Source of the DNA: Maridesulfovibrio ferrireducens
Lineage (GTDB): Bacteria; Desulfobacterota; Desulfovibrionia; Desulfovibrionales; Desulfovibrionaceae
Length of the DNA: 64,000 nucleotides
Assembly (NCBI RefSeq): GCF_016342405.1
Contig: NZ_JAEINN010000005.1
Location: 124,001-188,000 of the forward strand
Direction: 5' to 3'
The position numbers and the translations under genes were made by a program. Each line of letters starts with the position of its first letter. Position 1 is the stretch's first letter. The notes under the pieces are model-generated. The model made no database searches and was not told the DNA's origin. It saw only the letters and a list, made by a program, of their open reading frames with translations. Shown one piece after another: positions 1-64,000 of the stretch.

Positions 1-110
1 TGGCTCTGGGATTGCGTAAGATCAGGCAAGAGAAAAGCTTTGAAGATAACCTCGTTATTCGAGGCATGATCAATAAAGTTTCGCACCTTGTGGAGGTAAC
101 AGAATCATGA
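1..110 (+). CDS. rpmD: Ribosomal protein L30 (uL30), C-terminal end only
   Basis: This is the 3' end of a gene that begins before the window. The readable frame starts at base 3 and gives about 35 residues, including [12 protein letters not shown] and [12 protein letters not shown], which fit the end of L30. The stop TGA at 108-110 overlaps the rplO start in an ATGA arrangement, which indicates translational coupling in the spc operon. The identification rests on the short tail plus its position just before rplO and secY. Confidence 0.8.
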
Positions 111-553
111 GGCTGCATGAATTATATCCGTTCCCTGAGGAACGCAAAAATCGCAAACGCGTAGGTCGCGGTGGTGGATCTGGAATGGGGGGAACCTCAG
201 GAAAAGGTCATAAAGGTCAGAACGCACGTTCTGGCGGTGGTGTCCCTGCCTGGTTCGAAGGTGGACAGATGCCTCTAGCTCGCCGCTTGCCTAAACGCGG
301 TTTCAAGAATCCTTTCCGTGAGGAATATGTTGCTTTGAATATTGGAGCAATTCTTGGAGCCTTTGAAGGTAAAACTGAAATCACTCTTCAGGATATTTAT
401 GATCGTGGTCTTTGCAAAAAGACAGCTCTCGTAAAAGTTCTTGGAATGGGTGAAGTCAGTGCAGCGATAACTATCGAAGCACACCGTTTCAGCGCGTCTG
501 CAACTGAAAAAATCACCAAGGCCGGCGGAACGGCCACAGCTCTGGAAGGATAA
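107..553 (+). CDS. rplO: 50S ribosomal protein L15 (uL15)
   Basis: Large-subunit ribosomal protein of 148 residues, the usual bacterial length. The glycine- and arginine-rich N-terminal region ([19 protein letters not shown], about residues 21-39) is the L15 signature that threads into 23S rRNA, followed by the RRLPKRGF motif. The start ATG at 107 overlaps the stop of the upstream L30 gene, and secY begins 2 bases after the stop. This is the conserved rpmD-rplO-secY order of the spc operon. Confidence 0.97.
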
Positions 554-555
554 TT

Positions 556-1866
556 GTGGCAACTGCTGGAGTTGACAATCTTTCCCGACTGCCGGAACTG
601 AAGAAAAAAATCCTTTGGACTTTTCTTCTTCTGGCTGTCTACCGGGCCGGGATTCATATCCCGGTTCCCGGTGTAGACAGCGCTGCATTGGCCGACTTTT
701 TTGAGAGTGTTTCAAACACTCTCTTCGGCCTTTTTGACATGTTCTCCGGTGGCGGGTTGCGTAATCTGTCTATATTCGCGTTAGGCATCATGCCCTATAT
801 CTCCGCGTCTATTATCATCCAACTTCTTAATGTAGTAAGTCCGGACCTTAAAAGACTTAGTCAGGAAGGGGCTCAGGGACGCAAGAAGATTACCCAGTAT
901 ACCAGGTACGCCACTGTACTCATTACGATAGTGCAGGGGTTTGGAATAGCCATGGGACTGGAAAGTATGGTCAGTCCTACTGGTGCGCCTGTTGTCCTTT
1001 ATGCTGGATGGACCTTCCGCTTAATAACCATTCTCACTTTAACAGCTGGAACCGTTTTCTTGATGTGGCTCGGTGAACAAATGACCGACCGCGGTATTGG
1101 AAACGGTATATCAATGATCATTTTTGCTGGTATCGTAGCAGGTCTTCCATCTGCTATTTTTAATACCGTTAGATTGATGCAGGCTGGAGAGATTACTCTC
1201 TTTCTGCTTATTTTTATTTTAGCATTCATGATCGCGATTTTAGCTTTTATCGTGTTTATGGAACGAGGTCAGCGTAGAATACCGATTCATTATGCTAAGC
1301 GTATGATGGGACGGAAAATGATGGGAGGGCAGACTACACATTTGCCTCTTAGAATTAACACTGCCGGTGTTATTCCTCCTATCTTTGCTTCAAGTATTCT
1401 GCTCTTTCCTACCACTTTGGCTAGTTTCTCTAATAACGAGTGGCTGTCAAAGATGTCCGCGCATTTTACGCCGGACTCCATAATTTATAACCTTATATTC
1501 ATCTCCCTGATTATCTTTTTCTGCTACTTCTATACAGCGATCATTTTTGATCCTAAAGGAATTGCAGAAAATATTCAGAAACAGGGTGGCTTTATTCCTG
1601 GTATCCGCCCGGGCACAAAAACTCGCGAGTACATCGACCGAGTTCTTGCAAGGATTACTCTTTGGGGTTCTTTGTATGTTGCCGCGATCTGCGTACTTCC
1701 CATGTTGTTAATATCTCAGTTCAATGTTCCTTTCTATTTCGGAGGAACTGCACTGTTGATTGTAGTAGGTGTGTCCATGGATTTCATGGGCAAGATAGAA
1801 TCTTACTTGATTTCACGTCAATATGACGGACTCATGGGCAAAGGAAGCAAGGTTAAGGGCAGGTAG
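556..1866 (+). CDS. secY: Preprotein translocase subunit SecY
   Basis: Core channel of the Sec translocon in the inner membrane, working with SecE, SecG, SecA and YidC. The 436-residue protein shows about ten hydrophobic segments. It has the plug and pore region after residue 60 (FSGGGLRNLSIFALGIMPYI) and the cytoplasmic loop GEQMTDRGIGNGISMIIF. Near the end is the C-terminal loop RPGTKTREYIDRVLARIT that contacts SecA and the ribosome. GTG start 2 bases after rplO; map follows after 5 bases, so the genes are co-transcribed. No adk lies between secY and map, unlike Bacillus. Confidence 0.98.
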   Translation: MATAGVDNLSRLPELKKKILWTFLLLAVYRAGIHIPVPGVDSAALADFFESVSNTLFGLFDMFSGGGLRNLSIFALGIMPYISASIIIQLLNVVSPDLKRLSQEGAQGRKKITQYTRYATVLITIVQGFGIAMGLESMVSPTGAPVVLYAGWTFRLITILTLTAGTVFLMWLGEQMTDRGIGNGISMIIFAGIVAGLPSAIFNTVRLMQAGEITLFLLIFILAFMIAILAFIVFMERGQRRIPIHYAKRMMGRKMMGGQTTHLPLRINTAGVIPPIFASSILLFPTTLASFSNNEWLSKMSAHFTPDSIIYNLIFISLIIFFCYFYTAIIFDPKGIAENIQKQGGFIPGIRPGTKTREYIDRVLARITLWGSLYVAAICVLPMLLISQFNVPFYFGGTALLIVVGVSMDFMGKIESYLISRQYDGLMGKGSKVKGR

Positions 1867-1871
1867 TAGTT

Positions 1872-2639
1872 TTGAAGAAGTATAGAGGGATATACCTCAA
1901 AAATGAAAAAGAGATTGGCCTCATGCGTGAGGCCAATCGTCTTGTTTCTACAATTCTCGATATGTTAAGCGAAGCAGTTAGGCCAGGTATCAGTACTATG
2001 GCACTCGAGGAAATTGCTGATAAAGCTTGTGAAGATTTTGGGGTAGTACCCGCCTTTAAGGGGTATCACGGTTTTCCTTTTGCTTTGTGTTGTTCCGTCA
2101 ATGAGGAAATTGTTCATGGGTTTCCATCCAACGAACGAATCCTTAATGAAGGCGATATCGTCAGCATTGATATGGGTGTTGTGTACAAAGGTTTTTACGG
2201 AGACTCTGCACGCACTTATCCCGTAGGTTTAGTTCCTGCTACCACTCAGATGTTGCTTGACGTGACTCGTGAGTCGCTTATGAAAGGGATTGAACAAGCG
2301 CATCCCGGGAATAATCTTTATGATGTTTCCCGTGCGATTCAAGAGTATGCAGAGTCATTTGGATATGGAATTGTTCGAAGGTTCGTTGGGCACGGCATTG
2401 GCCGTAACTTGCATGAGAAGCCTGAAGTTCCGAATTTTGTTCCTGCCGGATTACCTGGTGTGAATCTCAGAACTGGAATGGTTATAGCTATCGAACCGAT
2501 GGTTACAGCAGGTACATATGAGGTAGAAGTTCTATCTGATAAGTGGACAGCTGTTACTAAGGACAGGAAGCTGTCCGCCCATTTTGAGCACACAATTGCC
2601 ATTACATCAGATGGCCCGATTATATTGAGCCTGTCTTAA
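1872..2639 (+). CDS. map: Methionine aminopeptidase, type I
   Basis: Cytosolic metalloenzyme that removes the initiator methionine from new proteins. The 255-residue length fits a type Ia enzyme without an SH3 extension. The five metal ligands can be seen: two aspartates in SIDMGVVYKGFYGDSART, the histidine in GHGIGRNLHEKP, and the glutamates in AIEPMV and AHFEHTIAI. The start is TTG at 1872, 5 bases after secY, and no better start exists nearby. It closes the spc block; an internal promoter follows before rpmJ. Confidence 0.97.
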   Translation: MKKYRGIYLKNEKEIGLMREANRLVSTILDMLSEAVRPGISTMALEEIADKACEDFGVVPAFKGYHGFPFALCCSVNEEIVHGFPSNERILNEGDIVSIDMGVVYKGFYGDSARTYPVGLVPATTQMLLDVTRESLMKGIEQAHPGNNLYDVSRAIQEYAESFGYGIVRRFVGHGIGRNLHEKPEVPNFVPAGLPGVNLRTGMVIAIEPMVTAGTYEVEVLSDKWTAVTKDRKLSAHFEHTIAITSDGPIILSLS

Positions 2640-2663
2640 TTTTAGATAATTTCCTGTCAGGGC

Positions 2664-2692
2664 TTGATTTTTGTAGAATAGTTCTGTATAAA
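2664..2692 (+). promoter_or_regulatory. Likely sigma-70 promoter for the alpha operon
   Basis: TTGATT at 2664-2669 and TATAAA at 2687-2692 are separated by exactly 17 bases, a strong match to the housekeeping consensus. It lies in the 198-base gap between map and rpmJ, so it would drive rpmJ-rpsM-rpsK-rpsD-rpoA-rplQ separately from the spc operon. Seen by eye only. Confidence 0.6.
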
Positions 2693-2750
2693 TCTTTTTT
2701 TTGAATTTTCGTGGCAACGGAAGACTTAAGCATGGACTCAACTGCCTTTT

Positions 2751-2790
2751 AGCCGGGTGGTTTTGAGACATCATTGGCCCACAGTCGGCT
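2751..2790 (+). promoter_or_regulatory. Structured leader hairpin upstream of rpmJ
   Basis: AGCCG at 2751-2755 can pair with CGGCT at 2786-2790, and GTGG inside it with CCAC, giving a roughly 40-base hairpin about 50 bases before the rpmJ start. It sits downstream of the internal promoter, so it would be in the 5' UTR. In E. coli, S4 represses the alpha operon through a leader structure. A similar role here is inference, since I cannot show the pseudoknot. Confidence 0.4.
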
Positions 2791-2837
2791 AGCTCCCGAT
2801 TGGTTAAACTGTTAAACTGCATTATTTGGAGACGGTC

Positions 2838-2951
2838 ATGAAAGTAAGACCATCTGTTAAGAAGATTTGTCCCAAATGCAAAGTAATCAGACGCAAAGGT
2901 GTTCTTCGGGTGATATGTGAAAACCCAAGACACAAACAGCGTCAAGGATAG
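2838..2951 (+). CDS. rpmJ: 50S ribosomal protein L36 (bL36)
   Basis: A 37-residue zinc-ribbon ribosomal protein starting [20 protein letters not shown]. Zinc ligands are visible as CPKC (Cys11, Cys14), a further cysteine in VICENPRHK and its histidine, so this is the zinc-binding C+ form. The start ATG at 2838 follows a TTGGAG ribosome binding site. rpsM starts 12 bases after the stop. infA, which lies between map and rpmJ in many bacteria, is absent here. Confidence 0.96.
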
Positions 2952-2963
2952 AGAGGTATAACT

Positions 2964-3335
2964 GTGGCTCGTATCGCTGGAGTAGACCTTCCGAAAAATA
3001 AGCGTTTGGATATTGCGTTGACTTACATCTTTGGTGTAGGTCGCACTACCGCACTCAAGGTTCTTGATACCGCTGGTATCGACTGGATGTTGAAAACTGA
3101 TGACCTTAGTGGTGATCAAGTCAACACCATTCGTAAAGAACTTGAAGATAACTATAAAGTTGAAGGTGACCTCCGTCGCAATCAAGTTGCTGATATTAAG
3201 CGCTTGATGGACATTGGTAGTTACCGTGGACTCCGCCATCGTCGCGGACTGCCCGTACGCGGTCAGAGTTCCAAAACCAACGCAAGGACTCGTAAGGGTC
3301 CACGTCGCTCAGTAATGAGTAGGAAGAAGAAGTAA
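2964..3335 (+). CDS. rpsM: 30S ribosomal protein S13 (uS13)
   Basis: Small-subunit head protein of 123 residues that contacts 5S rRNA/L5 and the P-site tRNA. The N-terminal [14 protein letters not shown] and the C-terminal [20 protein letters not shown] followed by a basic tail are family signatures. The start is GTG at 2964 after GAGAGGT. It lies between rpmJ and rpsK in the canonical alpha operon order. Confidence 0.98.
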
Positions 3336-3420
3336 ATAAGACCAATCCGCAGTTTTGGGACCCGGCTTTATCAGGTCTTCGTTCTGCTGGTATAAATTCA
3401 ACTCATCTGGAGAGAATGGT

Positions 3421-3810
3421 ATGGCTAGACCTCGCCGTTCCGGCAAGAAAAAAGAAAAAAAGAATGTTCCTGTGGGCCTCGCTCACGTTAAAGCAACATT
3501 CAATAATACTATAATTACCTTCACTGATTTAAAAGGTAACGTAATCAGTTGGGCTACTTCCGGCGCATCCGGTTTTAAAGGATCTAGAAAATCTACTCCT
3601 TTTGCTGCACAGATTGCTGCAGAAACCGCCGCTAGAAAAGCTCAAGACCAGGGTATGCGTACCGTGGGAATCTTTGTAAAAGGCCCCGGTTCCGGTCGTG
3701 AGGCTGCTATGCGCGCCATCGGTAACATCGGTATGAAGGTTAACTTCATTCGCGATATCACGCCCATACCGCACAACGGCTGTCGTCCGCCGAAGCGCCG
3801 CAGGGTCTAA
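3421..3810 (+). CDS. rpsK: 30S ribosomal protein S11 (uS11)
   Basis: Platform protein of the small subunit, 129 residues. The start is ATG at 3421, preceded by GGAGAG; the open frame extends upstream to 3355 but that part is not ribosomal sequence. Signatures are [36 protein letters not shown] and the C-terminal [18 protein letters not shown]. rpsD follows after 19 bases. Confidence 0.97.
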
Positions 3811-3829
3811 CGTTCGCAGGAGAAAAACC

Positions 3830-4456
3830 TTGGCTAGATATACAAAAGCAAAATGCAGACTCTGCCGCAGAGAAGGCGAAAAGCTCTTCATCAAAGGCGA
3901 CCGCTGCTTTACTGATAAGTGTTCATATGAACGTCGTCCCTATGCGCCTGGTATTGCTGGACGCATGAGAAAGAAAATGAGTGACTACGCAATTCAGCTT
4001 CGTGAGAAGCAGAAAGTGCGTCGCATGTACGGTATCCTTGAAGGTCAGTTCCGCGGTTATTTTAAGCGCGCTGATTCCATGAAGGGTGTAACCGGTGCGA
4101 ACCTTCTCATTATTCTTGAAAGTCGCCTTGACAACACTATTTACCGTTTGGGATTTGCCAATTCTCGCAATCAGGCTCGCCAGCTTGTTAGACACGGCAT
4201 CTTCAATAAAAATGGAAGGCGTGTAGACATTCCTTCCATGCAGGTAAAGCCCGGTGATGTTATTGAAGTTCGCGAAGAATCCCGTAAAATTCCGGTAATT
4301 CTCGAAGCTCAAGAAGTTATTGCTCGTCGTGGATGTCCTGAATGGCTCCAGTCCGACGGTGCAGCCTTTAAGGGTGAAGTAAAAGCGATGCCGACTAGGG
4401 AAGACATACAGTTCCCTATCAACGAACAGCTGATTGTCGAGCTGTACTCCAAATAA
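3830..4456 (+). CDS. rpsD: 30S ribosomal protein S4 (uS4), zinc-binding form
   Basis: Primary 16S rRNA-binding protein of 208 residues. The N-terminal region has four cysteines (CRLC, then CFTDKC), so this is the zinc-binding C+ type. An S4 RNA-binding domain covers about residues 97-160 ([38 protein letters not shown]). The start is TTG at 3830 after AGGAG. In enterobacteria S4 is the translational repressor of this operon; the leader at 2751-2790 is a candidate target. Confidence 0.97.
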
Positions 4457-4469
4457 GAAGGATTAGTGC

Positions 4470-5510
4470 ATGCTTATTCAAGACGGTGACAAACTCATCA
4501 ACACACGCAACTGGGCCGAGCTTGTCAAGCCGGAACAGCTCGTGCGCGATTCCAAGTCCAACGAGCTATATGGCAAGTTCATTTGTGAACCCTTGGAGCG
4601 TGGATTTGGCACAACCATAGGTAACTCCCTTCGACGGGTACTCCTGTCTTCTATGCAGGGAGCAGCTGTGGTTGCTGTTAAGATCGAAGGCGTCCAGCAC
4701 GAATTCACCACCATTGAAGGTGTGATGGAAGATGTCACTGAAGTCGTGCTGAACATCAAACAGATTAGATTCGCAATGACTACTGATGAACCCCAGTTCT
4801 TAACCCTTGCGGTTAATAAGCAGGGTGTCGTCACCGCAGCTGATATTCAGGAAAACCAGAACGTCAAAGTCCTCAATCCTGAGCAGACTATTGCGACTCT
4901 CTCTGAGAAAATGGTACTCGATATGACTTTCGAGATCCGTATGGGTAAGGGATACGTTCCTGCCGATATGCATGAGGGTTTTGTAAACGAAATTGGTCAC
5001 ATTCAGACTGATTCAAGCTTCTCTCCTATCCGTAAGGTTGCTTACAGTGTAGAGCAGGCTCGTGTCGGACAAATGACCAACTACGACAAGCTCGTACTTG
5101 AAGTCTTTACCGATGGTTCCGTCACTCCTGAAGATGCTGTCGCTTATAGCGCCAAAATTCTTAAGGAGCAGCTCTCCGTCTTCATCAATTTTGATGAAAT
5201 GGGCTCTGAACAAGAAGAGTCTAAGGAAAGCGACCTCGACCTGAACCCGAATCTGTTTAAAAGTATCGATGAACTTGAATTGTCCGTTCGTGCGACTAAC
5301 TGTCTCAAGGCTGCTAACATTCGTATTGTTGGTGAACTTGTACAGCGTACAGAGCAGGCCATGCTTAAGACCAAGAACTTTGGACGTAAGTCTCTTGATG
5401 AAATCCGTAGAGTTCTTGACAGTATGGAACTTAAGTTCGGGATGCCCTTAGAGGATTTCGACAAAAAGCATCAGGAATGGCTGAAGAGGAAAGAGAAAAA
5501 TGAGGCATAA
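4470..5510 (+). CDS. rpoA: RNA polymerase alpha subunit
   Basis: 346 residues, full length. The N-terminal domain (about 1-235), which dimerises and scaffolds beta and beta', is marked by [20 protein letters not shown]. An acidic linker ([15 protein letters not shown]) leads to the C-terminal domain (about 265-330, [15 protein letters not shown] and [12 protein letters not shown]), which binds UP elements and activators. It follows rpsD by 13 bases, and its last 11 bases overlap the start of rplQ, implying coupled translation. Confidence 0.98.
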
Positions 5511-5916
5511 TAAATCCGGAAGAAAGCTCAACAGAACAGCTTCTCATAGAAAAGCCATGTTCCGTAACATGGTCCGCTCTCTGTTGACTTATGAACATAT
5601 CCGTACCACCGAGCCAAAGGCGAAAGAACTGAGAAGTTTTGCTGACAAGCTGATAACTCTAGCTCTTCGTGATGACCTTCACTCAAGACGTCTTGCTTAC
5701 AAGACTCTCGAGAATCATAGTCTCGTACAGAGACTTTTTGATGAAATCGGCCCCCGCTTTATTGGCGGAGGTGGTGGTTACACCCGTATTATCAAGCTCG
5801 CTGAACCACGTAAGGGCGATTGCGCTCCTATGGTGATCATCGAACTTACAAAACGTGCTGAAGCTCCTGTAGCTGCGGCGACTGAGACTCCTGCTGAGGA
5901 AACTCAGGAAGCATAA
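5500..5916 (+). CDS. rplQ: 50S ribosomal protein L17 (bL17)
   Basis: Last gene of the alpha operon, 138 residues. [20 protein letters not shown] and the motif [18 protein letters not shown] are typical of L17. Compared with the roughly 120-residue core it carries an Ala/Glu-rich tail (about residues 120-138), common in deltaproteobacteria. The ATG at 5500 lies inside the end of rpoA. A strong terminator follows 14 bases after the stop. Confidence 0.97.
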
Positions 5917-5930
5917 ATTATGCTACTTAA

Positions 5931-5963
5931 AAAGGGGCGGAATTCTTTCCGTCCCTTTTTTTT
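5931..5963 (+). terminator. Rho-independent terminator after rplQ
   Basis: AAAGGGGCGGAA pairs with TTCCGTCCCTTT around a four-base loop (one G-T pair) and runs into eight T. It ends the ribosomal protein operon. Confidence 0.9.
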
Positions 5964-6001
5964 AATCGAATGTATAGATATTTCTGATGCGAGGTATTGG
6001 G

Positions 6002-6904
6002 ATGGACTTACGAAGACTGGAAGCTTTTTGTAAAGTTTACGAATTGAAAAGTTTTTCTAAAGCTGGACGAGAGCTTTATCTTTCGCAGCCTACTATCAGT
6101 GCGCATATTTCTACTCTTGAAGAAGAGTTAGGAGTGCAGCTCTTTGACAGACTCGGCAGATCTATTATGTCAACTCAGGCCGGAGAGGTGCTTTATCGAA
6201 ACGCCAAAGATATTTATGAGCTAATCGGGAAAGCTCATTCTGAGATAAATTTACTTCGTGATAAAGTTGTAGGTGATTTAGATATCGGCGGGAGTACTAT
6301 TCCTTCGCATTATCTACTGCCTGGAATTTTGTATGATTATTGTAAAAGATTTCCAGATGTACGAGTCCATATGTCGGTTGGTGATACTTCCGAAATTTTA
6401 CAGAAGATCCGCTCCGGGGATTTGATTCTCGGCATTGTCGGAGCTACCAGCGATTCTCCAAACGTAGAGTTTATTCCTATCATGAGAGATGAGTTGGTAA
6501 TTGTTGCGCCGCCGGTTCTCGTTAAAAATTATGAAGGTATCGTAGATATCCAGCAATTGGCAGAGTTACCGTGGGTGATGCGCGAAGGTGGATCTGGAAC
6601 TCGTAAAGCTCTTGAACAGGGTCTTGCTGAGCTAGGTACCAATGTTCGCGACCTGAATGTAACTGTATGGGTTGAGTCCACTCAGGCTGTTGTACAATGT
6701 GTTAAAGCGGGACTTGGCATTAGTGTTACATCACGTTTAGCCGCTCAGTCTTTGATAGACTCAGGTGAATTGGTACATATTAGCGATCTTCCACTTAATC
6801 TTGAGCGCAGTTTTTATCTCGCGCATCTTAAAGGGAGAGAGTTTTTCCCTGCCGTTCGTTATTTCATTGAGCATGTTAAGAGCAAGTCTTTCGAGTTCAA
6901 ATAG
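6002..6904 (+). CDS. LysR-family transcriptional regulator
   Basis: DNA-binding regulator of 300 residues. An N-terminal winged helix-turn-helix (about 1-60: FSKAGRELYLSQPTISAHIS) is followed by a linker helix and a periplasmic-binding-like effector domain (about 88-295). I chose ATG 6002 over the frame start at 5987 because GAGG lies 7 bases before it and LysR proteins begin this close to the HTH. It is alone between two terminators, so it is monocistronic. The sequence resembles the CysB/CysL-type branch common in Desulfovibrio and Geobacter. The ligand and targets are unknown. Confidence 0.9.
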   Translation: MDLRRLEAFCKVYELKSFSKAGRELYLSQPTISAHISTLEEELGVQLFDRLGRSIMSTQAGEVLYRNAKDIYELIGKAHSEINLLRDKVVGDLDIGGSTIPSHYLLPGILYDYCKRFPDVRVHMSVGDTSEILQKIRSGDLILGIVGATSDSPNVEFIPIMRDELVIVAPPVLVKNYEGIVDIQQLAELPWVMREGGSGTRKALEQGLAELGTNVRDLNVTVWVESTQAVVQCVKAGLGISVTSRLAAQSLIDSGELVHISDLPLNLERSFYLAHLKGREFFPAVRYFIEHVKSKSFEFK

Positions 6905-6916
6905 AACTTGGCCAAT

Positions 6917-6956
6917 AAAAAAGAGCCGGAGTGTTGTTTAACATCTCCGGCTCTTT
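6917..6956. terminator. Bidirectional terminator between the LysR gene and mqnA
   Basis: AAGAGCCGGAG pairs with CTCCGGCTCTT, extended by TGTT/AACA after a one-base bulge. It has an A run on the left and a T run on the right, so it can end both the rightward LysR transcript and the leftward mqn transcript. Confidence 0.9.
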
Positions 6957-6965
6957 TAGTTTTTA

Positions 6966-7793
6966 TTATATTTTAATAAACTTAAGTTCAGGAACTTGCG
7001 AAATTTGACCGCTTTTTTTCAAATACTCTGCAAAAACTTTAAGACCTTTAATTTCTTTTTCCTTCAAATTATAGACAAGTCCTTCAAAGTAAGACTTCAT
7101 TTCATCAGGCGAAAGAATACTTTTTTCTGCTGTAATTTCTGACATGCGGTCAATATTAGACTGTCCCCATTCTTTCCCTTTTATTAAAGTGCGGACGGCC
7201 TCTTTTATTTCTTGTTTATCAGCTACATCTTTACGAACAAGCCAGACTCCGAAAATAAAGGGCAGTCCAGTCCATTCTCTCCAAGCTTCACCCAGATCCA
7301 ATTTGTAAGGATAGTCTTCGTGATGGCGAAGGTTTAGAGCTTCATCACCGATTGCAAGGATAGCCTCGGGTCTTTCTCCTGCCTCAAGAAGTTCTGTCGC
7401 ATTGCCTGTTTCATATTGAGGATTTACCGGAATATACTCAGTCAATAAAATTTCAAGCAGGGCTGCCGAGGTATGAGTCTGCGAACTAACTAGAATTTTA
7501 CATCCTTTCATATCTGCAATTGGCTTGCGGCTGATTAGTAAAACCGATTGTACAGGCCCGCAACTTCCTATTGCGATGTCGGGAACAAGTTCATACTGTT
7601 CAGCGTGGCGTAAATATTCAATTGAAGATGTTGATGCAATATGAAGCAATCCTTCCGCCATCAACTTATTAAGTTGCGCAGGAGGTCCATAGAAAAAATT
7701 AAAATTATTTCTAATCAGCCCGGATTCAAGTGGATAATAGATTGGCAGTACATTTAAATATGAAATTCTGCCGACCTTAATTTCTTCAGACAT
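6966..7793 (-). CDS. mqnA: Chorismate dehydratase MqnA (futalosine pathway)
   Basis: Converts chorismate to 3-[(1-carboxyvinyl)oxy]benzoate, the first step of the futalosine route to menaquinone. The 275 residues form a periplasmic-binding-protein-like fold. Family motifs are VGRISYLNVLPIYYPLE at the N-terminus, the PPAQLNKLMAEG segment and SSIEYLRH. The start ATG at 7793 has GGAGAG 6 bases upstream, inside the end of mqnC; the genes overlap by 8 bases. It is the last gene of mqnE-mqnC-mqnA, and its context with three other Mqn enzymes makes the call firm. Confidence 0.94.
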   Translation of the reverse strand: MSEEIKVGRISYLNVLPIYYPLESGLIRNNFNFFYGPPAQLNKLMAEGLLHIASTSSIEYLRHAEQYELVPDIAIGSCGPVQSVLLISRKPIADMKGCKILVSSQTHTSAALLEILLTEYIPVNPQYETGNATELLEAGERPEAILAIGDEALNLRHHEDYPYKLDLGEAWREWTGLPFIFGVWLVRKDVADKQEIKEAVRTLIKGKEWGQSNIDRMSEITAEKSILSPDEMKSYFEGLVYNLKEKEIKGLKVFAEYLKKSGQISQVPELKFIKI

Positions 7794-8883
7794 TGCGACT
7801 CTCCATCAAAGTGTAATCCATGCGTCGCTGTTTGGGAACGAAACCTGCTTTTGTTATAAGATCAGCTATTTCATTTTCAGACAGTCTGAAACTTACTCCT
7901 GCTGCTTTGACAACATTTTCTTCAATCATAGTTGATCCAAAATCGTTGCCGCCATAATTCAATGCAAGCTGAGAAATTTTAGGCCCCATTGTGACCCACG
8001 ATACCTGCACGTTGTCAAAGTTATCGAGCACAATTCTAGAGACAGCTAACAAGCGTAGATATTCAACGCTGGTCATTCTGCGGGCATTTGGAATATTTGT
8101 ATTGTCGGGCTGGAAAGTCCAAGGAATAAAAGCTGTAAATCCTCTGGTGCGATCCTGCACTTCACGAAGGGCTAAAAGATGTTTTATCCTGTCAGAAGGT
8201 TGCTCCTCGTGTCCGAACATCATGGTCGCAGTGGTTCTGATTCCCATGTTATGGGCTGTTTCCATCACGTCAAGCCATTGTTCGGTTGTGCATTTGTTGG
8301 GTGCAATTTTGCTTCTCACTTCATCTACAAGTATTTCAGCTCCGCCGCCGGGGATGGAAGCAAGTCCAGCGTCAATGAGTCTCCTAAGTACTTCTTTTAC
8401 AGAAATACCTTCAAGTTCACTGAAATAAACTATTTCAGGAGGTGAGAATGCATGTATATGGACCGGATAATTATCTTTTATAAACCGGAGCATGTCTTCG
8501 TAATAAGTAAGAGGCAGGTCCGGATTATGTCCCCCTTGCATGAGAATTTGTGTGCCGCCAAGATCAACAGTTTCCTGAAGTTTTTGTGCGAGCTCTTCTC
8601 TACTGATGACAAAACCGCCATCTTGACCGGGGGCCACGTAAAATGCGCAAAATTTGCAACCGCATGAGCAAATATTTGAGTAGTTTATATTTCTATCAAC
8701 GACGTAGGTGACATTCAGGTCAGGATGTTTAGCCATTCTGATTTGATTCGCTAAGCTGGCTAAATCGAATAAGTCCGCTTTTTCAAGCAGCGTCATTGCT
8801 TCATCAAAATTTATGCGTTCACCCGCTGAAACTTTAGCTCCGATTTCGAGTACTTCAGCCGGACTTTGAGTAAGATTTGTCAT
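7786..8883 (-). CDS. mqnC: Cyclic dehypoxanthinyl futalosine synthase MqnC (radical SAM)
   Basis: Radical SAM enzyme of 365 residues that cyclises dehypoxanthine futalosine in menaquinone synthesis. The 4Fe-4S motif CSCGCKFCAFY (CxxxCxxC) lies at about residue 72. Other MqnC features are GGTQILMQGGHNPDLPLTYY and IPGGGAEILVDEVR. It is clearly paralogous to the next gene, mqnE. The start at 8883 has AAAAGGAT 8 bases upstream, and 18 bases separate it from the mqnE stop. Confidence 0.94.
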   Translation of the reverse strand: MTNLTQSPAEVLEIGAKVSAGERINFDEAMTLLEKADLFDLASLANQIRMAKHPDLNVTYVVDRNINYSNICSCGCKFCAFYVAPGQDGGFVISREELAQKLQETVDLGGTQILMQGGHNPDLPLTYYEDMLRFIKDNYPVHIHAFSPPEIVYFSELEGISVKEVLRRLIDAGLASIPGGGAEILVDEVRSKIAPNKCTTEQWLDVMETAHNMGIRTTATMMFGHEEQPSDRIKHLLALREVQDRTRGFTAFIPWTFQPDNTNIPNARRMTSVEYLRLLAVSRIVLDNFDNVQVSWVTMGPKISQLALNYGGNDFGSTMIEENVVKAAGVSFRLSENEIADLITKAGFVPKQRRMDYTLMESRNV

Positions 8884-8901
8884 ATTAAATATCCTTTTAA
8901 C

Positions 8902-9993
8902 TCAGGAAATTTCATTAAAAGCAGCATCGCGTTCAACCGGGGTAAAACCGCAACCGATAATCATTTCTTCTAATTCTTTTCTGCCCAGAACTTGCTCTGA
9001 TGTTGCTCCGGCCATATGACCGATTTTTTCTTCGACAACTGTTCCGTCAAAATCATCAGCTCCATAATGAAGAGCAACCTGAGCCTGTTTAACAGTGAGC
9101 ATCACCCAGTAGGCTTTTATGTGCGGAATGTTGTCCAGCATCAATCTGCTTATGGCGATTGTTTTCAGTTCGTCGATTCCGGTCAGCGGGTTGTCAATTT
9201 TCAGTTTGCTGTTTTCAGTAAGAAAAGGAAGCGGGATGAAACAGTTAAAACCGCCAGTGGCATCCTGTTGCTTGCGGAGTTGGTCGAGGTGATCGAGGCG
9301 GTTTTCTATTGTTTCGACATGTCCGAAAAGCATTGTGCAGTTAGTAGTGTATCCCAGAGAATGAGCTTCCCCATGAATTTTAAGCCAACTGTCACCGTCT
9401 ATCTTTTTAGGACATATTTTGTTGCGTGTTTCAGGATCGAAAATTTCAGCGCCTCCACCGGGAAGCATTTCAACTCCGACAGCACGCAGTCTTTCAAGTG
9501 TTTCGATTGTAGAAATTCCGTCTATTTTTGCAAGATGGGCAATTTCCACTGCTGTGAAACATTTTAATGTTGCCTGCGGAAATTCTTTTTTAATCGCAGT
9601 AAAAGTATCTTCAAAAAATGAAAGAGGGATGTCGGGGTGGCAGCCTCCGACCACATGAATTTCACGCGGAGTAACTGGCGCGCTGCGTAGCTTTTCAAGG
9701 ATATCTTCTTTAGATAGCTGGAATGATCCTTCCTCGCCGCGTTCACGGGCGTAAGCACAGAACTTACAGCCGTTAATACAAATGTTTGTATAGTTGATAT
9801 GGCGATTGAGAACATAGAAAGTTTTGTTTCCATGCAGTCTGCGTCTGACTATTGATGCAAGAGCACCCAGTGCTGTCAAGTCCGCGCAATCATAAAGGGT
9901 GTGACCATCTTCTATAGAGAGTCTGTCACCAGCCAGAACTTTCTCCAGAATGGAGCCGAGTCCTACATTATCAAAATATTTTTTTGAAATCAT
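8902..9993 (-). CDS. mqnE: Aminofutalosine synthase MqnE (radical SAM)
   Basis: Radical SAM enzyme that joins the MqnA product to SAM-derived adenosine, giving aminofutalosine. It has 363 residues. The cluster motif CINGCKFCAYARERGEEG separates MqnE from MqnC (CKFCAFY), followed by HVVGGCHPDIPLSFFED and MLPGGGAEIFD. The frame opens at 10038, but ATG 9993 has AAAGGTGA just upstream and begins MISKKYFDNVGL, so I place the start there. It is first in the leftward mqnE-C-A operon, divergent from mqnD. No mqnB is seen, so aminofutalosine hydrolysis must be encoded elsewhere. Confidence 0.94.
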   Translation of the reverse strand: MISKKYFDNVGLGSILEKVLAGDRLSIEDGHTLYDCADLTALGALASIVRRRLHGNKTFYVLNRHINYTNICINGCKFCAYARERGEEGSFQLSKEDILEKLRSAPVTPREIHVVGGCHPDIPLSFFEDTFTAIKKEFPQATLKCFTAVEIAHLAKIDGISTIETLERLRAVGVEMLPGGGAEIFDPETRNKICPKKIDGDSWLKIHGEAHSLGYTTNCTMLFGHVETIENRLDHLDQLRKQQDATGGFNCFIPLPFLTENSKLKIDNPLTGIDELKTIAISRLMLDNIPHIKAYWVMLTVKQAQVALHYGADDFDGTVVEEKIGHMAGATSEQVLGRKELEEMIIGCGFTPVERDAAFNEIS

Positions 9994-10014
9994 AAGTTCA
10001 CCTTTGTTGAACCG

Positions 10015-10043
10015 TAAATAAAAGTCGGTTCGAACCATGTCAA
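10015..10043 (-). promoter_or_regulatory. Likely mqnE promoter with a palindrome between -35 and -10
   Basis: On the minus strand TTGACA (10038-10043) is followed by a 17-base spacer and TATTTA (10015-10020). The spacer contains the perfect palindrome GGTTCGAACC at 10027-10036. A related imperfect copy, GTTGAACCG, lies at 10006-10014. A dyad in the spacer suits a repressor operator; no regulator is identified. Confidence 0.5.
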
Positions 10044-10083
10044 TACTGGATTTTCAATCAATAAAAATATAAAACTCATTTCC

Positions 10084-10935
10084 ATGAGTAAAATACTAGA
10101 AATGGGCTATTCACCATGCCCTAACGATACTTTTATATTTCACGCTCTCGCAAGCGGAGCGATCAATATTGAACCTTACAAATTAAACATTACTCTTGCG
10201 GATGTAGAGGAGTTGAATTCCCTGGCCCGTGCAGGGCGGATGGATATTTGTAAAGTTTCAGTTCATGCGGCCGCGCATATTTTGAATGACTATATTCTCC
10301 TACGCGCTGGCGGTGCCATGGGCAGAGGAGTCGGTCCGCTTCTACTGACTCAGGAACCTTGCACTATAGAGGCCCTTAATGGCAAGCGTATCGCAATACC
10401 CGGACGACATACGACTGCAAATTTATTGTTTAATCTGATGTGCCGCGAAGCCGGAATACAGGTTGAAACGGTTGAAAAGGTTTTCGATGAAATTATGCCC
10501 GCAATTGTTTCGGGTGAAGTTGACGGCGGAGTGGTTATTCACGAAGGGCGATTCACCTTTAAGGGGCTTGGTTTGTCAAAGGTAGCCGACCTCGGCAAGT
10601 GGTGGGAGGATTATTCTGGTCTTCCGATTCCACTTGGTTGTATCGCGATAAAAAGATCTCTCGGAAGCAAGGTCGCCTTCTTAATAAATTCCGCAATACG
10701 TAGAAGTTTGACGTTATCATACGTAGATCCGGACCAGTCGTGGTCTTATATCAAAGAGCATGCTCAGGAAATGGATGATGATGTGGTCAGTGAGCATATT
10801 GATACTTTCGTGACCGATTACAGCATGGATGTCGGAGAAGAAGGGGAGAAGGCTGTTTCTAGACTTCTCCATGAAGCTGCTCAAATGGATTCGATTGAAC
10901 TTCCTGCCGGTCCTTTTTTTATTGAGGAAGAATAA
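10084..10935 (+). CDS. mqnD: 1,4-dihydroxy-6-naphthoate synthase MqnD
   Basis: Converts cyclic dehypoxanthine futalosine to 1,4-dihydroxy-6-naphthoate. The 283-residue protein begins MSKILEMGYSPCPNDTFIF, the MqnD hallmark, with a two-lobed binding-protein fold like MqnA. Later motifs are ISVHAAAHILNDYILLR-like KVSVHAAAHIL, PGRHTTANLL and VIHEGRFTF. The start at 10084 has no clear ribosome binding site, and a TATAAA-like box lies only about 10 bases upstream, so the leader may be very short. It is divergent from mqnE and ends 6 bases from a convergent transporter gene. Confidence 0.95.
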   Translation: MSKILEMGYSPCPNDTFIFHALASGAINIEPYKLNITLADVEELNSLARAGRMDICKVSVHAAAHILNDYILLRAGGAMGRGVGPLLLTQEPCTIEALNGKRIAIPGRHTTANLLFNLMCREAGIQVETVEKVFDEIMPAIVSGEVDGGVVIHEGRFTFKGLGLSKVADLGKWWEDYSGLPIPLGCIAIKRSLGSKVAFLINSAIRRSLTLSYVDPDQSWSYIKEHAQEMDDDVVSEHIDTFVTDYSMDVGEEGEKAVSRLLHEAAQMDSIELPAGPFFIEEE

Positions 10936-10941
10936 ATCTCA

Positions 10942-11847
10942 TTATATTAGTTCTGATTTTTTGCGGCTACGATTGTCCTGACTGAGTATTACACCGCACA
11001 TGACCAGTCCTGCGGCTATGAACTGCATGGTGTTTAATTTCTCGTCCAGTATTGTCCAGCCCATAATCAGAGTAAAAACCGGAATCAGATTAACGTATGC
11101 TGTAGTCTGATTCGCAGGTAATCGGCTCATTCCGTAGTTATACAATCCGTACGCACCGAGGGTGATACCAATTCCTAGATATATAATGGAAAAGGCTGCA
11201 GCGGGGTGAAATGTTGTCGGCATAACAGTTGTCGGAAGCGCTAAAAGGGGAAGATAAAAGATCGCCCCCATAAAAGCTTGGAACGCGGTGATAAAAAGAG
11301 CTGAATAATGGGCTGTCATTTTTTTTAAAATGGTCATGTAGCCGACTGCGCAACACATTGCTAAAAATTCTAAAAAATTACCTAGCATAGGGTCGGGGGA
11401 TGCTTCTGTGGAACTGCCGTAGATAGAAAGCCAGATTCCTCCGATTACAGCCATCACGAAACCGATGAGAGTTTTTCTACTCAGCTTTTCGCCTAGAATA
11501 AATCTTGCAGACACAGCCATAAGCAGCGGAAGAGTTGCCACAATCATTCCGGCTTGTGAGGCGGAAGTGTATATCATGGCGTGGCTTTCGAAGACGAAGT
11601 ACATACATGGCTCACAAAATGCCATGACGAGCAGCCATTTTAGATCACCTTTTTGAAATTTTTGTTTTCGAAAGGTTGGAATAAAAAATACAAAACATAG
11701 TGAAGCCAGAATCATTCTTCCAAAAATTACAATCATGGGATCGTAAACAGCTAAAGCTATTTTTAGAACGACAAAGGAACTGGCCCAGAGAAAAACAGCA
11801 ATGACAAGGGCTACTACAGGTAGATATTTTGAATCAGAGACGGACAT
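10942..11847 (-). CDS. EamA/DMT-family membrane transporter
   Basis: Inner-membrane protein of 301 residues with about ten hydrophobic segments in two EamA repeats (about 10-145 and 155-290). The segment VIAVFLWASSFVVLKIAL in the first helix and the second-repeat TAYVNLIPVFTLIMGW are typical of drug/metabolite transporters. Such proteins usually export amino acids or other metabolites, but the substrate cannot be told from sequence. It is convergent with mqnD and apparently monocistronic. A second, different EamA protein lies at 13082-13963. Confidence 0.85.
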   Translation of the reverse strand: MSVSDSKYLPVVALVIAVFLWASSFVVLKIALAVYDPMIVIFGRMILASLCFVFFIPTFRKQKFQKGDLKWLLVMAFCEPCMYFVFESHAMIYTSASQAGMIVATLPLLMAVSARFILGEKLSRKTLIGFVMAVIGGIWLSIYGSSTEASPDPMLGNFLEFLAMCCAVGYMTILKKMTAHYSALFITAFQAFMGAIFYLPLLALPTTVMPTTFHPAAAFSIIYLGIGITLGAYGLYNYGMSRLPANQTTAYVNLIPVFTLIMGWTILDEKLNTMQFIAAGLVMCGVILSQDNRSRKKSELI

Positions 11848-12057
11848 TTTATTTCTCGTAATGGCAATTATTTTACACGGTGTAAGTGAAAAATGAACAT
11901 TGGGTTGATTTTAGGAAAAAGGGAGTATTTCGCAGATCCGTATTGCGTGGCTGATAGAATTGTGTTGCTCGGATAAATGGAATAGAGATTGTTATTTTGT
12001 TTGTCAATGGATTGATCTATGTATTCAGGCAGCAAATATTTCGGTTTAAAAAACAAG

Positions 12058-12091
12058 AAAACCCCGGAAGAATTTCTTCTTCCGGGGTTTT
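12058..12091 (-). terminator. Terminator after the zinc-ribbon gene
   Basis: AAAACCCCGGAAGAA pairs with TTCTTCCGGGGTTTT with a very short loop. It lies just downstream of the leftward gene ending at 12115, and its A run reads as a U tract on the minus strand. Confidence 0.85.
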
Positions 12092-12114
12092 AGTAATTTT
12101 AAAGAAGATTCAGA

Positions 12115-12372
12115 CTATTTGCACCATGCAAGCAGGTTGAACGGGGTATATTTGTTATCGGGATTTTCTGCGTAACGGCAGCCGAGGTTTGAGTCCTCGC
12201 GTTTGTTAATGATGTCTGAATCAGAACCTACAAAAAATGAACATTTGTTATTATTACAGACAACAATAACTCCCCATCCTGATTCAGGAGGAGCAATCCA
12301 CGGGGAAAGAGGTTCGTTGCAATGAGGGCAAGTTCTTTCTTCTAATTCTACACCGCTATAAATATAGGTCAT
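12115..12372 (-). CDS. Small zinc-ribbon protein of unknown function
   Basis: An 85-residue protein, MTYIYSGVELEERTCPHCNE at the start. Two CxxC-type pairs are visible (CPHC near residue 15, and CNNNKC near residue 41), suggesting one zinc ribbon, with an additional cysteine at CRYAEN and the C-terminal WCK. ATG 12372 is preferred over the open frame start at 12396 because AAGGAG lies 8 bases before it. It has no membrane segment, is not in an obvious operon, and is followed by its own terminator. I recognise no named family; a nucleic-acid or iron-sulphur role would be speculation. Confidence 0.75.
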   Translation of the reverse strand: MTYIYSGVELEERTCPHCNEPLSPWIAPPESGWGVIVVCNNNKCSFFVGSDSDIINKREDSNLGCRYAENPDNKYTPFNLLAWCK

Positions 12373-12458
12373 GGCCTGTCTCCTTGGTATATACAAAAAC
12401 AGATTGATGATGTGAATTAATTCACAACAAGCATAAGATAATGATCGTTACGAGAACG

Positions 12459-12983
12459 TCAAGAGGCTGATTCAATTACTTCGCGTAAAGCCTTGAAAAG
12501 AGCTTTAGAAGATTTGGGAGGTTTTCCTGCCTCTATTTCTTTTTTAGCATTTCTGGCAAGTTGCGCGATTCTTTGTCTTTCGGCATGTGGATGAAGTTCC
12601 ATAATTTCATCAAGCGTTGTCTGATCGCCTTCGAGCAGTTTTTCTCTCCACTTCTCAAGTTGATGAAACCTCATGTTCTTTTCACTGTTGCCGAATTCGA
12701 GGTCGTTCAGAAAATCGATTACGGGTTGCGTTTCAATTTCGCGCATCAGTTTGCCGAGATACTGAGTCTGACGTCTTTTTGCTTCGTGTGCTGTGATGGC
12801 TTTGGCAGTCAGGACTTCATCAATGAAGTATTTAGGGAGTTCCGATTTTTTTATTGCTTCAGAACCTACTTTCATCAACTGTTCGGCCAGTTTTTGTAAC
12901 TTGGTCATATCCCTTTTTTTCTGGGAGCGACTAGGTCCTGAATATTCCTCTTCGTCATCGTATAAATCTTCTGTGTTATGCAT
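12459..12983 (-). CDS. darP: Ribosome-associated protein DarP (YjgA/DUF615 family)
   Basis: The 174-residue helical protein matches the YjgA family, a 50S-associated assembly factor in E. coli. The acidic N-terminus (about 1-15) is followed by SRSQKKRDMTKLQKLAEQL, AKRRQTQYLGKLMREIE and the C-terminal segment HPHAERQRIAQLARNAKKE. All three match the usual order and length of about 180 residues. It is transcribed leftward alone, between a zinc-ribbon gene and an EamA transporter. Confidence 0.9.
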   Translation of the reverse strand: MHNTEDLYDDEEEYSGPSRSQKKRDMTKLQKLAEQLMKVGSEAIKKSELPKYFIDEVLTAKAITAHEAKRRQTQYLGKLMREIETQPVIDFLNDLEFGNSEKNMRFHQLEKWREKLLEGDQTTLDEIMELHPHAERQRIAQLARNAKKEIEAGKPPKSSKALFKALREVIESAS

Positions 12984-13081
12984 AATTTTGTTGTTTTGTA
13001 GTTATGGATAATCATAATAAAATGATGTTTTAGAAAAAAGGCATCATCTACTTTTTTACGAAGAACCACAAGCTAAGAAAT

Positions 13082-13963
13082 TTAGCTTCGATTAGTGATC
13101 CAAACCCCGGAAATAGTAAGAGTACCGCCAATTATCAGTGACATCCCAATTTGCTCGTCAAGAATAATAGCTCCAAGAAGGATAGCTGTGATCGGTACCA
13201 GATTGATGAAAATACCTGTTTTTGACGGACCTATTTTACCGATAGCTTCACAATACCAACTGAAAGCCAGACTTGTACCGAGAAAAGCAAGAAACAGGAG
13301 GCAGCCTAGGTCCAGTAATGACATGACCTTAACTTCAGCAATCAGGCCGTGTGAAAAAGCCGGAATCGAGAGCATCATGGCTCCGAATAAACATGACCAG
13401 TATACTGCGTTGAGCGGGGAAACTCTTTTCATTACGGGCTTTCCAGCCAAAGAATAAGCCGTCCAGCTGAAAACACAGCCGATAATACAGAGATCTCCGA
13501 AGCTGATTCCTTTAGTCAGAATCGCAAGAGGGTTTCCATCTCCGACAACGGTACTTACTCCGACAAGAGCAATTAGAAATCCGGCCGCTTTTGATAGAGT
13601 GAATTTCTCTTTAAATATGATGGCGGAGCCGATGGCTATTACTGTCGGGACAGCCGCAATAATCAGGGCGGCTCGCCCGGCTGTAACGGTTTGAAGTCCA
13701 GTAAAGAACATTATGTTGTATAGAGCGACTCCGGTTATACCCAGAAATATCAATGGAAGCACGTCTTCTTTGTTGCACTTTGGAGCTTTTCCGGTTGCTC
13801 TGCATACGAGTATGAACATAAAAAATGTTGCGAACAGGAAGCGAAGAAAAGCCGCCGAATAAGGAGTCATATCTCCGGCGAGAATTCTTCCGGCAATCCA
13901 TGTTCCGCCCCAGAATATAACAGATCCGATCAGTTTGAGATAAAGAATGCTGGATGATGACAT
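13082..13963 (-). CDS. EamA/DMT-family membrane transporter
   Basis: Inner-membrane protein of 293 residues with ten predicted helices in two EamA repeats. The start MSSSSILYLKLIGSVIFWGG leads into helix one, and the second repeat ends with FINLVPITAILLGAIILDEQ, a typical DMT motif. It is only distantly similar to the transporter at 10942-11847. The substrate is unknown. It faces away from the Lrp-putA pair, so a role in amino acid export is conceivable but unsupported beyond neighbourhood. Confidence 0.85.
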   Translation of the reverse strand: MSSSSILYLKLIGSVIFWGGTWIAGRILAGDMTPYSAAFLRFLFATFFMFILVCRATGKAPKCNKEDVLPLIFLGITGVALYNIMFFTGLQTVTAGRAALIIAAVPTVIAIGSAIIFKEKFTLSKAAGFLIALVGVSTVVGDGNPLAILTKGISFGDLCIIGCVFSWTAYSLAGKPVMKRVSPLNAVYWSCLFGAMMLSIPAFSHGLIAEVKVMSLLDLGCLLFLAFLGTSLAFSWYCEAIGKIGPSKTGIFINLVPITAILLGAIILDEQIGMSLIIGGTLTISGVWITNRS

Positions 13964-14414
13964 TTATTTTTAATGCTCTCTTTAAGGAGTTTAAGGGAGA
14001 TAAGGTCTCTAGCTTTTTAGATTTAAAGATGAATTATTTTGTTGGATGAAATGTGTCAAGGAAATGTATATGTGATTTGTACGAAAATGCTGGAGTTCTT
14101 GGTAATACTGTTTTACGAATATTATGCTGTAAATACTTCTAATTGGCTTTCAAAAGTTCTAATGATTATCAAGATTAGGGTTTTTTTAGTGGATTATTGT
14201 GTATAGTGGTTATTGTGCATTCATAGTTTTTTACTCTTAAGATGAATGCTTAGTTGCTGATTTGTGTTCTTTACTTTATTGACGTTGAAATATCTTGGTC
14301 TGATTTATGTTCTTAAAAAACAGGGTTTAGCTAAATTTTAGTCTGCTTAGGGTGGTGTGTGGCGTCTTTTATCTTGACAAAACCTTTAAAATTGAATTTT
14401 ATTCGTATAAATAC
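13964..14414. other. 451-base intergenic region between a transporter and the Lrp gene
   Basis: AT-rich stretch between two divergent genes. Apart from the Lrp promoter candidate near its right end, I see no convincing ORF, repeat or hairpin with a T run. Confidence 0.6.
14374..14402 (+). promoter_or_regulatory. Candidate promoter of the Lrp gene, giving a nearly leaderless mRNA
   Basis: A perfect TTGACA at 14374-14379 is followed by 17 bases and TTTTAT at 14397-14402. Transcription would begin near 14409, only about 6 bases before the ATG at 14415, which has no ribosome binding site. This favours the 14415 start over GTG 14352. Confidence 0.45.
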
Positions 14415-14897
14415 ATGAGTAAGAGAAAGATTGACGAAACTGACAGAAGAATTCTGACAATACTTCAGAATAGTGGAAGGATTTCTAATGCCGATATCGC
14501 AAGAAAAGTCGGAATGGCACCTTCTGCTGTACTTGAACGAGTGCGCAAGCTGGAAAGCAAGGGCATACTTGTCGGATATGAAGCCATTGTGGACCCTAAA
14601 TCTGTAGGCAGATCGCTTACAGCTTTCATTTATGTTAACGCAAGTGAAGGGGTAGGGGCTACAAAGACCGGCGCAGAATTAGCCAATGTTCCTGGAGTAT
14701 TGGAAGTTCATTATTGCGCAGGACGGGACAGCTATCTTATTAAGGTCCGGTGCGAAGATACTGACGGCCTGGCTATCATGCTTGGCATTATCGGGCGCAT
14801 TGAAACCGTAAGAGATACTAATTCCACCATCGTTTTAAATACGATTAAGGAATCCCGTGCTATCCCCCTGGGCGAGGATATTGATGACGGTTTTTAG
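14415..14897 (+). CDS. Lrp/AsnC-family transcriptional regulator
   Basis: A 160-residue regulator. The N-terminal helix-turn-helix covers about residues 4-60 (ETDRRILTILQNSGRISNAD, then DIARKVGMAPSAVLERVRKL) and the C-terminal RAM/AsnC ligand-binding domain about 70-145 (VLEVHYCAGRDSYLIKVRCE). The frame opens at GTG 14352, but Lrp proteins start just before this HTH and a promoter overlaps the upstream part, so ATG 14415 is used. It lies 156 bases upstream of putA in the same direction. Lrp-type activators control proline catabolism in several bacteria, and this PutA lacks its own DNA-binding domain, so control of putA is the likely role. Confidence 0.88.
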   Translation: MSKRKIDETDRRILTILQNSGRISNADIARKVGMAPSAVLERVRKLESKGILVGYEAIVDPKSVGRSLTAFIYVNASEGVGATKTGAELANVPGVLEVHYCAGRDSYLIKVRCEDTDGLAIMLGIIGRIETVRDTNSTIVLNTIKESRAIPLGEDIDDGF

Positions 14898-14990
14898 CAG
14901 GCCGGAGAAATCTTCTGCTGAAATTTTGTAGCATAGTATGAATTGGAGATGTGAACGCTCCAGTTCTTGAAAGCCGCGAAACTTCGGTAT

Positions 14991-15040
14991 GATTTTTAAT
15001 CAGTCTGCGAAAAGTTTTTCAAAGACTAACATTAAAAATC
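14991..15040 (+). repeat. Long inverted repeat directly in front of putA
   Basis: GATTTTTAAT (14991-15000) and ATTAAAAATC (15031-15040) are perfect 10-base arms. Inside them AGTCT pairs with AGACT, and GAAAA with TTTTC. The whole can fold into one long hairpin ending next to the GGAGAAG ribosome binding site at 15043. A TATGAT box at 14988-14993, with TTGAAA 15 bases before it, overlaps the left arm. It could be a regulator-binding dyad or a 5' UTR hairpin that controls translation. Confidence 0.6.
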
Positions 15041-15053
15041 ATGGAGAAGATTT

Positions 15054-18000
15054 ATGAGTGTAGAAATATCTACCCTTGACCCTCAGGTTATTGAGCGCGG
15101 TAAAGTCTTTTTTAAATCCATTTCCGGAGAAGCTCCATCCGTTTTTAATAAAGGCTGGTGGACTGGTAAGGTTATGGACTGGGCTATGAAGAATGAAGAC
15201 TTTAAAGTTCAGATGTTCCGTTTTGTCGATGTTCTGCCTTACCTGAACACCTCAGAATCTCTTTCAAGACATATTGAAGAGTATTTTGCCGCAGACGATA
15301 GTAACATCCCGGACGTTTTGAAATGGGGCGCTACTAAAACCGGATTCGGCGGCGGACTTGTTGCAAAGGTTTTGAACAAAACCATCCGTTCAAATATTGA
15401 AGGTATGGCTCGTCAGTTCATTATCGGACAGAAGGCTAAAGAGGCTGTGAAAGGAATTCGCAAGCTGCGTAAAGACGGCTTTGCTTTTGTTCTGGATCTG
15501 CTCGGCGAGGCTACCGTCAGTCAGGAAGAGGCTCAGGCTTATCTTGATGGTTATCTTGAAGTTCTTGATGCCCTTGAGGGTGAATATAAAAAATGGGACG
15601 CTCTTGATGCTCCCGGCGATCTGGACTGGGGAAGTGCTCCTAAAATTAACGTCGCTGTAAAACCTTCTGCCTTTTATTCACAGTCCAAGCCTGTTGACCT
15701 TGAAGGGACAGTGCAGGGAATGATAAAAAGCATCGAGCCTGTCTATCAGAAAGTAATGGGTATGAACGGGTTCATGTGCATAGATATGGAAGCTCTTAAA
15801 TATAAAGAACCTACCATTGAAATGTATAAAAGGCTTAGAAAGAAGTACCCTGAATATCAGCATCTCGGAATAGTTTTTCAGGCTTACCTTAAGTGCGTTG
15901 ACCATGATGTCAAAGACTTGATCGATTGGGCTCGGGAAGAAAATCTACCAATCTCTATCCGTCTGGTTAAAGGCGCTTACTGGGATTATGAAACAGTCAT
16001 TGCCAAGCAGAATGATTGGGAAGTTCCGGTGTGGACTCATAAGCCGGAGTCCGACATGGCTTTTGAACGCGTTTCCAAAATGATTCTTGAAAATCATGAC
16101 ATCTGTCACTTCGCCTGTGCTTCTCATAATATCCGTTCCATTTCAGCTATAATGGAAATAGCCAGCACAATGAATGTTCCAGATGAAAGATATGAATTCC
16201 AGGTACTTTACGGAATGGCTGAGCCTGTTCGTAAAGGACTCAGAAATGTAGCTAAGCGCGTTCGTTTATATTGCCCTTATGGCGATCTGATTCCCGGAAT
16301 GGCTTACCTTGTTCGCCGTTTACTTGAAAACACAGCTAACGAATCTTTTTTGAAACAGACCTTTGCTGATGAAGCAGACATAAGTGTTCTTCTCAAGAAT
16401 CCTGAACTGACTCTTGAGAGTGAATTGGCTAATAAACCCGCTGCTAAACCAGACAAAAGAATTCGCTATAAAGGCGTTGACGGAGAACTTGAGCCTTTCT
16501 CTAATTTTCCCCCTTCAGATTTTACTGAAAAAGAACAGCGCGACGCATTTCCTGTTGCGATGAGTAAGATTCGTAAGGAATTCGGCAAGCAGTATCCTCT
16601 TTATATTAACGGGCAGGATGTTGTTACCGGAGACACTCTCGATTCTTACAACCCTGCGGACCCTTCCGAGATTATCGGAACAGTTTGTCAGGCCGGGGTT
16701 GTCGAGGTTGATAAGGCTGTTGGCGTAGCTAAAGAGGCTTATATTGATTGGCGCAACGTTGAACCGAGAGTGCGTGCTCAATATTTGTTGAAAGCTTCTG
16801 CGTATTGCAAGGAGAATATTAATGATCTGTGTGCCATGCAGATTCTTGAAGTCGGCAAGCAGTGGGATCAGGCTCAGGCGGATGTAGGCGAGGCTATCGA
16901 TTTCATGGAATATTATGCCCGTGAAATGATCCGCCTCGGTGATCCGAAACGTATGGGTAATTCTCCCGGTGAATTCAGTCAGTATTTTTATCAGGGTAAA
17001 GGTGTTGCTGCTGTTATTGCTCCTTGGAATTTTCCTCTGGCAATCAGCGTAGGAATGGTTTCAGCCGCGATTGTCTGCGGTTGTCCGGTTGTCTATAAGC
17101 CTGCGGGAATTGCTTCAGCAGTAGGACACGGACTTGTTGATATGTTTAAGGCCGCAGGTCTGCCGGATGGTGTATTCAATTATATTCCCGGTCGCGGGTC
17201 AGTTATGGGTGATCATCTCGTAGATCATCCTGATATAGCTGTAATAGCTTTCACAGGTTCAATGGAAGTCGGGCTGAGAATTCAGGAGCGTGCTGCAAAA
17301 GTTCATCCCGGACAGGAACACTGCAAAAAAGTTATCGCTGAGATGGGCGGCAAGAATGCAATCATTATTGATGATGATGCTGATCTTGATGAAGCCGTGC
17401 TCGGAGTTCTTTATGCTTCTTTCGGATTTCAGGGGCAGAAATGTTCAGCTTGTTCCCGCGTAATTGTGCTTGATTCCATCTACGACAGATTTGTTCATCG
17501 TTTGAAGGAAGCCGCTGAATCCGTTAAGCTCGGACCAGCCGAAGATCCTTCAAATTATATGGGACCAGTTGTCGATAAGGCTGCCCAGAAGAATGTACTT
17601 AATTACGGTAAAATTGCTGAAGAGGAAGGAAAGGTTCTTGTTAAACTTGAAGCTCCCGCCGAATACACATCAAAGGGCGGATGCTATACTCCTCTTCTGA
17701 TAGTAGAAGGAATAACCAAAAATCACCGCATTGCGCAGGAAGAAGTCTTCGGACCTGTACTTGCTGTTATGCGGGCAGCGAACTTCTCCGAGGCTATAGA
17801 CATTGCTAACTCAACACGTTTTGCGCTGACCGGAGCAGTTTACTCCAGAAGTCCTAAGAATCTGGAATATGCCTCCAAAGAATTCAGAGTCGGTAACTTG
17901 TATCTTAACAAACCGAGCGTTGGTGCTCTTGTTGAAAGACACGCCTTCGGTGGATTTAAAATGTCAGGTGTCGGATCAAAATCCGGTGGACCTGACTACT

Positions 18001-18092
18001 TGTTACAGTTTATGGACCCACGGTTAGTTTGTGAAAATACTATGCGCCGCGGATTTGCTCCAATTTCTGAAGACGATGACTGGGTAGCATAG
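15054..18092 (+). CDS. putA: Bifunctional proline dehydrogenase / P5C dehydrogenase PutA
   Basis: Oxidises proline to glutamate in two steps, feeding electrons to the quinone pool through FAD and then reducing NAD. It has 1012 residues. The proline dehydrogenase barrel covers about 200-450 (VFQAYLKCVDHD, SIRLVKGAYWDYE, QVLYGMAEPVRKGL). The aldehyde dehydrogenase half covers about 510-1000, with PWNFPLAISVGMV, VIAFTGSMEVG, the glutamate in EMGGKNA and the catalytic Cys797 in FGFQGQKCSACSR. There is no N-terminal ribbon-helix-helix domain, so it is not a self-regulating trifunctional PutA. An Lrp-type regulator lies just upstream. A strong RBS (GGAGAAG) precedes ATG 15054. Confidence 0.96.
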   Translation: MSVEISTLDPQVIERGKVFFKSISGEAPSVFNKGWWTGKVMDWAMKNEDFKVQMFRFVDVLPYLNTSESLSRHIEEYFAADDSNIPDVLKWGATKTGFGGGLVAKVLNKTIRSNIEGMARQFIIGQKAKEAVKGIRKLRKDGFAFVLDLLGEATVSQEEAQAYLDGYLEVLDALEGEYKKWDALDAPGDLDWGSAPKINVAVKPSAFYSQSKPVDLEGTVQGMIKSIEPVYQKVMGMNGFMCIDMEALKYKEPTIEMYKRLRKKYPEYQHLGIVFQAYLKCVDHDVKDLIDWAREENLPISIRLVKGAYWDYETVIAKQNDWEVPVWTHKPESDMAFERVSKMILENHDICHFACASHNIRSISAIMEIASTMNVPDERYEFQVLYGMAEPVRKGLRNVAKRVRLYCPYGDLIPGMAYLVRRLLENTANESFLKQTFADEADISVLLKNPELTLESELANKPAAKPDKRIRYKGVDGELEPFSNFPPSDFTEKEQRDAFPVAMSKIRKEFGKQYPLYINGQDVVTGDTLDSYNPADPSEIIGTVCQAGVVEVDKAVGVAKEAYIDWRNVEPRVRAQYLLKASAYCKENINDLCAMQILEVGKQWDQAQADVGEAIDFMEYYAREMIRLGDPKRMGNSPGEFSQYFYQGKGVAAVIAPWNFPLAISVGMVSAAIVCGCPVVYKPAGIASAVGHGLVDMFKAAGLPDGVFNYIPGRGSVMGDHLVDHPDIAVIAFTGSMEVGLRIQERAAKVHPGQEHCKKVIAEMGGKNAIIIDDDADLDEAVLGVLYASFGFQGQKCSACSRVIVLDSIYDRFVHRLKEAAESVKLGPAEDPSNYMGPVVDKAAQKNVLNYGKIAEEEGKVLVKLEAPAEYTSKGGCYTPLLIVEGITKNHRIAQEEVFGPVLAVMRAANFSEAIDIANSTRFALTGAVYSRSPKNLEYASKEFRVGNLYLNKPSVGALVERHAFGGFKMSGVGSKSGGPDYLLQFMDPRLVCENTMRRGFAPISEDDDWVA

Positions 18093-18119
18093 CTACTACT
18101 TGGTGATTTACGAATATTG

Positions 18120-18152
18120 AAAAGGGGACTGCTTTTGCAGTCCCCTTTTTTT
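18120..18152. terminator. Bidirectional terminator between putA and chemoreceptor 1
   Basis: AAAAGGGGACTGC pairs perfectly with GCAGTCCCCTTTT around TTTT, followed by T residues. It can end putA (rightward) and the chemoreceptor gene at 18192 (leftward). The same 30-base sequence recurs at 20323-20352. Confidence 0.9.
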
Positions 18153-18191
18153 GTGAGTGATGTGTAGGTAAGTCTTACAGGATATGATTCT

Positions 18192-20153
18192 TTAATTGTT
18201 ACAATTATTTAGTTTTCCTATCAATGAGTGGAGAGATCCTGCAAGAGATTTAATGCTGTTAACAGTATGAATTGATTTATCAACGCTTTCTGATGTTTCA
18301 GAAGAGATAGTGTTGATTTCCATGGTTGCTACATTTATTTGTTCGCAGGCTGCGGACTGCTCTTCTGTTGCGGTTGCAATAGAACGAACCTGATCAGCAG
18401 AGTCATTAACGATATCCACGATAGTTTTGAGAGATTGCCCTGCATCTGTAGCAAGGTCTGAGCACTGTCGGACAGACTCTTCAGTTGCTTCCATTATAGA
18501 AATGCTCGAAGCTGTGCCGGTTTGGATGCGGGAAATTGCATTGCCGACTTCCTGTGTGGCAGTCATCGTCTTTTCAGCAAGTTTGCGCACTTCGTCTGCA
18601 ACGACAGCAAAGCCTCGTCCCGCATCACCTGCACGGGCAGCTTCAATTGCGGCATTTAATGCCAGCAGGTTGGTCTGGTCGGCAATATCAGAAATAACTC
18701 CCATAATTTGACCTATTGATTCCGCTTGGTGGCTGTGTTCAGCAAGGGCATTTTTTAAAGAAGCTGTGTGTTCCTGAACTTTATCTGTGGAGGTTACAAC
18801 CTGTTCTACAATTGTAAAACCTTCGTTTGCTTTTTGGGTTGCTTCCTCTGTTCCGCTTGATGCGCTTGCTGAACTGCCTGCAACTTCTAAGATTGTTGCG
18901 TTCATTTGCTCGATAGCTGTAGCTGTTTCATGGGTGCGGTCTTTTTGATTGTCGGCACCAGTTTTTATTTCACGGCTCTGTTCGGAGAGTTCTTCGGTTG
19001 CTGTATTCAGATCAACAGTAATAGTCTCAATTTCTCCTGAAATTATTGACATTTTATCAATTAGAGAGGTTGCGTATTCTTTTTCTTTATGTGCTTCCAG
19101 CATGGACTGCTCAGCTTTTTCGGCTTGTGCATTAGCTTCAACACTTTTTTGCTGAGCTTCTTTCATGCTCAGTTCGAGTTTCACAATCATTTGGGCCATG
19201 GTGAAACGAAGCGATTCCAGTTCTCCTGTAAGCTCCATTTCGCTACAGGCTTTATAGTAGCCTTCACTTACCTGCAGAGCGCATTTTTCAAGTGCATTCA
19301 GCGGATTAAGTATTGATTTTATAATAAGTGTTATTGCAATTAACAGTAAAAGAGTTGTCGCAATTTCAACACTTATTACAATAGTTGATATTAGATTTTG
19401 TTGGTTCTCAAGAAATGCGCCGGCCTCGGTTGTCAGTTTTTTAAGGATCGGCTCCATTTGGCGTGCTATTTGAATAAATTTAACGTCGTCTTTTTTTATT
19501 TTTATTGTAAGACGGGCATATTCATCCATGTTGCGTTGGTATTCATCGAGATGCAGTAATAGTTCTTGTTTTCTTTCTTCTGTAAAATATGATCCGTTTA
19601 TCTTAGAAACCAGATCAGTCATAATCGATTTGAAGTTTTCGAGTTGTTCGACTTCTACCCACATCATGAAATTCTTTTCATAGCGGCGCAGCATGTTAAT
19701 GGAGGCTTTAAATGAATTGCCTTCTTCAAGTAAGTCTTTTTCAACATTACGGATTGCATCACGCAGTTTACCTTGTACTCCATCTTTATGTGTCAATCCG
19801 AGGCTTATATAATCATCCGATATTTGAGAAAAGGCAGACATGTAGATTGAAGAGTGTTTTATTCCTTCAATAGAAATTTTTTGTAAATTAGGGTCATCAA
19901 TTTTTTTTAGATATTGCACCATTTTTTCAGAATTTGATTTCATTCTATCAAGGTACAGAGTTTCTTTACGCATTAGGAAATTCTTTTCCTGTCTGCGAGT
20001 TTGCAACAAATAAATGTCTGCGTTAACAGCATTTTCCTCAATAGTCATAGCTTTGTTGATTAATTTTTCTCCAACATAATTAACTGTGAAGATAGTTACT
20101 AATCCTAAGATTGCTAATAAGCCTATGAGCCATAATTTTATTCTAATTGTCAT
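18192..20153 (-). CDS. Methyl-accepting chemotaxis protein, HBM-type sensor (copy 1)
   Basis: Inner-membrane chemoreceptor of 653 residues. TM1 spans about 6-28; the periplasmic part (about 30-265) is all helical with two repeats of an R-x-E-K-x-F-x-M-R pattern ([24 protein letters not shown]), as in helical bimodular sensors that bind organic acids. TM2 is near 270-290, followed by a HAMP-like linker and the signalling domain with the hairpin tip [20 protein letters not shown]. The frame opens at TTG 20177, but ATG 20153 has AAGGAAA before it and gives the same length as copy 2. The ligand is unknown. Confidence 0.92.
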
Positions 20154-20319
20154 CAATTGTTTCCTTTTGCTATGCAATTGGCGATTCAGATGTCCGGAGA
20201 ATAAAATACAAGCTATTAAACTTCAACACTAATAATATAATAATGTTACTTGGAGTTAGGAAAAGTATATTGGATGGTCGGGTTTTAATTTACCTGTTAA
20301 ATAAGCGGGGTAGATTCAT

Positions 20320-20352
20320 AAAAAAAGGGGACTGCTTTTGCAGTCCCCTTTT
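20320..20352 (-). terminator. Terminator after chemoreceptor 2, identical to the one after copy 1
   Basis: AAAAGGGGACTGC/GCAGTCCCCTTTT stem with TTTT loop, with seven A at the left reading as a U tract on the minus strand. It lies 25 bases after the copy 2 stop. Its core equals that of 18120-18149 base for base. Confidence 0.88.
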
Positions 20353-20376
20353 GAGTTAGATGGGTAATGAATGTAT

Positions 20377-22338
20377 TTATTTTTTACAATTGTTTAATTT
20401 TTCAATTAATGAATGAAGATCAGAGGCCAGCCTTGTGATGTCTTCAACTGCTTCAACAGATTGATCAACACTTGCTGATGTTTCAGTGGAGATGGTGTTG
20501 ATTTCCATAGTAGCAACATTAATCTGTTCACATGCCGCCGATTGTTCCTCCGCAGCTGTTGCAATAGATTGAACCCGGTCAGATGAATCGGTTACAAGAT
20601 CAACGATTGACTTAAGGGCTTCTCCTGCTTTGGTGGCCTGTTTAGCACAGACTGTTACAGCGTTTTCAGTTTGTGTCATTATGTTAAGGCTTGAGGTTGT
20701 ACCTGTTTGAATACCGGTAATTGCTGTGCCGACTTCTTGAGTCGCAACCATGGTTTTTTCTGCAAGCTTGCGGACTTCGTCTGCAACAACCGCAAAACCA
20801 CGTCCTGCATCACCCGCGCGAGCAGCTTCAATTGCGGCGTTTAAGGCAAGCAGGTTGGTCTGGTCTGCAATGTCGGAAATAACACTCATGATTTGACCGA
20901 TAGCGTTAGCTCGTGTGCTTTGCTCGGCCAGTGCATTTTTCAAATCTTTCGTGCGCGCTTGTACTTCTTCGGTGGAGGACACAACTTCTTCTACTATTGC
21001 GGAACCTTCCTGTGCTTTATTTGAAGCTTCTATTGTTCCGGTGGAAGCATCGGATGAGTTGCGGGCCACTTCCAGAATGGTGGCGCTCATTTCGTCCACT
21101 GCTGTTGCTGTTTCCTGAGTTCTGTCTCTTTGGTTATCAGCTCCGTCTTTAATCCCTTTAGCCTGCATTGAAAGTTCTTCGGCAGCTGAGTTCAGGCTGA
21201 CTGCGATAGTTGCGGCCTGATCTGAAATTATAGACATTGTATCAAGCAGAGATGTTGCATATTCTTTTTCCGAGTGTGCTTCTTTCATTGCTTTTTTAGC
21301 ATTTTCAGCCTGATGATCAGCTTCAATGCTCTTTTGTTCAGCTGTGTCCATACTTTTCTTTAGCACTACAACCATCTGAGCGATGATATTGCGAAGTGTT
21401 TCAAGTTCACCCGTAAGCTTTATCTCTTCGCAGGCTTCATATTTTCCTTCGCTGACATCTCGGGCACATTTTTGTAGCAAGTCAAGCTGGGTGATAATTG
21501 ATTTTATAATGAGAGCTATCGTAAAAAACAGTATGATTGCCGTTGCCAACTCTACTCCGATAATCGTGTATGATATCTGGCTTTGGCGAGCGTGAAGAAA
21601 TTTTTCAGCTTCAAGAGTCAACTCTTCAAGAATCGGCTCCATTTCATGCACTGTTTTTCTGAATTCGTTTTCATTATTTTTGATTTTTAGAATTAAGTTC
21701 GCATAATTATTCATATCTTCCTGATAAGAATTCAAGTGGCTAATTAATGACTCGGTGATATTTGGTGAATAGTCAGCCTCTTTTATTTGAGAGATCAGAA
21801 GTGACATGTTGGATTTGAATTTGTCAATATATTTGGTGTCTTGCCGCATAATGAAATCTTTTTCGTTTCGACGTAATTTCAAAACCATGACTTCAAGAGA
21901 GCTGTCCTTTTCCAGAATTACTTTTTCAACAAGATTTATTGTGTCGCGTAGTTGTTTTTGTAATCCGTCATTTTCTGAAAGACCTAATCTTATGTGGTCC
22001 TCTGTTGTTTTTAAAAAACTGTCCACATATAATGAAGCATGATCCAATCCCTCAATAGCGATATTGTTAAGGTGGGATCCTTTTAGGGCTTCAAGATCCT
22101 TTAACATTGTTTTTGATTTTTCTTTAAATGTTGAAATGTATTTTAGATCTTTTCGCATTAGGAAATCTTTTTCTGTTCTGCGGCTTTGCAACATGCTTAT
22201 TTCAGCTTGAAATGCGTATTCTTCAATGTTCATAGCATCTTTCATGAGACTAGAGCCAACTATATCTACTATAAAAATGGCAAATAAACCCATAATTGCA
22301 AGCAATCCGATCAACCATAGTTTTACTTTAACTGTCAT
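20377..22338 (-). CDS. Methyl-accepting chemotaxis protein, HBM-type sensor (copy 2)
   Basis: A paralogue of the gene at 18192-20153 with the same domain order and the same 653-residue length: TM1 ([20 protein letters not shown]), paired helical sensor repeats ([28 protein letters not shown]), TM2, HAMP-like linker and signalling domain ([20 protein letters not shown]). The signalling halves are nearly the same and the sensor halves have diverged, so the two may detect different ligands. ATG 22338 is preferred to ATG 22347 because it aligns with copy 1 and leaves room for AAGAGA. It is divergent from the Mla-type operon. Confidence 0.91.
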
Positions 22339-22575
22339 TCTGTTCATTCTCTTTTTTTATGATTTAATTGTTTTGTTTAAAAGAAATTACCTAATCAATT
22401 TAGTAGCTCAATGTTACTGTAATATTAAGATGCTACTTATTTGTATTATTATTTTCTAGTTAATTAAAAAGGACTCACTCATTAAGGGAATAAGTCTATT
22501 TGTTGCTTCCCATTCACCTTTTCTCCTGCTAAATGTTTAGATTGATAATTAGAAAAATTAAATTACGAAGGGTAT

Positions 22576-23691
22576 ATGGGGTCAGATTTTATTAAACTTG
22601 AAAAATCAGGTAGCAATCTTAAGCTTTCAGGTAGGCTTGATGCTGAGGGTGCAGGGAAAGTCTGGGAACAGGCTCGCTCAGAAGTCTCTTCCGGCGTAAA
22701 TTCTATTGATTGTTCTGATATTGAATATATGGATGGAGGCGGAGCTTCTCTTTTCATGATGATGGATGCTGCTTGCCGCGATAGAGGTGTATCTCTGGCT
22801 ATCAATAGTCTGGATCCTGAATTTACTAAATTTCTTGAACTTTTTGATGTCGAAAAAGCTTCACCGCCTCCGGCTTCCAGGGCTAAAAGAGGCGGCGTAT
22901 ACGGCTGGATTTATTCTATAGGAGAATCTGGTCAAATAGTTGCGAAGGATATGAGGCAGCAGATCGAGTTTGCCGGTAATTGTGTTCTTGCTTTTTTAGA
23001 TATAGTTACCGGTCGTCGCCGTTTACGCTGGCCGGATTTTTGGCTGACAGCTGAAAAAGTAGGATCTGATGGATTGCCGATTATTTTGCTGATCGGTTTT
23101 TTGATGGGACTGATTATGTCATTTCAATCAGCAGTCTCTCTTCGCCGTTTCGGCGGGGAAATTTTTGTCCCTAATATGCTCGGTTTAGTAATGTTCAGAG
23201 AGTTGGGACCTATGGTTACCGCCATTTTACTAGCCGGTAGAACCGGCTCTGCATTTGCTGCTGAAATCGGGACAATGAAGGTAAATGAAGAGCTGGATGC
23301 ATTAAGCACAATGGGGCTTAATCCGGTAAGCTTTTTAGTTGTCCCGAGAGTCCTTGCTACAATTTTAGTTACACCGCTTCTCACTTTATTTTTTAATTTT
23401 ATGAGTCTTGTGGGAGGAGCTTTGGTCATGCTGTCCATGGGCTATCCTCTTGCTACCTTTTGCGGCAGAGTTTTTCAAAATGTGCAGTGGATGGATTTTT
23501 CCGGTGGAATGATGAAAGCTTTTGTATTCAGCTTTCTTGTTGCGGGAATAGGGTGTCAACGCGGCCTTGTTACTAAGTCCGGAGCCAGTGCTGTCGGTGA
23601 TTCCGCGACGAGTGCGGTGGTCAGCGGAATTGTTTTGATCGCTGTTTTTGATGGACTTTTTGCCGTAATATTCTTTATGGCGGGTATTTAA
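22576..23691 (+). CDS. mlaE: Mla-type ABC permease with N-terminal STAS domain
   Basis: Membrane subunit of an Mla-type phospholipid transporter, 371 residues. An N-terminal STAS domain (about 1-95, SGRLDAEGAGKVWE, SIDCSDIEYMDGGGASLF) resembles MlaB and is fused to the MlaE permease (about 120-371: FQSAVSLRRFGGEIFVPNM, FRELGPMVTAILLAGRTGSA, EIGTMKVNEELDALSTMGLN). In E. coli these are separate proteins. GAAGGGT precedes ATG 22576. It is first of four genes in tight succession: permease, ATPase, MCE protein, lipoprotein. Confidence 0.93.
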   Translation: MGSDFIKLEKSGSNLKLSGRLDAEGAGKVWEQARSEVSSGVNSIDCSDIEYMDGGGASLFMMMDAACRDRGVSLAINSLDPEFTKFLELFDVEKASPPPASRAKRGGVYGWIYSIGESGQIVAKDMRQQIEFAGNCVLAFLDIVTGRRRLRWPDFWLTAEKVGSDGLPIILLIGFLMGLIMSFQSAVSLRRFGGEIFVPNMLGLVMFRELGPMVTAILLAGRTGSAFAAEIGTMKVNEELDALSTMGLNPVSFLVVPRVLATILVTPLLTLFFNFMSLVGGALVMLSMGYPLATFCGRVFQNVQWMDFSGGMMKAFVFSFLVAGIGCQRGLVTKSGASAVGDSATSAVVSGIVLIAVFDGLFAVIFFMAGI

Positions 23692-23692
23692 A

Positions 23693-24490
23693 TTGAGCCA
23701 GCCAGTCAAAAATATAATAGAGGTAGAAAATCTTACCTGTGCATACGGTGAGTTAGTTATAGTAAAGGATATTTCATTCGGCGTTAAGAGTGGGGAAATA
23801 TTCGTTATCCTCGGTGGATCTGGATGCGGTAAAAGTACAGTACTGAAGCATCTGATAGGCCTTTTTCCACCGGCACAGGGGAAGATCTTAATTGACGGTG
23901 ACGATATCGGTTCCGCTCATGGAAGTGATAAGCTTGATATTTTACGCCGTATCGGGGTGATGTATCAAACGGGAGCTTTGTTCGGTTCTATGACATTGCT
24001 TGAAAATGTGCGGCTTCCTTTAGAAGAATTTACCTCCATGCCGCTTGATGCCATGAATTATGTTGCCAGAATGAAGCTGTCACTTGTGGGGCTTGAAGGT
24101 TCTGCGGAAAAGATGCCATCGGAATTATCCGGGGGAATGATTAAGCGAGGGGCAATTGCCCGCGCAATGGCGCTTGATCCTAAAATTTTATTTCTTGATG
24201 AACCGTCAGCTGGCCTTGACCCTATTACATCTGCAGAACTTGATGAATTGATACGCAGTCTTTCGCGCTCGCTGGGGGTTACTTTTGTAATTGTAACTCA
24301 TGAGCTTCAATCAATATTTTCCATAGCGGATAGAATTATAATGCTTGATAAAGGTACAAAAGGCATCATTGCCGAAGGTGATCCCCGCAAGTTGCGGGAT
24401 GAATCTGATATTCCGTTAGTCCGCAGTTTTTTTCACAGAGAATTGGCTGATAAGACAAGTAATGCAACACCGGTCGTGGAGACAATATGA
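23693..24490 (+). CDS. mlaF: Mla-type ABC transporter ATP-binding protein
   Basis: Cytosolic ATPase of 265 residues that powers lipid movement through the permease encoded before it. Walker A is GGSGCGKST (about residue 39), the signature motif is LSGGMIKRGAIARAMA, Walker B is ILFLDEPSAGLD, and the switch histidine lies in IVTHELQS. The LSGGM variant of the signature is typical of MlaF-like proteins. The TTG start at 23693 is 1 base after the permease stop, and the stop overlaps the next ATG (ATGA). Confidence 0.94.
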   Translation: MSQPVKNIIEVENLTCAYGELVIVKDISFGVKSGEIFVILGGSGCGKSTVLKHLIGLFPPAQGKILIDGDDIGSAHGSDKLDILRRIGVMYQTGALFGSMTLLENVRLPLEEFTSMPLDAMNYVARMKLSLVGLEGSAEKMPSELSGGMIKRGAIARAMALDPKILFLDEPSAGLDPITSAELDELIRSLSRSLGVTFVIVTHELQSIFSIADRIIMLDKGTKGIIAEGDPRKLRDESDIPLVRSFFHRELADKTSNATPVVETI

Positions 24491-25632
24491 GCCGTAAGAC
24501 AAATCCCTTCAGACTGGGACTTTTTGTAATAATTGGAACTCTTTTGTTCGTAATTGCACTTGCAATTTTAGGCGCAGGACAAATATTTGAAAAAACAATT
24601 AAAATGGAAACCTATATTAATGAGTCAGTCAATGGACTTGAAGTAGGCTCTCCCATAAAATTTCGCGGTGTAAAGATCGGGTCAGTCAGTACTATCGGTT
24701 TTGTAACTGATGAATATGTAACAATAAATGAAAGTGAATTAAGATATGTTTATATCCTTGGGGAACTTGACAGTAAGATGTTTAATTCTCTCGAAGGGGA
24801 GGATATGATAGAATCTCTGAAAATAGAGGTTCAGCGCGGCCTTCGTGCCCGTCCGGTTTCACTTGGCCTGACCGGTCAGCTATTTCTTGAAATTGACTAT
24901 GTTAATCCCCAAAGAAATCCGCCACTCCAGATAACCTGGGATCCTGAATATCTTTATGTTCCTTCAGCTCCATCCATGCTCAGCAGGGTTGAAGGTGCTG
25001 TTGCTTCGATCAGTGAGACTCTGGAGGATATTAATCAAGCTAAGATTGCCGAAGCTGTTGATGATGTCCGTGCGGTAGCGCAAACTGTAAATGGATTTTT
25101 AAAGAAATCCGATGCCGCAGAAATCAGCAAAAATCTTACTGGAACATTGGCTCAGGCAGAAAAATTTATTGCCCGTATAAATACTCTGCTGGCAGATCCT
25201 GAAGTTGATCACTTGGTGCCGGATGTTGCTTCTGCTGCACATAAATTAAAAATTATCATGGATTCTACTTCCGGAGATATAATCGGAGCATTGAAAGATA
25301 TTCGCAAAGCATCAGCAAGTGCCAAAAATGTAACCGGTGACATGGAAGGTTATCTGGAAAGTCCTGAGGGAAAGAAGACCTTAAGCGATCTGTCAAAGAC
25401 CCTGAACAATATAGGACAGGCGTCGGATAAAATTAAGGACGCTGCAACCAGATTTGAAGGAACTCTATCACGGGTTAATGTTATGGTTGCAGGACAACAG
25501 GGAAACATTGAAGCTATTTTAGACAATGTACGAAGACTGGTAGAAAATTTACGGGAACTTAGCAGTGAAGCCAAACAATATCCTTCCGGAGTTCTTTTCG
25601 GAGATCCTCCTAAGAAAGGGCTGGTTAAATAA
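24487..25632 (+). CDS. mlaD: MCE-domain periplasmic lipid-binding protein (MlaD-like)
   Basis: A 381-residue protein with one N-terminal membrane anchor (about 10-30, FRLGLFVIIGTLLFVIALAI) and an MCE domain (about 38-115, ETYINESVNGLEVGSPIKFR, KIGSVSTIGF). A long helical C-terminal part follows (about 165-375). It would form a hexameric ring that carries lipids from the permease across the periplasm. It is twice the length of E. coli MlaD, the extra part being the helical tail, more like PqiB or Ttg2C variants. Translation is coupled to mlaF (4-base overlap). Confidence 0.9.
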   Translation: MSRKTNPFRLGLFVIIGTLLFVIALAILGAGQIFEKTIKMETYINESVNGLEVGSPIKFRGVKIGSVSTIGFVTDEYVTINESELRYVYILGELDSKMFNSLEGEDMIESLKIEVQRGLRARPVSLGLTGQLFLEIDYVNPQRNPPLQITWDPEYLYVPSAPSMLSRVEGAVASISETLEDINQAKIAEAVDDVRAVAQTVNGFLKKSDAAEISKNLTGTLAQAEKFIARINTLLADPEVDHLVPDVASAAHKLKIIMDSTSGDIIGALKDIRKASASAKNVTGDMEGYLESPEGKKTLSDLSKTLNNIGQASDKIKDAATRFEGTLSRVNVMVAGQQGNIEAILDNVRRLVENLRELSSEAKQYPSGVLFGDPPKKGLVK

Positions 25633-26285
25633 TGGAGTGGACTGTGAAAGATTATATTTCAAAAAAAGCGTTAATACTGTTTCTTGCAGCAAGTATTTTA
25701 ATTGTTGCTGTTTCCGGATGTGTAAAGCTCGAACGACCTTCGCTGGATCGTAAATATTATACGTTGTCGGCAGTTCGAAGTGGGCAGGGCGTATTTACGA
25801 ATGGTACAACAAAAAATTTAATTGTCCGTCGTATTAAAGTTTCATCCCGGTATGAAGATAGAGATTTAGTGTATCACGTTTCTGAAAATGTATATGAAGC
25901 GGATTATTATAATGCGTTCTTCGTACCTCCTGCATCGATGCTGACACAGGAGCTGAAAGTCTGGATGGCTGATTCCGGTATTTTTGCCAATGTACTGGGG
26001 CCGGAAAGTATGGGAACCGGCGAGTTTTTGCTGGAGGGTGTAGTTAATTCTATTTATGGTGATTTTAGCGGACCTTCACCGAAGGCTGTAATTAATATGC
26101 AATTTTTCATGCTTGATAATTCCAGCCCGGAGATGCCGATAATTTATTCGCGTAGTTTCAATAGGGACGTTGTTGCAAAATCAGCTACCGCATCAGCGCT
26201 TGTCGTGGCAATGAATGAAGGACTCACCGATATTTTTAGTGAGCTTGAGAAAGATATAGCTAAAGTCGTAAACGTTAAGAATTAG
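25632..26285 (+). CDS. ABC-type transport auxiliary lipoprotein (PqiC/DUF330-like)
   Basis: A 217-residue lipoprotein with signal peptide and lipobox VAVSGC (cysteine near residue 30), then YYTLSAVRS, a common start of PqiC-like auxiliary lipoproteins that bind at the outer membrane. It is the last gene of the Mla-type operon; its ATG overlaps the previous stop by 1 base. GTG 25644 with GGAG upstream is an alternative start. Its stop overlaps the stop of the convergent cyclase gene by 4 bases. It probably docks the MCE protein to the outer membrane. Confidence 0.82.
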   Translation: MEWTVKDYISKKALILFLAASILIVAVSGCVKLERPSLDRKYYTLSAVRSGQGVFTNGTTKNLIVRRIKVSSRYEDRDLVYHVSENVYEADYYNAFFVPPASMLTQELKVWMADSGIFANVLGPESMGTGEFLLEGVVNSIYGDFSGPSPKAVINMQFFMLDNSSPEMPIIYSRSFNRDVVAKSATASALVVAMNEGLTDIFSELEKDIAKVVNVKN

Positions 26286-27451
26286 GAAGCAGGGGCGCTA
26301 CCAGTCTCACATGAAAAGTAGACTCTGTTTTTACCTTTTATTTTAGCCTGATACATGTTGTCATCCGCTCGTTTAAGCATTTTATCAAGACATTCGCCTG
26401 GTTCATATTCAGCAACACCTATACTAATGGTTTTATGAACAGGTGCTCCTTCATTAGGGGTATACTGTTCTTCTGCCATTGCTACGCGTATTTTTTCGGC
26501 TGTAAGTATAGCCTGTTTGCATTCCGTTTCAGGTAAAAGAATAATAAACTCTTCTCCTCCGTATCTAAAGGCTCTGTCTGAGTCGCGGATGGATTGCCGG
26601 AGGAGCTTGCCTACACGCTCCAGGACTTCATCTCCTGCGGAATGTCCGTAGGTGTCATTGAAATGTTTAAAGTCGTCTACATCCATTAGCAGGGCGCATA
26701 ATGGTTTGTTGTCGCGCTTGCAGCGGTCAAATTCTGCGTGTGCAACGTCTTGTAGGTGTCTGCGGTTGTAAAGTCCGGTCAACTGGTCTGTGATGCTTAG
26801 ACTTTTGAATCTTTCTTCACTTTCCCGTAACTTGTTTTCCGCTTTTTTCCTTTCAGATATTTCTTTTTTGAGTTTTAAATTTTTATCATCAAGTTCATGA
26901 AGCAAGAGGTTAAGTTGTGCAGAGTTGTCTTCCTGCAGTTCTTTAACTTCCATGAGTTCTTCGATAAGTTCTTCTTTACGAAGTTCGCTTTCTTTTTCTT
27001 TGGTGATATCTTTAAATATACATATTGAACTTTTGCATGAATTACTGTCGTCAGTGATATTTTTGACAGACATATCTACCCAAATTTCGTCATGGTTTTT
27101 ATGCACCATGGGGAAAATTAAGTTGGTACTATATTCAGAATTTGAAGAAATATTTTTTATGAAATTAGCTGTATCCAGATCAGAGGATAGCATAATCTGA
27201 TGAATTGGACTTTTTAAGGATTCTTCTTGTGAAAATCCGGTAATATCATTGAAACTTTTATTAGTAAAAATTATATTGCCGTTCTCATCGAGAACAACAA
27301 TAGCACACGCCGCGTGTGCAAAAAGTTCTTTAAATTGGGCCTGTTCGCATTCTGGACATTTCTTTAAAATTTTATGTTTGAGTGTTTCATGCTTTTCACG
27401 CATGAGTACTAGCTCAGACGAAATCGATTTTAAGTCTAATTCATTGTTCAT
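26282..27451 (-). CDS. PAS-domain diguanylate cyclase (GGDEF)
   Basis: Makes c-di-GMP from two GTP. It has 389 residues: an N-terminal helix with CPECEQ, a PAS domain (about 48-160, AIVVLDENGNIIFTNKSFND), a coiled coil (about 165-225) and a GGDEF domain (about 228-385). The active site GGEEF is at residues 298-302, and the inhibitory site RDSD is 5 residues before it (289-292), so it should be active and feedback-inhibited. No membrane segment is present, so it is cytosolic. AGGAGGGG precedes ATG 27451. It is one of three c-di-GMP-related genes in the window. Confidence 0.93.
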   Translation of the reverse strand: MNNELDLKSISSELVLMREKHETLKHKILKKCPECEQAQFKELFAHAACAIVVLDENGNIIFTNKSFNDITGFSQEESLKSPIHQIMLSSDLDTANFIKNISSNSEYSTNLIFPMVHKNHDEIWVDMSVKNITDDSNSCKSSICIFKDITKEKESELRKEELIEELMEVKELQEDNSAQLNLLLHELDDKNLKLKKEISERKKAENKLRESEERFKSLSITDQLTGLYNRRHLQDVAHAEFDRCKRDNKPLCALLMDVDDFKHFNDTYGHSAGDEVLERVGKLLRQSIRDSDRAFRYGGEEFIILLPETECKQAILTAEKIRVAMAEEQYTPNEGAPVHKTISIGVAEYEPGECLDKMLKRADDNMYQAKIKGKNRVYFSCETGSAPAS

Positions 27452-27682
27452 GTCACCCCTCCTAATACCACCCTTCGTATTATTGAGAAGAAACTTACGC
27501 TTATTTTTTCACTAATCAAGCTTTTTCTGCCGCTTATAATATAATTAATTAGGGGTTTAGGGAAAAAGTAATATAATTAAAGTGGTTGGTATAACCTTGC
27601 ACTTTTGTAATTTTTAGACAACTATGTCGACGCACTTTGCTGATAAAGCAAGGCAGTAAAATAGTTAAGGGAATACAATACA

Positions 27683-28285
27683 ATGATTACAATGAAGCTT
27701 CTTCTTTCGCCGATTATATGTGCGTTGATCGGTTGGGTCACAAATTTTCTTGCTGTTAAAATGCTTTTTCATCCGTACAAACCGATTAAAATCGGTCCAT
27801 TTGTTCTTCAGGGGATTTTTCCTAAAAGACAGAAAGAGCTGGCGGAAAGTCTCGGTAAAATGATCGAGCGGGAACTGATATCTCATACTGATATCAAAAA
27901 CGTTATTCATGATCCTGCTTTTATTGAAAAACATAAAGGGGTTATTCTTGAATATCTTGATGTCTTTTTTAGAGAAAAGCTGACAACTCTTCACCCTATG
28001 GTCGGAATGTTTCTGAATGATGAGAATCTTAAGACTGTCAAAGTAATGCTTTCCAAAGAACTTGATGAGATGTTGCCTAAATTGATTGAAACAACGGCTT
28101 CTGAGCTTGAGTGTTCGCTTGATTTTAAATGTTTGGTTCAGGATAAAGTTGAATGTTTTTCCATGGAGCAGCTTGAAGCAATTCTTTTCGGCATAATGAA
28201 GAAAGAATTCAGGTTTATTGAAGTAATCGGTGGTGTACTTGGGTTCATTATAGGTCTTATTCAGGTTTTCATTTTTATTATATAA
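27683..28285 (+). CDS. DUF445-family membrane protein
   Basis: A 200-residue protein with a hydrophobic N-terminal helix (PIICALIGWVTNFLAVKMLF) followed by HPYKPIKIGPFVLQGIFPKR, the DUF445 signature, and a C-terminal hydrophobic hairpin (about 178-200). The family is widespread and of unknown function; this one is the short form. AAGGGA lies 9 bases before ATG 27683. It is monocistronic with its own terminator. An antisense frame covering 27665-28318 is longer but looks like a shadow. Confidence 0.82.
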   Translation: MITMKLLLSPIICALIGWVTNFLAVKMLFHPYKPIKIGPFVLQGIFPKRQKELAESLGKMIERELISHTDIKNVIHDPAFIEKHKGVILEYLDVFFREKLTTLHPMVGMFLNDENLKTVKVMLSKELDEMLPKLIETTASELECSLDFKCLVQDKVECFSMEQLEAILFGIMKKEFRFIEVIGGVLGFIIGLIQVFIFII

Positions 28286-28310
28286 ATAATTTCTATAAAG
28301 ATTTGTTAAG

Positions 28311-28348
28311 CCCATCATTATGAATTATCATTAATGATGGGTTTTTTT
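28311..28348 (+). terminator. Terminator after the DUF445 gene
   Basis: CCCATCATTA (28311-28320) pairs with TAATGATGGG, followed by eight T. It lies 25 bases after the stop. Confidence 0.88.
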
Positions 28349-28393
28349 TATTGGGGGCCGGGGGTAATTGCGAAATGTCCGCAGGAGGTTCTG

Positions 28394-29350
28394 GTGAAAA
28401 AAATTATTTCTGTAGTGCAAGTCATGCTGCTGCTTATGATGGCATCATGTGCTCAGCTTACAGGTCCTTACTACCTTGAACAGGAAAAATACGATCAAGG
28501 AATTGCTGCTCTAGGCGAACAACTGAAAGAGAACCCCGAGGATGCTTCTTCAGCATATTATGTCGGGCGGTATTATCTTGCTTTGGAAAAACAGAAACAA
28601 GCTCAGCCTTATCTGCAACGCGCAGTCAAACTTGATCCGGAAAATGCCAATTATCATTTTTGGTTGGGAGTAGATTACTGGGCGTTAAAAGATTTTAAAA
28701 AGGAACGTGTTGCTTACGGGCGTGCGCTCACTTTAGACCCAAAGCATATTTCAGCAAATCTTTATCTTGGGCACAGTTACCTTGATAAGGGGAAATGGGC
28801 TGAAGCTCTGGTTCAGTATGATAAAGTTATTAAATTGGATAAATATAATCCAGAAGCTTTATATAACCGGGCAGATGCTTTGAAACATTTAGGACGATCT
28901 TCTGAAGAAATTACGGCTTGGAAAAAATTTCTAGAATATTATCCTGATGGGATTTTGGCTATGCGTGCTACCGAAAATCTTAATTTGCACGGAGATTTTA
29001 CCTACCGTAATTTTATTTTAGGTAAGCGTAATGTTACATTAAAAACAATGAAATTTAAGACTGAATCAGCTCGTCTTGATGTTGCCAGTAAAAAATCGCT
29101 GCATGTGCTTGCTGCGATGCTTGAATCAAATAAAAAACTTAGTTTTCATATAGTGGCTTATAAGAAAGGAGACGTTGCTTTGGCTAACAAGCGTGCCCAA
29201 AGTGTTCGTGATTATATTATGGGAGGCCACCCACGGTTAGACTCTAAAAGAATGGAGCTGAGTTGGTTCGGTTCTGCAGAGCGCATTAAACGGGGAGGCA
29301 AAACCTTCTCCATTGATGACTCCGTTCAATTTATTACCGATGTTCAATAG
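28394..29350 (+). CDS. TPR lipoprotein with OmpA-like C-terminal domain
   Basis: A 318-residue lipoprotein. The start is GTG 28394, with a perfect AGGAGG 5 bases before it; the open frame upstream to 28334 is not used. The signal peptide ends at the lipobox MMASCAQ. About four TPR motifs follow (about 30-190, for example LGHSYLDKGKWAEALVQYDK). A divergent OmpA-like domain (about 215-318) contains VALANKRAQSVRDYIM. It probably sits at the outer membrane and contacts peptidoglycan; partner proteins are unknown. The next gene starts 18 bases later and may be co-transcribed. Confidence 0.8.
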   Translation: MKKIISVVQVMLLLMMASCAQLTGPYYLEQEKYDQGIAALGEQLKENPEDASSAYYVGRYYLALEKQKQAQPYLQRAVKLDPENANYHFWLGVDYWALKDFKKERVAYGRALTLDPKHISANLYLGHSYLDKGKWAEALVQYDKVIKLDKYNPEALYNRADALKHLGRSSEEITAWKKFLEYYPDGILAMRATENLNLHGDFTYRNFILGKRNVTLKTMKFKTESARLDVASKKSLHVLAAMLESNKKLSFHIVAYKKGDVALANKRAQSVRDYIMGGHPRLDSKRMELSWFGSAERIKRGGKTFSIDDSVQFITDVQ

Positions 29351-29368
29351 AACCAATAGGAAATTATT

Positions 29369-30352
29369 ATGAAAAAATTATTTAAAGTACTCTTTGGCGG
29401 TTTTGCCGTGCTGACTCTTTGTGTTGTATTAGTAGCTCCTTCCGTTTTAGCTCAAGAGGTTACTGCAACGGATGAAGCAGGCATAACTGAAACAACGACT
29501 GACGATACGACAACGACTGACGATACCACGACGACTGACGATACTACTGCGACTGACGATACGACAACTACGGACGAGACGACGACGGATGAAGGAACTG
29601 AAGAAGTTTCGGCTCCTTCATTTTCAAGTCCTGCTCAGGCAGCAAAAGCTGAAGCTTTAGCCGAAGCCGCATCGTCCGCTGCTGCGGAAATAAGTGCTGA
29701 AGAAATTGCAGAAGCAGAAGCTGTCGTGGATACTGCCAAGTCAGCTGTTGATGAAGCTCAGGCTGCTGTTGATGAAGCTGCTGCATCAGGTGATGAAGAT
29801 GCCTTGGCTGCCGCAGAGGCTGATTTTGCGACGGCGCAGGAAGCGCTTGAAGCCGCACAGGGTGCAGCTGATAATACCCTTGCCGGAGCTGCCTCCGTTG
29901 ATGTTGAAACAATTTCTTCTATGCGTGCTTCTGGTATGGGATGGGGCGTAATTGCTCAGGAGCTGGGAGTTCATCCAAGTACTTTGGGTCTAGGGCTTCA
30001 AAAACAGACTCGTGAACGTGAAGCTCGTGCCACAGCAAAGTCCACTAAGAGTAATCGGGCCACCGGACGTAACACCAAAGAAGGTGTATCAAAGACCCCC
30101 GGAGTTTCCGGTGGTAAAGGTGATAAGTCTATCGGTTTGAGCCGAGCTTCGAGTACTGCGAAGAGTGGCGGCAAGGGGTCTAAGTCTTCTAACGACAGTT
30201 CAGTCTCAGGTGGCCGCGGTAATTCCGGTTCAAAAGGCTCAAGTGCTGGAAATACTGGAAACGTCGGTGGTGGAAACAGCGGTAAGAGCAGTGGAAAAGG
30301 AAATAGCGGAAATAATGGTAAGGGCGGCGGAAACAGCGGTGGTAAAAAGTAA
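29369..30352 (+). CDS. Secreted low-complexity protein with Thr-Asp repeats and Gly/Ser-rich tail
   Basis: A 327-residue protein of unknown function. A signal peptide (about 1-28, ending SVLAQ) is followed by a TTDDTT repeat tract (about 42-75), an Ala/Glu-rich helical part (about 85-175) and a short conserved-looking block, SMRASGMGWGVIAQELGVHP (about 184-203), resembling a small helical motif. The tail (about 235-327) is basic and rich in Gly, Ser, Lys and Asn. The composition suggests a periplasmic or surface protein with disordered ends. It may be co-transcribed with the TPR/OmpA lipoprotein. A terminator follows. Confidence 0.8.
   Translation: MKKLFKVLFGGFAVLTLCVVLVAPSVLAQEVTATDEAGITETTTDDTTTTDDTTTTDDTTATDDTTTTDETTTDEGTEEVSAPSFSSPAQAAKAEALAEAASSAAAEISAEEIAEAEAVVDTAKSAVDEAQAAVDEAAASGDEDALAAAEADFATAQEALEAAQGAADNTLAGAASVDVETISSMRASGMGWGVIAQELGVHPSTLGLGLQKQTREREARATAKSTKSNRATGRNTKEGVSKTPGVSGGKGDKSIGLSRASSTAKSGGKGSKSSNDSSVSGGRGNSGSKGSSAGNTGNVGGGNSGKSSGKGNSGNNGKGGGNSGGKK
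29492..29590 (+). repeat. 18-base tandem repeat encoding TTDDTT units
   Basis: About five imperfect copies of a unit like ACGACTGACGATACGACA lie inside the secreted low-complexity gene. Units of 18 bases keep the frame, so copy number could change by slippage without breaking the gene. Confidence 0.75.
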
Positions 30353-30387
30353 CTGACCACTGTTTTTCTGTTCGTTAATAAGATAGT

Positions 30388-30427
30388 AAAAAAAGCGTCT
30401 CTGAAGTAATCTTCAGAGACGCTTTTT
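30388..30427 (+). terminator. Terminator after the low-complexity secreted protein
   Basis: AAAAAGCGTCTCTGAAG pairs perfectly with CTTCAGAGACGCTTTTT around TAAT. Confidence 0.9.
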
Positions 30428-30467
30428 CTGTTGTGAAACATACCGTAAGAGGTAATGGAGATGCTTA

Positions 30468-31307
30468 ATGGAATGGGGTGAAGTAATCAGGGTAACTCTT
30501 TTTCTCGGGACGGGGATAGGTCTTGCATTATGGGAGAAAGCCGTCCCTCGCCGTAATGGTTTGCCTGATCGGGGTTGGAGGTGGAGTAGTAATCTGGGGA
30601 TGGTGGTAATTTCAGCTATCCTTGTCCGGTTTATATTTCCTGTCCTGCCTGTTGCTTTGGCTTTTATTGTCCTTAAAAATGGCTGGGGCTTGATTCCTTT
30701 AGTGGGATTGCCATTCTGGGGGGAGGGTGTACTAGGCTTTGTTCTTTTGGATTTGGCAATTTACTTTCAACATCGGGCTTTTCATTTCTGGCGCCCTTTG
30801 TGGTTATTGCATCGTATGCATCATGCCGATACATTTTATGATTTTACAACGGGAGTTCGCTTTCATCCTTTAGAATTTATTTTGTCCATGACCTTTAAAC
30901 TTATTTTGGTTGTCGTGTTCGGTATCCAGCCGTTAGCAGTGCTTTGTTTTGAAGTGGTTTTGAACTGTCTGGCTATGTTTAATCATGGCAATATCCGGCT
31001 TCCGCAGAGAGTGGACGAGGTTATGCGTTTATTGGTTGTTACGCCGGATATGCACCGGGTGCATCATTCTACAGATATGCGCGAGATGAATCAAAATTTC
31101 GGTTTTAATTTACCATGGTGGGACAGGCTTTTCGCAACTTACAAAGCTCAGCCGGATTTGGGACACGAAAAGATGGTTATCGGGCTTAATATTTTTAGAG
31201 ATAAAAAATATCGTTCACTACACCTGATGCTGGCGATGCCGTTTATTAAAGCAGGAGCCACGAAGCTAAAAGTAGAAAAGCCAGAGAAAGTAGAAAAGTT
31301 AGAGTAG
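30468..31307 (+). CDS. Sterol desaturase / fatty acid hydroxylase family membrane protein
   Basis: A 279-residue inner-membrane protein with about four hydrophobic segments and the histidine clusters of di-iron hydroxylases: HRAFH (about residue 102), HRMHHAD (about 115) and HRVHHS (about 198), with HPLEF between them. Such enzymes hydroxylate or desaturate lipids using oxygen, which is unusual for an organism with an anaerobic outlook. The real substrate is unknown. The C-terminal tail is a Lys/Glu/Pro repeat (VEKPEKVEKLE). It is monocistronic, flanked by terminators. Confidence 0.85.
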   Translation: MEWGEVIRVTLFLGTGIGLALWEKAVPRRNGLPDRGWRWSSNLGMVVISAILVRFIFPVLPVALAFIVLKNGWGLIPLVGLPFWGEGVLGFVLLDLAIYFQHRAFHFWRPLWLLHRMHHADTFYDFTTGVRFHPLEFILSMTFKLILVVVFGIQPLAVLCFEVVLNCLAMFNHGNIRLPQRVDEVMRLLVVTPDMHRVHHSTDMREMNQNFGFNLPWWDRLFATYKAQPDLGHEKMVIGLNIFRDKKYRSLHLMLAMPFIKAGATKLKVEKPEKVEKLE

Positions 31308-31380
31308 GAAAGATAAATTAAGAAATTAGAGCAGGGCGAGTAGAACAGATATATAAAGTAGTTATAAGTAGATTAGTAAT

Positions 31381-31419
31381 AAAAAAGCGTCCCAGGATTA
31401 AAATCCGGGGACGCTTTTT
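31381..31419. terminator. Bidirectional terminator between the hydroxylase and rpe genes
   Basis: AAAAGCGTCCCAGGAT pairs with ATCCGGGGACGCTTTT around TAAA with one mismatch, with an A run on the left and a T run on the right. Confidence 0.88.
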
Positions 31420-31440
31420 GTGTTTTTATGGAAACTAGAA

Positions 31441-32112
31441 TTATTTTCCGGCGCAACGTTCTAAGAATAATTTGTGACGTTTTGCATAAGGAGGGAAGTT
31501 AAAGAAAGCTGATCCTGAAACAAGCACATCTGCGCCCGCTTCAACCAATTCTCTGCAATTATCGATGGTGACACCACCGTCGAGCTGAATAAGGGTATCT
31601 GCTCCCTGTTCAGTAATCATTGCTTTTAAATCCCTGACTTTGTCTGTGCAGAAAGGAATATATTTCTGCCCACCGAAGCCGGGGTTAACACTCATTATGA
31701 GAACCATGTATAACTGCGGAATCAGATACTTAATTGATTCCAGAGGAGTTGCCGGATTGAGAGCAATGGCGGGTTTCGCACCTGCTTCAACGATGGCGGC
31801 AACAGTTCTTTCAAGGTGATTTGTAGATTCAGCGTGAATGCAGATAAGATCTGCACCGGCATTAGCAAAGTCAGTGATATATCTTTCAGGCTGTTCAATC
31901 ATAAGATGACAGTCGAAAAACAGATTGCATTCTTTACGCATGGACTTGATGACGGGCGGACCAAAGGTGATGTTCGGCACGAAATTACCGTCCATAACAT
32001 CAAGATGAGCCCATTTCAGTCCTGCTTCTTCAAGAGCCTTAAGTTCGTTTGCCAATCTGCTGAAATCGCATGAAAGCAGCGAAGGTGAAATTATGGTTTC
32101 TTTTTCAGCCAT
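31441..32112 (-). CDS. rpe: Ribulose-phosphate 3-epimerase
   Basis: Interconverts ribulose 5-phosphate and xylulose 5-phosphate. It has 223 residues, a TIM barrel. Motifs are SPSLLSCDFSRLANEL, HLDVMDGNFVPNITFGP, DCHLMIEQPERYI, MSVNPGFGGQKYIP and QLDGGVTIDNC; the metal histidines and catalytic aspartates are in place. ATG 32112 has AAGGAGA upstream and overlaps the previous stop by 1 base, so it is the last gene of the haem cluster transcript although unrelated to haem. Confidence 0.96.
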   Translation of the reverse strand: MAEKETIISPSLLSCDFSRLANELKALEEAGLKWAHLDVMDGNFVPNITFGPPVIKSMRKECNLFFDCHLMIEQPERYITDFANAGADLICIHAESTNHLERTVAAIVEAGAKPAIALNPATPLESIKYLIPQLYMVLIMSVNPGFGGQKYIPFCTDKVRDLKAMITEQGADTLIQLDGGVTIDNCRELVEAGADVLVSGSAFFNFPPYAKRHKLFLERCAGK

Positions 32113-32579
32113 TAGTCATTCTCCTTGCTTTCGCCGTCCATATTAAAATCTACTTTGATTTTAAACATAGTGCTTGCTGGCAGATTGAGGATATCAATTC
32201 CGGTTTTATCAGTGATGGACTGGAGTGTGTTTACAACATTATCCCAGTCCGGGCCGATGTAAGTGAACCATATGTTGAATTCATTTTCACGAAGATAATT
32301 ATGAGTGACACCTTTGTGTTTATTAACTTCGGCAACGAATTCTTCGATTTTTTCTTCGGGTACTTTAGCCGCGCAAAGGGTTGATCTCCAGCCAAGTTCT
32401 CTTGAACCGAAGTTTGCTCCTATCCTGCGGATTACACCCTCTTCTCTAAGCTTCGCAACCCTGTTCAGGGCTTCATCTTCGTTAATCCCTACCTGTTCGC
32501 CGATGACAGCGTATGGACGGGAGGCGATAGGAAATCCTGATTGGATGATGGCAAGTATCTGCTTATCTAAAGCGTCCAT
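32112..32579 (-). CDS. Siroheme decarboxylase subunit (AhbA/AhbB family)
   Basis: Part of the enzyme that removes two carboxyl groups from siroheme to give 12,18-didecarboxysiroheme in the alternative haem pathway. The 155 residues have an AsnC-like N-terminal helix-turn-helix (about 1-60, MDALDKQILAIIQSGFPIAS, AKLREEGVIRRIGANF) and a catalytic RAM-like domain (SRELGWRSTLCAAKVPEEK, THNYLRENEFNIWFTY). The THNY histidine-tyrosine region matches the family's active site. The active enzyme is usually an AhbA-AhbB heterodimer; only one subunit is here, and I cannot say which. The start is adjacent to the ahbD stop. Confidence 0.88.
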   Translation of the reverse strand: MDALDKQILAIIQSGFPIASRPYAVIGEQVGINEDEALNRVAKLREEGVIRRIGANFGSRELGWRSTLCAAKVPEEKIEEFVAEVNKHKGVTHNYLRENEFNIWFTYIGPDWDNVVNTLQSITDKTGIDILNLPASTMFKIKVDFNMDGESKEND

Positions 32580-33725
32580 TTAGGAGTCCTTTTTCGGTTT
32601 TTTCTTTGGAGTGTATGAACACAGCGGTTCAGGTCCGAGGTAGTTGCCTTCCATTGTGGCAGCGCGGGCGCGGCAGCCTCCGCAGACTTTTTCAAATTCG
32701 CAGTATCCGCATTTACCGTCATAGGTTGCCGGATTTCTGAGATTTAAAAATTGCTGAGATTTGCTCCAGATCTGCGGGAAAGGAATGTCGCGGACGTTTC
32801 CGCAATCAAGGTCAAGGTAACCGCAAGGCTGAACTTGTCCGGTGTGAGAAATAAAACAGAAACCGACTCCGCCGAGACAGCCGCGGCTTACTGCGTCGAG
32901 GCCGAAATTCTCGAAATTAACTGGGATTCCGTCTTCTTTAGCACGTTGTCTCAGGATGCGGTGATAGTGAGGAGCACATGTTGCTTTAAGCTGCATGTCA
33001 GTGGTTTTCTGGAAGTCATAGAACCAGTTCAGCACTTCTTCGTACTCATCGGCACTGATAACCTGCTCGCCAAGTTCAGAAGCTCTGCCTGTAGGAACCA
33101 GCAGGAAAATATGCCATGCCGAGGCTCCGAGGTCTCTGGCAAGGTGGAAGATTTCCTTGAACATGTGCAGATTGTTACGAGTTACCGTGGTGTTGATCTG
33201 GAACTCAATTCCTGCATCTTTAAGGAACTGAATGCCGCGCATTGATGAATCATACGCACCTTTCTCACCTCTGAATTCATCGTGAAGCTCAGCAGAAGCG
33301 GCATCAATTGAGATTGAACACCGTTCAATTCCGATTTCTTTGAGGGTAACGGAGTTTTCAGCGGTAAGAAGTGTTCCGTTAGGTGCCATTACGCAGCGCA
33401 AATCTTTTGTCTTGGCGTAGGCGACCAGCTCGAAAACATCTTTTCTGAGCAGAGGTTCTCCGCCTGTGAAAATAATGATGGGGTTTCCAGTTTCAGGGAA
33501 AGTATCGATGAGAGCTTTTGCTTCATCAGTGGAAAGTTCACCGGGATAAGGTTCCGGATGGGCTTCCGCGCGGCAATGCTTACACGCAAGGTTGCATGAA
33601 CGGGTTACTTCCCATGCAATCAGTCGCAGAGGTGGTGATCCGTCAGCGTTTTTCTGAGGGATGGGATTAACGCCCGGATGACCAGCAGGATGTCCGGCTG
33701 GATGTGAATTGTTATTATCACTCAT
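32580..33725 (-). CDS. ahbD: Haem synthase AhbD (radical SAM, Fe-coproporphyrin III decarboxylase)
   Basis: Final step of the alternative haem pathway, converting Fe-coproporphyrin III to haem b. It has 381 residues. A His/Pro-rich N-terminus (HPAGHPAGHPG) leads to LRLIAWEVTRSCNLACKHCR, which holds the CxxxCxxC cluster motif, then TGGEPLLRKDVFELV. C-terminal cysteines (CLGGVGFC, CGYCEFEKVCGGCRAR) would bind a second iron-sulphur cluster as in SPASM enzymes. It lies between hemB and the siroheme decarboxylase gene with almost no spacing. Confidence 0.93.
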   Translation of the reverse strand: MSDNNNSHPAGHPAGHPGVNPIPQKNADGSPPLRLIAWEVTRSCNLACKHCRAEAHPEPYPGELSTDEAKALIDTFPETGNPIIIFTGGEPLLRKDVFELVAYAKTKDLRCVMAPNGTLLTAENSVTLKEIGIERCSISIDAASAELHDEFRGEKGAYDSSMRGIQFLKDAGIEFQINTTVTRNNLHMFKEIFHLARDLGASAWHIFLLVPTGRASELGEQVISADEYEEVLNWFYDFQKTTDMQLKATCAPHYHRILRQRAKEDGIPVNFENFGLDAVSRGCLGGVGFCFISHTGQVQPCGYLDLDCGNVRDIPFPQIWSKSQQFLNLRNPATYDGKCGYCEFEKVCGGCRARAATMEGNYLGPEPLCSYTPKKKPKKDS

Positions 33726-33726
33726 A

Positions 33727-34710
33727 TTATTTATTACCCATGTATTTGAGTACGTCTTCTGTGAAGTAGGTCAGGATTAAATCTGCTCCGGCACGTTTAA
33801 GCCCGATAAGAGATTCCATGACTACAGCTTTTTCGTCAATCCAGCCGTTTATTCCGGCTGCTTTGATCATCGAATATTCGCCGCTGACTTGATAAGCCGC
33901 AACAGGCAAATCAAAGGAGTCGCGGACCATGCGGATGACATCCTGATACGGTCCTGCCGGTTTGACCATGAGAATATCCGCACCTTCGATAACGTCTGCG
34001 GCTGCCTCGCGAAGTCCTTCGCGTGCGTTTGCAGGGTCCATCTGGTAGGTTTTGCGGTCGCCGAACTGAGGAGAGCTTTCCGCTGCTTCCCTGAAAGGTC
34101 CGTAGTATGCAGATGCGTATTTCACAGCGTAAGACATTATGGGAAGTTCTTCAAATCCAGACTCATCAAGCAACTCGCGAATGGCGGCAACGCGTCCGTC
34201 CATCATATCGGAAGGGGCTACTATGTCAGCTCCTGCTTTTGCATGAGAGAGAGCTGTTTTTGCAAGAAGATCAAGGGTCGGATCATTAAGAACTCTACCG
34301 TCCTTGATTAACCCGCAGTGCCCGTGCGACGTGAATTCGCAAAGACAGACATCAGTACAGACAACGAGGTCCGGCCAGAGCCCTTTAATCATTTTAACAG
34401 CCTGCTGAACAATGCCTTCTTCAGCATAGGCCTGTGAACCTACGGAGTCTTTTTCTGCAGGAATTCCGAAAAGTATCAGGCTCTTAAGTCCGTTTTCAAC
34501 CGCTTCACGAACTTGCAGTTCAAGCTGTTTAAGGCTTAGTTGAAACTGGCCGGGCATGGAAGAGATAGGTTTTTTAAAGTTTTGATTGTCTGTTTCAACG
34601 ACAAAATAAGGCATCATTAAATCAGCGGGGGAAAGGGACGTTTCTCTGACTATATCGCGAATTACAGCGGTTCGTCTGAGTCTGCGCCCTCTGTGAAAGT
34701 CGAATACCAT
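33727..34710 (-). CDS. hemB: Delta-aminolevulinic acid dehydratase (porphobilinogen synthase)
   Basis: Condenses two 5-aminolevulinate into porphobilinogen. It has 327 residues. Visible motifs are [18 protein letters not shown], the metal-site region [13 protein letters not shown], the Schiff-base lysines in MSYAVKYAS and [10 protein letters not shown], and YQVSGEY. GGAG precedes ATG 34710. It stands between ahbC and ahbD, linking early tetrapyrrole synthesis with the late haem steps in one transcript. A stable hairpin lies in the 166-base gap before it. Confidence 0.97.
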
Positions 34711-34783
34711 AGCTTTCTCCGTTATAAACGGTGAAACGTTGCAGAAATCCGGTAAGTGTTGGCCGGAAAAGCTTTATACCGCA

Positions 34784-34818
34784 AATCCCGGCGGACCTCA
34801 AAGAAGGCCGCCGGGATT
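34784..34818 (-). other. Stable hairpin between ahbC and hemB
   Basis: AATCCCGGCGG (34784-34794) pairs perfectly with CCGCCGGGATT (34808-34818). No T run follows on either strand, so it is not a classical terminator. A small second hairpin, CTGTTG/CAACAG, is at 34851-34866. They may adjust mRNA stability or the ahbC to hemB ratio. Confidence 0.6.
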
Positions 34819-34876
34819 AATATATCGTCGTCTGGGCGACTACTGAGTGTCTGTTGTGAGCAACAGAATGCAGCAG

Positions 34877-36061
34877 CTAGTCTTTTTTGATTTCTTCGTC
34901 GGTGAGGTAACATGCCGGGTCTTGAGCCCAAATGTCATCGTAAACAGCTTCAGCTCTGGCGCGGAAGTTACCGGCACAGATGTTGAGGTAACGACATTCT
35001 GCACATCTACCGCCTACGTAAGGCTTTTTATCTTTAAGTTTGTGGAGCAGTTCAATTTTGGGATCGGTCCAGATTTCGGAGAATGGGCGTTCAAGCACGT
35101 TTCCGAAAGTATGGTTACGCCAGAACTGGTCTGCGTGAACCTGTCCGTCCCAAGAGATACAGCCGATACCGCGACCGGAGCTGTTTCCTTCATTGTACTG
35201 GAGAAGCTTAAGAACTTCTTTAGCTCTTTCAGGATCTTCTTTAAGCATACGCAGGTAAACGTATGGTCCGTCAGCGTGGTTGTCTACAGTCAGGATTTCT
35301 TTAGGAGTTCCTGCATCAGCCATGGCTCTTGTTTCGTCCATAATCAGATCGACAACCTGACGTGTTTCTGCGTGAGATAGATCTTCTTTGATCATTTCAG
35401 AACCACGGCCTGAATATACCAGATGGTAGAAACATGCTCTTGGAACTTCGAGTTCTTTAAGAAGTTTGAAAATGGTCGGAACTTCTTTCCAGTTATGTTT
35501 GTTGAGTGTGAAGCGCAGACCTACTTTAAGTCCTTCAGCTTTACAGTTTTCAACACCTTGAAGAGCTTTTTTGAAAGATCCTTTTACACCGCGGAACTTA
35601 TCGTGAGTTTCTTCTCCGCCGTCGAGGGAGATACCTACGTAAGAAAGGCCGACTTCTTTAAGTTCTTTAGCCTTATCTTTGGTGATGAGAGTTCCGTTAG
35701 TAGAAATAACAGCTCTCATACCCTTGCCTACTGTGTAATGAGCAAGTTCAACCAAGTCTTTGCGGACAAGTGGTTCGCCGCCGGAGAAAAGCATAACTGG
35801 AGCACCGAATTGTGCAAGGTCGTCAATTATGGTTTTTGCCTGAGAGGTTGAAATCTCGTCTTTACCGTCAGGGTCAACAGCCTGAGCGTAACAATGAACG
35901 CATTTAAGGTTGCATCTTCTGGTCATGTTCCAGACGACAACAGGTTTTTTATCTTCGGAAAACTGGAGAAGATGGGAAGGGAGTTTTGCTGAATCACGTC
36001 CGTAGCGCAGGACATCAGAAGGTTCAACAGCGCCACAGTAAAGTTTTGAAATACCAATCAT
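34877..36061 (-). CDS. ahbC: 12,18-didecarboxysiroheme deacetylase AhbC (radical SAM)
   Basis: Removes the two acetate side chains of didecarboxysiroheme to give Fe-coproporphyrin III. It has 394 residues. The start MIGISKLYCGAVEPSDVLRY is characteristic of AhbC. The radical SAM motif CNLKCVHCYAQA is near residue 53, with FSGGEPLVRKDLVELA after it. The C-terminal cysteines (CISWDGQV, CAECRYLNICAGNFRAR) suggest an auxiliary cluster. GAGG lies 8 bases before ATG 36061. It is first of the ahbC-hemB-ahbD-ahb-rpe series. Confidence 0.94.
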   Translation of the reverse strand: MIGISKLYCGAVEPSDVLRYGRDSAKLPSHLLQFSEDKKPVVVWNMTRRCNLKCVHCYAQAVDPDGKDEISTSQAKTIIDDLAQFGAPVMLFSGGEPLVRKDLVELAHYTVGKGMRAVISTNGTLITKDKAKELKEVGLSYVGISLDGGEETHDKFRGVKGSFKKALQGVENCKAEGLKVGLRFTLNKHNWKEVPTIFKLLKELEVPRACFYHLVYSGRGSEMIKEDLSHAETRQVVDLIMDETRAMADAGTPKEILTVDNHADGPYVYLRMLKEDPERAKEVLKLLQYNEGNSSGRGIGCISWDGQVHADQFWRNHTFGNVLERPFSEIWTDPKIELLHKLKDKKPYVGGRCAECRYLNICAGNFRARAEAVYDDIWAQDPACYLTDEEIKKD

Positions 36062-36394
36062 TTAAAAAGTCCTCACTAGCCGGGGAAATAGTTTCCGTGC
36101 CAGGTTATTGGGTTAGAACGATTTTTTTCAGGGACGGAGGCCTATTCATTAAATCTCGATTCCGTCGACTCGTGAAATTATCGATTATTCATACTGAATG
36201 AGTGGTTTGGATTACCACAAATGACGACAGGGGAAAAGTCGAAATTAAGTGTATTGTTTAATATATGTAATTATTTGAAATTAAAGTAATATTTGTTGGA
36301 TATGATATGTTTTGAGAAGGTGGACCCCAAAAAAAACATCCTCCTTAGGTTCTAAACTGAAGGAGGATGAGTGAAACATGTAATTATTTAAAAG
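36062..36394. other. 333-base intergenic region upstream of ahbC
   Basis: Contains the ahbC promoter region on the minus strand and, at its right side, the terminator of the next leftward gene. I could not pick a convincing -35/-10 pair. GTGG and CCAC arms near 36207-36222 form a weak dyad. No ORF is supported. Confidence 0.55.
36329..36369 (-). terminator. Terminator after the OmpA-like lipoprotein gene
   Basis: CATCCTCCTT pairs with AAGGAGGATG (36337-36369). The A run at 36329-36336 gives eight U on the minus-strand transcript. Confidence 0.88.
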
Positions 36395-37543
36395 CTAAGG
36401 TGTAATTGAGACTTGTACTCTGCGGTTCAAAAGTTTGTTATATTTAGTGCTGTTGGGGACCAGAGGTTTCGATTCTCCAAATCCCGTGGTTGCGATGCGG
36501 GTTGCGGAGATAGGGAAGTTGTCAGCAAGATATTTCTTAACGGCGTCAGCTCTTTTTTTGCTCAAGTCCAAATTATATTCTGCGGACGCGTCTGAATCTG
36601 TGTGCCCGGCAATAATGACGCTTTTATCTTTTAGCTTATCACTGATCAGTGCTTTTCCAAGTTCGTTTAAAAGCGGATAGGATTCCGGTTTAATTGTCGC
36701 AGAATCTACATCAAACTGAACAGCCAGGTTAATCGATTTGGCTTTTGGCGGAGAAACTGGCGCACGGGTCTGTGCAGGAGCTATCTCTTTATTGGGTTCT
36801 TGCGGAGCGATTTGTTTGTCTGTTGAAGAAGGTACGTTCTGCTCAGGATTGTATGACTGTATTTGCGGTTTATCCGCTTCAGCCATAGCTGCTGAAAGTC
36901 CGGCTATAATACCTTTATTGGTGTTTTCATAACGTGCCCATGAAGTCAGCGGAACAGCCATGTCAGTGGCAATAGTTTGAACTATTTCGAAAAAGGCTGA
37001 ATCAGGCATGCGGTGTTCACGTTTAACAAGGATAAAATCATCATCCATGCGTTTTGGTACGCGCCCGGACTGTTCGAAAGAGCAAACCATATGTCCGCGC
37101 TTTGTCTCATAAATTTTAACTTGAAGAGTCACCGCAGAGTCGTCCATTGTATGCCCTAGGTAGAGATACGGAACAAAGCCGACCACTAGTAAATCGAATC
37201 CTCTTGCACGCGCTGTAAACATGGCATCATCCAGTCCGCGATATACAAGCCTTTCGTCAAAAACCATTGAAGGAAATATTTGGAGGCTGGTCCAGTTTTG
37301 CCAGACATTTTTACCGATGAGTTTGCCCCAGTCTTTTCCGTCATTCATAGTCTGAGTCACATGATATGGATAGAATAGAGCTGAAAGTGGACCGTAATGC
37401 GGTTTTTCCGGTCTGGAATAAACCATAAGCTGAGATAACTGCACTTTCACATCTTCGTAATAGATGGATTGAGCTGTCAGCTGAGGTTCAAATTTCGTGC
37501 ATGCAGATAACAGCAAAACTAATATTATCAGATACTTTTTCAT
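36395..37543 (-). CDS. OmpA-family lipoprotein
   Basis: A 382-residue lipoprotein. The frame opens at 37621, but the signal peptide MKKYLIILVLLLSACTKF (lipobox LLSAC) starts at ATG 37543. The middle part (about 20-250) matches nothing I recognise. A proline-rich linker (about 235-270) leads to a C-terminal OmpA domain (about 275-382, VQFDVDSATIKPES, GHTDSDASAEYNLDLSKKRA), whose aspartate and arginine bind peptidoglycan. It probably tethers outer membrane to cell wall. It is monocistronic, with a terminator after it. Confidence 0.85.
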   Translation of the reverse strand: MKKYLIILVLLLSACTKFEPQLTAQSIYYEDVKVQLSQLMVYSRPEKPHYGPLSALFYPYHVTQTMNDGKDWGKLIGKNVWQNWTSLQIFPSMVFDERLVYRGLDDAMFTARARGFDLLVVGFVPYLYLGHTMDDSAVTLQVKIYETKRGHMVCSFEQSGRVPKRMDDDFILVKREHRMPDSAFFEIVQTIATDMAVPLTSWARYENTNKGIIAGLSAAMAEADKPQIQSYNPEQNVPSSTDKQIAPQEPNKEIAPAQTRAPVSPPKAKSINLAVQFDVDSATIKPESYPLLNELGKALISDKLKDKSVIIAGHTDSDASAEYNLDLSKKRADAVKKYLADNFPISATRIATTGFGESKPLVPNSTKYNKLLNRRVQVSITP

Positions 37544-37663
37544 TATATATATCTTAGGTGAAAGGTTTCGCTTCATTGCGTCCGAAAAATGACTATACTC
37601 CGTATGTCTTAAATGAAGCAATATTCATGCCGTATGATCGTTATTTTTTGAAAAGAGGATAAT

Positions 37664-37705
37664 AAAAAATGAGCGATCCTTTTGGGAAAGGATCGCTCAT
37701 TTTTT
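37664..37705 (-). terminator. Terminator after the small helical protein gene
   Basis: AAAAAATGAGCGATCC pairs with GGATCGCTCATTTTTT; it lies at the end of the leftward gene ending at 37704 and overlaps its stop region by 2 bases. Confidence 0.85.
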
Positions 37706-38039
37706 ATTGAATCAGTTTTGTCGGGGAAGGGGCCGTCTGCATTGATTCCAGAATCTGCTCTCTGGATTGTATCAGGCTTTCACGCAGTTCAAGTTTTCTC
37801 TGTGTGGATAGTTTTTTAAATTCAGGCTGCATTGTCAGCTTGGTAAGCTGTTCCATTTCATCCTTTATTCTTTCCACCCTTTGCAGAACATTACCTTCCG
37901 GCTGACATACTTGTGAGCAGGCATCGGCAAGTTCGGATATTTCTTTTGCCATGCTCTGGAAGCTTTTAGGATTAATATCTTTTGCTAATTGTATTCGTTC
38001 TTTAGCTTGATAAATAAGTTCGTTAATCCATCCAAACAT
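37704..38039 (-). CDS. Small helical protein of unknown function
   Basis: A 111-residue soluble protein, apparently all helical with likely coiled-coil stretches (about 25-95, VLQRVERIKDEMEQLTKLTM, STQRKLELRESLIQSREQIL). Two cysteines occur at ACSQVC. I recognise no family. It lies 18 bases downstream of the Yip1-like membrane protein gene in the same direction, so the two are probably co-transcribed, and a terminator closes the pair. It could be a cytosolic partner of that membrane protein, which is only inference from position. Confidence 0.65.
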   Translation of the reverse strand: MFGWINELIYQAKERIQLAKDINPKSFQSMAKEISELADACSQVCQPEGNVLQRVERIKDEMEQLTKLTMQPEFKKLSTQRKLELRESLIQSREQILESMQTAPSPTKLIQ

Positions 38040-38057
38040 ATGTATGCCCTCGAGCTG

Positions 38058-39074
38058 TTATATTGTCGGTTGGCTAAAGTGTGAGAAAAAGCCAAGTATG
38101 ACTAACATTAACATTACAGGCATGATCATTGAGAGAACAACCCGTAAATATGATGTGTTGTGTATGTTTTTATAGGCAATAATAGAAATGGCCATACAGG
38201 CAACAGCTCCGACCATATCACCGATAACGGGTATTATGCAAAAGACTATAGGAGCATATGAGTATGCTGTGGCCCTGAACGTTGCTTGATATCCACGATC
38301 CCCAGCTCCAAAAATCATAAGCATTACGTGGGTTATCCCGATAAGAGGAAAACTCATACCGGCTAATAATAGTGGATATATAAATAATGACATTAACCCT
38401 GAAAGACTGCCCTCAGCAAGGGAATTTGCGATCATTGAATCGTTCATAATCTGACCGACGTCGGAACCAATGGTGGTATCAACTCCGGCTGTAGCCCATA
38501 TGAAATTACAAATTTCTTGAAATTCTGCTAAAAGGATGAAGAAAATAAGAGGTTTGATGAATCCAGTAAGAGGCATGTCTTTAAAAAAAGTATTAGGAGA
38601 AAGAAAAACTTTTTTTATTGTAAGAAATAGAGCCGGGAAAAATCCGTATTTTTCCATGAATTCAAAAGGAACTTCGTTGTCCGCAGGTTCCTCATCTTTA
38701 TTTTTAGTTTCTTTATTAGTGGGGCTTTCGTCGGGAGACATGGAATTAAGGCTTTTCCATATGTCAGAATCCGTTTCTGATTTAGTCTCTTCCTGAATGT
38801 CTTCTTGGTTATGCTTAATTTCCTGATCCAAATCCTCATCTTTATCTTGATACATGTTTACTGATTCGGCTGGGGCCTGCTGTGGGGGGAAATTATTTTC
38901 CTCGTGTGCAACAGGTTGTTGTACTTCTTCAGAATCGATATCCGGATTTTCATCCAAAGATCTGAATTTGAATTTGATTTGGCATCTGGGGCAGGTTGCA
39001 AGCTGTGCGTTTGCAGGTATTTTATCATCCGGAATTTCACTGGTGAAATTACACTCGGGGCAAATAACTTTCAT
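38058..39074 (-). CDS. Zinc-ribbon protein with Yip1-like membrane domain
   Basis: A 338-residue protein. The N-terminal zinc ribbon (CPEC near residue 4, CPRC near residue 28) is of the MJ0042 type. A long acidic, Glu/Asp/Gln-rich linker follows (about 45-130), then a membrane domain of about five helices (about 165-330, FIKPLIFFILLAEF, LIYPLLLAGMSFPLIGITHV) that resembles Yip1/YIF1 proteins. The function is unknown. It is followed at 18 bases by a small helical protein gene. Confidence 0.78.
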   Translation of the reverse strand: MKVICPECNFTSEIPDDKIPANAQLATCPRCQIKFKFRSLDENPDIDSEEVQQPVAHEENNFPPQQAPAESVNMYQDKDEDLDQEIKHNQEDIQEETKSETDSDIWKSLNSMSPDESPTNKETKNKDEEPADNEVPFEFMEKYGFFPALFLTIKKVFLSPNTFFKDMPLTGFIKPLIFFILLAEFQEICNFIWATAGVDTTIGSDVGQIMNDSMIANSLAEGSLSGLMSLFIYPLLLAGMSFPLIGITHVMLMIFGAGDRGYQATFRATAYSYAPIVFCIIPVIGDMVGAVACMAISIIAYKNIHNTSYLRVVLSMIMPVMLMLVILGFFSHFSQPTI

Positions 39075-39165
39075 ATTAATTCCTTAAGGCTGATTGTCTG
39101 AATAGTTTGGTCAGACCTAATAAATTTTATATTGTAAGGCAATGGTAATTGTTCACGAACATCAT

Positions 39166-40356
39166 CTATATAATTATTGAGGGAAGAATTATAGGCAGTA
39201 GTGGAACATTTTTTTGCGGTTTAAGTAAGTCTGAAGCTAGCTTTGGAAATTCAGAACCTAGTTTGTGATTGAATTTTCCGGCTGTCGCGTTATTAAAATT
39301 CGCTAGTTTTGACTCAATTTCATCTCGATTTTTAATTAGATGGGTAAGGTGCCTGATAGGCGACCCCGCAATTATTCCTGTTTGTCCTTCCAATCCGACA
39401 ATTTGTTCATGAACTTTGTTGATGAATTTAATTTTAGAAGATTTGCGAAAGAATCGAAGTTGCAAATCCGGCCAAAGTCCGTATCCCATCCGACAGTAAT
39501 CTTTGTCGGGGTAAAAGGTTAAGCGCGGAAAATACCATCCCTCACATTGCTTATATGAGGCAATTCTTTTTAGTAACTCCCAGTCTTTATTTAAAAAGCG
39601 TTCGTCCGCATCCAGATAAATAATCCAGTCACCGCGACAGTGGTTTAGCATTACATTTCGCTGCGAAGCAAAATCATTATTCAGCGGGTTGCAGATATTT
39701 ACGATTTTTATGTCCGAGTCGCAAGAGATTCCGGGAATATCTGAATAATTTGTACAGTCCCAGATAAGAACAAGCTCGTAAAGCCATGCGGGAAATGAAG
39801 AAATAAATGAATTAAGGTCTGGCTCGTCGGGGCTGACTATTGCTGCCGCAGAAATTTTTACGTCTGTATCGAAATGTTCAGGAATCTGAATGTGATTACA
39901 TCCTGAAAAAAGTTTTTGTAGGGATTGGTGCTTTTTTTTGCTTTCGCCCTGAATGCAGGGATTAAGAATCAGATGACTTTTTTCTGCTGTGAATCCGTAC
40001 TGAATCAGAAGCATAAAAATTGCCCATATGGATGAATCAACAAGCAGGTGGGAGTTGGAGTTGTTTGCATCCAAAACAAAATTGCTATCGCTGAGTTTTT
40101 GGATGTTTTCTGGGTAAAGATCGCAAATGACGAATTTCATCCATTCAGGTTTAGATTTTGCGAGATCGTCAGCAAGCTTTCCATCTCCAGCTCCGAAAAG
40201 AATAATTGATGAAGAACCGGATTTTGTCGCAAATTGCAGGTGTTTCTGGACAATTGCTTCTGTTTCGCAACTTTTTACAACAGCATTGTCCTGCTTTTGT
40301 CCTTCAAGTTTAAAGGAAAGGATTTGTTTTGAATATAGATCAAACGGATGTTTCAT
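39166..40356 (-). CDS. Glycosyltransferase family 2-like protein with N-terminal Rossmann-like domain
   Basis: A 396-residue protein. An N-terminal part (about 40-170) has SSIILFGAGDGKLADDL, a nucleotide-binding-like loop. The C-terminal part (about 195-370) is GT2-like: QRNVMLNHCRGDWIIYLDAD contains the DxD-type motif DADERF, and HEQIVGLEG follows. It starts 2 bases after the stop of the family 4 glycosyltransferase gene. The neighbours downstream in the flagellar direction are fliS, fliD and flagellin, so a role in flagellin glycosylation is plausible. Polysaccharide synthesis is the alternative. Confidence 0.75.
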   Translation of the reverse strand: MKHPFDLYSKQILSFKLEGQKQDNAVVKSCETEAIVQKHLQFATKSGSSSIILFGAGDGKLADDLAKSKPEWMKFVICDLYPENIQKLSDSNFVLDANNSNSHLLVDSSIWAIFMLLIQYGFTAEKSHLILNPCIQGESKKKHQSLQKLFSGCNHIQIPEHFDTDVKISAAAIVSPDEPDLNSFISSFPAWLYELVLIWDCTNYSDIPGISCDSDIKIVNICNPLNNDFASQRNVMLNHCRGDWIIYLDADERFLNKDWELLKRIASYKQCEGWYFPRLTFYPDKDYCRMGYGLWPDLQLRFFRKSSKIKFINKVHEQIVGLEGQTGIIAGSPIRHLTHLIKNRDEIESKLANFNNATAGKFNHKLGSEFPKLASDLLKPQKNVPLLPIILPSIII

Positions 40357-40357
40357 A

Positions 40358-41446
40358 TTATTTTTGAAAGCCTTTAGATTCTAGCAATTCAATATAAATA
40401 TTTCCGAGTTTTGTTGCAACGTCCTGCGTTCTGAACAGTTTAGATGCTTTGTTTCTTCCGTTTTCTCCCATTTCTCGAGCTTTATCTGGATGGGTGAGAA
40501 GAAGTTTGACTGCTTCTGCGTATTCTTGAGCACTATTGGCTATCAACCCCGTTTCACCGTGATCGACAAGCTCCAGTTGGGCATTGTCACGTAATTCTTT
40601 GCAGGGATGAGTTATTACAGGGAGGCCCGCCGCCATTGCTTCTGCTATAACTAGGCCGAAAGATTCTCCGGTGTCATTTGCATGGGCTAGAAATGAAATA
40701 GAGTTGAAGAAGTCCGAAAGTTCTTTGTCCGTTAAAATTGGTGTTAAAAAATTAACATACTTGTTGAAGTTGTTTTCCGTTACGAATTTTTCAGCCTCTG
40801 GAATTCCTCCGATAATATTGTAACTGAAAGGAGCGAGTTCTTTTTTTTCCACCATTTTGTGTAAATTGGGTAATATTCCAAGTGCGAGAGTTGACCATTT
40901 GCCGGGATCTGCTCGAGAAATACGCCCGAATGTGTGCGGTGGGAAGTTACGTTCAGCGGGGCTGTGAGTGGCGAAGAAATCTGTATCAACCGGATTATAA
41001 AGTACAGAGTATTTGGGAGGTAAAGCTGGAATGAAATTTATTTTTTCAAACCGTTCCGCGCAAAAGTGAGATACGAACAGGTGTCGGTCAATTATCTTCC
41101 CGTCCGGGCTGGGATCGTGATGCCCGAAGACGTTGGTTTCAACAATAACGGGTATGCGGGCAAGTTTAAAAGGGCGTAAATATCCCGGTTCGGCCCATCC
41201 GGCGCGATGCAGATGAACCACATTCGGTCGAAATTTTTCAAGAAGAGGCAGAATATCGAGTCCGATGAATGTTTCTATACCGGAATCTCGCAACAGTTTT
41301 GCTCGAGGTCCGTTGGTCGGGGAAAAAACTGCCGTATAAAATTTCCCTTTATCAAGGTTGGTGACAAATGATTGCATCACCTTTTCTGTGCCTCCAAGTC
41401 CGAGCGAAGAGGCTACGTGCAGTACTTTGATTTTTTCTTCTGCCAT
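40358..41446 (-). CDS. Glycosyltransferase family 4
   Basis: A 362-residue GT-B fold enzyme. KVLHVASSLGLGGTEKVMQS near the N-terminus is the glycine-rich acceptor-side motif. The C-terminal E-x7-E motif lies in GESFGLVIAEAMAAGLPV, followed by a group-1 tail (VKLLLTHPDKAREMGENGRN). It transfers a sugar from a nucleotide donor; neither sugar nor acceptor can be told. It forms a two-gene unit with the next glycosyltransferase, directly after the fliS terminator. Confidence 0.88.
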   Translation of the reverse strand: MAEEKIKVLHVASSLGLGGTEKVMQSFVTNLDKGKFYTAVFSPTNGPRAKLLRDSGIETFIGLDILPLLEKFRPNVVHLHRAGWAEPGYLRPFKLARIPVIVETNVFGHHDPSPDGKIIDRHLFVSHFCAERFEKINFIPALPPKYSVLYNPVDTDFFATHSPAERNFPPHTFGRISRADPGKWSTLALGILPNLHKMVEKKELAPFSYNIIGGIPEAEKFVTENNFNKYVNFLTPILTDKELSDFFNSISFLAHANDTGESFGLVIAEAMAAGLPVITHPCKELRDNAQLELVDHGETGLIANSAQEYAEAVKLLLTHPDKAREMGENGRNKASKLFRTQDVATKLGNIYIELLESKGFQK

Positions 41447-41496
41447 GATTAATATTAAGTGACAGATAAGAGGTCGGAAGTAAAGAAATCAGCATT

Positions 41497-41523
41497 AAAA
41501 AAGCCCCTGAAAACAGAGGCTTT
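41497..41523 (-). terminator. Terminator after fliS
   Basis: AAAGCCCCTG and CAGAGGCTTT form a stem with one mismatch around AAAA; the A run to the left gives a U tract on the minus strand. Confidence 0.8.
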
Positions 41524-41556
41524 GAGAGTTTATTTGTTGATAGTCATCGTAATTGC

Positions 41557-42102
41557 TTATCGGCTGGTACCGTAGGCATTGGCTGCTTTTTTAAGGCGCA
41601 TGGAATTCGGGGCAGGCATGTTTTTAGCCGCTGTGGGAAGTCCGTATCCTGGATCATTAACGAAGCTGGCATTAATGTTTGTTGATCCGCTTGAAGACGT
41701 GGAATATGTCTGTAAGGGGACAGCATTCTGTGCTTCCATTGTCGGAATGATCTCTCTGTAGGCAGAGGCAATTCCGTCAATTATCCTGACAACTTCATCT
41801 ATTTTTTCATTGTCCATCTTTAAATTTGCCTGCAACAGTCTTGTGTTGCAATAGATATAAAGCTGGCTCAGATTTTCAGCGAGTTCTCCGCCTTTTTCCT
41901 TGTTAAGACTAGCGGTCAGTTCTGAAATAACTTCAATAGCCTTTGAAATAAGAATACCTTTGGCAGCGTAGTCCTTCTCGTTAATCTTAACTTTTGCCTG
42001 CTTCAAGAATTTAATGGCGGCATCGTAAAGCATCAGGAGAAGTTCTCCCTTGGAAGTGGTGTGTACCTGAGTGGAAAGATATGCTTGTGCGGCTTTATGC
42101 AT
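41557..42102 (-). CDS. fliS: Flagellar export chaperone FliS
   Basis: Cytosolic chaperone that binds the C-terminus of flagellin and prevents early polymerisation. The FliS core (about 1-130) starts with AAQAYLSTQVHTTSKGELLL and LMLYDAAIKFLKQA. The 181 residues exceed the usual 125-135 because of a C-terminal tail of about 50 residues rich in Ser, Asn and Ala. It is downstream of fliD. AGGAGG lies before ATG 42102. Confidence 0.93.
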   Translation of the reverse strand: MHKAAQAYLSTQVHTTSKGELLLMLYDAAIKFLKQAKVKINEKDYAAKGILISKAIEVISELTASLNKEKGGELAENLSQLYIYCNTRLLQANLKMDNEKIDEVVRIIDGIASAYREIIPTMEAQNAVPLQTYSTSSSGSTNINASFVNDPGYGLPTAAKNMPAPNSMRLKKAANAYGTSR

Positions 42103-42224
42103 TTATTGCTCCTCCTGCCATATTAATCGGTATGTTTTTTTAAAAACATTAGAGGTTAATTGCATTATTCTGTTAATACTGTTAGTTATTTGTTTATTAA
42201 GGAAATATTTTACGATTTAAGTTC

Positions 42225-43964
42225 TTAGCTGCTGCCAGAACCTAATTGCTTAATACTTGAGGTCAGCTGTGCCTGCATACCTTGATATTTACCGAGTAAC
42301 GCATCAAGTCGGGCATATTTGTTAGTCAGATTCTTTTCAAAAAGTTCAATTCTGTTTTCTTCATATTCTATCTTTTTATCAATGCTGCTAATGATGCTTT
42401 TGTAGTTCTTCTCAAGAATGCTAAGCGGTCCTTCTTCACCGGTAATGTCAGTAATGGCTCCGGACATTTCTCCGGCCTTACCCAGCTTGATATGAACTAG
42501 AATCGCGTCATCCGCTTTGCTGCTCGCATTTCCGTAGGTTCCGTCATTATGGTTTTCAACCCGAATAGCTAAACCTGCTTCCGGGTGACCTCCGTTACCG
42601 GTAATTTGCCACGTTGCAGCATCTACCAGCGCTGTGTTTCCGTTGATAGTTGCGGAAATCAGCTTACCCCCGGATATTTCATATTGAACATTATAGTCGC
42701 CCGGATCTGTCACACCGGTAATGTGGGAAAGATATTCAACATTTGGAGAATCGCTCTCCCCTTTGTTGTTGGCTGCAAAAAGTTCTGCAACAGCATAAGG
42801 ATCGTCCAGTAAGGCCGCATTCAACTTGTCGCTGTCAATCTCAAGAAGCCCCATTTTATCGCCGCCGGATTCTGCGTTAGTCATGATTCCAAGCTGCGAG
42901 AGAGCTGAATATTTATCCCCTTTGAAGTCTCCGCTGGGCAATTGTTCATACCACGAAAAGCCGATACCTTTGCTGGAAACAATATCTTTTAATCTCTGAC
43001 CGATTAATAGTTCAACACCGTAGTTACCGGTAAGGAGTGATCCTTTAGCTTTTTCAGAGCTGGTATCAACCTTTGTCAGGTCTTTTATGAGGGTTCTTAC
43101 TGTATTTACTTGATCAACAAATTTTTGGACATTTTCAACCATACCGGATGCATCTGTGGTGATACCAACATTAATAGTAGATCCAGGGGCCGTAGTTTTT
43201 TTAAGGTTGATGGTTACGCCGTCTATGACATCATTGATGGAGTTGGTATCCCGTTCAATCCAGTCGCCACCCCCCGGAGGGAATCCGTCTACTTTAATTT
43301 TTGAATTTTGTGCTTCCTGGGTTTGTCCGAAATCTCCGGCATTGAAAATCATTCCGGTCGTATTGGAAATTATGACCTGATTATCGGCTCCAAGATCGAG
43401 ACCGTAAATTTGTAGATGGGTGGTTGTTCCATCATTAATGGTTGTAGCTCTGATTTTGCTTCGCGAGTCCGCATGGGCATTTATCATATTGACAAACCCT
43501 TCCATGGTGGTCCCTGCGGCAATGTTGCTGAGGGTTACGGATTCACCTTGATACGAAAAAGTAAACGAGCCGGTTGAAGTAAATATTGGATCTTTAATAG
43601 AACTGGCGCCTGAGGCTGTAACATGGATATCATTTTGTGCCAGTTGGCTGATTTCAATTGCGTGAGTGGTAACTAATGCTGCACTTGTTGCCGTGGCTGT
43701 GAGTGTATCCGGGTCGGAAGTTGTAACAGCTCTGGTCATGAACTCGTCAAGAGTGTCCATGGACTTAAGTGTAGTCTGTAAAGATAGTAGTGAAGTATTA
43801 AGTTCTTGAAACTTATCAATTTTACCGCTCCAAGAACCTCTCCAGTTCTCAAGGCGGTTAATATGCATGCGCTCGACTTTCACCATACCATCGATCATGG
43901 CTTTGAAGTCCGTGCCACTACCGAGTCCGGCGAAGTTGATATTTCCAGAAATTGAGTCAGCCAT
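42225..43964 (-). CDS. fliD: Flagellar filament capping protein FliD
   Basis: Forms the cap that folds flagellin at the filament tip. It has 579 residues with the N-terminal heptad region (about 1-110, GLGSGTDFKAMIDGMVKVER) and the C-terminal FliD_C domain (about 245-560, ending with coiled coil YARLDALLGKYQGMQAQLTS). The middle is variable, as expected. GGAG precedes ATG 43964, and a sigma-54-type promoter lies about 50 bases upstream. It is transcribed leftward ahead of fliS. Confidence 0.94.
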   Translation of the reverse strand: MADSISGNINFAGLGSGTDFKAMIDGMVKVERMHINRLENWRGSWSGKIDKFQELNTSLLSLQTTLKSMDTLDEFMTRAVTTSDPDTLTATATSAALVTTHAIEISQLAQNDIHVTASGASSIKDPIFTSTGSFTFSYQGESVTLSNIAAGTTMEGFVNMINAHADSRSKIRATTINDGTTTHLQIYGLDLGADNQVIISNTTGMIFNAGDFGQTQEAQNSKIKVDGFPPGGGDWIERDTNSINDVIDGVTINLKKTTAPGSTINVGITTDASGMVENVQKFVDQVNTVRTLIKDLTKVDTSSEKAKGSLLTGNYGVELLIGQRLKDIVSSKGIGFSWYEQLPSGDFKGDKYSALSQLGIMTNAESGGDKMGLLEIDSDKLNAALLDDPYAVAELFAANNKGESDSPNVEYLSHITGVTDPGDYNVQYEISGGKLISATINGNTALVDAATWQITGNGGHPEAGLAIRVENHNDGTYGNASSKADDAILVHIKLGKAGEMSGAITDITGEEGPLSILEKNYKSIISSIDKKIEYEENRIELFEKNLTNKYARLDALLGKYQGMQAQLTSSIKQLGSGSS

Positions 43965-44014
43965 TTTTATCTCCGGGAATAATTTTCCCTAGGTTCTTTA
44001 CGTATCTTATGGCT

Positions 44015-44030
44015 TGCAAAGGTAATGCCA
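44015..44030 (-). promoter_or_regulatory. Sigma-54-type promoter of fliD
   Basis: On the minus strand TGGCATTACCTTTGCA matches TGGCAC-N5-TTGC with GG and GC exactly 12 bases apart. Transcription would start near 44003, about 40 bases before fliD. RpoN control of hook and cap genes is well known. Confidence 0.6.
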
Positions 44031-44073
44031 AGTGGTCTTGTGTCCCTTTTGGCTGAAATTTAAAATTTTGGAG

Positions 44074-44107
44074 AAAAAGCCGGGCCGAAATTCTCGACCC
44101 GACTTTT
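44074..44107 (-). terminator. Terminator after flagellin
   Basis: AAAAGCCGGGCCGA and TCGACCCGACTTTT form a stem with mismatches that allow G-U pairing, with an A run to the left for minus-strand termination. Confidence 0.75.
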
Positions 44108-44111
44108 ATCA

Positions 44112-44150
44112 TTAATCTGACTTTTGTCAGAATGGAGTCTGTCAGATTAA
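44112..44150 (-). repeat. Inverted repeat immediately after flagellin
   Basis: TTAATCTGAC (44112-44121) and GTCAGATTAA (44141-44150) are perfect arms, with an inner CTGAC/GTCAG alternative. It lies between the flagellin stop and the terminator and may protect the 3' end of an abundant mRNA. Confidence 0.65.
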
Positions 44151-44161
44151 GCGGTTTTTAG

Positions 44162-45043
44162 TTAACCGATCAACTGCATAGCCATTCTTGGCATGTTGTT
44201 CGCCTGCGAGAGCATTGCTACAGCAGCCTGAGTCATAATCTGGTTCTTGGTGAACTCGGTCATTTCTGTTGCTACATCAACGTCAGAGATGCGGGATTCC
44301 GCAGCCTGAACATTTTCAGCCTGAATGGACAGGTTGGTAATTGTGTTTTCCAATCTGTTCTGGGTAGAACCGAGGTTCGCGCGAATCTTATCCTTGGAGA
44401 TGATCGCGTTATTCAACTTGTCCAGAGATGCCTGAGCAAGAGCCTGGGTGGAGATGGAGTTATTAGCTACAAGTCCAACACCGAGAGCTGAAGCTGTAGA
44501 AGTGTTAATTGAAACATAGTAGTAGTCTTCTGCGGAGTCGTTGCCGGATCCGAAGTGAACCTTAACCGGACCAGTAGAAGTCAGACCGGCACCGTTGTGC
44601 GCAGAATTTGCTCCAGACAAGTTACCATTAAGCAGGTGAATTCCGTTAAAGTCAGTTGCGTTAGCAATACGAGTGATTTCTGATGCCATTGCCTGATACT
44701 CGGAGTCGATGATCAAACGCTGGTCAGAGTTGTAGGTACCGGTTGCGGCCTGTGTTGCAAGTTCCTTCATCCTGATGAGCTTTTCATCGATAACTGACAG
44801 TGCTCCGTCAGCAGTCTGGATCATGGAAATTGCATCGTTAGCGTTACGAATACCCTGATTAAGTGACTTGACATCAGCACGCATGATTTCGCGAATTGCG
44901 AGACCGGCAGCATCGTCAGCCGCAGTTCCGACACGAAGACCTGAAGACAGGCGACGAGTTGAAACAGCTAAGTTGTTATACGAGTCCGAGAGGTTACGGG
45001 TCGCATTCATTGCCATTAAGTTGTGGTTAATTACTAAAGCCAT
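44162..45043 (-). CDS. Flagellin
   Basis: Filament subunit of 293 residues. The conserved D0/D1 ends are both present: ALVINHNLMAMNATRNLSDS, RLSSGLRVGTAADDAAGLAI at the N-terminus, and RISDVDVATEMTEFTKNQIM, QANNMPRMAMQLIG at the C-terminus. The central variable domain is short (about 140-205), so the filament surface is compact. A strong AAGGAGGA precedes ATG 45043. A sigma-28-type promoter about 90 bases upstream gives late-class expression. fliD, fliS and two glycosyltransferases follow. Confidence 0.96.
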   Translation of the reverse strand: MALVINHNLMAMNATRNLSDSYNNLAVSTRRLSSGLRVGTAADDAAGLAIREIMRADVKSLNQGIRNANDAISMIQTADGALSVIDEKLIRMKELATQAATGTYNSDQRLIIDSEYQAMASEITRIANATDFNGIHLLNGNLSGANSAHNGAGLTSTGPVKVHFGSGNDSAEDYYYVSINTSTASALGVGLVANNSISTQALAQASLDKLNNAIISKDKIRANLGSTQNRLENTITNLSIQAENVQAAESRISDVDVATEMTEFTKNQIMTQAAVAMLSQANNMPRMAMQLIG

Positions 45044-45135
45044 GTTTTCCTCCTTGAAGTGATATTGGCGTCCTTGCCAAAAACATTGCTCTGGAACTCA
45101 GGTTCACAAAGCTATCTGGTCCTTCCGTGCTAATC

Positions 45136-45162
45136 TGATCGTCTACTATTTAGATTTCTTTA
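45136..45162 (-). promoter_or_regulatory. Sigma-28 (FliA) type promoter of flagellin
   Basis: On the minus strand TAAA (45159-45162) is followed by exactly 15 bases and GACGATCA (45136-45143), close to the consensus TAAA-N15-GCCGATAA. It gives a 5' UTR of about 85 bases. Confidence 0.65.
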
Positions 45163-45190
45163 GAGGAACAGCGGTTTTTTGTTTGTTAAA

Positions 45191-45230
45191 TAAAAAAAGA
45201 GGATTTCCAGTAGATACTGGAAATCCTCTT
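45191..45230 (-). terminator. Terminator after tsaB
   Basis: GAGGATTTCCAGTA pairs perfectly with TACTGGAAATCCTC around GA. Seven A to its left provide the U tract on the minus strand. Confidence 0.9.
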
Positions 45231-45257
45231 CGTAAAATGCAGGTTGGTTGTGATATT

Positions 45258-46067
45258 TTAAACTGGAGAAATGTCTTTTAGCAGCTTGCGGGCAGCCTCT
45301 AAAGGAATGCCGAGTTTTTTTGTGATAGCTTCAAGGTTGTCTTCTGCGTCAGATCCTCTGAGATACATCGGAAAAGGCATTTCTGTTCCGAATTCAGCCG
45401 CATCCGCCGCGGAAAGAATATCTTGAAGTGCCGGTCTGTTGAAACGTTTAGGAAGAGTCTTAAGTTGCGGGTTGGCAGCTAAAAAATCGTCAAAAAAAGC
45501 TTTGTTTTTTAGCAGCCCGCTTCCCAGAATAACAGCTCTTTCCTGTTTATAAGATTCGATAATTTGAACTGCTTCCGTGACCGGAACCGGAAGAACCGGC
45601 GTCAGGGGCTCGGGATTTTTTTTCCCTTCGCTTAGTGGTTCAAATCCCTGAATGTACACTTGCATTCTGCGTGAATGGGTCACGACCCAAAGCGGATGTC
45701 TGGTAAATTTAGCAGGTCCGGCGGCGAGCATCGGAAGATATTCCAGCCCGGTTATGAGGGCCTTGTTTCCGGAAATAATACCTGCGGCAGCAGAAAATGT
45801 CAGCCGTAGACCTGTGAAACTTCCGGGGCCGGCAACGCAGGCCAGGTGTGTTATTTCTTTTGCTGAAAAGCCGAAAAGGTCCAGTGCGTTTTTAATGGCT
45901 GGAACCATAAAAAACGCAGATCTTCCCGGGACTACCAAAGTTCGAGCGTCGAGGAGTGAGAATGGTTCCTCAGGCTCCTCGCGTTTAGCAAGAATTATCT
46001 GTAGAGCTTCTTCTGTCCCGTCGAGGGCCAGCAGAAGCTCTATTTTATTATCTGAAAGTAGATTCAT
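45258..46067 (-). CDS. tsaB: tRNA t6A synthesis protein TsaB
   Basis: Partner of TsaD in making the t6A37 modification of tRNAs. The 269 residues have an ASKHA-type fold; VAGPGSFTGLRLTFSAAAGI (about residues 93-112) is the clear TsaB signature. The N-terminal LLLALDGTEEALQIIL replaces the usual ALDTST, so the phosphate-binding loop is degenerate, consistent with TsaB lacking catalysis. It is last in cdsA-dxr-rseP-tsaB and starts 1 base after rseP. Confidence 0.85.
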   Translation of the reverse strand: MNLLSDNKIELLLALDGTEEALQIILAKREEPEEPFSLLDARTLVVPGRSAFFMVPAIKNALDLFGFSAKEITHLACVAGPGSFTGLRLTFSAAAGIISGNKALITGLEYLPMLAAGPAKFTRHPLWVVTHSRRMQVYIQGFEPLSEGKKNPEPLTPVLPVPVTEAVQIIESYKQERAVILGSGLLKNKAFFDDFLAANPQLKTLPKRFNRPALQDILSAADAAEFGTEMPFPMYLRGSDAEDNLEAITKKLGIPLEAARKLLKDISPV

Positions 46068-47132
46068 TTATTTGAACGTTCGGACTAAATCGTTAAAGAT
46101 AGCAAAGGCCATCAGGGAAAAGAGCAAAAGCAGGCCGATACGGGTTGCCGCATTTTGAAGTTTTTCATTGAGGGGTCTGCGTAAAACTGTTTCAAGTCCG
46201 AAGAACAGTAAATGTCCACCGTCGAGAACAGGAATAGGCAGCAGATTCAGCAGTCCTAGGTTTATGCTGATGAAAGCCGTAAACTGGAGTAACTCAAGTA
46301 ATCCGCGTTCAGATTGCTGCTTGATAGCCTGAGCTATCATGATCGGTCCGCCTATTGAATCCATCGGCACAACTCTTTCAACCATTTTAACAATACTTGT
46401 GCATATCAGTTTTGTTACAGTCCAAGTTTGTATGGCCGCGGCTTTTGCGCCTGAGACTCCGTTAAGCTCAACAGTTTTAGTTTTGCCGGAAGCAACAATA
46501 CCCACAACCGGAACACGGATTGTTTCGCCGAAAAGATTTTTTAATTCCTGAACTTGCGGTGTAACAATAATATTTTTTTGCTTGCCGTCTCTTGATATAA
46601 CTAAATCAAGAGAGTCGGTTTTACTGTTTTGAATGGTTTCTGCCAGATCACTCCAGAACACAATCTTTTTCCCGTTTATAGAAAGAACATTGTCTCCAGC
46701 CTGAATTCCGGCTTGAAGTGCAGGGCCGTCAGGTTGCAGTGAGCCTACTTCAGGAGTCATACCCATCTGACCATGTGTCAGGATAATTCCCCAGAAGATG
46801 ATCCATGCCAGAATAAAGTTGAAAACAGGTCCAGCAGCAACAACAAGCATTCTGTGCCACGGAGGACGATTCATGAATAATTGTTTGGAGTTGAAACCGG
46901 AATCATTGTCCATATCACGTTCTTCACCGGCCAGGCTTACATAGCCGCCGAGGGGGATTAATGACAATCTGTAGTCGGTATTTCCCAGTGAAAATCCCGC
47001 AATCTTTGGGCCGAAGCCCAGAGAAAAGGTTTTAACCCCTATTCCGAGTAAGCGTGCGACAATGAAATGACCTAACTCATGAAAGAAAATTAAGCCGCCG
47101 AGAACCAGTAGGAAATCAAATATCCATGTCAT
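46068..47132 (-). CDS. rseP: RIP metalloprotease RseP (site-2 protease)
   Basis: Inner-membrane zinc protease that cleaves anti-sigma factors and signal peptide remnants within the membrane. It has 354 residues. The zinc motif HEXXH is in FFHELGHFIVARLLGIG (about residue 18), the third ligand is in the LDG motif NLLPIPVLDGGHL near the end, and one PDZ domain covers about 120-205. E. coli RseP has two PDZ domains; this is the shorter form. It lies 9 bases after dxr in the common cdsA-dxr-rseP arrangement. Confidence 0.95.
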   Translation of the reverse strand: MTWIFDFLLVLGGLIFFHELGHFIVARLLGIGVKTFSLGFGPKIAGFSLGNTDYRLSLIPLGGYVSLAGEERDMDNDSGFNSKQLFMNRPPWHRMLVVAAGPVFNFILAWIIFWGIILTHGQMGMTPEVGSLQPDGPALQAGIQAGDNVLSINGKKIVFWSDLAETIQNSKTDSLDLVISRDGKQKNIIVTPQVQELKNLFGETIRVPVVGIVASGKTKTVELNGVSGAKAAAIQTWTVTKLICTSIVKMVERVVPMDSIGGPIMIAQAIKQQSERGLLELLQFTAFISINLGLLNLLPIPVLDGGHLLFFGLETVLRRPLNEKLQNAATRIGLLLLFSLMAFAIFNDLVRTFK

Positions 47133-47140
47133 ATTTTGCC

Positions 47141-48343
47141 TTAAGCGATAGAGTTCATAACATCGCGTCTGGTTTTGACATCAAGTTCCAGAACCGCTCC
47201 TGCTTCACTTACGTCGCAGGATATATGTCGTTCCAGAGCTGAGCCTATTATTGAAGGGATGTCCGTGAATCCTATTTTTTCGTGCAGAAAGAGATCAACA
47301 GCTACTTCATTAGCAGCATTCAGAACGATAGGGTGGCTTTGTCCTGCAGAAAAAGCCTCAGCTGCCAGTTTCAGGCAGGGAAAAACTTCAAGATCCGGTT
47401 TTTCGAAAGTTAAAGTTCCTATTTCTGCAAGATTCAGAGGTTTTAAGTCCAGTGGAACTATCTTGGGGAAGCAGATGCTGTATGCAATTGGAATCTGCAT
47501 ATTAGGAAGCCCTAAATGGCCTAACTGTGAACCGTCAACATACTCTACAAGCGAATGGATAATACTTTGCGGGTGAACAACAACATCAATCTGTTCCGGC
47601 GGCAGACCATATAAATGACAAGCTTCAATAACCTCGAGACCTTTATTCATAAGGGTCGCGGAGTCAATGCTGATTTTTGCGCCCATGTCCCAGTTGGGGT
47701 GGTTCAGAGCCTGTTCACGGGTGACAGTTTTCAGAAATTCTTTACTCTTGCCGCGGAAAGGTCCGCCGGAAGCTGTTAGAATAAGTCTGCTTACATCCGC
47801 GCCGTTATGACCTGCAAGGCCTTGAAATAGAGCATTGTGTTCAGAATCTACGGGTAGAATTGTTGCACCTGTTGCATGGCAGGTAGCTCGGATAATGTGT
47901 CCACCCAGAACCAGAGATTCCTTGTTGGCGAGGGCAATCATTTTGCCTTTTTTAGCCGCTGCAAGAGTAGGCTCAAATCCGGCGGCGCCGACGATTGAAG
48001 AGAGAACAAGTGAAACTTCATCAAGAGATGCCAAGGTCACGTAAGCCGAAGGCCCTGTCAGAATTTCAGGTTTGTAATCAGCGGGAAGCAGTGTTTTGAG
48101 TTCTTTAGCTATCTCATCCGTAAGAACAGCGAGATAAGCAGGGCGGTGCTTGATAGCCTGTTTTGCCAGTAAAGAAGCATTTCTTCCGCCGGCAAGTGCT
48201 GTGATTTTAAAAAGATCTGGATGCTGTTCAATTACTTTTAGAGTGCTTGTTCCGATTGAGCCTGTGCAACCCAGAATAGAAATAGTTCTCGGGAACGCTG
48301 GAAGTTGCGCAGTTGCAGGCCATGGAGATATGTAAGTTTTCAA
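47141..48343 (-). CDS. dxr: 1-deoxy-D-xylulose 5-phosphate reductoisomerase
   Basis: Makes 2-C-methyl-D-erythritol 4-phosphate, the second step of the MEP isoprenoid pathway. It has 400 residues. The NADPH loop is ISILGCTGSIGTSTLKVI, and the metal and substrate residues lie in PVDSEHNALFQGL and LTASGGPFRGKS. The loop HPNWDMGAKISIDSATLMNK and the conserved EACHLYGLPPEQIDVVVHPQ region are also present. About 19 extra residues precede the NADPH loop. Isoprenoid products feed the menaquinone side chain and undecaprenyl phosphate. Confidence 0.96.
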   Translation of the reverse strand: MKTYISPWPATAQLPAFPRTISILGCTGSIGTSTLKVIEQHPDLFKITALAGGRNASLLAKQAIKHRPAYLAVLTDEIAKELKTLLPADYKPEILTGPSAYVTLASLDEVSLVLSSIVGAAGFEPTLAAAKKGKMIALANKESLVLGGHIIRATCHATGATILPVDSEHNALFQGLAGHNGADVSRLILTASGGPFRGKSKEFLKTVTREQALNHPNWDMGAKISIDSATLMNKGLEVIEACHLYGLPPEQIDVVVHPQSIIHSLVEYVDGSQLGHLGLPNMQIPIAYSICFPKIVPLDLKPLNLAEIGTLTFEKPDLEVFPCLKLAAEAFSAGQSHPIVLNAANEVAVDLFLHEKIGFTDIPSIIGSALERHISCDVSEAGAVLELDVKTRRDVMNSIA

Positions 48344-48391
48344 AATCTTAATTCCGTCGTGTTTTGTGAGCTGAAAGTTTTTAGGCTCTGT

Positions 48392-49195
48392 TTAGAAAAA
48401 GGCGTGTAACTGTCTTGCCAGAATATACACGGGGAGCGCAAGGACAAGACTGTCTATTCGGTCTAAAACTCCGCCGTGTCCCGGAAGAATTTTTCCTGAA
48501 TCTTTAACGTCGAGTTTCCGCTTGAGTGCGGATTCAAAGAAGTCTCCCATTTGAGAAGCTATGTTTAAAGATGCGGCAAGGATAACCCATGAAAGGATTG
48601 ATGCGTTGCCTAAATATCTTCCGTATACAGTGCAACAGATAATACAGGCAATAAAGCCTCCGATTGATCCTGCCCATGATTTTTTAGGACTGATACGCGG
48701 CCATATTTTTTTCTTGCCGAAATAAGTTCCGGCGTAAAAAGCTACGGTGTCAGAGGCAGAGGATGAAAGGAGAACAAAAAGTATTTCCCAGCTGTTCATG
48801 GAAGTTAAAAACTGAAGAGTCAAAGGGATGTATATCAGCCCGGAAAAAAGAATCAGGGAGTCGTTGTATGAGGCTCTGCCCGGGGTGGCGCTGTACGAGA
48901 AAAGAAATTTTAAATTAAATATCCAGAAAAGGGCGAGTAATAAAATTATTACCCATGTGGGGGAAGCTAAAGCCGCAGTCAAAATTATTGCGGCTCCTGA
49001 AATCATGCCGATTATTTTTGAAAAAGTGCGGGAGTTTTCCTTCCAGAACATGGAATAAAATTCGTGGAGCGCTACAACTGAGAAAACAGTCACTGCTCCC
49101 ATGAGGACGTATCCTCCTAAGTATAATGCGAGAAAAAGAGCAAAGACAAGAAGTACTGAGGTTATAATCCGCTGCTGCAAGGTGCTTAAGGTCAT
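48392..49195 (-). CDS. cdsA: Phosphatidate cytidylyltransferase
   Basis: Makes CDP-diacylglycerol from phosphatidic acid and CTP in the inner membrane. It has 267 residues with about eight hydrophobic segments. The family signature is near the C-terminus: SGKILPGHGGVLDRIDSLVL, with PKKSWAGSIGGF before it. The frame opens at TTG 49219, but ATG 49195 has AGAGGA just upstream. uppS, usually next to cdsA, is not found upstream here. It is first of the cdsA-dxr-rseP-tsaB series. Confidence 0.94.
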   Translation of the reverse strand: MTLSTLQQRIITSVLLVFALFLALYLGGYVLMGAVTVFSVVALHEFYSMFWKENSRTFSKIIGMISGAAIILTAALASPTWVIILLLALFWIFNLKFLFSYSATPGRASYNDSLILFSGLIYIPLTLQFLTSMNSWEILFVLLSSSASDTVAFYAGTYFGKKKIWPRISPKKSWAGSIGGFIACIICCTVYGRYLGNASILSWVILAASLNIASQMGDFFESALKRKLDVKDSGKILPGHGGVLDRIDSLVLALPVYILARQLHAFF

Positions 49196-49681
49196 GAAAT
49201 CCTCTGTTAAAATTTCCAATGAATTCGTGCTGGAAAGATTATTTTTGTATTGTTTTTTTTGGATATTATTTGCATTTAAGCGGTTTTTTTATGTATCAAA
49301 AATAAAAAATTAATCAGTTTTTTGGTGTTCAAGTTCGATTAACATTCATAAAAAACTGCATAATTATAATTCATTAATAGGTATCGGGCAACCCGTAGAA
49401 CCTCCTTTTTAAAGATTAGTTAGAGCATAATGAAAATAAAAATTTTAATAGCAGCTAAATCTGATAGAATCAGGTGTGTTTATATTGATTAACGTAAGTA
49501 GATTGAATCTATATGAATAAGTTTAATAAAAGTTTACCAGCTATCTATACGAAGTTATATGATAACGTAAATATTTATGATATTTTAATCATATAATAAA
49601 AAGAGTTGAGTAGCTGGTTTCTATGCAGTATGTTTAAGTATTAGCTGATGACTTTATGTTGCTGCACAGGGGGATACCAGC
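49196..49681. other. 486-base intergenic region upstream of the HD-GYP gene
   Basis: Very AT-rich region between divergent genes. It holds several short palindromes: CTGATAGAATCAG (49461-49473), TAGATTGAATCTA (49499-49511) and ATGAT/ATCAT near 49577. A small CGGG/CCCG hairpin with flanking AGGT/ACCT lies near 49379-49403. No ORF or certain promoter is seen; the palindromes may be regulator sites. Confidence 0.5.
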
Positions 49682-51430
49682 GTGGGGGATGTTTTGAAAA
49701 AGAAGATTGCCAAAATAAATGTGACGGGCGCTACAGCCATTGAGAAAATTCTTAATGACATGATAGAAGAGACTCAGTGCGTCACGTGTCAGAAGGCGTT
49801 GAAAGATCTTACTAAACCCGTTCTTTCAGCTGTTTCAAGTATGTTCGGTGAGCAGATGGATCTTGTGGACAGGCTTACTGAGATAGGTCTGGCTCTTTCC
49901 GGGGAAACAAGGCTTGAGCGTCTTTTAGAAATGATAGTTGATGAAGCCCGTGTTTTGACAAAAGCCGATGCCGGGACTCTTTATATTGTGGATAAAAATA
50001 ACCGGAAGCTTGAATTTTCCATCCTTCAGAATGACACTATGAATGTGCGCATGGGCGGCACCAGCGGTAATGAAATAACTTTGCCACCTGTTCCTCTTTA
50101 TACCTCCGGCAATACTCCTAATAAATCTCACGTTTCCGCTTATTGTGCCCTGACCGGTGAAACTGTCAATATTGCAGATGTTTATGAAGCTGAAGGGTTC
50201 GATTTTACCGGGCCGCGAAAGTATGATGCCGCAACCGGATATCGTTCAAAATCGATGCTTGTTCTGGCTCTAAAAAATCACGAACAGGATATAATCGGTG
50301 TTTTGCAGCTTCTTAATGCTCTTGATAGTAACGAAAAAGTCGTTGAATTTTCAACAGATGTTGTAGATATCGTGGGTTCTCTTGCTTCACAAGCCGCCAT
50401 TGCTCTCACAAATGCTCAGCTCATTCAGGGCCTTAAAGATCTTCTTTATTCTGTTATCCAGAGTATTGCCGCGGCTATTGATGCAAAGTCTCCTTATACT
50501 AACGGGCATATTGAGCGGGTTGTGGATCTTACTATGATGATAGCTGAAACTGTTAACAGAGCAACTGAAGGCAAGTTCGCAGATATGCAGTTTACCGTAG
50601 ATGAACTGGAAGAGTTGAAGCTTGCGGCTTGGATGCACGATGTAGGAAAAATTTCTATTCCTGAGCATGTGGTAGATAAGTCTACTAAACTTCAGACTAT
50701 TTATGACCGTTCAGAGCTTGTCGATAACCGGTTCAGGTTGATTTCTGAACTTGTGAAAAACAGGCAGCTTGAAGAAGTTGTTCAAGTTTTGTCCAACGGA
50801 GCCGGGACTAATAAAATTTCTGCAATTGAAATGCGATATGCTGTTGAACTGGAACAGCTCGAAGATGACAGGAAATTTATTGCTTCCTGCAATATCCCTA
50901 ATGAATTCATGACTGATGAAAGGATTGCAAGGGTTCGCGAAATTGCGGCGCGTACTTACGAGAGCGGAGGAGAGTCTTTTAACTGGTTGAGTGATGATGA
51001 AGTTACCAATCTGTGCATACGTAAAGGGACTCTGACAGATCGTGAACGCAAGGTTATAGAAAGTCATGCAGCTATTACATATGAAATGCTTTCAAGGCTT
51101 CCTTTTCCCAAGAGATTATCGTGCGTGCCTGAGTATGCCGCTGGGCATCATGAAAAAGTTGACGGTTCAGGATATCCGAAAGGGCTGGCGGAAAAGGAAC
51201 TCTCCTTGCAATCGCGAATTATGGCGGTAGCCGATATCTTTGAAGCGCTTACAGCTAAAGACAGGCCATATAAAAAACCTATGAAACTTTCTCAGGCAAT
51301 TAAAATACTCGGGTTTATGGAGAAGGACAGGCATATTGATTCTGATGTGTATAAGCTTTTCCTCGATTCAGGGTTATATATGGAATACGCAAAAGCCGAG
51401 CTGGACCCCTCGCAGATTGAAGAAGATTAA
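49682..51430 (+). CDS. GAF-HD-GYP cyclic-di-GMP phosphodiesterase
   Basis: Probably hydrolyses c-di-GMP. It has 582 residues: N-terminal region with CVTCQKAL, a GAF sensor (about 65-245, LAKADAGTLYIVDK-like TKADAGTLYIVDKNNRKLEF) and an HD-GYP domain (about 255-565). HD residues are in WMHDVGKISIPEHVVDKS, then HH and GYP in AAGHHEKVDGSGYPKGL. Between them lies an insertion of about 110 residues absent from most HD-GYP domains. The start is GTG 49682 after AGGGGG. The pel locus begins 2 kb downstream, so it may lower c-di-GMP seen by PelD; that is inference. Confidence 0.9.
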   Translation: MGDVLKKKIAKINVTGATAIEKILNDMIEETQCVTCQKALKDLTKPVLSAVSSMFGEQMDLVDRLTEIGLALSGETRLERLLEMIVDEARVLTKADAGTLYIVDKNNRKLEFSILQNDTMNVRMGGTSGNEITLPPVPLYTSGNTPNKSHVSAYCALTGETVNIADVYEAEGFDFTGPRKYDAATGYRSKSMLVLALKNHEQDIIGVLQLLNALDSNEKVVEFSTDVVDIVGSLASQAAIALTNAQLIQGLKDLLYSVIQSIAAAIDAKSPYTNGHIERVVDLTMMIAETVNRATEGKFADMQFTVDELEELKLAAWMHDVGKISIPEHVVDKSTKLQTIYDRSELVDNRFRLISELVKNRQLEEVVQVLSNGAGTNKISAIEMRYAVELEQLEDDRKFIASCNIPNEFMTDERIARVREIAARTYESGGESFNWLSDDEVTNLCIRKGTLTDRERKVIESHAAITYEMLSRLPFPKRLSCVPEYAAGHHEKVDGSGYPKGLAEKELSLQSRIMAVADIFEALTAKDRPYKKPMKLSQAIKILGFMEKDRHIDSDVYKLFLDSGLYMEYAKAELDPSQIEED

Positions 51431-51466
51431 TACCAATGCTATTTTTTCCAGTTATCAAGCCGCTTA

Positions 51467-51991
51467 TTAACCGACCTTTCTTTTTAAGTTTCTAAGAATT
51501 TCTTCTACTGATTCGTCTATCGTGACGTGTGCTGTGTTAATTATAAAATCGGGGTTCTCAGGAGCTTTATACTCAGAGTTGTATCCTACAAGAGTATCAA
51601 TTATTCCTTTTTTTGCCTTCTCATATAGGCCTTTAGGGTCTCGTTCAGCACAAATTTCGATTGGGCAATTAATATAACCTACGGTAATTTTATGTTTTTG
51701 TTTGCTTATAAGACATCTGGCTTCGTCTCCAGCGGTAAGAGCGGAGGTGATTGTTGAAACATTTGCATCTCTGGCTTTTTTTGTAATAAAAAAACAAGCC
51801 TGTACTACTCGTAATCGTTCATTTTTTGAAAACCCATGATTTTCGCCGAAAAGATTTCGAACTTCATCTCCATCGATATGTATGACCGAAATTCCTTCAT
51901 CTTTTAGCCTTTTGATTAAAGCAATCGCCAGTGTGGTCTTTCCTGCAGAAGTCGGCCCCATAAGCCAGAGAGAAAAAGGCTCACAAAACAT
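51467..51991 (-). CDS. Adenylylsulfate (APS) kinase-like protein
   Basis: A 174-residue P-loop kinase. Walker A is GPTSAGKTT (residues 12-20), then IDGDEVRNLFGENHGFSKNE and RVVQACFFITKKA, and the APS-kinase-like RDPKGLYEKAKKG. APS kinases make PAPS for sulfation. The loop is GPTSAGKT rather than GLSGSGKS and no sulfate assimilation gene is nearby, so the substrate may differ. It is divergent to nothing obvious, lies between the HD-GYP gene and the pel region, and has a hairpin just upstream. Confidence 0.75.
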   Translation of the reverse strand: MFCEPFSLWLMGPTSAGKTTLAIALIKRLKDEGISVIHIDGDEVRNLFGENHGFSKNERLRVVQACFFITKKARDANVSTITSALTAGDEARCLISKQKHKITVGYINCPIEICAERDPKGLYEKAKKGIIDTLVGYNSEYKAPENPDFIINTAHVTIDESVEEILRNLKRKVG

Positions 51992-52020
51992 TTACATCTC
52001 CAGAATTTTTTCATTTATTA

Positions 52021-52050
52021 TAACTCCGCCGGCTGTTGACGGCGGAGTTA
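52021..52050 (-). other. Perfect hairpin upstream of the APS-kinase-like gene
   Basis: TAACTCCGCC (52021-52030) and GGCGGAGTTA (52041-52050) are perfect arms around a 10-base loop. It lies 29 bases before the ATG at 51991 and lacks a T run, so it may be a 5' UTR element or an operator rather than a terminator. Confidence 0.55.
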
Positions 52051-52200
52051 TGGCAGAAGCCAATGTATGGTATACTGTGACCCGCAAGGGGTACTTCAGA
52101 GAAAGTCTTTTTGTCCAGAGAGGATTCTAATAATACGGTTTTTAACAGTCCTAAAAAATAGAGGATATATAGTAAAGTTCAGTTGTAAATATTATTTGAC

Positions 52201-53160
52201 TTAGTCGCCTTTATTTCCTCTGCGATATCGGTCAAAGTCAGTCAGTGTGTCGAGAGCTGCGTCCGGCGTTGCCCCGTAGGGAATGATCGGAAAGTTCAGA
52301 GCTTTAACTTTTTTCAGATAATTGGGATATTGATCTTCTTTGATGTATTCTACATCAAGAATAGTTATCCCTGAATCAGAAAGTTCTTTTGCCAAACTAA
52401 GTCTGTAATTTTGATCTTCTTTGCTGAAAACATTGGTCAGCAGACTTTCCAGACCGACCATGTTTACTGTTTTGAAATATACATCGCGGTAGACAGGTGA
52501 ACAGTCGGCAATTACTCCCAGCCCGTTCTGAGGGCAGATAATAAAATCTTTACCTGATTTTGCACGGCAGTAGTCAGCAATTCTTTTAATTAGTTTGACC
52601 ATGTCATCTGCTGCGGATTCTATGTCTACACCCTGTTCATGCCAGAACCAGTATCCATCTATAATGTCCAAGTAAACTCCGTCAAATCCTGCTTCTAAGA
52701 TGCGGTCCAGATATGGGCGCAGTCCTGTTTCCCACCAATCCTCGCGCCAATAGCGCACTTTATAATTTGCAGGCCAGTCCGGGTTTTCCGGCCCGAGAAA
52801 ATTCGGAGGATTATCCTTCCATTTATTCTGCCAGTAAAATCTGTATTCTTCAGCTTCACCAATGGAAAAATAGCAGAGGACCGTCTTGTCGAATTTGTGA
52901 AGAACGGAAATGTCTTTAGTTGTGAATTTTTTGCTGTCGGTTCCATCTGCCGAGTAATCCATCACAATTAAATCGTATGGTGATTCAGCCAACCCAGCAA
53001 TAGATGGAGCTTGCAGCCAGTAAGCCCAGCTTGTAATATCTTTTTGTGCTTTGTGAATAGTTTGCTTCAAGGGTGCCTTTTGGGGGCTTTCAGGTTGCTT
53101 TGCTGTGCATGAAGTTATTGTCATAAGTATGAGTGCCGTAAATAGATATTTAAATTTCAT
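52201..53160 (-). CDS. Endo-alpha-1,4-polygalactosaminidase family (GH114-like) lipoprotein
   Basis: A 319-residue lipoprotein with signal peptide and lipobox TITSC (cysteine about residue 18). The rest is a TIM-barrel domain of the TM1410/GH114 family: SWAYWLQAPSIAGLAESPYD, VLCYFSIGEAEEYR, GFDGVYLDIIDGYWFW, with acidic residues at the strand ends where catalysis occurs. It resembles the PelA hydrolase at 54086-54916. GH114 enzymes cut alpha-1,4-linked galactosamine polymers, and Pel is such a polymer, so it may trim or release the polysaccharide. It is divergent from pelC. Confidence 0.82.
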   Translation of the reverse strand: MKFKYLFTALILMTITSCTAKQPESPQKAPLKQTIHKAQKDITSWAYWLQAPSIAGLAESPYDLIVMDYSADGTDSKKFTTKDISVLHKFDKTVLCYFSIGEAEEYRFYWQNKWKDNPPNFLGPENPDWPANYKVRYWREDWWETGLRPYLDRILEAGFDGVYLDIIDGYWFWHEQGVDIESAADDMVKLIKRIADYCRAKSGKDFIICPQNGLGVIADCSPVYRDVYFKTVNMVGLESLLTNVFSKEDQNYRLSLAKELSDSGITILDVEYIKEDQYPNYLKKVKALNFPIIPYGATPDAALDTLTDFDRYRRGNKGD

Positions 53161-53516
53161 AATGTTATGTTGATTCCTGCTGTTACTCTACATGGAACTA
53201 TATTTATAATTTGATATTACAGAAAATTGTAGCATTTCATTGTGGAAAATAAAAGTAAGATCCTTGTTGCTTCTTTATAAAAGTGCGATGGAGAGGCTTA
53301 AAAGATTGAAAATTTCTTTTCATTGTAATCATTAAGGTTTATTAGTTATTACAAAGTTTATATTTGCTTGATTGAATTATAGTTATCACTTTATTGGTAT
53401 CAGTTAGAATGTTTGGCAGATATTTTATGTAAGCAGTTATTTTTATTAAAACATATTTTAATCTCATAAGAGATTCTAAATACTTAATCTTTGACTTGGA
53501 GTTAGGAGGGGTAAAA
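53161..53516. other. 356-base intergenic region between the GH114 lipoprotein and pelC
   Basis: AT-rich region that must contain the divergent promoters of the lipoprotein and of the pel operon. I could not choose convincing -35/-10 boxes. No ORF, strong hairpin or repeat is seen. Confidence 0.55.
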
Positions 53517-54077
53517 GTGAAAAGATCTTTATTTGCCGTGATGTTTTTGGTCATGATTCTTGCGGGGTGTTCCGGATCATACATGAAAGGATATGTTCAG
53601 CCTCAAGGTATTGCTAGTGAAGCTCGTCATGCCGCTGTTCTTCCTCTGGTTAATTTGACCACGACACCGAATGCCGGACGGATGGTCGGTGATTTGCTCT
53701 CAACAGAGCTGTATTCTTCCACGAAGTTTGACCTGATGGAATCTACAGACATGCTCAAACGCGTGAAAGGGGAAGATGATGATCTGGAATTTGTAATGGA
53801 AGATGTAGTGGCTCAAAAAGTCGGAACCCGTCTTGGTGTTGATACCATTATTTACGGTTCGGTATCTGAATATCAGTACAAACGCGGCGTAAATCAAAGC
53901 CCAACTGTTGGAATAAACCTCAGAATGATTGATGTCTCTTCAGGGAAAGTTCTTTGGGCTTCATCTGTATCTAAGAGTGGAGGTTGCTTTTTCGGATGCA
54001 CAGAATCTTTAAACAGCGTAGCTCAGGAAGCCTTGACAGAAATAGTCGCTTCAATGGCCTCTGTTCCGGCTCAATAG
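53517..54077 (+). CDS. pelC: PelC-like outer-membrane lipoprotein
   Basis: A 186-residue lipoprotein; PelC forms a ring at the outer membrane that guides Pel to the PelB barrel. The start is GTG 53517 with AGGAGGGG before it; the open frame starts at TTG 53496 but lacks such a site. The lipobox is MILAGCSGSY. The CsgG-like fold is shown by HAAVLPLVNLTTTPNAGRMV, LLSTELYSSTKFDLMESTDM and VGTRLGVDTIIYGSVSEYQY. It is first in the operon; in Pseudomonas, pelC comes third after pelA and pelB. Confidence 0.82.
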   Translation: MKRSLFAVMFLVMILAGCSGSYMKGYVQPQGIASEARHAAVLPLVNLTTTPNAGRMVGDLLSTELYSSTKFDLMESTDMLKRVKGEDDDLEFVMEDVVAQKVGTRLGVDTIIYGSVSEYQYKRGVNQSPTVGINLRMIDVSSGKVLWASSVSKSGGCFFGCTESLNSVAQEALTEIVASMASVPAQ

Positions 54078-54085
54078 TTTTTCTC

Positions 54086-54916
54086 GTGGTGTTAATATCA
54101 TTTTCATTGTTCGGTAGTACCTTTGCTTTTGGTAAAAGCAAAAATCAGGTGTCGACATGGAGTTGTTATTATGGACAGCAGGATAAGACTGAGGAATTAG
54201 CCCGGTTCGATCTTGTTGTTTTAGCCGTTGGTGGTCAAAATCCGGTTCCTTTGCGCAAGGCCGGTGTTAAATGTCTTGTATACGTGAGTCTTGGTGAAGT
54301 GCATGCGGACAGTCCTTATTACGCTGAAGCCGCAAAATCAGGATTGCTTGTCAGTTATAATGAGAACTGGAATTCATGGGTTGTTGATATCCGCCGTCCT
54401 GAATGGAAAAAAATGCTTTTTGAGCAGATTATCCCTGATGCGCTCAAGGCCGGATATGACGGTCTTTTTTTTGACACGCTGGATTCTCCGATTGATATGC
54501 AGAGGCGAGACCCTGATACCTATAAAGGGACTGAGCGTAGCTCGGTGGAATTGATAAAAGACATCCGAAAGCATTATCCTAAGCTGCTTCTTTGCCAGAA
54601 TCGCGGATTTGATATTATTCAGAGATCCGGACCATATGTTGATTATTTTCTGATTGAAGGGCTTAGCAGTTCCATGGATATCGGTACGCAGATCAGAAGT
54701 GATGTAACGGAAAAAGATCGTGATTTTTTGATTTCCAAGGCACGAGCAGCCTTGAAAAATAATCGTAAACTTGTGGTTCTGAGCCTGGATTATGTTCCTT
54801 TTGATGATGTGAAGAATATTGATAAGGCCTATGACTTTTCACGCAAACAAGGATTCGTGCCCTATGTCAGCACCCCTGAACTTAATCAGGTTAATACCTA
54901 TGCGCCTGCTCCTTAG
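54086..54916 (+). CDS. pelA: PelA-like glycoside hydrolase (N-terminal half of PelA as a separate protein)
   Basis: A TIM-barrel hydrolase of the GH114/GH166 type, about 276 residues. Motifs are STWSCYYGQQDKTEELARFD, CLVYVSLGEVHADSPYY, VVDIRRPEWKKML and GYDGLFFDTLDSP, with acidic residues at strand ends. It matches the hydrolase half of PelA, but ends with a stop before the deacetylase half. The start is uncertain: GTG 54086 gives a short hydrophobic leader just after pelC; ATG 53996 gives a longer, basic leader (about 50 residues) overlapping pelC by 82 bases. Neither has a good ribosome binding site. Confidence 0.8.
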   Translation: MVLISFSLFGSTFAFGKSKNQVSTWSCYYGQQDKTEELARFDLVVLAVGGQNPVPLRKAGVKCLVYVSLGEVHADSPYYAEAAKSGLLVSYNENWNSWVVDIRRPEWKKMLFEQIIPDALKAGYDGLFFDTLDSPIDMQRRDPDTYKGTERSSVELIKDIRKHYPKLLLCQNRGFDIIQRSGPYVDYFLIEGLSSSMDIGTQIRSDVTEKDRDFLISKARAALKNNRKLVVLSLDYVPFDDVKNIDKAYDFSRKQGFVPYVSTPELNQVNTYAPAP

Positions 54917-56984
54917 TTTTATTCTTCTTATGATCTCTGTTTCTGTCGCTGTTCCGGCGAGTCATGCGGCTCCGCTCAAGCGTAAAGTTCTGGTTTTTTA
55001 TAATGGTGCAGAAGAGCGGACGGCCAGATCAAATCTTTTTGTAGAAGGATTTGCCATGCCGCTTAATTATTTCGGAATCCTGTACGAGATTCGCGATATA
55101 AATAAGCGTCCGCTTCCTGACGAGAAGGAAATGGAACAATATCTGGGAGTTTTTACTACTTTTTCAGATGAGATAATGGTGGAACCGGAAGAGTATCTGA
55201 ATTGGCTTATTAAGCAGCAAAAAAATAATCGCAAAGTTATTATTGCAGGTAATATTGGTGCGAGGCGGGATCTTAATGATAAAAACGTTGATTCTGCTTT
55301 GATAAAGAAAGTTTATTCCAATTTAGGTTTTTCATGGCAGGGCAATGCCACCAACGCCCGTACTCGCCTTTTGTACGATTATGTTGATCAAAAGCAGATG
55401 AATTTTGAGCGCAAATTATCTCTTTTCCCTTCCAGATATATCCCTATTGTTCCCGCTGATGAGCAAGCCAAATCGTGGGTGACTGTAAAGATTAAGGGTA
55501 AGCCTGATTCTGAAGGCTGTGTTGTTGGTGTCAGTCCGAACGGAGGTTTTGCTCTTGATGGATACATACGCTGGCAGGATCCTGTTAATTATCTTAAGCA
55601 GTGGTATTTAAATCCTTTTGAATTCTTAAAACAATCTTTGGATCTTACTGGATTACCTGCTTTGACTCCTACTACTCTGAATGGTCTTAGAGTCGCATTT
55701 GCTCATATCGATGGCGACGGTTTTGCCGGGTATACTGAAATTGATAAAAACAAGAATTGCGGTGAAATAATAATGGAGCGAATTTTTGCCCGTTATGACT
55801 TTCCGAATTCAGCATCAGTAATTGCCGGAGAAATTAACCCCGATGTCAGGGGAAGTCTGACGAATGTTGAACTGGCGCGAACTCTTTTTGAAATGGAGAA
55901 TATTGAACCGGCTTCTCATTCATATACTCATCCTTTTGCTTGGAATGAAAAGTTGAGAGATTCTCCTGACTACGCCGACAGCTTTGTTATCGGGCAGTAT
56001 GAGAAAGACGGGTATAAGTTTAATGCAAAGTATGAAATCGTAGATTCCTGTGAATATATTTCTACTGATCTAGCTCCACCTACGCGTCCTTGTAAGACGC
56101 TTTTTTGGTCAGGAATGTGTGATCCAACCGAGGATCAGGTTGCAATTGCCACGAAAGCCGGAATTCTTAACCTGAACGGCGGCGGTACTGTTTTTGATGC
56201 CCGCCGTAATTCATATTTCGGAGTATCTCCTCTTTATAGAGAGCTTGGTAAGGAAAGTCAGATTTATACAGGGCAGGCAAATGAGAATATCCTGACGAAT
56301 TTGTGGGAAGGTCCATTTTTCGGATTCCGCAATATTGTGGAGACCATGAAGCGGACCGGATCACCCCGCCGGATTATGCCAATCGATATTTATTATCATT
56401 TTTACAGCGGTGAAAAGTTTGCGTCTCTCAAAGCACTGGAAGATGTTTACGATTGGGTTGTCGCGCAGGACTGTGCGAACATTTATGCGTCGGCCTACAT
56501 TAAAATGGTCGAAGGATATCTTTCTGGCAAAATTGAAATTATAGATGCCGATAACTTTGTTGTAACTGATTACGGGAATTGTCTTTCTCTGCGACTGGGC
56601 GGAGCTGATAAGGTTCCAGATCTTTCCAGATGTAAAAATGTTCTCGGGTATGATGTTCAGCCGGAAGGAATATTTGTGCATTTGAATCCGGGAAAAGAAC
56701 GGGCAGAAGTTGTATTATCTTCAAACCTTAAAGTGAATTCAAACTTTGCATATATTAAAAACGGTTCAGGTTGGATAAGAGATTTTCAGCATTCCCAAAG
56801 AGGAGTGCGGTTTATATTTGAATGTTTTGGAAAAGGAAAAATTGTAGTAGGCGGCCTTAAACCTGATCAGACATATAAAGTTCTCGGAAATAATTTTTCG
56901 GAATTAGAGGTGCGCAGCAATAATGGCGGCGAGGTTGTTTTACAGGATGTAACGTCAGGACCGTTGGAGATTTCGCTGATTTGA
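54900..56984 (+). CDS. pelA: PelA-like polysaccharide deacetylase (C-terminal half of PelA as a separate protein)
   Basis: A 694-residue periplasmic protein with signal peptide (MRLLLSFILLMISVSVAVPA, cut near HAAP). A Rossmann-like part (about 25-250) is followed by a deacetylase domain (about 260-520): HIDGDGF (His269, Asp271, Asp273) and SHSYTHP (His340, His344) are the metal and catalytic motifs. A C-terminal beta-rich part (about 560-694) follows, as in PelA. It would remove acetyl groups from the alpha-1,4-GalNAc chain. ATG 54900 overlaps the hydrolase gene by 17 bases; the open frame upstream to 54819 is not used. Confidence 0.84.
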   Translation: MRLLLSFILLMISVSVAVPASHAAPLKRKVLVFYNGAEERTARSNLFVEGFAMPLNYFGILYEIRDINKRPLPDEKEMEQYLGVFTTFSDEIMVEPEEYLNWLIKQQKNNRKVIIAGNIGARRDLNDKNVDSALIKKVYSNLGFSWQGNATNARTRLLYDYVDQKQMNFERKLSLFPSRYIPIVPADEQAKSWVTVKIKGKPDSEGCVVGVSPNGGFALDGYIRWQDPVNYLKQWYLNPFEFLKQSLDLTGLPALTPTTLNGLRVAFAHIDGDGFAGYTEIDKNKNCGEIIMERIFARYDFPNSASVIAGEINPDVRGSLTNVELARTLFEMENIEPASHSYTHPFAWNEKLRDSPDYADSFVIGQYEKDGYKFNAKYEIVDSCEYISTDLAPPTRPCKTLFWSGMCDPTEDQVAIATKAGILNLNGGGTVFDARRNSYFGVSPLYRELGKESQIYTGQANENILTNLWEGPFFGFRNIVETMKRTGSPRRIMPIDIYYHFYSGEKFASLKALEDVYDWVVAQDCANIYASAYIKMVEGYLSGKIEIIDADNFVVTDYGNCLSLRLGGADKVPDLSRCKNVLGYDVQPEGIFVHLNPGKERAEVVLSSNLKVNSNFAYIKNGSGWIRDFQHSQRGVRFIFECFGKGKIVVGGLKPDQTYKVLGNNFSELEVRSNNGGEVVLQDVTSGPLEISLI

Positions 56985-59818
56985 ATATCAAGTTGTGGCG
57001 AATACTTTTATTTGTGCTCATAATTATCGGAGCCACCGTTCTTATCTATCCTTTCCCGAGAGATATGGTTCCGCTGTATCTAAAAAGCGGTGAGATAGCG
57101 AAGGCTTCTGATTTAATTTCGACACTTTTGGATGAAAATCCTGATGATCTGCAACTGCTTACTATAGGAGCGGATGTTTATCTTGTCCGTGGATTGCCGG
57201 ATAAGGCCATTGCCAGTTTAAATAGAGTTCTTGAATTTAAGCCGAAGGATCTTGCTGTTCTTGAAAAACTGGTTCAGTTTTACGAATGGAATGTTATGCC
57301 TCGTGAGGCTTTGCAGACATGGGAGAGGATCTCAAAAATAAGTTCAAAACATAAAAAGCCATTTGAAAAACTGGTTATGTATTATCGTTTTTACAACATG
57401 ATTCATGACGAAGTCGGCGCGATTATAAAGTTGAACAATTTACAGTCAACTCGTGAATTTACCGATGTTTTTCAAAAAGGGATAAATCTAGAAGTTGCCC
57501 GGCTCTCCGGAAAGTACGATGAACAAAAAGAAGATCCCTATCAGGATTATCTTATCAGGCATATTTTTATAGTAGGCGAGCAGTTCAGAATTGCTCTAGC
57601 TGATAATGAGAAAATTAATTATTTAGAGTTTGTTACTTATGCTCTTGAATATTATGTTGAAGTTGATCGTATTGAAGAGGCTTTATCCTTTGCTTCTTAT
57701 ATGGATAAAGAAACGGGGAAGGGATTAAAAAATCGTATTCAACTTGTTAAAGTTCTTGGCTGGTCTCAGCAATATACTGCTGCTTTGGATTTGGCGGAAA
57801 AATTATATAAGATTAAGCCGGATAGCACCATATTGCTTAGAGAAATGGTCTGGTTGGCTCAGAGTTTAAACAGATATGATCTAGCTGAGTTTTCATTGGA
57901 ACAGTTGGTGCGCATTGAGCCTGATAATAACCAGCATCGTGAAGATCTGGGGAATATGTATATGCAGACCGGAAAATTCGGTCAGGCCGTGGCTCTTTTT
58001 CGTGATTTGGCAGATAAAATTGGTAATTTATTCAAATATGCTCATGATATGTTAAGAGCTGCTTTATATAGTTCTGATACAAAGTTGATGGCAGAAGTCG
58101 TGGCAGAGACTGAATCTCTTAATATTTCTGATCCTGAATATCAGCGTACAAGAGCTGAACTTTTACTCGGACTTAATCGTCCCCGCGAAGCATATGCAAT
58201 GCTTAGGGCCGTGGCTGAAGGGCCCGGCGGTGAAATCGAAGATTATGTCAGACTGTTGGACGCTGCCGGAGCAACAGGAGATGATAAGCTTGTTGCAGAG
58301 ACCGTCGATTTAGCCTTACGTTTTAAGCCGGATGACATTTCACTCATGCGCCAAGGGGCCGAGGCTTGGATGAATGCCGGTAATCCTTTAAAATCATATC
58401 AATTATATCGTAAAGTCGTTCGCAAAGAAGGGCAGGAGAAAGACGTTATAGGTATGCTGCTTGCCGCTGCGGAAACTCAGAAAATTAAAACCGCAAAAGA
58501 GGCTGCCGGATACGCAACTAAGGTGTTGCCCGATAATATTAAAGTTCTGTCTCAGGCCGGGGAGATAATGCTTTGGCTGAATTCTCCGGTTGACGGTTAC
58601 CCCTATTATAAAAAGGCTGCGGTCCTGACCGGCGGAGAGAAAGAAGCTGTTATGAGGCTTATGCAGGTGGCGTCTTTTACTGCTGACAGCAAAATTTTTA
58701 GGGATGCGGCTACAACTGCGGTTAAATTAAGACCTTATGATGAACAGGTTGCAATGCTTGCCGCAGGAGTCTGGGCTGCTGCCGGAGACATGGAAAAAGC
58801 GAAACAGTTGATAGTCCGGTTTGCAGATAGAAAGGGCGAAACGTATGAAATGCTTCTTCAATGGGCTGATTTAGCAGATAAATCAGGACTTACCGAAGAA
58901 GCTTACAGGCTTTATGATCAAATTTATTCGTTGAATTCTAAAGATAAAAAGGTCCGCGCAAACTTGGCAAGGCTTGCAGGCTGGACGAATCGGCCAAAGG
59001 TATCTGCGAAGCTTTTCGGTGAGATGTCTGATGAGCAACCGGGTAGTTTTTCTTTGGCAATACAGGCCGCAAAAGGGTATTCTGACTCAGCCGAATATGC
59101 CACGGCTGTCGGTTATTATGAACGGGCTTTGTCTCTCAAAACGAGTGACACTGATTTAAAGCTTGAACTGGCTCTTAATTATGGTCTTGCAGGAATGAAT
59201 GCGAAGCGGATCATCCTGTTGCAGGATTTGTATATACAGGGAGTGCTTCCACAGGGTGAAAAGATAGAATTGGCCAGAGCATATCTTGAAGAAAAAGATC
59301 CGCAAAAGGCTTTGGAAATTCTTGAACCTTATGCGCGTCTTAGGACTCTACCAAGATTTGAAGGGTTTTTGCTTGCTTCCGCTTATGATCAGGCTGGGCG
59401 CGGGCGCGAAGCCTCTGAAATTTATAAGAGGCTTGGACGTGAACATAATAAGGATGGAATTTTTATGGCTAGGCTTGGAGCTGAGGCCCTCTTTAATAAT
59501 CATATTGATGAGGCTTTTCATTTGTTTGAATCAGCTCTCAGGGTGGATAAAAAGAACCAGACTGCGCTAAAGGGGATAGCAATAATTTATACTGAACGAA
59601 ATGAGTATAAAAGGGCTATCGCCAAGTTCCGGGCATATAATAGAATTGTACCGGATGATGCCGATGCCAGATTTCAGCTTGGAGAGATATTTTTGCTGGT
59701 TAACAGAGAGGGTGATGCTGTAAGGGAATTTAAAAGAGCGAAGCGGATATTAAAGAGACAAGGGAAAGTTCAAAAGAATCTATCCATTCAAGCTAAAAAG
59801 ATAATCGACAGGGAATAA
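56981..59818 (+). CDS. pelB: PelB-like TPR protein with N-terminal membrane anchor
   Basis: A 945-residue protein with one N-terminal helix (about 5-25, LWRILLFVLIIIGATVLIYP) and then TPR units almost to the end (for example LAVLEKLVQFYEWNVMPREA, DARFQLGEIFLLVNREGDAV). PelB of Pseudomonas has the same anchor plus long TPR scaffold joined to a beta-barrel; here the barrel is on the next gene. The TPR part binds the deacetylase PelA and guides polymer through the periplasm. TTG 56981 overlaps the previous stop by 4 bases. Confidence 0.82.
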   Translation: MNIKLWRILLFVLIIIGATVLIYPFPRDMVPLYLKSGEIAKASDLISTLLDENPDDLQLLTIGADVYLVRGLPDKAIASLNRVLEFKPKDLAVLEKLVQFYEWNVMPREALQTWERISKISSKHKKPFEKLVMYYRFYNMIHDEVGAIIKLNNLQSTREFTDVFQKGINLEVARLSGKYDEQKEDPYQDYLIRHIFIVGEQFRIALADNEKINYLEFVTYALEYYVEVDRIEEALSFASYMDKETGKGLKNRIQLVKVLGWSQQYTAALDLAEKLYKIKPDSTILLREMVWLAQSLNRYDLAEFSLEQLVRIEPDNNQHREDLGNMYMQTGKFGQAVALFRDLADKIGNLFKYAHDMLRAALYSSDTKLMAEVVAETESLNISDPEYQRTRAELLLGLNRPREAYAMLRAVAEGPGGEIEDYVRLLDAAGATGDDKLVAETVDLALRFKPDDISLMRQGAEAWMNAGNPLKSYQLYRKVVRKEGQEKDVIGMLLAAAETQKIKTAKEAAGYATKVLPDNIKVLSQAGEIMLWLNSPVDGYPYYKKAAVLTGGEKEAVMRLMQVASFTADSKIFRDAATTAVKLRPYDEQVAMLAAGVWAAAGDMEKAKQLIVRFADRKGETYEMLLQWADLADKSGLTEEAYRLYDQIYSLNSKDKKVRANLARLAGWTNRPKVSAKLFGEMSDEQPGSFSLAIQAAKGYSDSAEYATAVGYYERALSLKTSDTDLKLELALNYGLAGMNAKRIILLQDLYIQGVLPQGEKIELARAYLEEKDPQKALEILEPYARLRTLPRFEGFLLASAYDQAGRGREASEIYKRLGREHNKDGIFMARLGAEALFNNHIDEAFHLFESALRVDKKNQTALKGIAIIYTERNEYKRAIAKFRAYNRIVPDDADARFQLGEIFLLVNREGDAVREFKRAKRILKRQGKVQKNLSIQAKKIIDRE

Positions 59819-59820
59819 TT

Positions 59821-61743
59821 TTGAAAAAGGTCCGTGACTTAAAAATTTTTATTTTGGCAGTAGCATGTTTGCAACTGTTGATCTTATCCTCTTTTCTTCA
59901 GGCTGAAGAAAGAATTGTGTCATCGACATCCGTAGCTCAAAATAGTCCTTTTGTAAAAAAATACGGTTCTAAGAGGGTGTGGACTGTTCGAATTTCATCT
60001 TTTTTGAGAGCAGAGAATGCTTGGAATTTTTATTCATATCTTCAAAAGCTTGGTTTTAAGCCTGTAATGGTCAGGCTTTTTGATTCAAAATATCGTTTGT
60101 GGAATATTGTTCAGATCGGAGATTATCCCACACGCAGTCAAGCTAAAGCTTCCGGACGTTCTTTTAAGAAAAAGATGAATCTCGATTATCAGATTAAGAG
60201 TATGAATTTAGGGTTTCTCGCTGCAAGAAAGGCTACTTCACCTGATACTCCTTTGCCTCTAAGACCTGATAAAACATTTGTAGGTGATCCGGTCAGACCA
60301 AATGTTGTTAAAACTGGTCCGGCGGATGGGAATATTCCAGAGGATTTAAAGGGCGGATCAGAAGAATTCTTTTATGAAATTGATCAGAATGATGTGTTGC
60401 GGGCCGTTTCTCAGCGTCAGCGTGAAGTCATTTTGGCGCGCATAATGGTCCGTCGCGGTTATGTAGATGACGGAATTAGATTGTATGAGAAGTTGGTTAA
60501 AATTTATCCCGAAGATATGGATTTGCGCGAAGAGTACATTTCTACCCTGATTGATAATGAGGAATATAACAACGCCGAAAGTCTGCTTCAAGGTTGGCTT
60601 GACGATGACCCTGTAGCCGCAGGAGCTTTGCGTCAATCGGCACGTCTTAAACTGCTTACAGGTGATTATGCTCAGCAACAGGCTTCCCTTAATTATATTT
60701 TACAGCTGCGCCCCGGAGATACTGATGCGTTGTCTTCCAGTGCATATGGGCGTCAGGAAGGGGGAGACTGGCTTGGAGCTATCGAGAGTTTTTCCGAACT
60801 GATTGACCGCGAGCCTAACAATGTTGATGCGCGTCGCGCTTTGTCCGGTCTTCTAACGCAGCGTAGACCTCGCTTGGGCCTTACTCCGCGAGTTTATTTG
60901 CAGACTAATGACACAATTACAACTTCAATGAAGACGAATTTTTCTATGCAGCTAGACAGCCTGACGCGGGGCGAATTTATTTATGATTTTGCGCAGATTT
61001 ATCGGCCTGAAGGGGATGGCATCGAGAAGGTTGATAAAACAATCAACCGTGCAGTCTTTTTGTTTCGCAGAGATTTTTCACGTAAATTTACCGGAATTTT
61101 AGGCATCGGTGCTTTTGAGGGGACAGCAGAAGGGGTTACCGGAGCGCTTGGTTTTGACTGGCTGGTTCACGATTCCGGTCCTGTTTCATTTTTGGTTGAT
61201 TATAATAATCCGTGGATTGATGAGCCTTCCGCAGCAAATTATAAAGGTCGTTATAATCAGGTTTCGCTGACGTATGACGGATTTTATAATGACACTTGGG
61301 GATTGTTCATGAACGGACAGGTTCGTCAGTATGTTGTGGATAATGACAGATTGTATGGGACCAAAGGTATTTATAATGTTATTTTAACAAGAAAGCTTTT
61401 GAATAATCCTGAACTGTATGTATCCTATTCATATTATCGGTCACATTTTAAATACGATGATGAAAATTATACTCCGATTACATTGGTACAAAATGAGAGT
61501 ATTCATACTTTGAGCACAAGTTTTAGTAAGTGGTTTTGTGAGACTATAGGGGTTCAGGTTGCCGGAGGTATAAGACAGGATGAGTTTAAAAGTTCTCCGA
61601 GTTATTTTGCTTCTCCTAATTTGATTGTGCGACTGGGTGAGCGATGGGAATTTAACGCAGGATATGAGTATAGCAGTGATTCCGGGCTAGCTGGCGGAGG
61701 TGAAAGTCAGGCTATTACTGGTGGCATCAGTTATGTTTTCTAA
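59821..61743 (+). CDS. pelB: SPOR-TPR-beta-barrel outer-membrane protein (PelB exporter half)
   Basis: A 640-residue protein with signal peptide (about 1-30, ending FLQAEE). A SPOR-like domain (about 48-130: VWTVRISSFLRAENAWNFYS, WNIVQIGDYPTRSQAKAS) normally binds peptidoglycan. A few TPR units follow (about 205-345), then a C-terminal part of alternating strands (about 350-640, LTPRVYLQTNDTITT, LYVSYSYYRSHFKYD) ending in the aromatic residue of GISYVF, as outer-membrane barrels do. It is the likely pore for Pel. The SPOR domain is not a feature I know in PelB. TTG 59821 follows AGGGAA. Confidence 0.78.
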   Translation: MKKVRDLKIFILAVACLQLLILSSFLQAEERIVSSTSVAQNSPFVKKYGSKRVWTVRISSFLRAENAWNFYSYLQKLGFKPVMVRLFDSKYRLWNIVQIGDYPTRSQAKASGRSFKKKMNLDYQIKSMNLGFLAARKATSPDTPLPLRPDKTFVGDPVRPNVVKTGPADGNIPEDLKGGSEEFFYEIDQNDVLRAVSQRQREVILARIMVRRGYVDDGIRLYEKLVKIYPEDMDLREEYISTLIDNEEYNNAESLLQGWLDDDPVAAGALRQSARLKLLTGDYAQQQASLNYILQLRPGDTDALSSSAYGRQEGGDWLGAIESFSELIDREPNNVDARRALSGLLTQRRPRLGLTPRVYLQTNDTITTSMKTNFSMQLDSLTRGEFIYDFAQIYRPEGDGIEKVDKTINRAVFLFRRDFSRKFTGILGIGAFEGTAEGVTGALGFDWLVHDSGPVSFLVDYNNPWIDEPSAANYKGRYNQVSLTYDGFYNDTWGLFMNGQVRQYVVDNDRLYGTKGIYNVILTRKLLNNPELYVSYSYYRSHFKYDDENYTPITLVQNESIHTLSTSFSKWFCETIGVQVAGGIRQDEFKSSPSYFASPNLIVRLGERWEFNAGYEYSSDSGLAGGGESQAITGGISYVF

Positions 61744-61770
61744 TATTATTTATTCAGCGGGTTGCAAATA

Positions 61771-63180
61771 ATGCTTAAGGTTCATGCTGTCGTAAAAAAA
61801 TATAAGCTCTCAAAGTATTTTGAAGTGTTAACAGGAGTAATTACACTCACTGTTATTAATTTTATTTTTTTCCGCTCTGATCTAGGTTTTATTAACGTGT
61901 CTCCTCATCCCTATTGGATTATCGTGTTGCTTACCGCTTCCCGTTATGGGTTCAGTGGCGGAGCATTTGCGGGATTTATCACAGCTGTGGCCTATTTTGG
62001 ATTTGTACTGCTTTCAATTCCGGACCTTGCTCTTGTTGAATTTAAAAGTCTTTCCATGTGGGGAAAGCCTGCTTTGTTTTTTATTGTGGGTGTTGTGATT
62101 GGCGAAATGCGGGAACTTAATATCAAAGAATATAGTTTGTTAAGTGAAGAGCGCGATGCCTATAAGGAAGCCTTCAATAAAATAAAAATAAAATTTGATG
62201 TCTTAAGTGAAGCAAAGCAGGAAATTGATACCAGAATTATTTCTCAGGAAAACACTTTGGGAACTTTGTATGAGGCTGCGCAAGGTCTTCGTACTTTGAG
62301 TCAGGAAAGTATTTTTCCTGCGGTTCTTGAGATTCTTATAGAGTTTATGAGTGTCGAAGATTGTTCTATTTATACCCTCGAGGGTGATGAATTTAAGCTG
62401 AATACCGCGATAAGGCATGGGAGAAGTTCGCTACCTGACAGAATCCCTTATTATGAAGGTTTAATGGGATTGGCAGCTGAAGATAAAAAAACAGTTTCGA
62501 TTAAAGAAGTGGCAGATTCTGAAAGCATGCCGAGCGGTATAATTATCTCCGCACCGATTTTAGCAGATAATCAAAAACATGTTATCGGCGTCCTGAATGT
62601 CGAAAAAATGCCGTTTATGAAATTTAACAGTGACTCTGTGCGAGTTGCCGGACTTGTTGCCGACTGGTGCGGAAGCAGTATTGAAAACGCGACAATATTT
62701 CAAGAGACCAAAGATAAACTCATCGCAGATGAAATGATTGATGCTTATACTTATGATTATTTCAAAAGGAGATTGCGTGAGGAATTTGTAAGATCACGCA
62801 GGTATGAGCTGGATTTATCACTAATTTTATTAGAATTTCCAAGTATGGAAAATGCTTCGGATGATGGTAGAGAAGAAGTTTTGATGGCTTTCAGTATGAT
62901 TTTGAAAAATCAGATTCGCGAAATTGATATTTTGTTTTTGAATGATAAGCCCGGTTCTTTTTTTCTGGTCTTGCCGACAACTCCGGTGGCAGGTGCAAGG
63001 GTTGTCGTTAAGAATATTTTGAATGCGTTTAGAGCGCTGAGTATGATGGCATTTGAGTCCGATGAAAGTCTGGTTGAGATTCGGGCCGGAGTGTCTGGCT
63101 ACTCTATGGGTATGGAAGATCCTATGGACATGGTTAAAGCCGTAGAAGAGGATGTCGTCAGTGTTTTATTCGCGGAGTAA
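61771..63180 (+). CDS. pelD: PelD-like c-di-GMP receptor
   Basis: Inner-membrane regulator of 469 residues: about four helices (about 18-115), a coiled coil, a GAF domain (about 180-320) and a degenerate GGDEF domain (about 325-469). The GGDEF site is KPGSF, so cyclase activity is unlikely, but the I-site REID (Arg383, Asp386) that binds c-di-GMP in PelD is kept. ATG 61771 is chosen over TTG 61762; no strong ribosome binding site is seen for either. It would activate the synthase PelF once c-di-GMP rises. pelE overlaps its last 29 bases. Confidence 0.87.
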   Translation: MLKVHAVVKKYKLSKYFEVLTGVITLTVINFIFFRSDLGFINVSPHPYWIIVLLTASRYGFSGGAFAGFITAVAYFGFVLLSIPDLALVEFKSLSMWGKPALFFIVGVVIGEMRELNIKEYSLLSEERDAYKEAFNKIKIKFDVLSEAKQEIDTRIISQENTLGTLYEAAQGLRTLSQESIFPAVLEILIEFMSVEDCSIYTLEGDEFKLNTAIRHGRSSLPDRIPYYEGLMGLAAEDKKTVSIKEVADSESMPSGIIISAPILADNQKHVIGVLNVEKMPFMKFNSDSVRVAGLVADWCGSSIENATIFQETKDKLIADEMIDAYTYDYFKRRLREEFVRSRRYELDLSLILLEFPSMENASDDGREEVLMAFSMILKNQIREIDILFLNDKPGSFFLVLPTTPVAGARVVVKNILNAFRALSMMAFESDESLVEIRAGVSGYSMGMEDPMDMVKAVEEDVVSVLFAE

Positions 63181-64000
63181 AATAATCCTTTCAGCGCGGC
63201 TTTGGTTCGCTGCCGCCTTTTTATTTGCATATTGGTTTGAAACTGGTGCGTTCTGGTTTTATGTGAACAGGTCTGAATCTCCCTATTTTGTCTACGCTGC
63301 TGTTTTGTCGCATACTTTTGCAGCATTATCTTTTTTTATTACGAGGCCGAAGCCCAGAGCTTTGCCGGGGATCGGATATTATTATCCCCGCTTGGCAGCT
63401 CTTTTTACTTTTTTCATGCCCGGTATCGGACTTTTGGGTATTTCAATGACTTTGTTTATGTCCAGAGTTTTTATGACAAGTCACGGTCTTGCCGAGGAAT
63501 ATAAAGAAAAAGCTTTTGAGGGAAGCGGTATAGATGTTGATCTTCCCGAAGATATTAATGTTTTTTTGTATGAAGAATTGGATATTCATCCTATTGCGGA
63601 TATTCTTGCCGGGGATGATGTCGGAATGAAGCGTGGCGCTGTTAATCTGCTCAGGCGGATTGGGTCGGCAGAGGCTGTTTCATTACTTAGAAAAAGTCTG
63701 TCAGATGAAAATGCAGAGGTCCGTTTTTACGCACATATCGCTCTTGCTCGCCTAGAAGAAGATTATGCTCAGTCATTGGATAAAGCTGAGATACGCACTA
63801 AAAAATATGGTAGTGCACAATCTTACGCAGAGCTTGGGTCTGTCTATAGAAAATATGCTCAAAGCGGTCTCCCAGAAATTAATATTCAGGAACAATCAAT
63901 GAAATCGTCTTGTGATAACTGGAAGATTGCTTCTGAAATGGTTCCTGAGAATACTGATTATCTTATGAGGCTGGCAGAAATTTATATTGAGAGCCAGAGG
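63152..64000 (+). CDS. pelE: PelE-like membrane protein with helical repeats (partial, runs off the window)
   Basis: The frame from ATG 63152 stays open for 283 codons to the window edge. Two hydrophobic N-terminal segments (AARLWFAAAFLF-like RLWFAAAFLFAYWF, then YFVYAAVLSHTFAALSFFI) and a third (LAALFTFFMPGIGLLGISMT) precede a soluble part with HEAT/TPR-like units, such as EAVSLLRKSLSDENAEVRFY. PelE in Pseudomonas is a small inner-membrane protein with TPRs that joins PelD in the synthase complex. The start overlaps pelD by 29 bases, showing coupling. The identity rests mainly on order and topology; pelF and pelG should follow. Confidence 0.72.
   Translation, partial: MSSVFYSRSKIILSARLWFAAAFLFAYWFETGAFWFYVNRSESPYFVYAAVLSHTFAALSFFITRPKPRALPGIGYYYPRLAALFTFFMPGIGLLGISMTLFMSRVFMTSHGLAEEYKEKAFEGSGIDVDLPEDINVFLYEELDIHPIADILAGDDVGMKRGAVNLLRRIGSAEAVSLLRKSLSDENAEVRFYAHIALARLEEDYAQSLDKAEIRTKKYGSAQSYAELGSVYRKYAQSGLPEINIQEQSMKSSCDNWKIASEMVPENTDYLMRLAEIYIESQR

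Follow-up and report, generated by a model that had tools for sequence, protein, structure and literature searches.

A predicted Pel exopolysaccharide operon with divided PelA and PelB in Maridesulfovibrio ferrireducens

The stretch of DNA analysed in this study (the window) comprises 64,000 nucleotides of Maridesulfovibrio ferrireducens (Desulfovibrionaceae, Desulfobacterota; contig NZ_JAEINN010000005.1, positions 124,001 to 188,000). A complete pel operon begins at position 53517 of the window and runs to about 68090, partly beyond the window end; pelG ends about 3 kb past the window and an epimerase gene about 4 kb past it. The gene order is pelC, pelA-H, pelA-DA, pelB-N, pelB-C, pelD, pelE, pelF, pelG and the epimerase gene, and an ORF check found all open reading frames named in a previous sequence-only reading in their places. 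The genes and the divergent neighbour of pelC are as follows (L005 coordinates are given for the genes that reach past the window end).

52201 to 53160, minus strand: predicted GH191-type (TM1410 family) endo-galactosaminidase and predicted lipoprotein, with a lipobox-like LMTITSC motif recognised by eye.
53517 to 54077, plus strand: pelC, first operon gene, outer-membrane lipoprotein with lipobox LAGC (by eye) and AGGAGG upstream.
53996 to 54916, plus strand: pelA-H, separate GH166 hydrolase, 306 aa, with a hydrophobic signal-like segment just past the pelC stop.
54900 to 56984, plus strand: pelA-DA, separate deacetylase, 694 aa, with its own signal-like N-terminus MRLLLSFILLMISVSVAVPASHA.
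56981 to 59818, plus strand: pelB-N, TPR scaffold, 945 aa, about 25 helix pairs and an uncleaved-looking N-terminal membrane helix.
59821 to 61743, plus strand: pelB-C, outer-membrane export protein, 640 aa, with a signal-like N-terminus, a SPOR domain (residues 52-129), about four TPR pairs (198-348) and a 16-stranded barrel (351-639).
61762 to 63180, plus strand: pelD, with a hydrophobic N-terminal part, a GAF domain, a degenerate GGDEF domain and an RxxD I-site (R386..D389).
63152 to 64000 and on to about 64222 (L005:2153-3223), plus strand: pelE, identified by position.
L005:3201-4736, outside the window: pelF, GT4 glycosyltransferase (NCBIfam NF038011, 519 bits, cut-off 100).
L005:4740-6110, outside the window: pelG, translocase (Pfam PF16933, E 2.7e-137).
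L005:6132-7091, outside the window: epimerase gene, below every NCBIfam cut-off.

The Pel identity claimed in the sequence-only reading is supported by family matches for PelC, PelA-H, PelA-DA, PelF and PelG. That reading had pointed to pelF and pelG as the downstream check on its claim; both follow in the downstream sequence, so that the Pel identity does not founder on their absence. It was also right that pelC leads the operon. With a profile built from 12 relatives, chain 9h80_C, which is PelC in the PelBC structure, was matched at E 9.3e-19. PelA-H matches the PelA hydrolase (PDB 5tcb, E 1.9e-25), and the catalytic Asp and Glu of the GH166 hydrolase are kept in 18/18 sequences. PelA-DA has no Pfam family and the PelA structure was therefore taken as reference; residues 210-597 match PelA of PDB 9cgy (E 1.2e-68), the CE21-type active-site motifs are kept in 24/24, and the parts before and after the deacetylase are expected to be the mixed alpha/beta and beta-rich domains of PelA. 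For PelD, structures were matched at E 1.5e-18 with a profile including three Pseudomonas-like rows, and at E 1.7e-4, ranked below ordinary GGDEF proteins, when these rows were left out. The RxxD motif is invariant in 22/22 sequences and is predicted to form a c-di-GMP I-site. The pelE product shows a hydrophobic N-terminus and HEAT/TPR repeats at the expected position, and no PelE-specific profile matched it. An Rfam search found no RNA elements in 44000-64000. Promoter-like sites number 9 in 52100-54000, compared with 5.4 in shuffles (sd 2.1), and were given no weight. An HD-GYP gene lies upstream in 4/16 genus stretches (the present one and L025-L027), all 16 of which reach only a few kb 5' of pelC, and it is not included among the operon genes.

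The gene junctions are tight, with overlaps of 82 and 17 bases, a TTGA overlap in which the TTG start of the TPR gene overlaps the TGA stop of the gene before it, and otherwise short gaps. The 82-base overlap follows from the most likely start of the hydrolase, ATG 53996 inside pelC, which is preferred rather than proven. An alternative in-frame GTG 8-14 bases past the pelC stop is likewise present in all 16 genus loci; it is disfavoured because the signal segment would then be very short and without positive charge. Codon-shuffle chances for the ATG 53996 start apply to one genome each and, as the relatives are not independent, cannot be multiplied into one probability.

The sequence-only reading had proposed that PelA is divided into hydrolase and deacetylase genes and that the divided genes are real and not sequencing errors. 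Both proposals hold. Gene order and boundaries are the same in 16/16 genus loci (our own and 15 others). In the family, the deacetylase lacks a fused hydrolase in 29/29 loci, the two enzymes are on separate chains in the 23 loci having both (the GH166 gene is missing from the operon in 6 readable loci), and the barrel gene is separate in 28/28 readable loci. G151 (upstream stretch masked as N) and G175 (contig end) were left out of the family counts, and G214 was left out of the PelB count, as its second gene encodes TPRs only and no barrel match was found anywhere in its genome. The starts of the hydrolase, deacetylase, TPR and barrel genes in the window (modulo 3: 2, 0, 2, 1) place the halves out of frame. 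The hydrolase stop is TAG in 14/16 and TAA in 2/16 genus loci, and the TPR gene ends in TAA, TAG or TGA. That single-chain pelA and pelB look divided only through faulty sequencing or assembly, or were recently broken into pseudogenes, has next to no probability: PelA is indeed one chain in 6/6 phylum loci of other families with a recognised PelA deacetylase (L042-L047), but the order and boundaries of the genus loci are identical, each second half in the window is read in a different frame from the preceding gene, begins at a start of its own and shows a signal- or anchor-like N-terminus, and the catalytic residues are intact in both PelA halves. It is also very improbable that fused chains are still produced by stop readthrough or programmed frameshifting at each junction. 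The short overlaps could permit frameshifting; however, simple readthrough is unable to join the halves because their frames differ, the hydrolase and TPR stop codons vary among relatives, and a fused chain would have the signal-like segment of each second half in its interior.

For PelB, the sequence-only reading was correct that two real genes are present, but it put the break in the wrong place, at the border between TPRs and barrel. In the models, the break lies within the TPR scaffold, and about four TPRs, the predicted PelC-docking end, stay with the barrel. Sequence profile comparisons of the barrel were empty or weak: the Pfam PelB barrel PF24604 was not among the families listed for the 23 barrel members at E 0.01, a PF24604 search of the organism's own genome gave no match (uninformatively, as the control matched no genome either), profile-profile comparison with PF24604 was weak (probability 22%), and no chain matched the barrel profile among PDB sequences. 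Therefore, a structure was modelled, with moderate confidence (AlphaFold2, single chain; pLDDT 75.9, pTM 0.53, the five models spanning 50-76), and it shows the TPR stretch running into 16 strands. The TPR scaffold was modelled in the same way with pLDDT 85.2 and pTM 0.44. The top Foldseek match of the barrel is PelB of 9h80 (E 5.7e-15, TM 0.76 on the target and 0.48 on the query), followed by BcsC and 4y25, which we take to be PgaA. As the barrel has no detectable sequence match to the PelB barrel PF24604, fold and position in the operon are the grounds for calling it PelB. A PgaA/BcsC-type exporter recruited into the pel operon would explain the empty PelB searches and the next-ranked Foldseek matches. 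Such a recruitment is nevertheless improbable, since the top fold match is PelB, PelC as the partner of PelB is encoded in the same operon, and in L048 a related TPR-barrel chain (18% identity) directly precedes pelD, pelE, pelF and pelG. In this genus, the barrel protein of the divided PelB also carries the SPOR domain (Pfam, 27.1 bits against a cut-off of 21), which in the model has the beta-alpha-beta-beta-alpha-beta order of elements and is matched in 17/23 barrel members. This domain is predicted to be of the peptidoglycan-binding type. According to PMC12141448, the PelB barrel needs the stalk and last TPRs for holding PelC, and PelB residues 762-802, ahead of them, are not resolved in the structure, which is consistent with a flexible joint.

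Compared with pelABCDEFG of P. aeruginosa, the operon has homologues or equivalents of PelA, PelB, PelC, PelD, PelE (by position), PelF and PelG, together with the PelD I-site and the conserved active-site residues of hydrolase and deacetylase. In contrast to P. aeruginosa, PelA and PelB are two chains each, pelC leads the operon, the barrel chain carries the SPOR domain, and epimerase and GH191 genes are added. No Trp is aligned here with Trp-149 of the PelC membrane anchor region, a residue that the P. aeruginosa complex requires; by hand-counted position, Trp-149 falls next to an inserted loop of GGCFFGC type, which lacks Trp. In the alginate system, the TPR part and the outer-membrane barrel are separate proteins as well (AlgK and AlgE), and AlgK, which holds the TPRs, is a lipoprotein of the outer membrane. 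Here the polymer system differs, the long TPR protein is predicted to be anchored in the inner membrane and the barrel retains TPRs of its own. The TPR scaffold is also longer, with about 25 plus about 4 pairs compared with 19 TPRs and an alpha-rich region in P. aeruginosa as given in PMC12022489, where the alginate proteins AlgX-AlgK-AlgE are named too.

The sequence-only reading had described an architecture unlike the model system. The double split is real but less unprecedented than this implied, as each fission has a published precedent. A 'pelB fission' is named in the Fig 5 legend of PMC7112194 for pel operons of aquatic thermophilic species, in which PelB is likewise spread over more than one gene; Desulfovibrio does not appear by name in the main text of that paper. 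Separate PelAH and PelADA proteins are described for Gram-positives in PMC7112168. There, the Bacillus cereus operon pelDEADAFG is without pelB and pelC and has pelAH beside it, whereas here the operon itself includes the hydrolase gene.

Separate chains may be ancestral, with the single chains of Pseudomonas and other lineages as later fusions, and we regard this as a serious possibility, if not a likely one. The separate PelADA and PelAH of Gram-positives (PMC7112168), the split in every readable family locus and the separate TPR and barrel genes of L051 from another family fit such an origin. Fused PelA in the other families of the phylum (6/6, L042-L047) and fused PelB in L042-L045 and L048, also from other families, argue against it. 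In the fused PelA of L042, residues 10-273 match the hydrolase and 280-882, directly behind, match PelA-DA. Among the other phylum loci, no deacetylase was recognised in L049, L050 and L051, the first of which encodes a hydrolase-like protein in an ORF of its own (96 bits); the L048 contig stops before PelA, and G607 is below the PelG cut-off and not in the locus set. A PelG tree places fused-type loci in two positions, but it is midpoint-rooted and the program warned that the long L048 branch is possibly misplaced, and therefore it gives no direction of the split.

The divergent GH191-type neighbour reached 228.8 bits with TIGR01370 (cut-off 181.25) and matches TM_1410 (PDB 2aam/9euz, E about 5e-44; 2aam 5.6e-44). 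By profile and PDB match it thus belongs to the same family as the TM1410-type endo-galactosaminidases for which PMC12054363 uses the name GH191. Its gene is divergent beside pelC in 15/16 genus loci, and the sixteenth (L015) is cut by a contig end. The family occurs in 23/31 genomes with pelG compared with 2/257 others, and at least one of the two hydrolase families (GH166, counted within the operon, and GH191) is present in 30/31 pelG genomes, the remaining one being masked. The association of GH191 with pel loci of Gram-negatives is drawn from our own survey. This pattern suggests that Pel systems require some galactosaminidase, but no particular one.

We consider it likely that the locus is a complete, conserved Pel synthesis and export operon whose modification and export proteins are two polypeptides each, working as follows; sequences or models show which parts are present, how they are ordered, that they start independently and that they are conserved. 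PelD would respond to c-di-GMP through its I-site and act with PelE, PelF and PelG to make and translocate a polymer that is predicted to be of the N-acetylgalactosamine type, and the epimerase gene product perhaps supplies UDP-GalNAc. The inner-membrane-anchored TPR protein would carry the chain across the periplasm and hold PelA-DA, which would deacetylate it. Next, the outer-membrane barrel protein would receive the chain; its short run of TPRs may dock in the PelC ring, and its SPOR domain would fix the exporter to peptidoglycan. As the PelB cut would separate the scaffold from the PelC-docking end, inner- and outer-membrane parts could be built separately and meet via TPR contacts. We reasonably infer that TPR protein, barrel and deacetylase assemble in trans. 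By analogy, the hydrolase need not belong to this complex, because the isolated P. aeruginosa hydrolase domain shows no PelB binding according to PMC12022489, in which the deacetylase and alpha/beta domains of PelA are modelled as binding PelB. The PelA cut would free this part without PelB binding, and the hydrolase could therefore be a soluble trimming enzyme, which a lineage may lose or exchange for the GH191 enzyme encoded next to the operon.

It is tempting to speculate that the PelB split let the exporter gain SPOR, with Pel being exported at sites of denuded peptidoglycan, and that the PelA split made the hydrolase interchangeable, although this proposal is tentative and somewhat unlikely. 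If true, Pel export in the genus would take place where peptidoglycan is denuded, for example at the division septum, through two docking half-machines. Hydrolysis would be separated from export, and the hydrolase would be interchangeable (GH166 in the operon, a GH191 lipoprotein beside it, or both). PelA and PelB are naturally cut where structural work on P. aeruginosa suggests functional joints, namely between the hydrolase and the PelB-binding deacetylase and between the periplasmic scaffold and the PelC-docking barrel. As separate proteins can be purified and mixed, it becomes testable which parts must touch, and the SPOR domain offers a handle on where a cell exports an exopolysaccharide. 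The hosts are sulfate reducers and Pel is a biofilm sugar; in other sulfate-reducer lineages, PMC10553843 connects pel with consortia that include methanotrophic archaea.

The pel operon of M. ferrireducens encodes PelA as a GH166 hydrolase plus a deacetylase, and PelB as a TPR protein plus a barrel protein. The host of the window is a 4.2 Mb draft genome (contig 5, bases 124001-188000). The operon is dense and rightward, running from 53517 through pelC, hydrolase, deacetylase, TPR protein, barrel, pelD and pelE. pelF and pelG had been expected past 64000, and both are present in the sequence beyond the window, together with genes for a sugar-nucleotide epimerase and an HDOD protein. Three neighbouring genes are:

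49682-51430, plus strand: GAF and HD-GYP protein of the c-di-GMP phosphodiesterase type
52201-53160, minus strand: predicted GH191-type lipoprotein of the TM1410 family (profile and PDB match), divergent from pelC
7151-8227 of L005 (the locus beyond the window): HDOD-domain gene after the epimerase gene, with a relative in the fetched locus of 15/15 other genus members

The HD-GYP gene was found in 4/16 fetched genus stretches, which extend just a few kb upstream of pelC. PelG is present in one copy; among the matches listed, its nearest named record is "Desulfovibrio sp. isolate Glu_egg_str_bin110" (93% identity), and the remaining four are named Desulfovibrio, Desulfovibrionales, Halodesulfovibrio and Desulfovibrionaceae.

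PelC matches PelC of the PelBC structure (9.3e-19, profile built from 12 relatives). The hydrolase matches the PelA hydrolase domain of P. aeruginosa at 1.9e-25; a GH114-labelled chain scores much worse (6.1e-4). Residues 210-597 of the 694-residue deacetylase match P. thermotolerans PelA (1.2e-68), and the residues before 210 lie outside this match. In the fused PelA of L042, a locus from another family, the hydrolase match spans 10-273 and the match to the deacetylase protein begins directly after, at 280. All 18 hydrolase sequences keep the active-site Asp and Glu, and all 24 deacetylase sequences keep the Asp motif, the His pair of SHxxxHP (presumably metal ligands) and the His of YYH. PelD consists of GAF and degenerate GGDEF domains with an RxxD motif invariant in 22/22 sequences; a profile with three Pseudomonas-like rows matched PelD structures strongly (1.5e-18), and without these rows the match was weak (1.7e-4) and ranked behind ordinary GGDEF proteins. 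The product would be the Pel polymer, and its synthesis may be controlled by c-di-GMP. The catalytic pair of the hydrolase and the Asp and later His of the deacetylase are named in PMC12022489, which was restricted to full-length homologues (177 of 1000 BLASTP hits).

The splits of PelA and PelB, proposed by the sequence-only reading, are real: successive genes in the window lie in different frames, the junctions are tight and the gene boundaries recur across 16 genus loci. The hydrolase gene overlaps pelC, and the deacetylase gene, starting with ATG, shares 17 bases with the end of the hydrolase gene; an ATG at that junction (14 or 17 bases) is found in 14/16 genus loci, L016 and L024 being the two without. 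In all 16, the TPR gene has a TTG start overlapping a TGA stop and the barrel gene starts at most 30 bases from the TPR stop. Separate PelADA and PelAH proteins are described in PMC7112168, and a figure legend in PMC7112194 mentions "pelB fission" in aquatic thermophilic species; its main text does not name Desulfovibrio. Among the matches listed from the open PMC library, judged by title and abstract opening, none described a double PelA/PelB split or a SPOR-bearing Pel exporter.

An ATG within pelC, in the hydrolase frame, is present in 16/16 genus loci with no stop codon up to the pelC stop; random synonymous codons would give the ATG in 26-31% and an open frame in 6-20% of cases per genome. 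Across 15 genomes (excluding L019), the overlap shows less synonymous change (0.40) than the remainder of pelC (0.52). Because the relatives are not independent, these statistics support the overlapping start and do not prove it. At 53996-54077, the 3' end of pelC probably also encodes the hydrolase N-terminus in the other frame, from the GGCFFGC loop codons onward.

Both PelB chains were modelled singly with AlphaFold2. The TPR protein (945 residues, pLDDT 85.2) starts with a membrane-type helix, and its residues 38-926 contain 51 helices, about 25 TPR-like pairs. The barrel protein (640 residues, pLDDT 75.9, pTM 0.53) begins with a signal-like segment, followed by a SPOR domain, nine helices that make up about four TPRs, and 16 strands. 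Structural comparison ranks PelB of the PelBC complex first (E 5.7e-15, TM 0.76 on target), ahead of BcsC chains and 4y25, which we take to be PgaA; the Pfam PelB barrel was not found from this protein by sequence alone. Since TPR-like pairs occur on both chains, the models place the break inside the TPR scaffold and not, as had been claimed, at the TPR/barrel border. In P. aeruginosa, the stalk and last two TPRs of PelB are reported to occupy the PelC ring, the barrel by itself fails to co-purify PelC, and residues 762-802, right before this segment, are not resolved (PMC12141448). Compared with that protein, the barrel half here retains the end corresponding to the PelC-ring TPRs and stalk. 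The split chains would assemble in trans.

Pfam SPOR was detected in 17/23 barrel proteins; three scanned proteins of genus g25 and L041, the last scanned from close to its probable start, gave no match. The SPOR-aligned stretch covers all 16 genus rows and, in degenerate form, three g24 rows, and a single Trp is conserved in 19/19; it is absent from alignment rows L022, L023, L040 and L051. The domain is either a later addition or was lost elsewhere, and it may tether the exporter to peptidoglycan.

PelG was found in 31/288 family genomes, including 16/17 listed genus genomes, and in 12/395 of a phylum sample (11 above cut-off), our own genome being in both counts. We compared our locus with those of the remaining 30 PelG-bearing family genomes and of 10 genomes from other families. 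The barrel gene is separate in 28/28 readable family loci (16 genus, two g23, three g24, five g25, one g27, one g37); in the g25 genomes G153 and G166 the region is spread over contigs, and G166 was judged by open-frame length alone (529 aa). In g25 the operon forms two facing arms, pelC to pelD versus pelE, pelF, pelG and the epimerase gene (L053-L057 with L028, L030-L032 and L037). The deacetylase is unfused to a hydrolase in 29/29 loci, namely these 28 and G214. In 23 family loci a GH166 gene follows pelC and precedes the deacetylase gene; six loci lack it at that place (three g24, g27, g37 and G214). In G214 the second PelB gene (L033, 10073-10837) encodes TPRs only and the deacetylase occupies two ORFs; the barrel had no match in this genome.

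In other families, all six loci where a PelA deacetylase was recognised (L042-L047) have a fused PelA. A fused PelB occurs in L042, with the Pfam PelB barrel, in L043-L045 (37-47% identity in alignment with L042) and in L048, whose barrel is related to the present one. In L051, from another family, the TPR and barrel genes are separate (3-3439), with the present barrel type, adjoining and convergent with pelG. The PelG tree joins the family with L048 (support 97/91), under a midpoint root and a program warning on the long branch of L048.

The TM1410 family is assigned to GH191, enzymes that cut galactosamine polymers (PMC12054363). Above the curated cut-off, a GH191-type gene occurs in 25/288 family genomes: 23/31 with PelG and 2/257 without (Fisher p 3.9e-25, under an assumption of independent genomes that does not hold). 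A loose cut-off of E 0.001 gave 36 genomes, 30 with PelG (some via the GH166 gene alone) and six without. In 22/23 the gene lies on the pelG contig within about 16 kb; in G202, where the pel contig breaks off, it stands at the start of a different contig. Eight PelG genomes lack it: seven with an operon GH166 (G136, G140 and five g25) and G151, which has a masked locus. One or both hydrolases are therefore present in 30/31 PelG genomes: 16 have both, seven GH166 only, and seven GH191 with no GH166 observed in the operon (in G175 a contig end removes that position). GH191-type and GH166 genes form a complementary pattern over the pel loci of the family, and the two hydrolases may be exchangeable.
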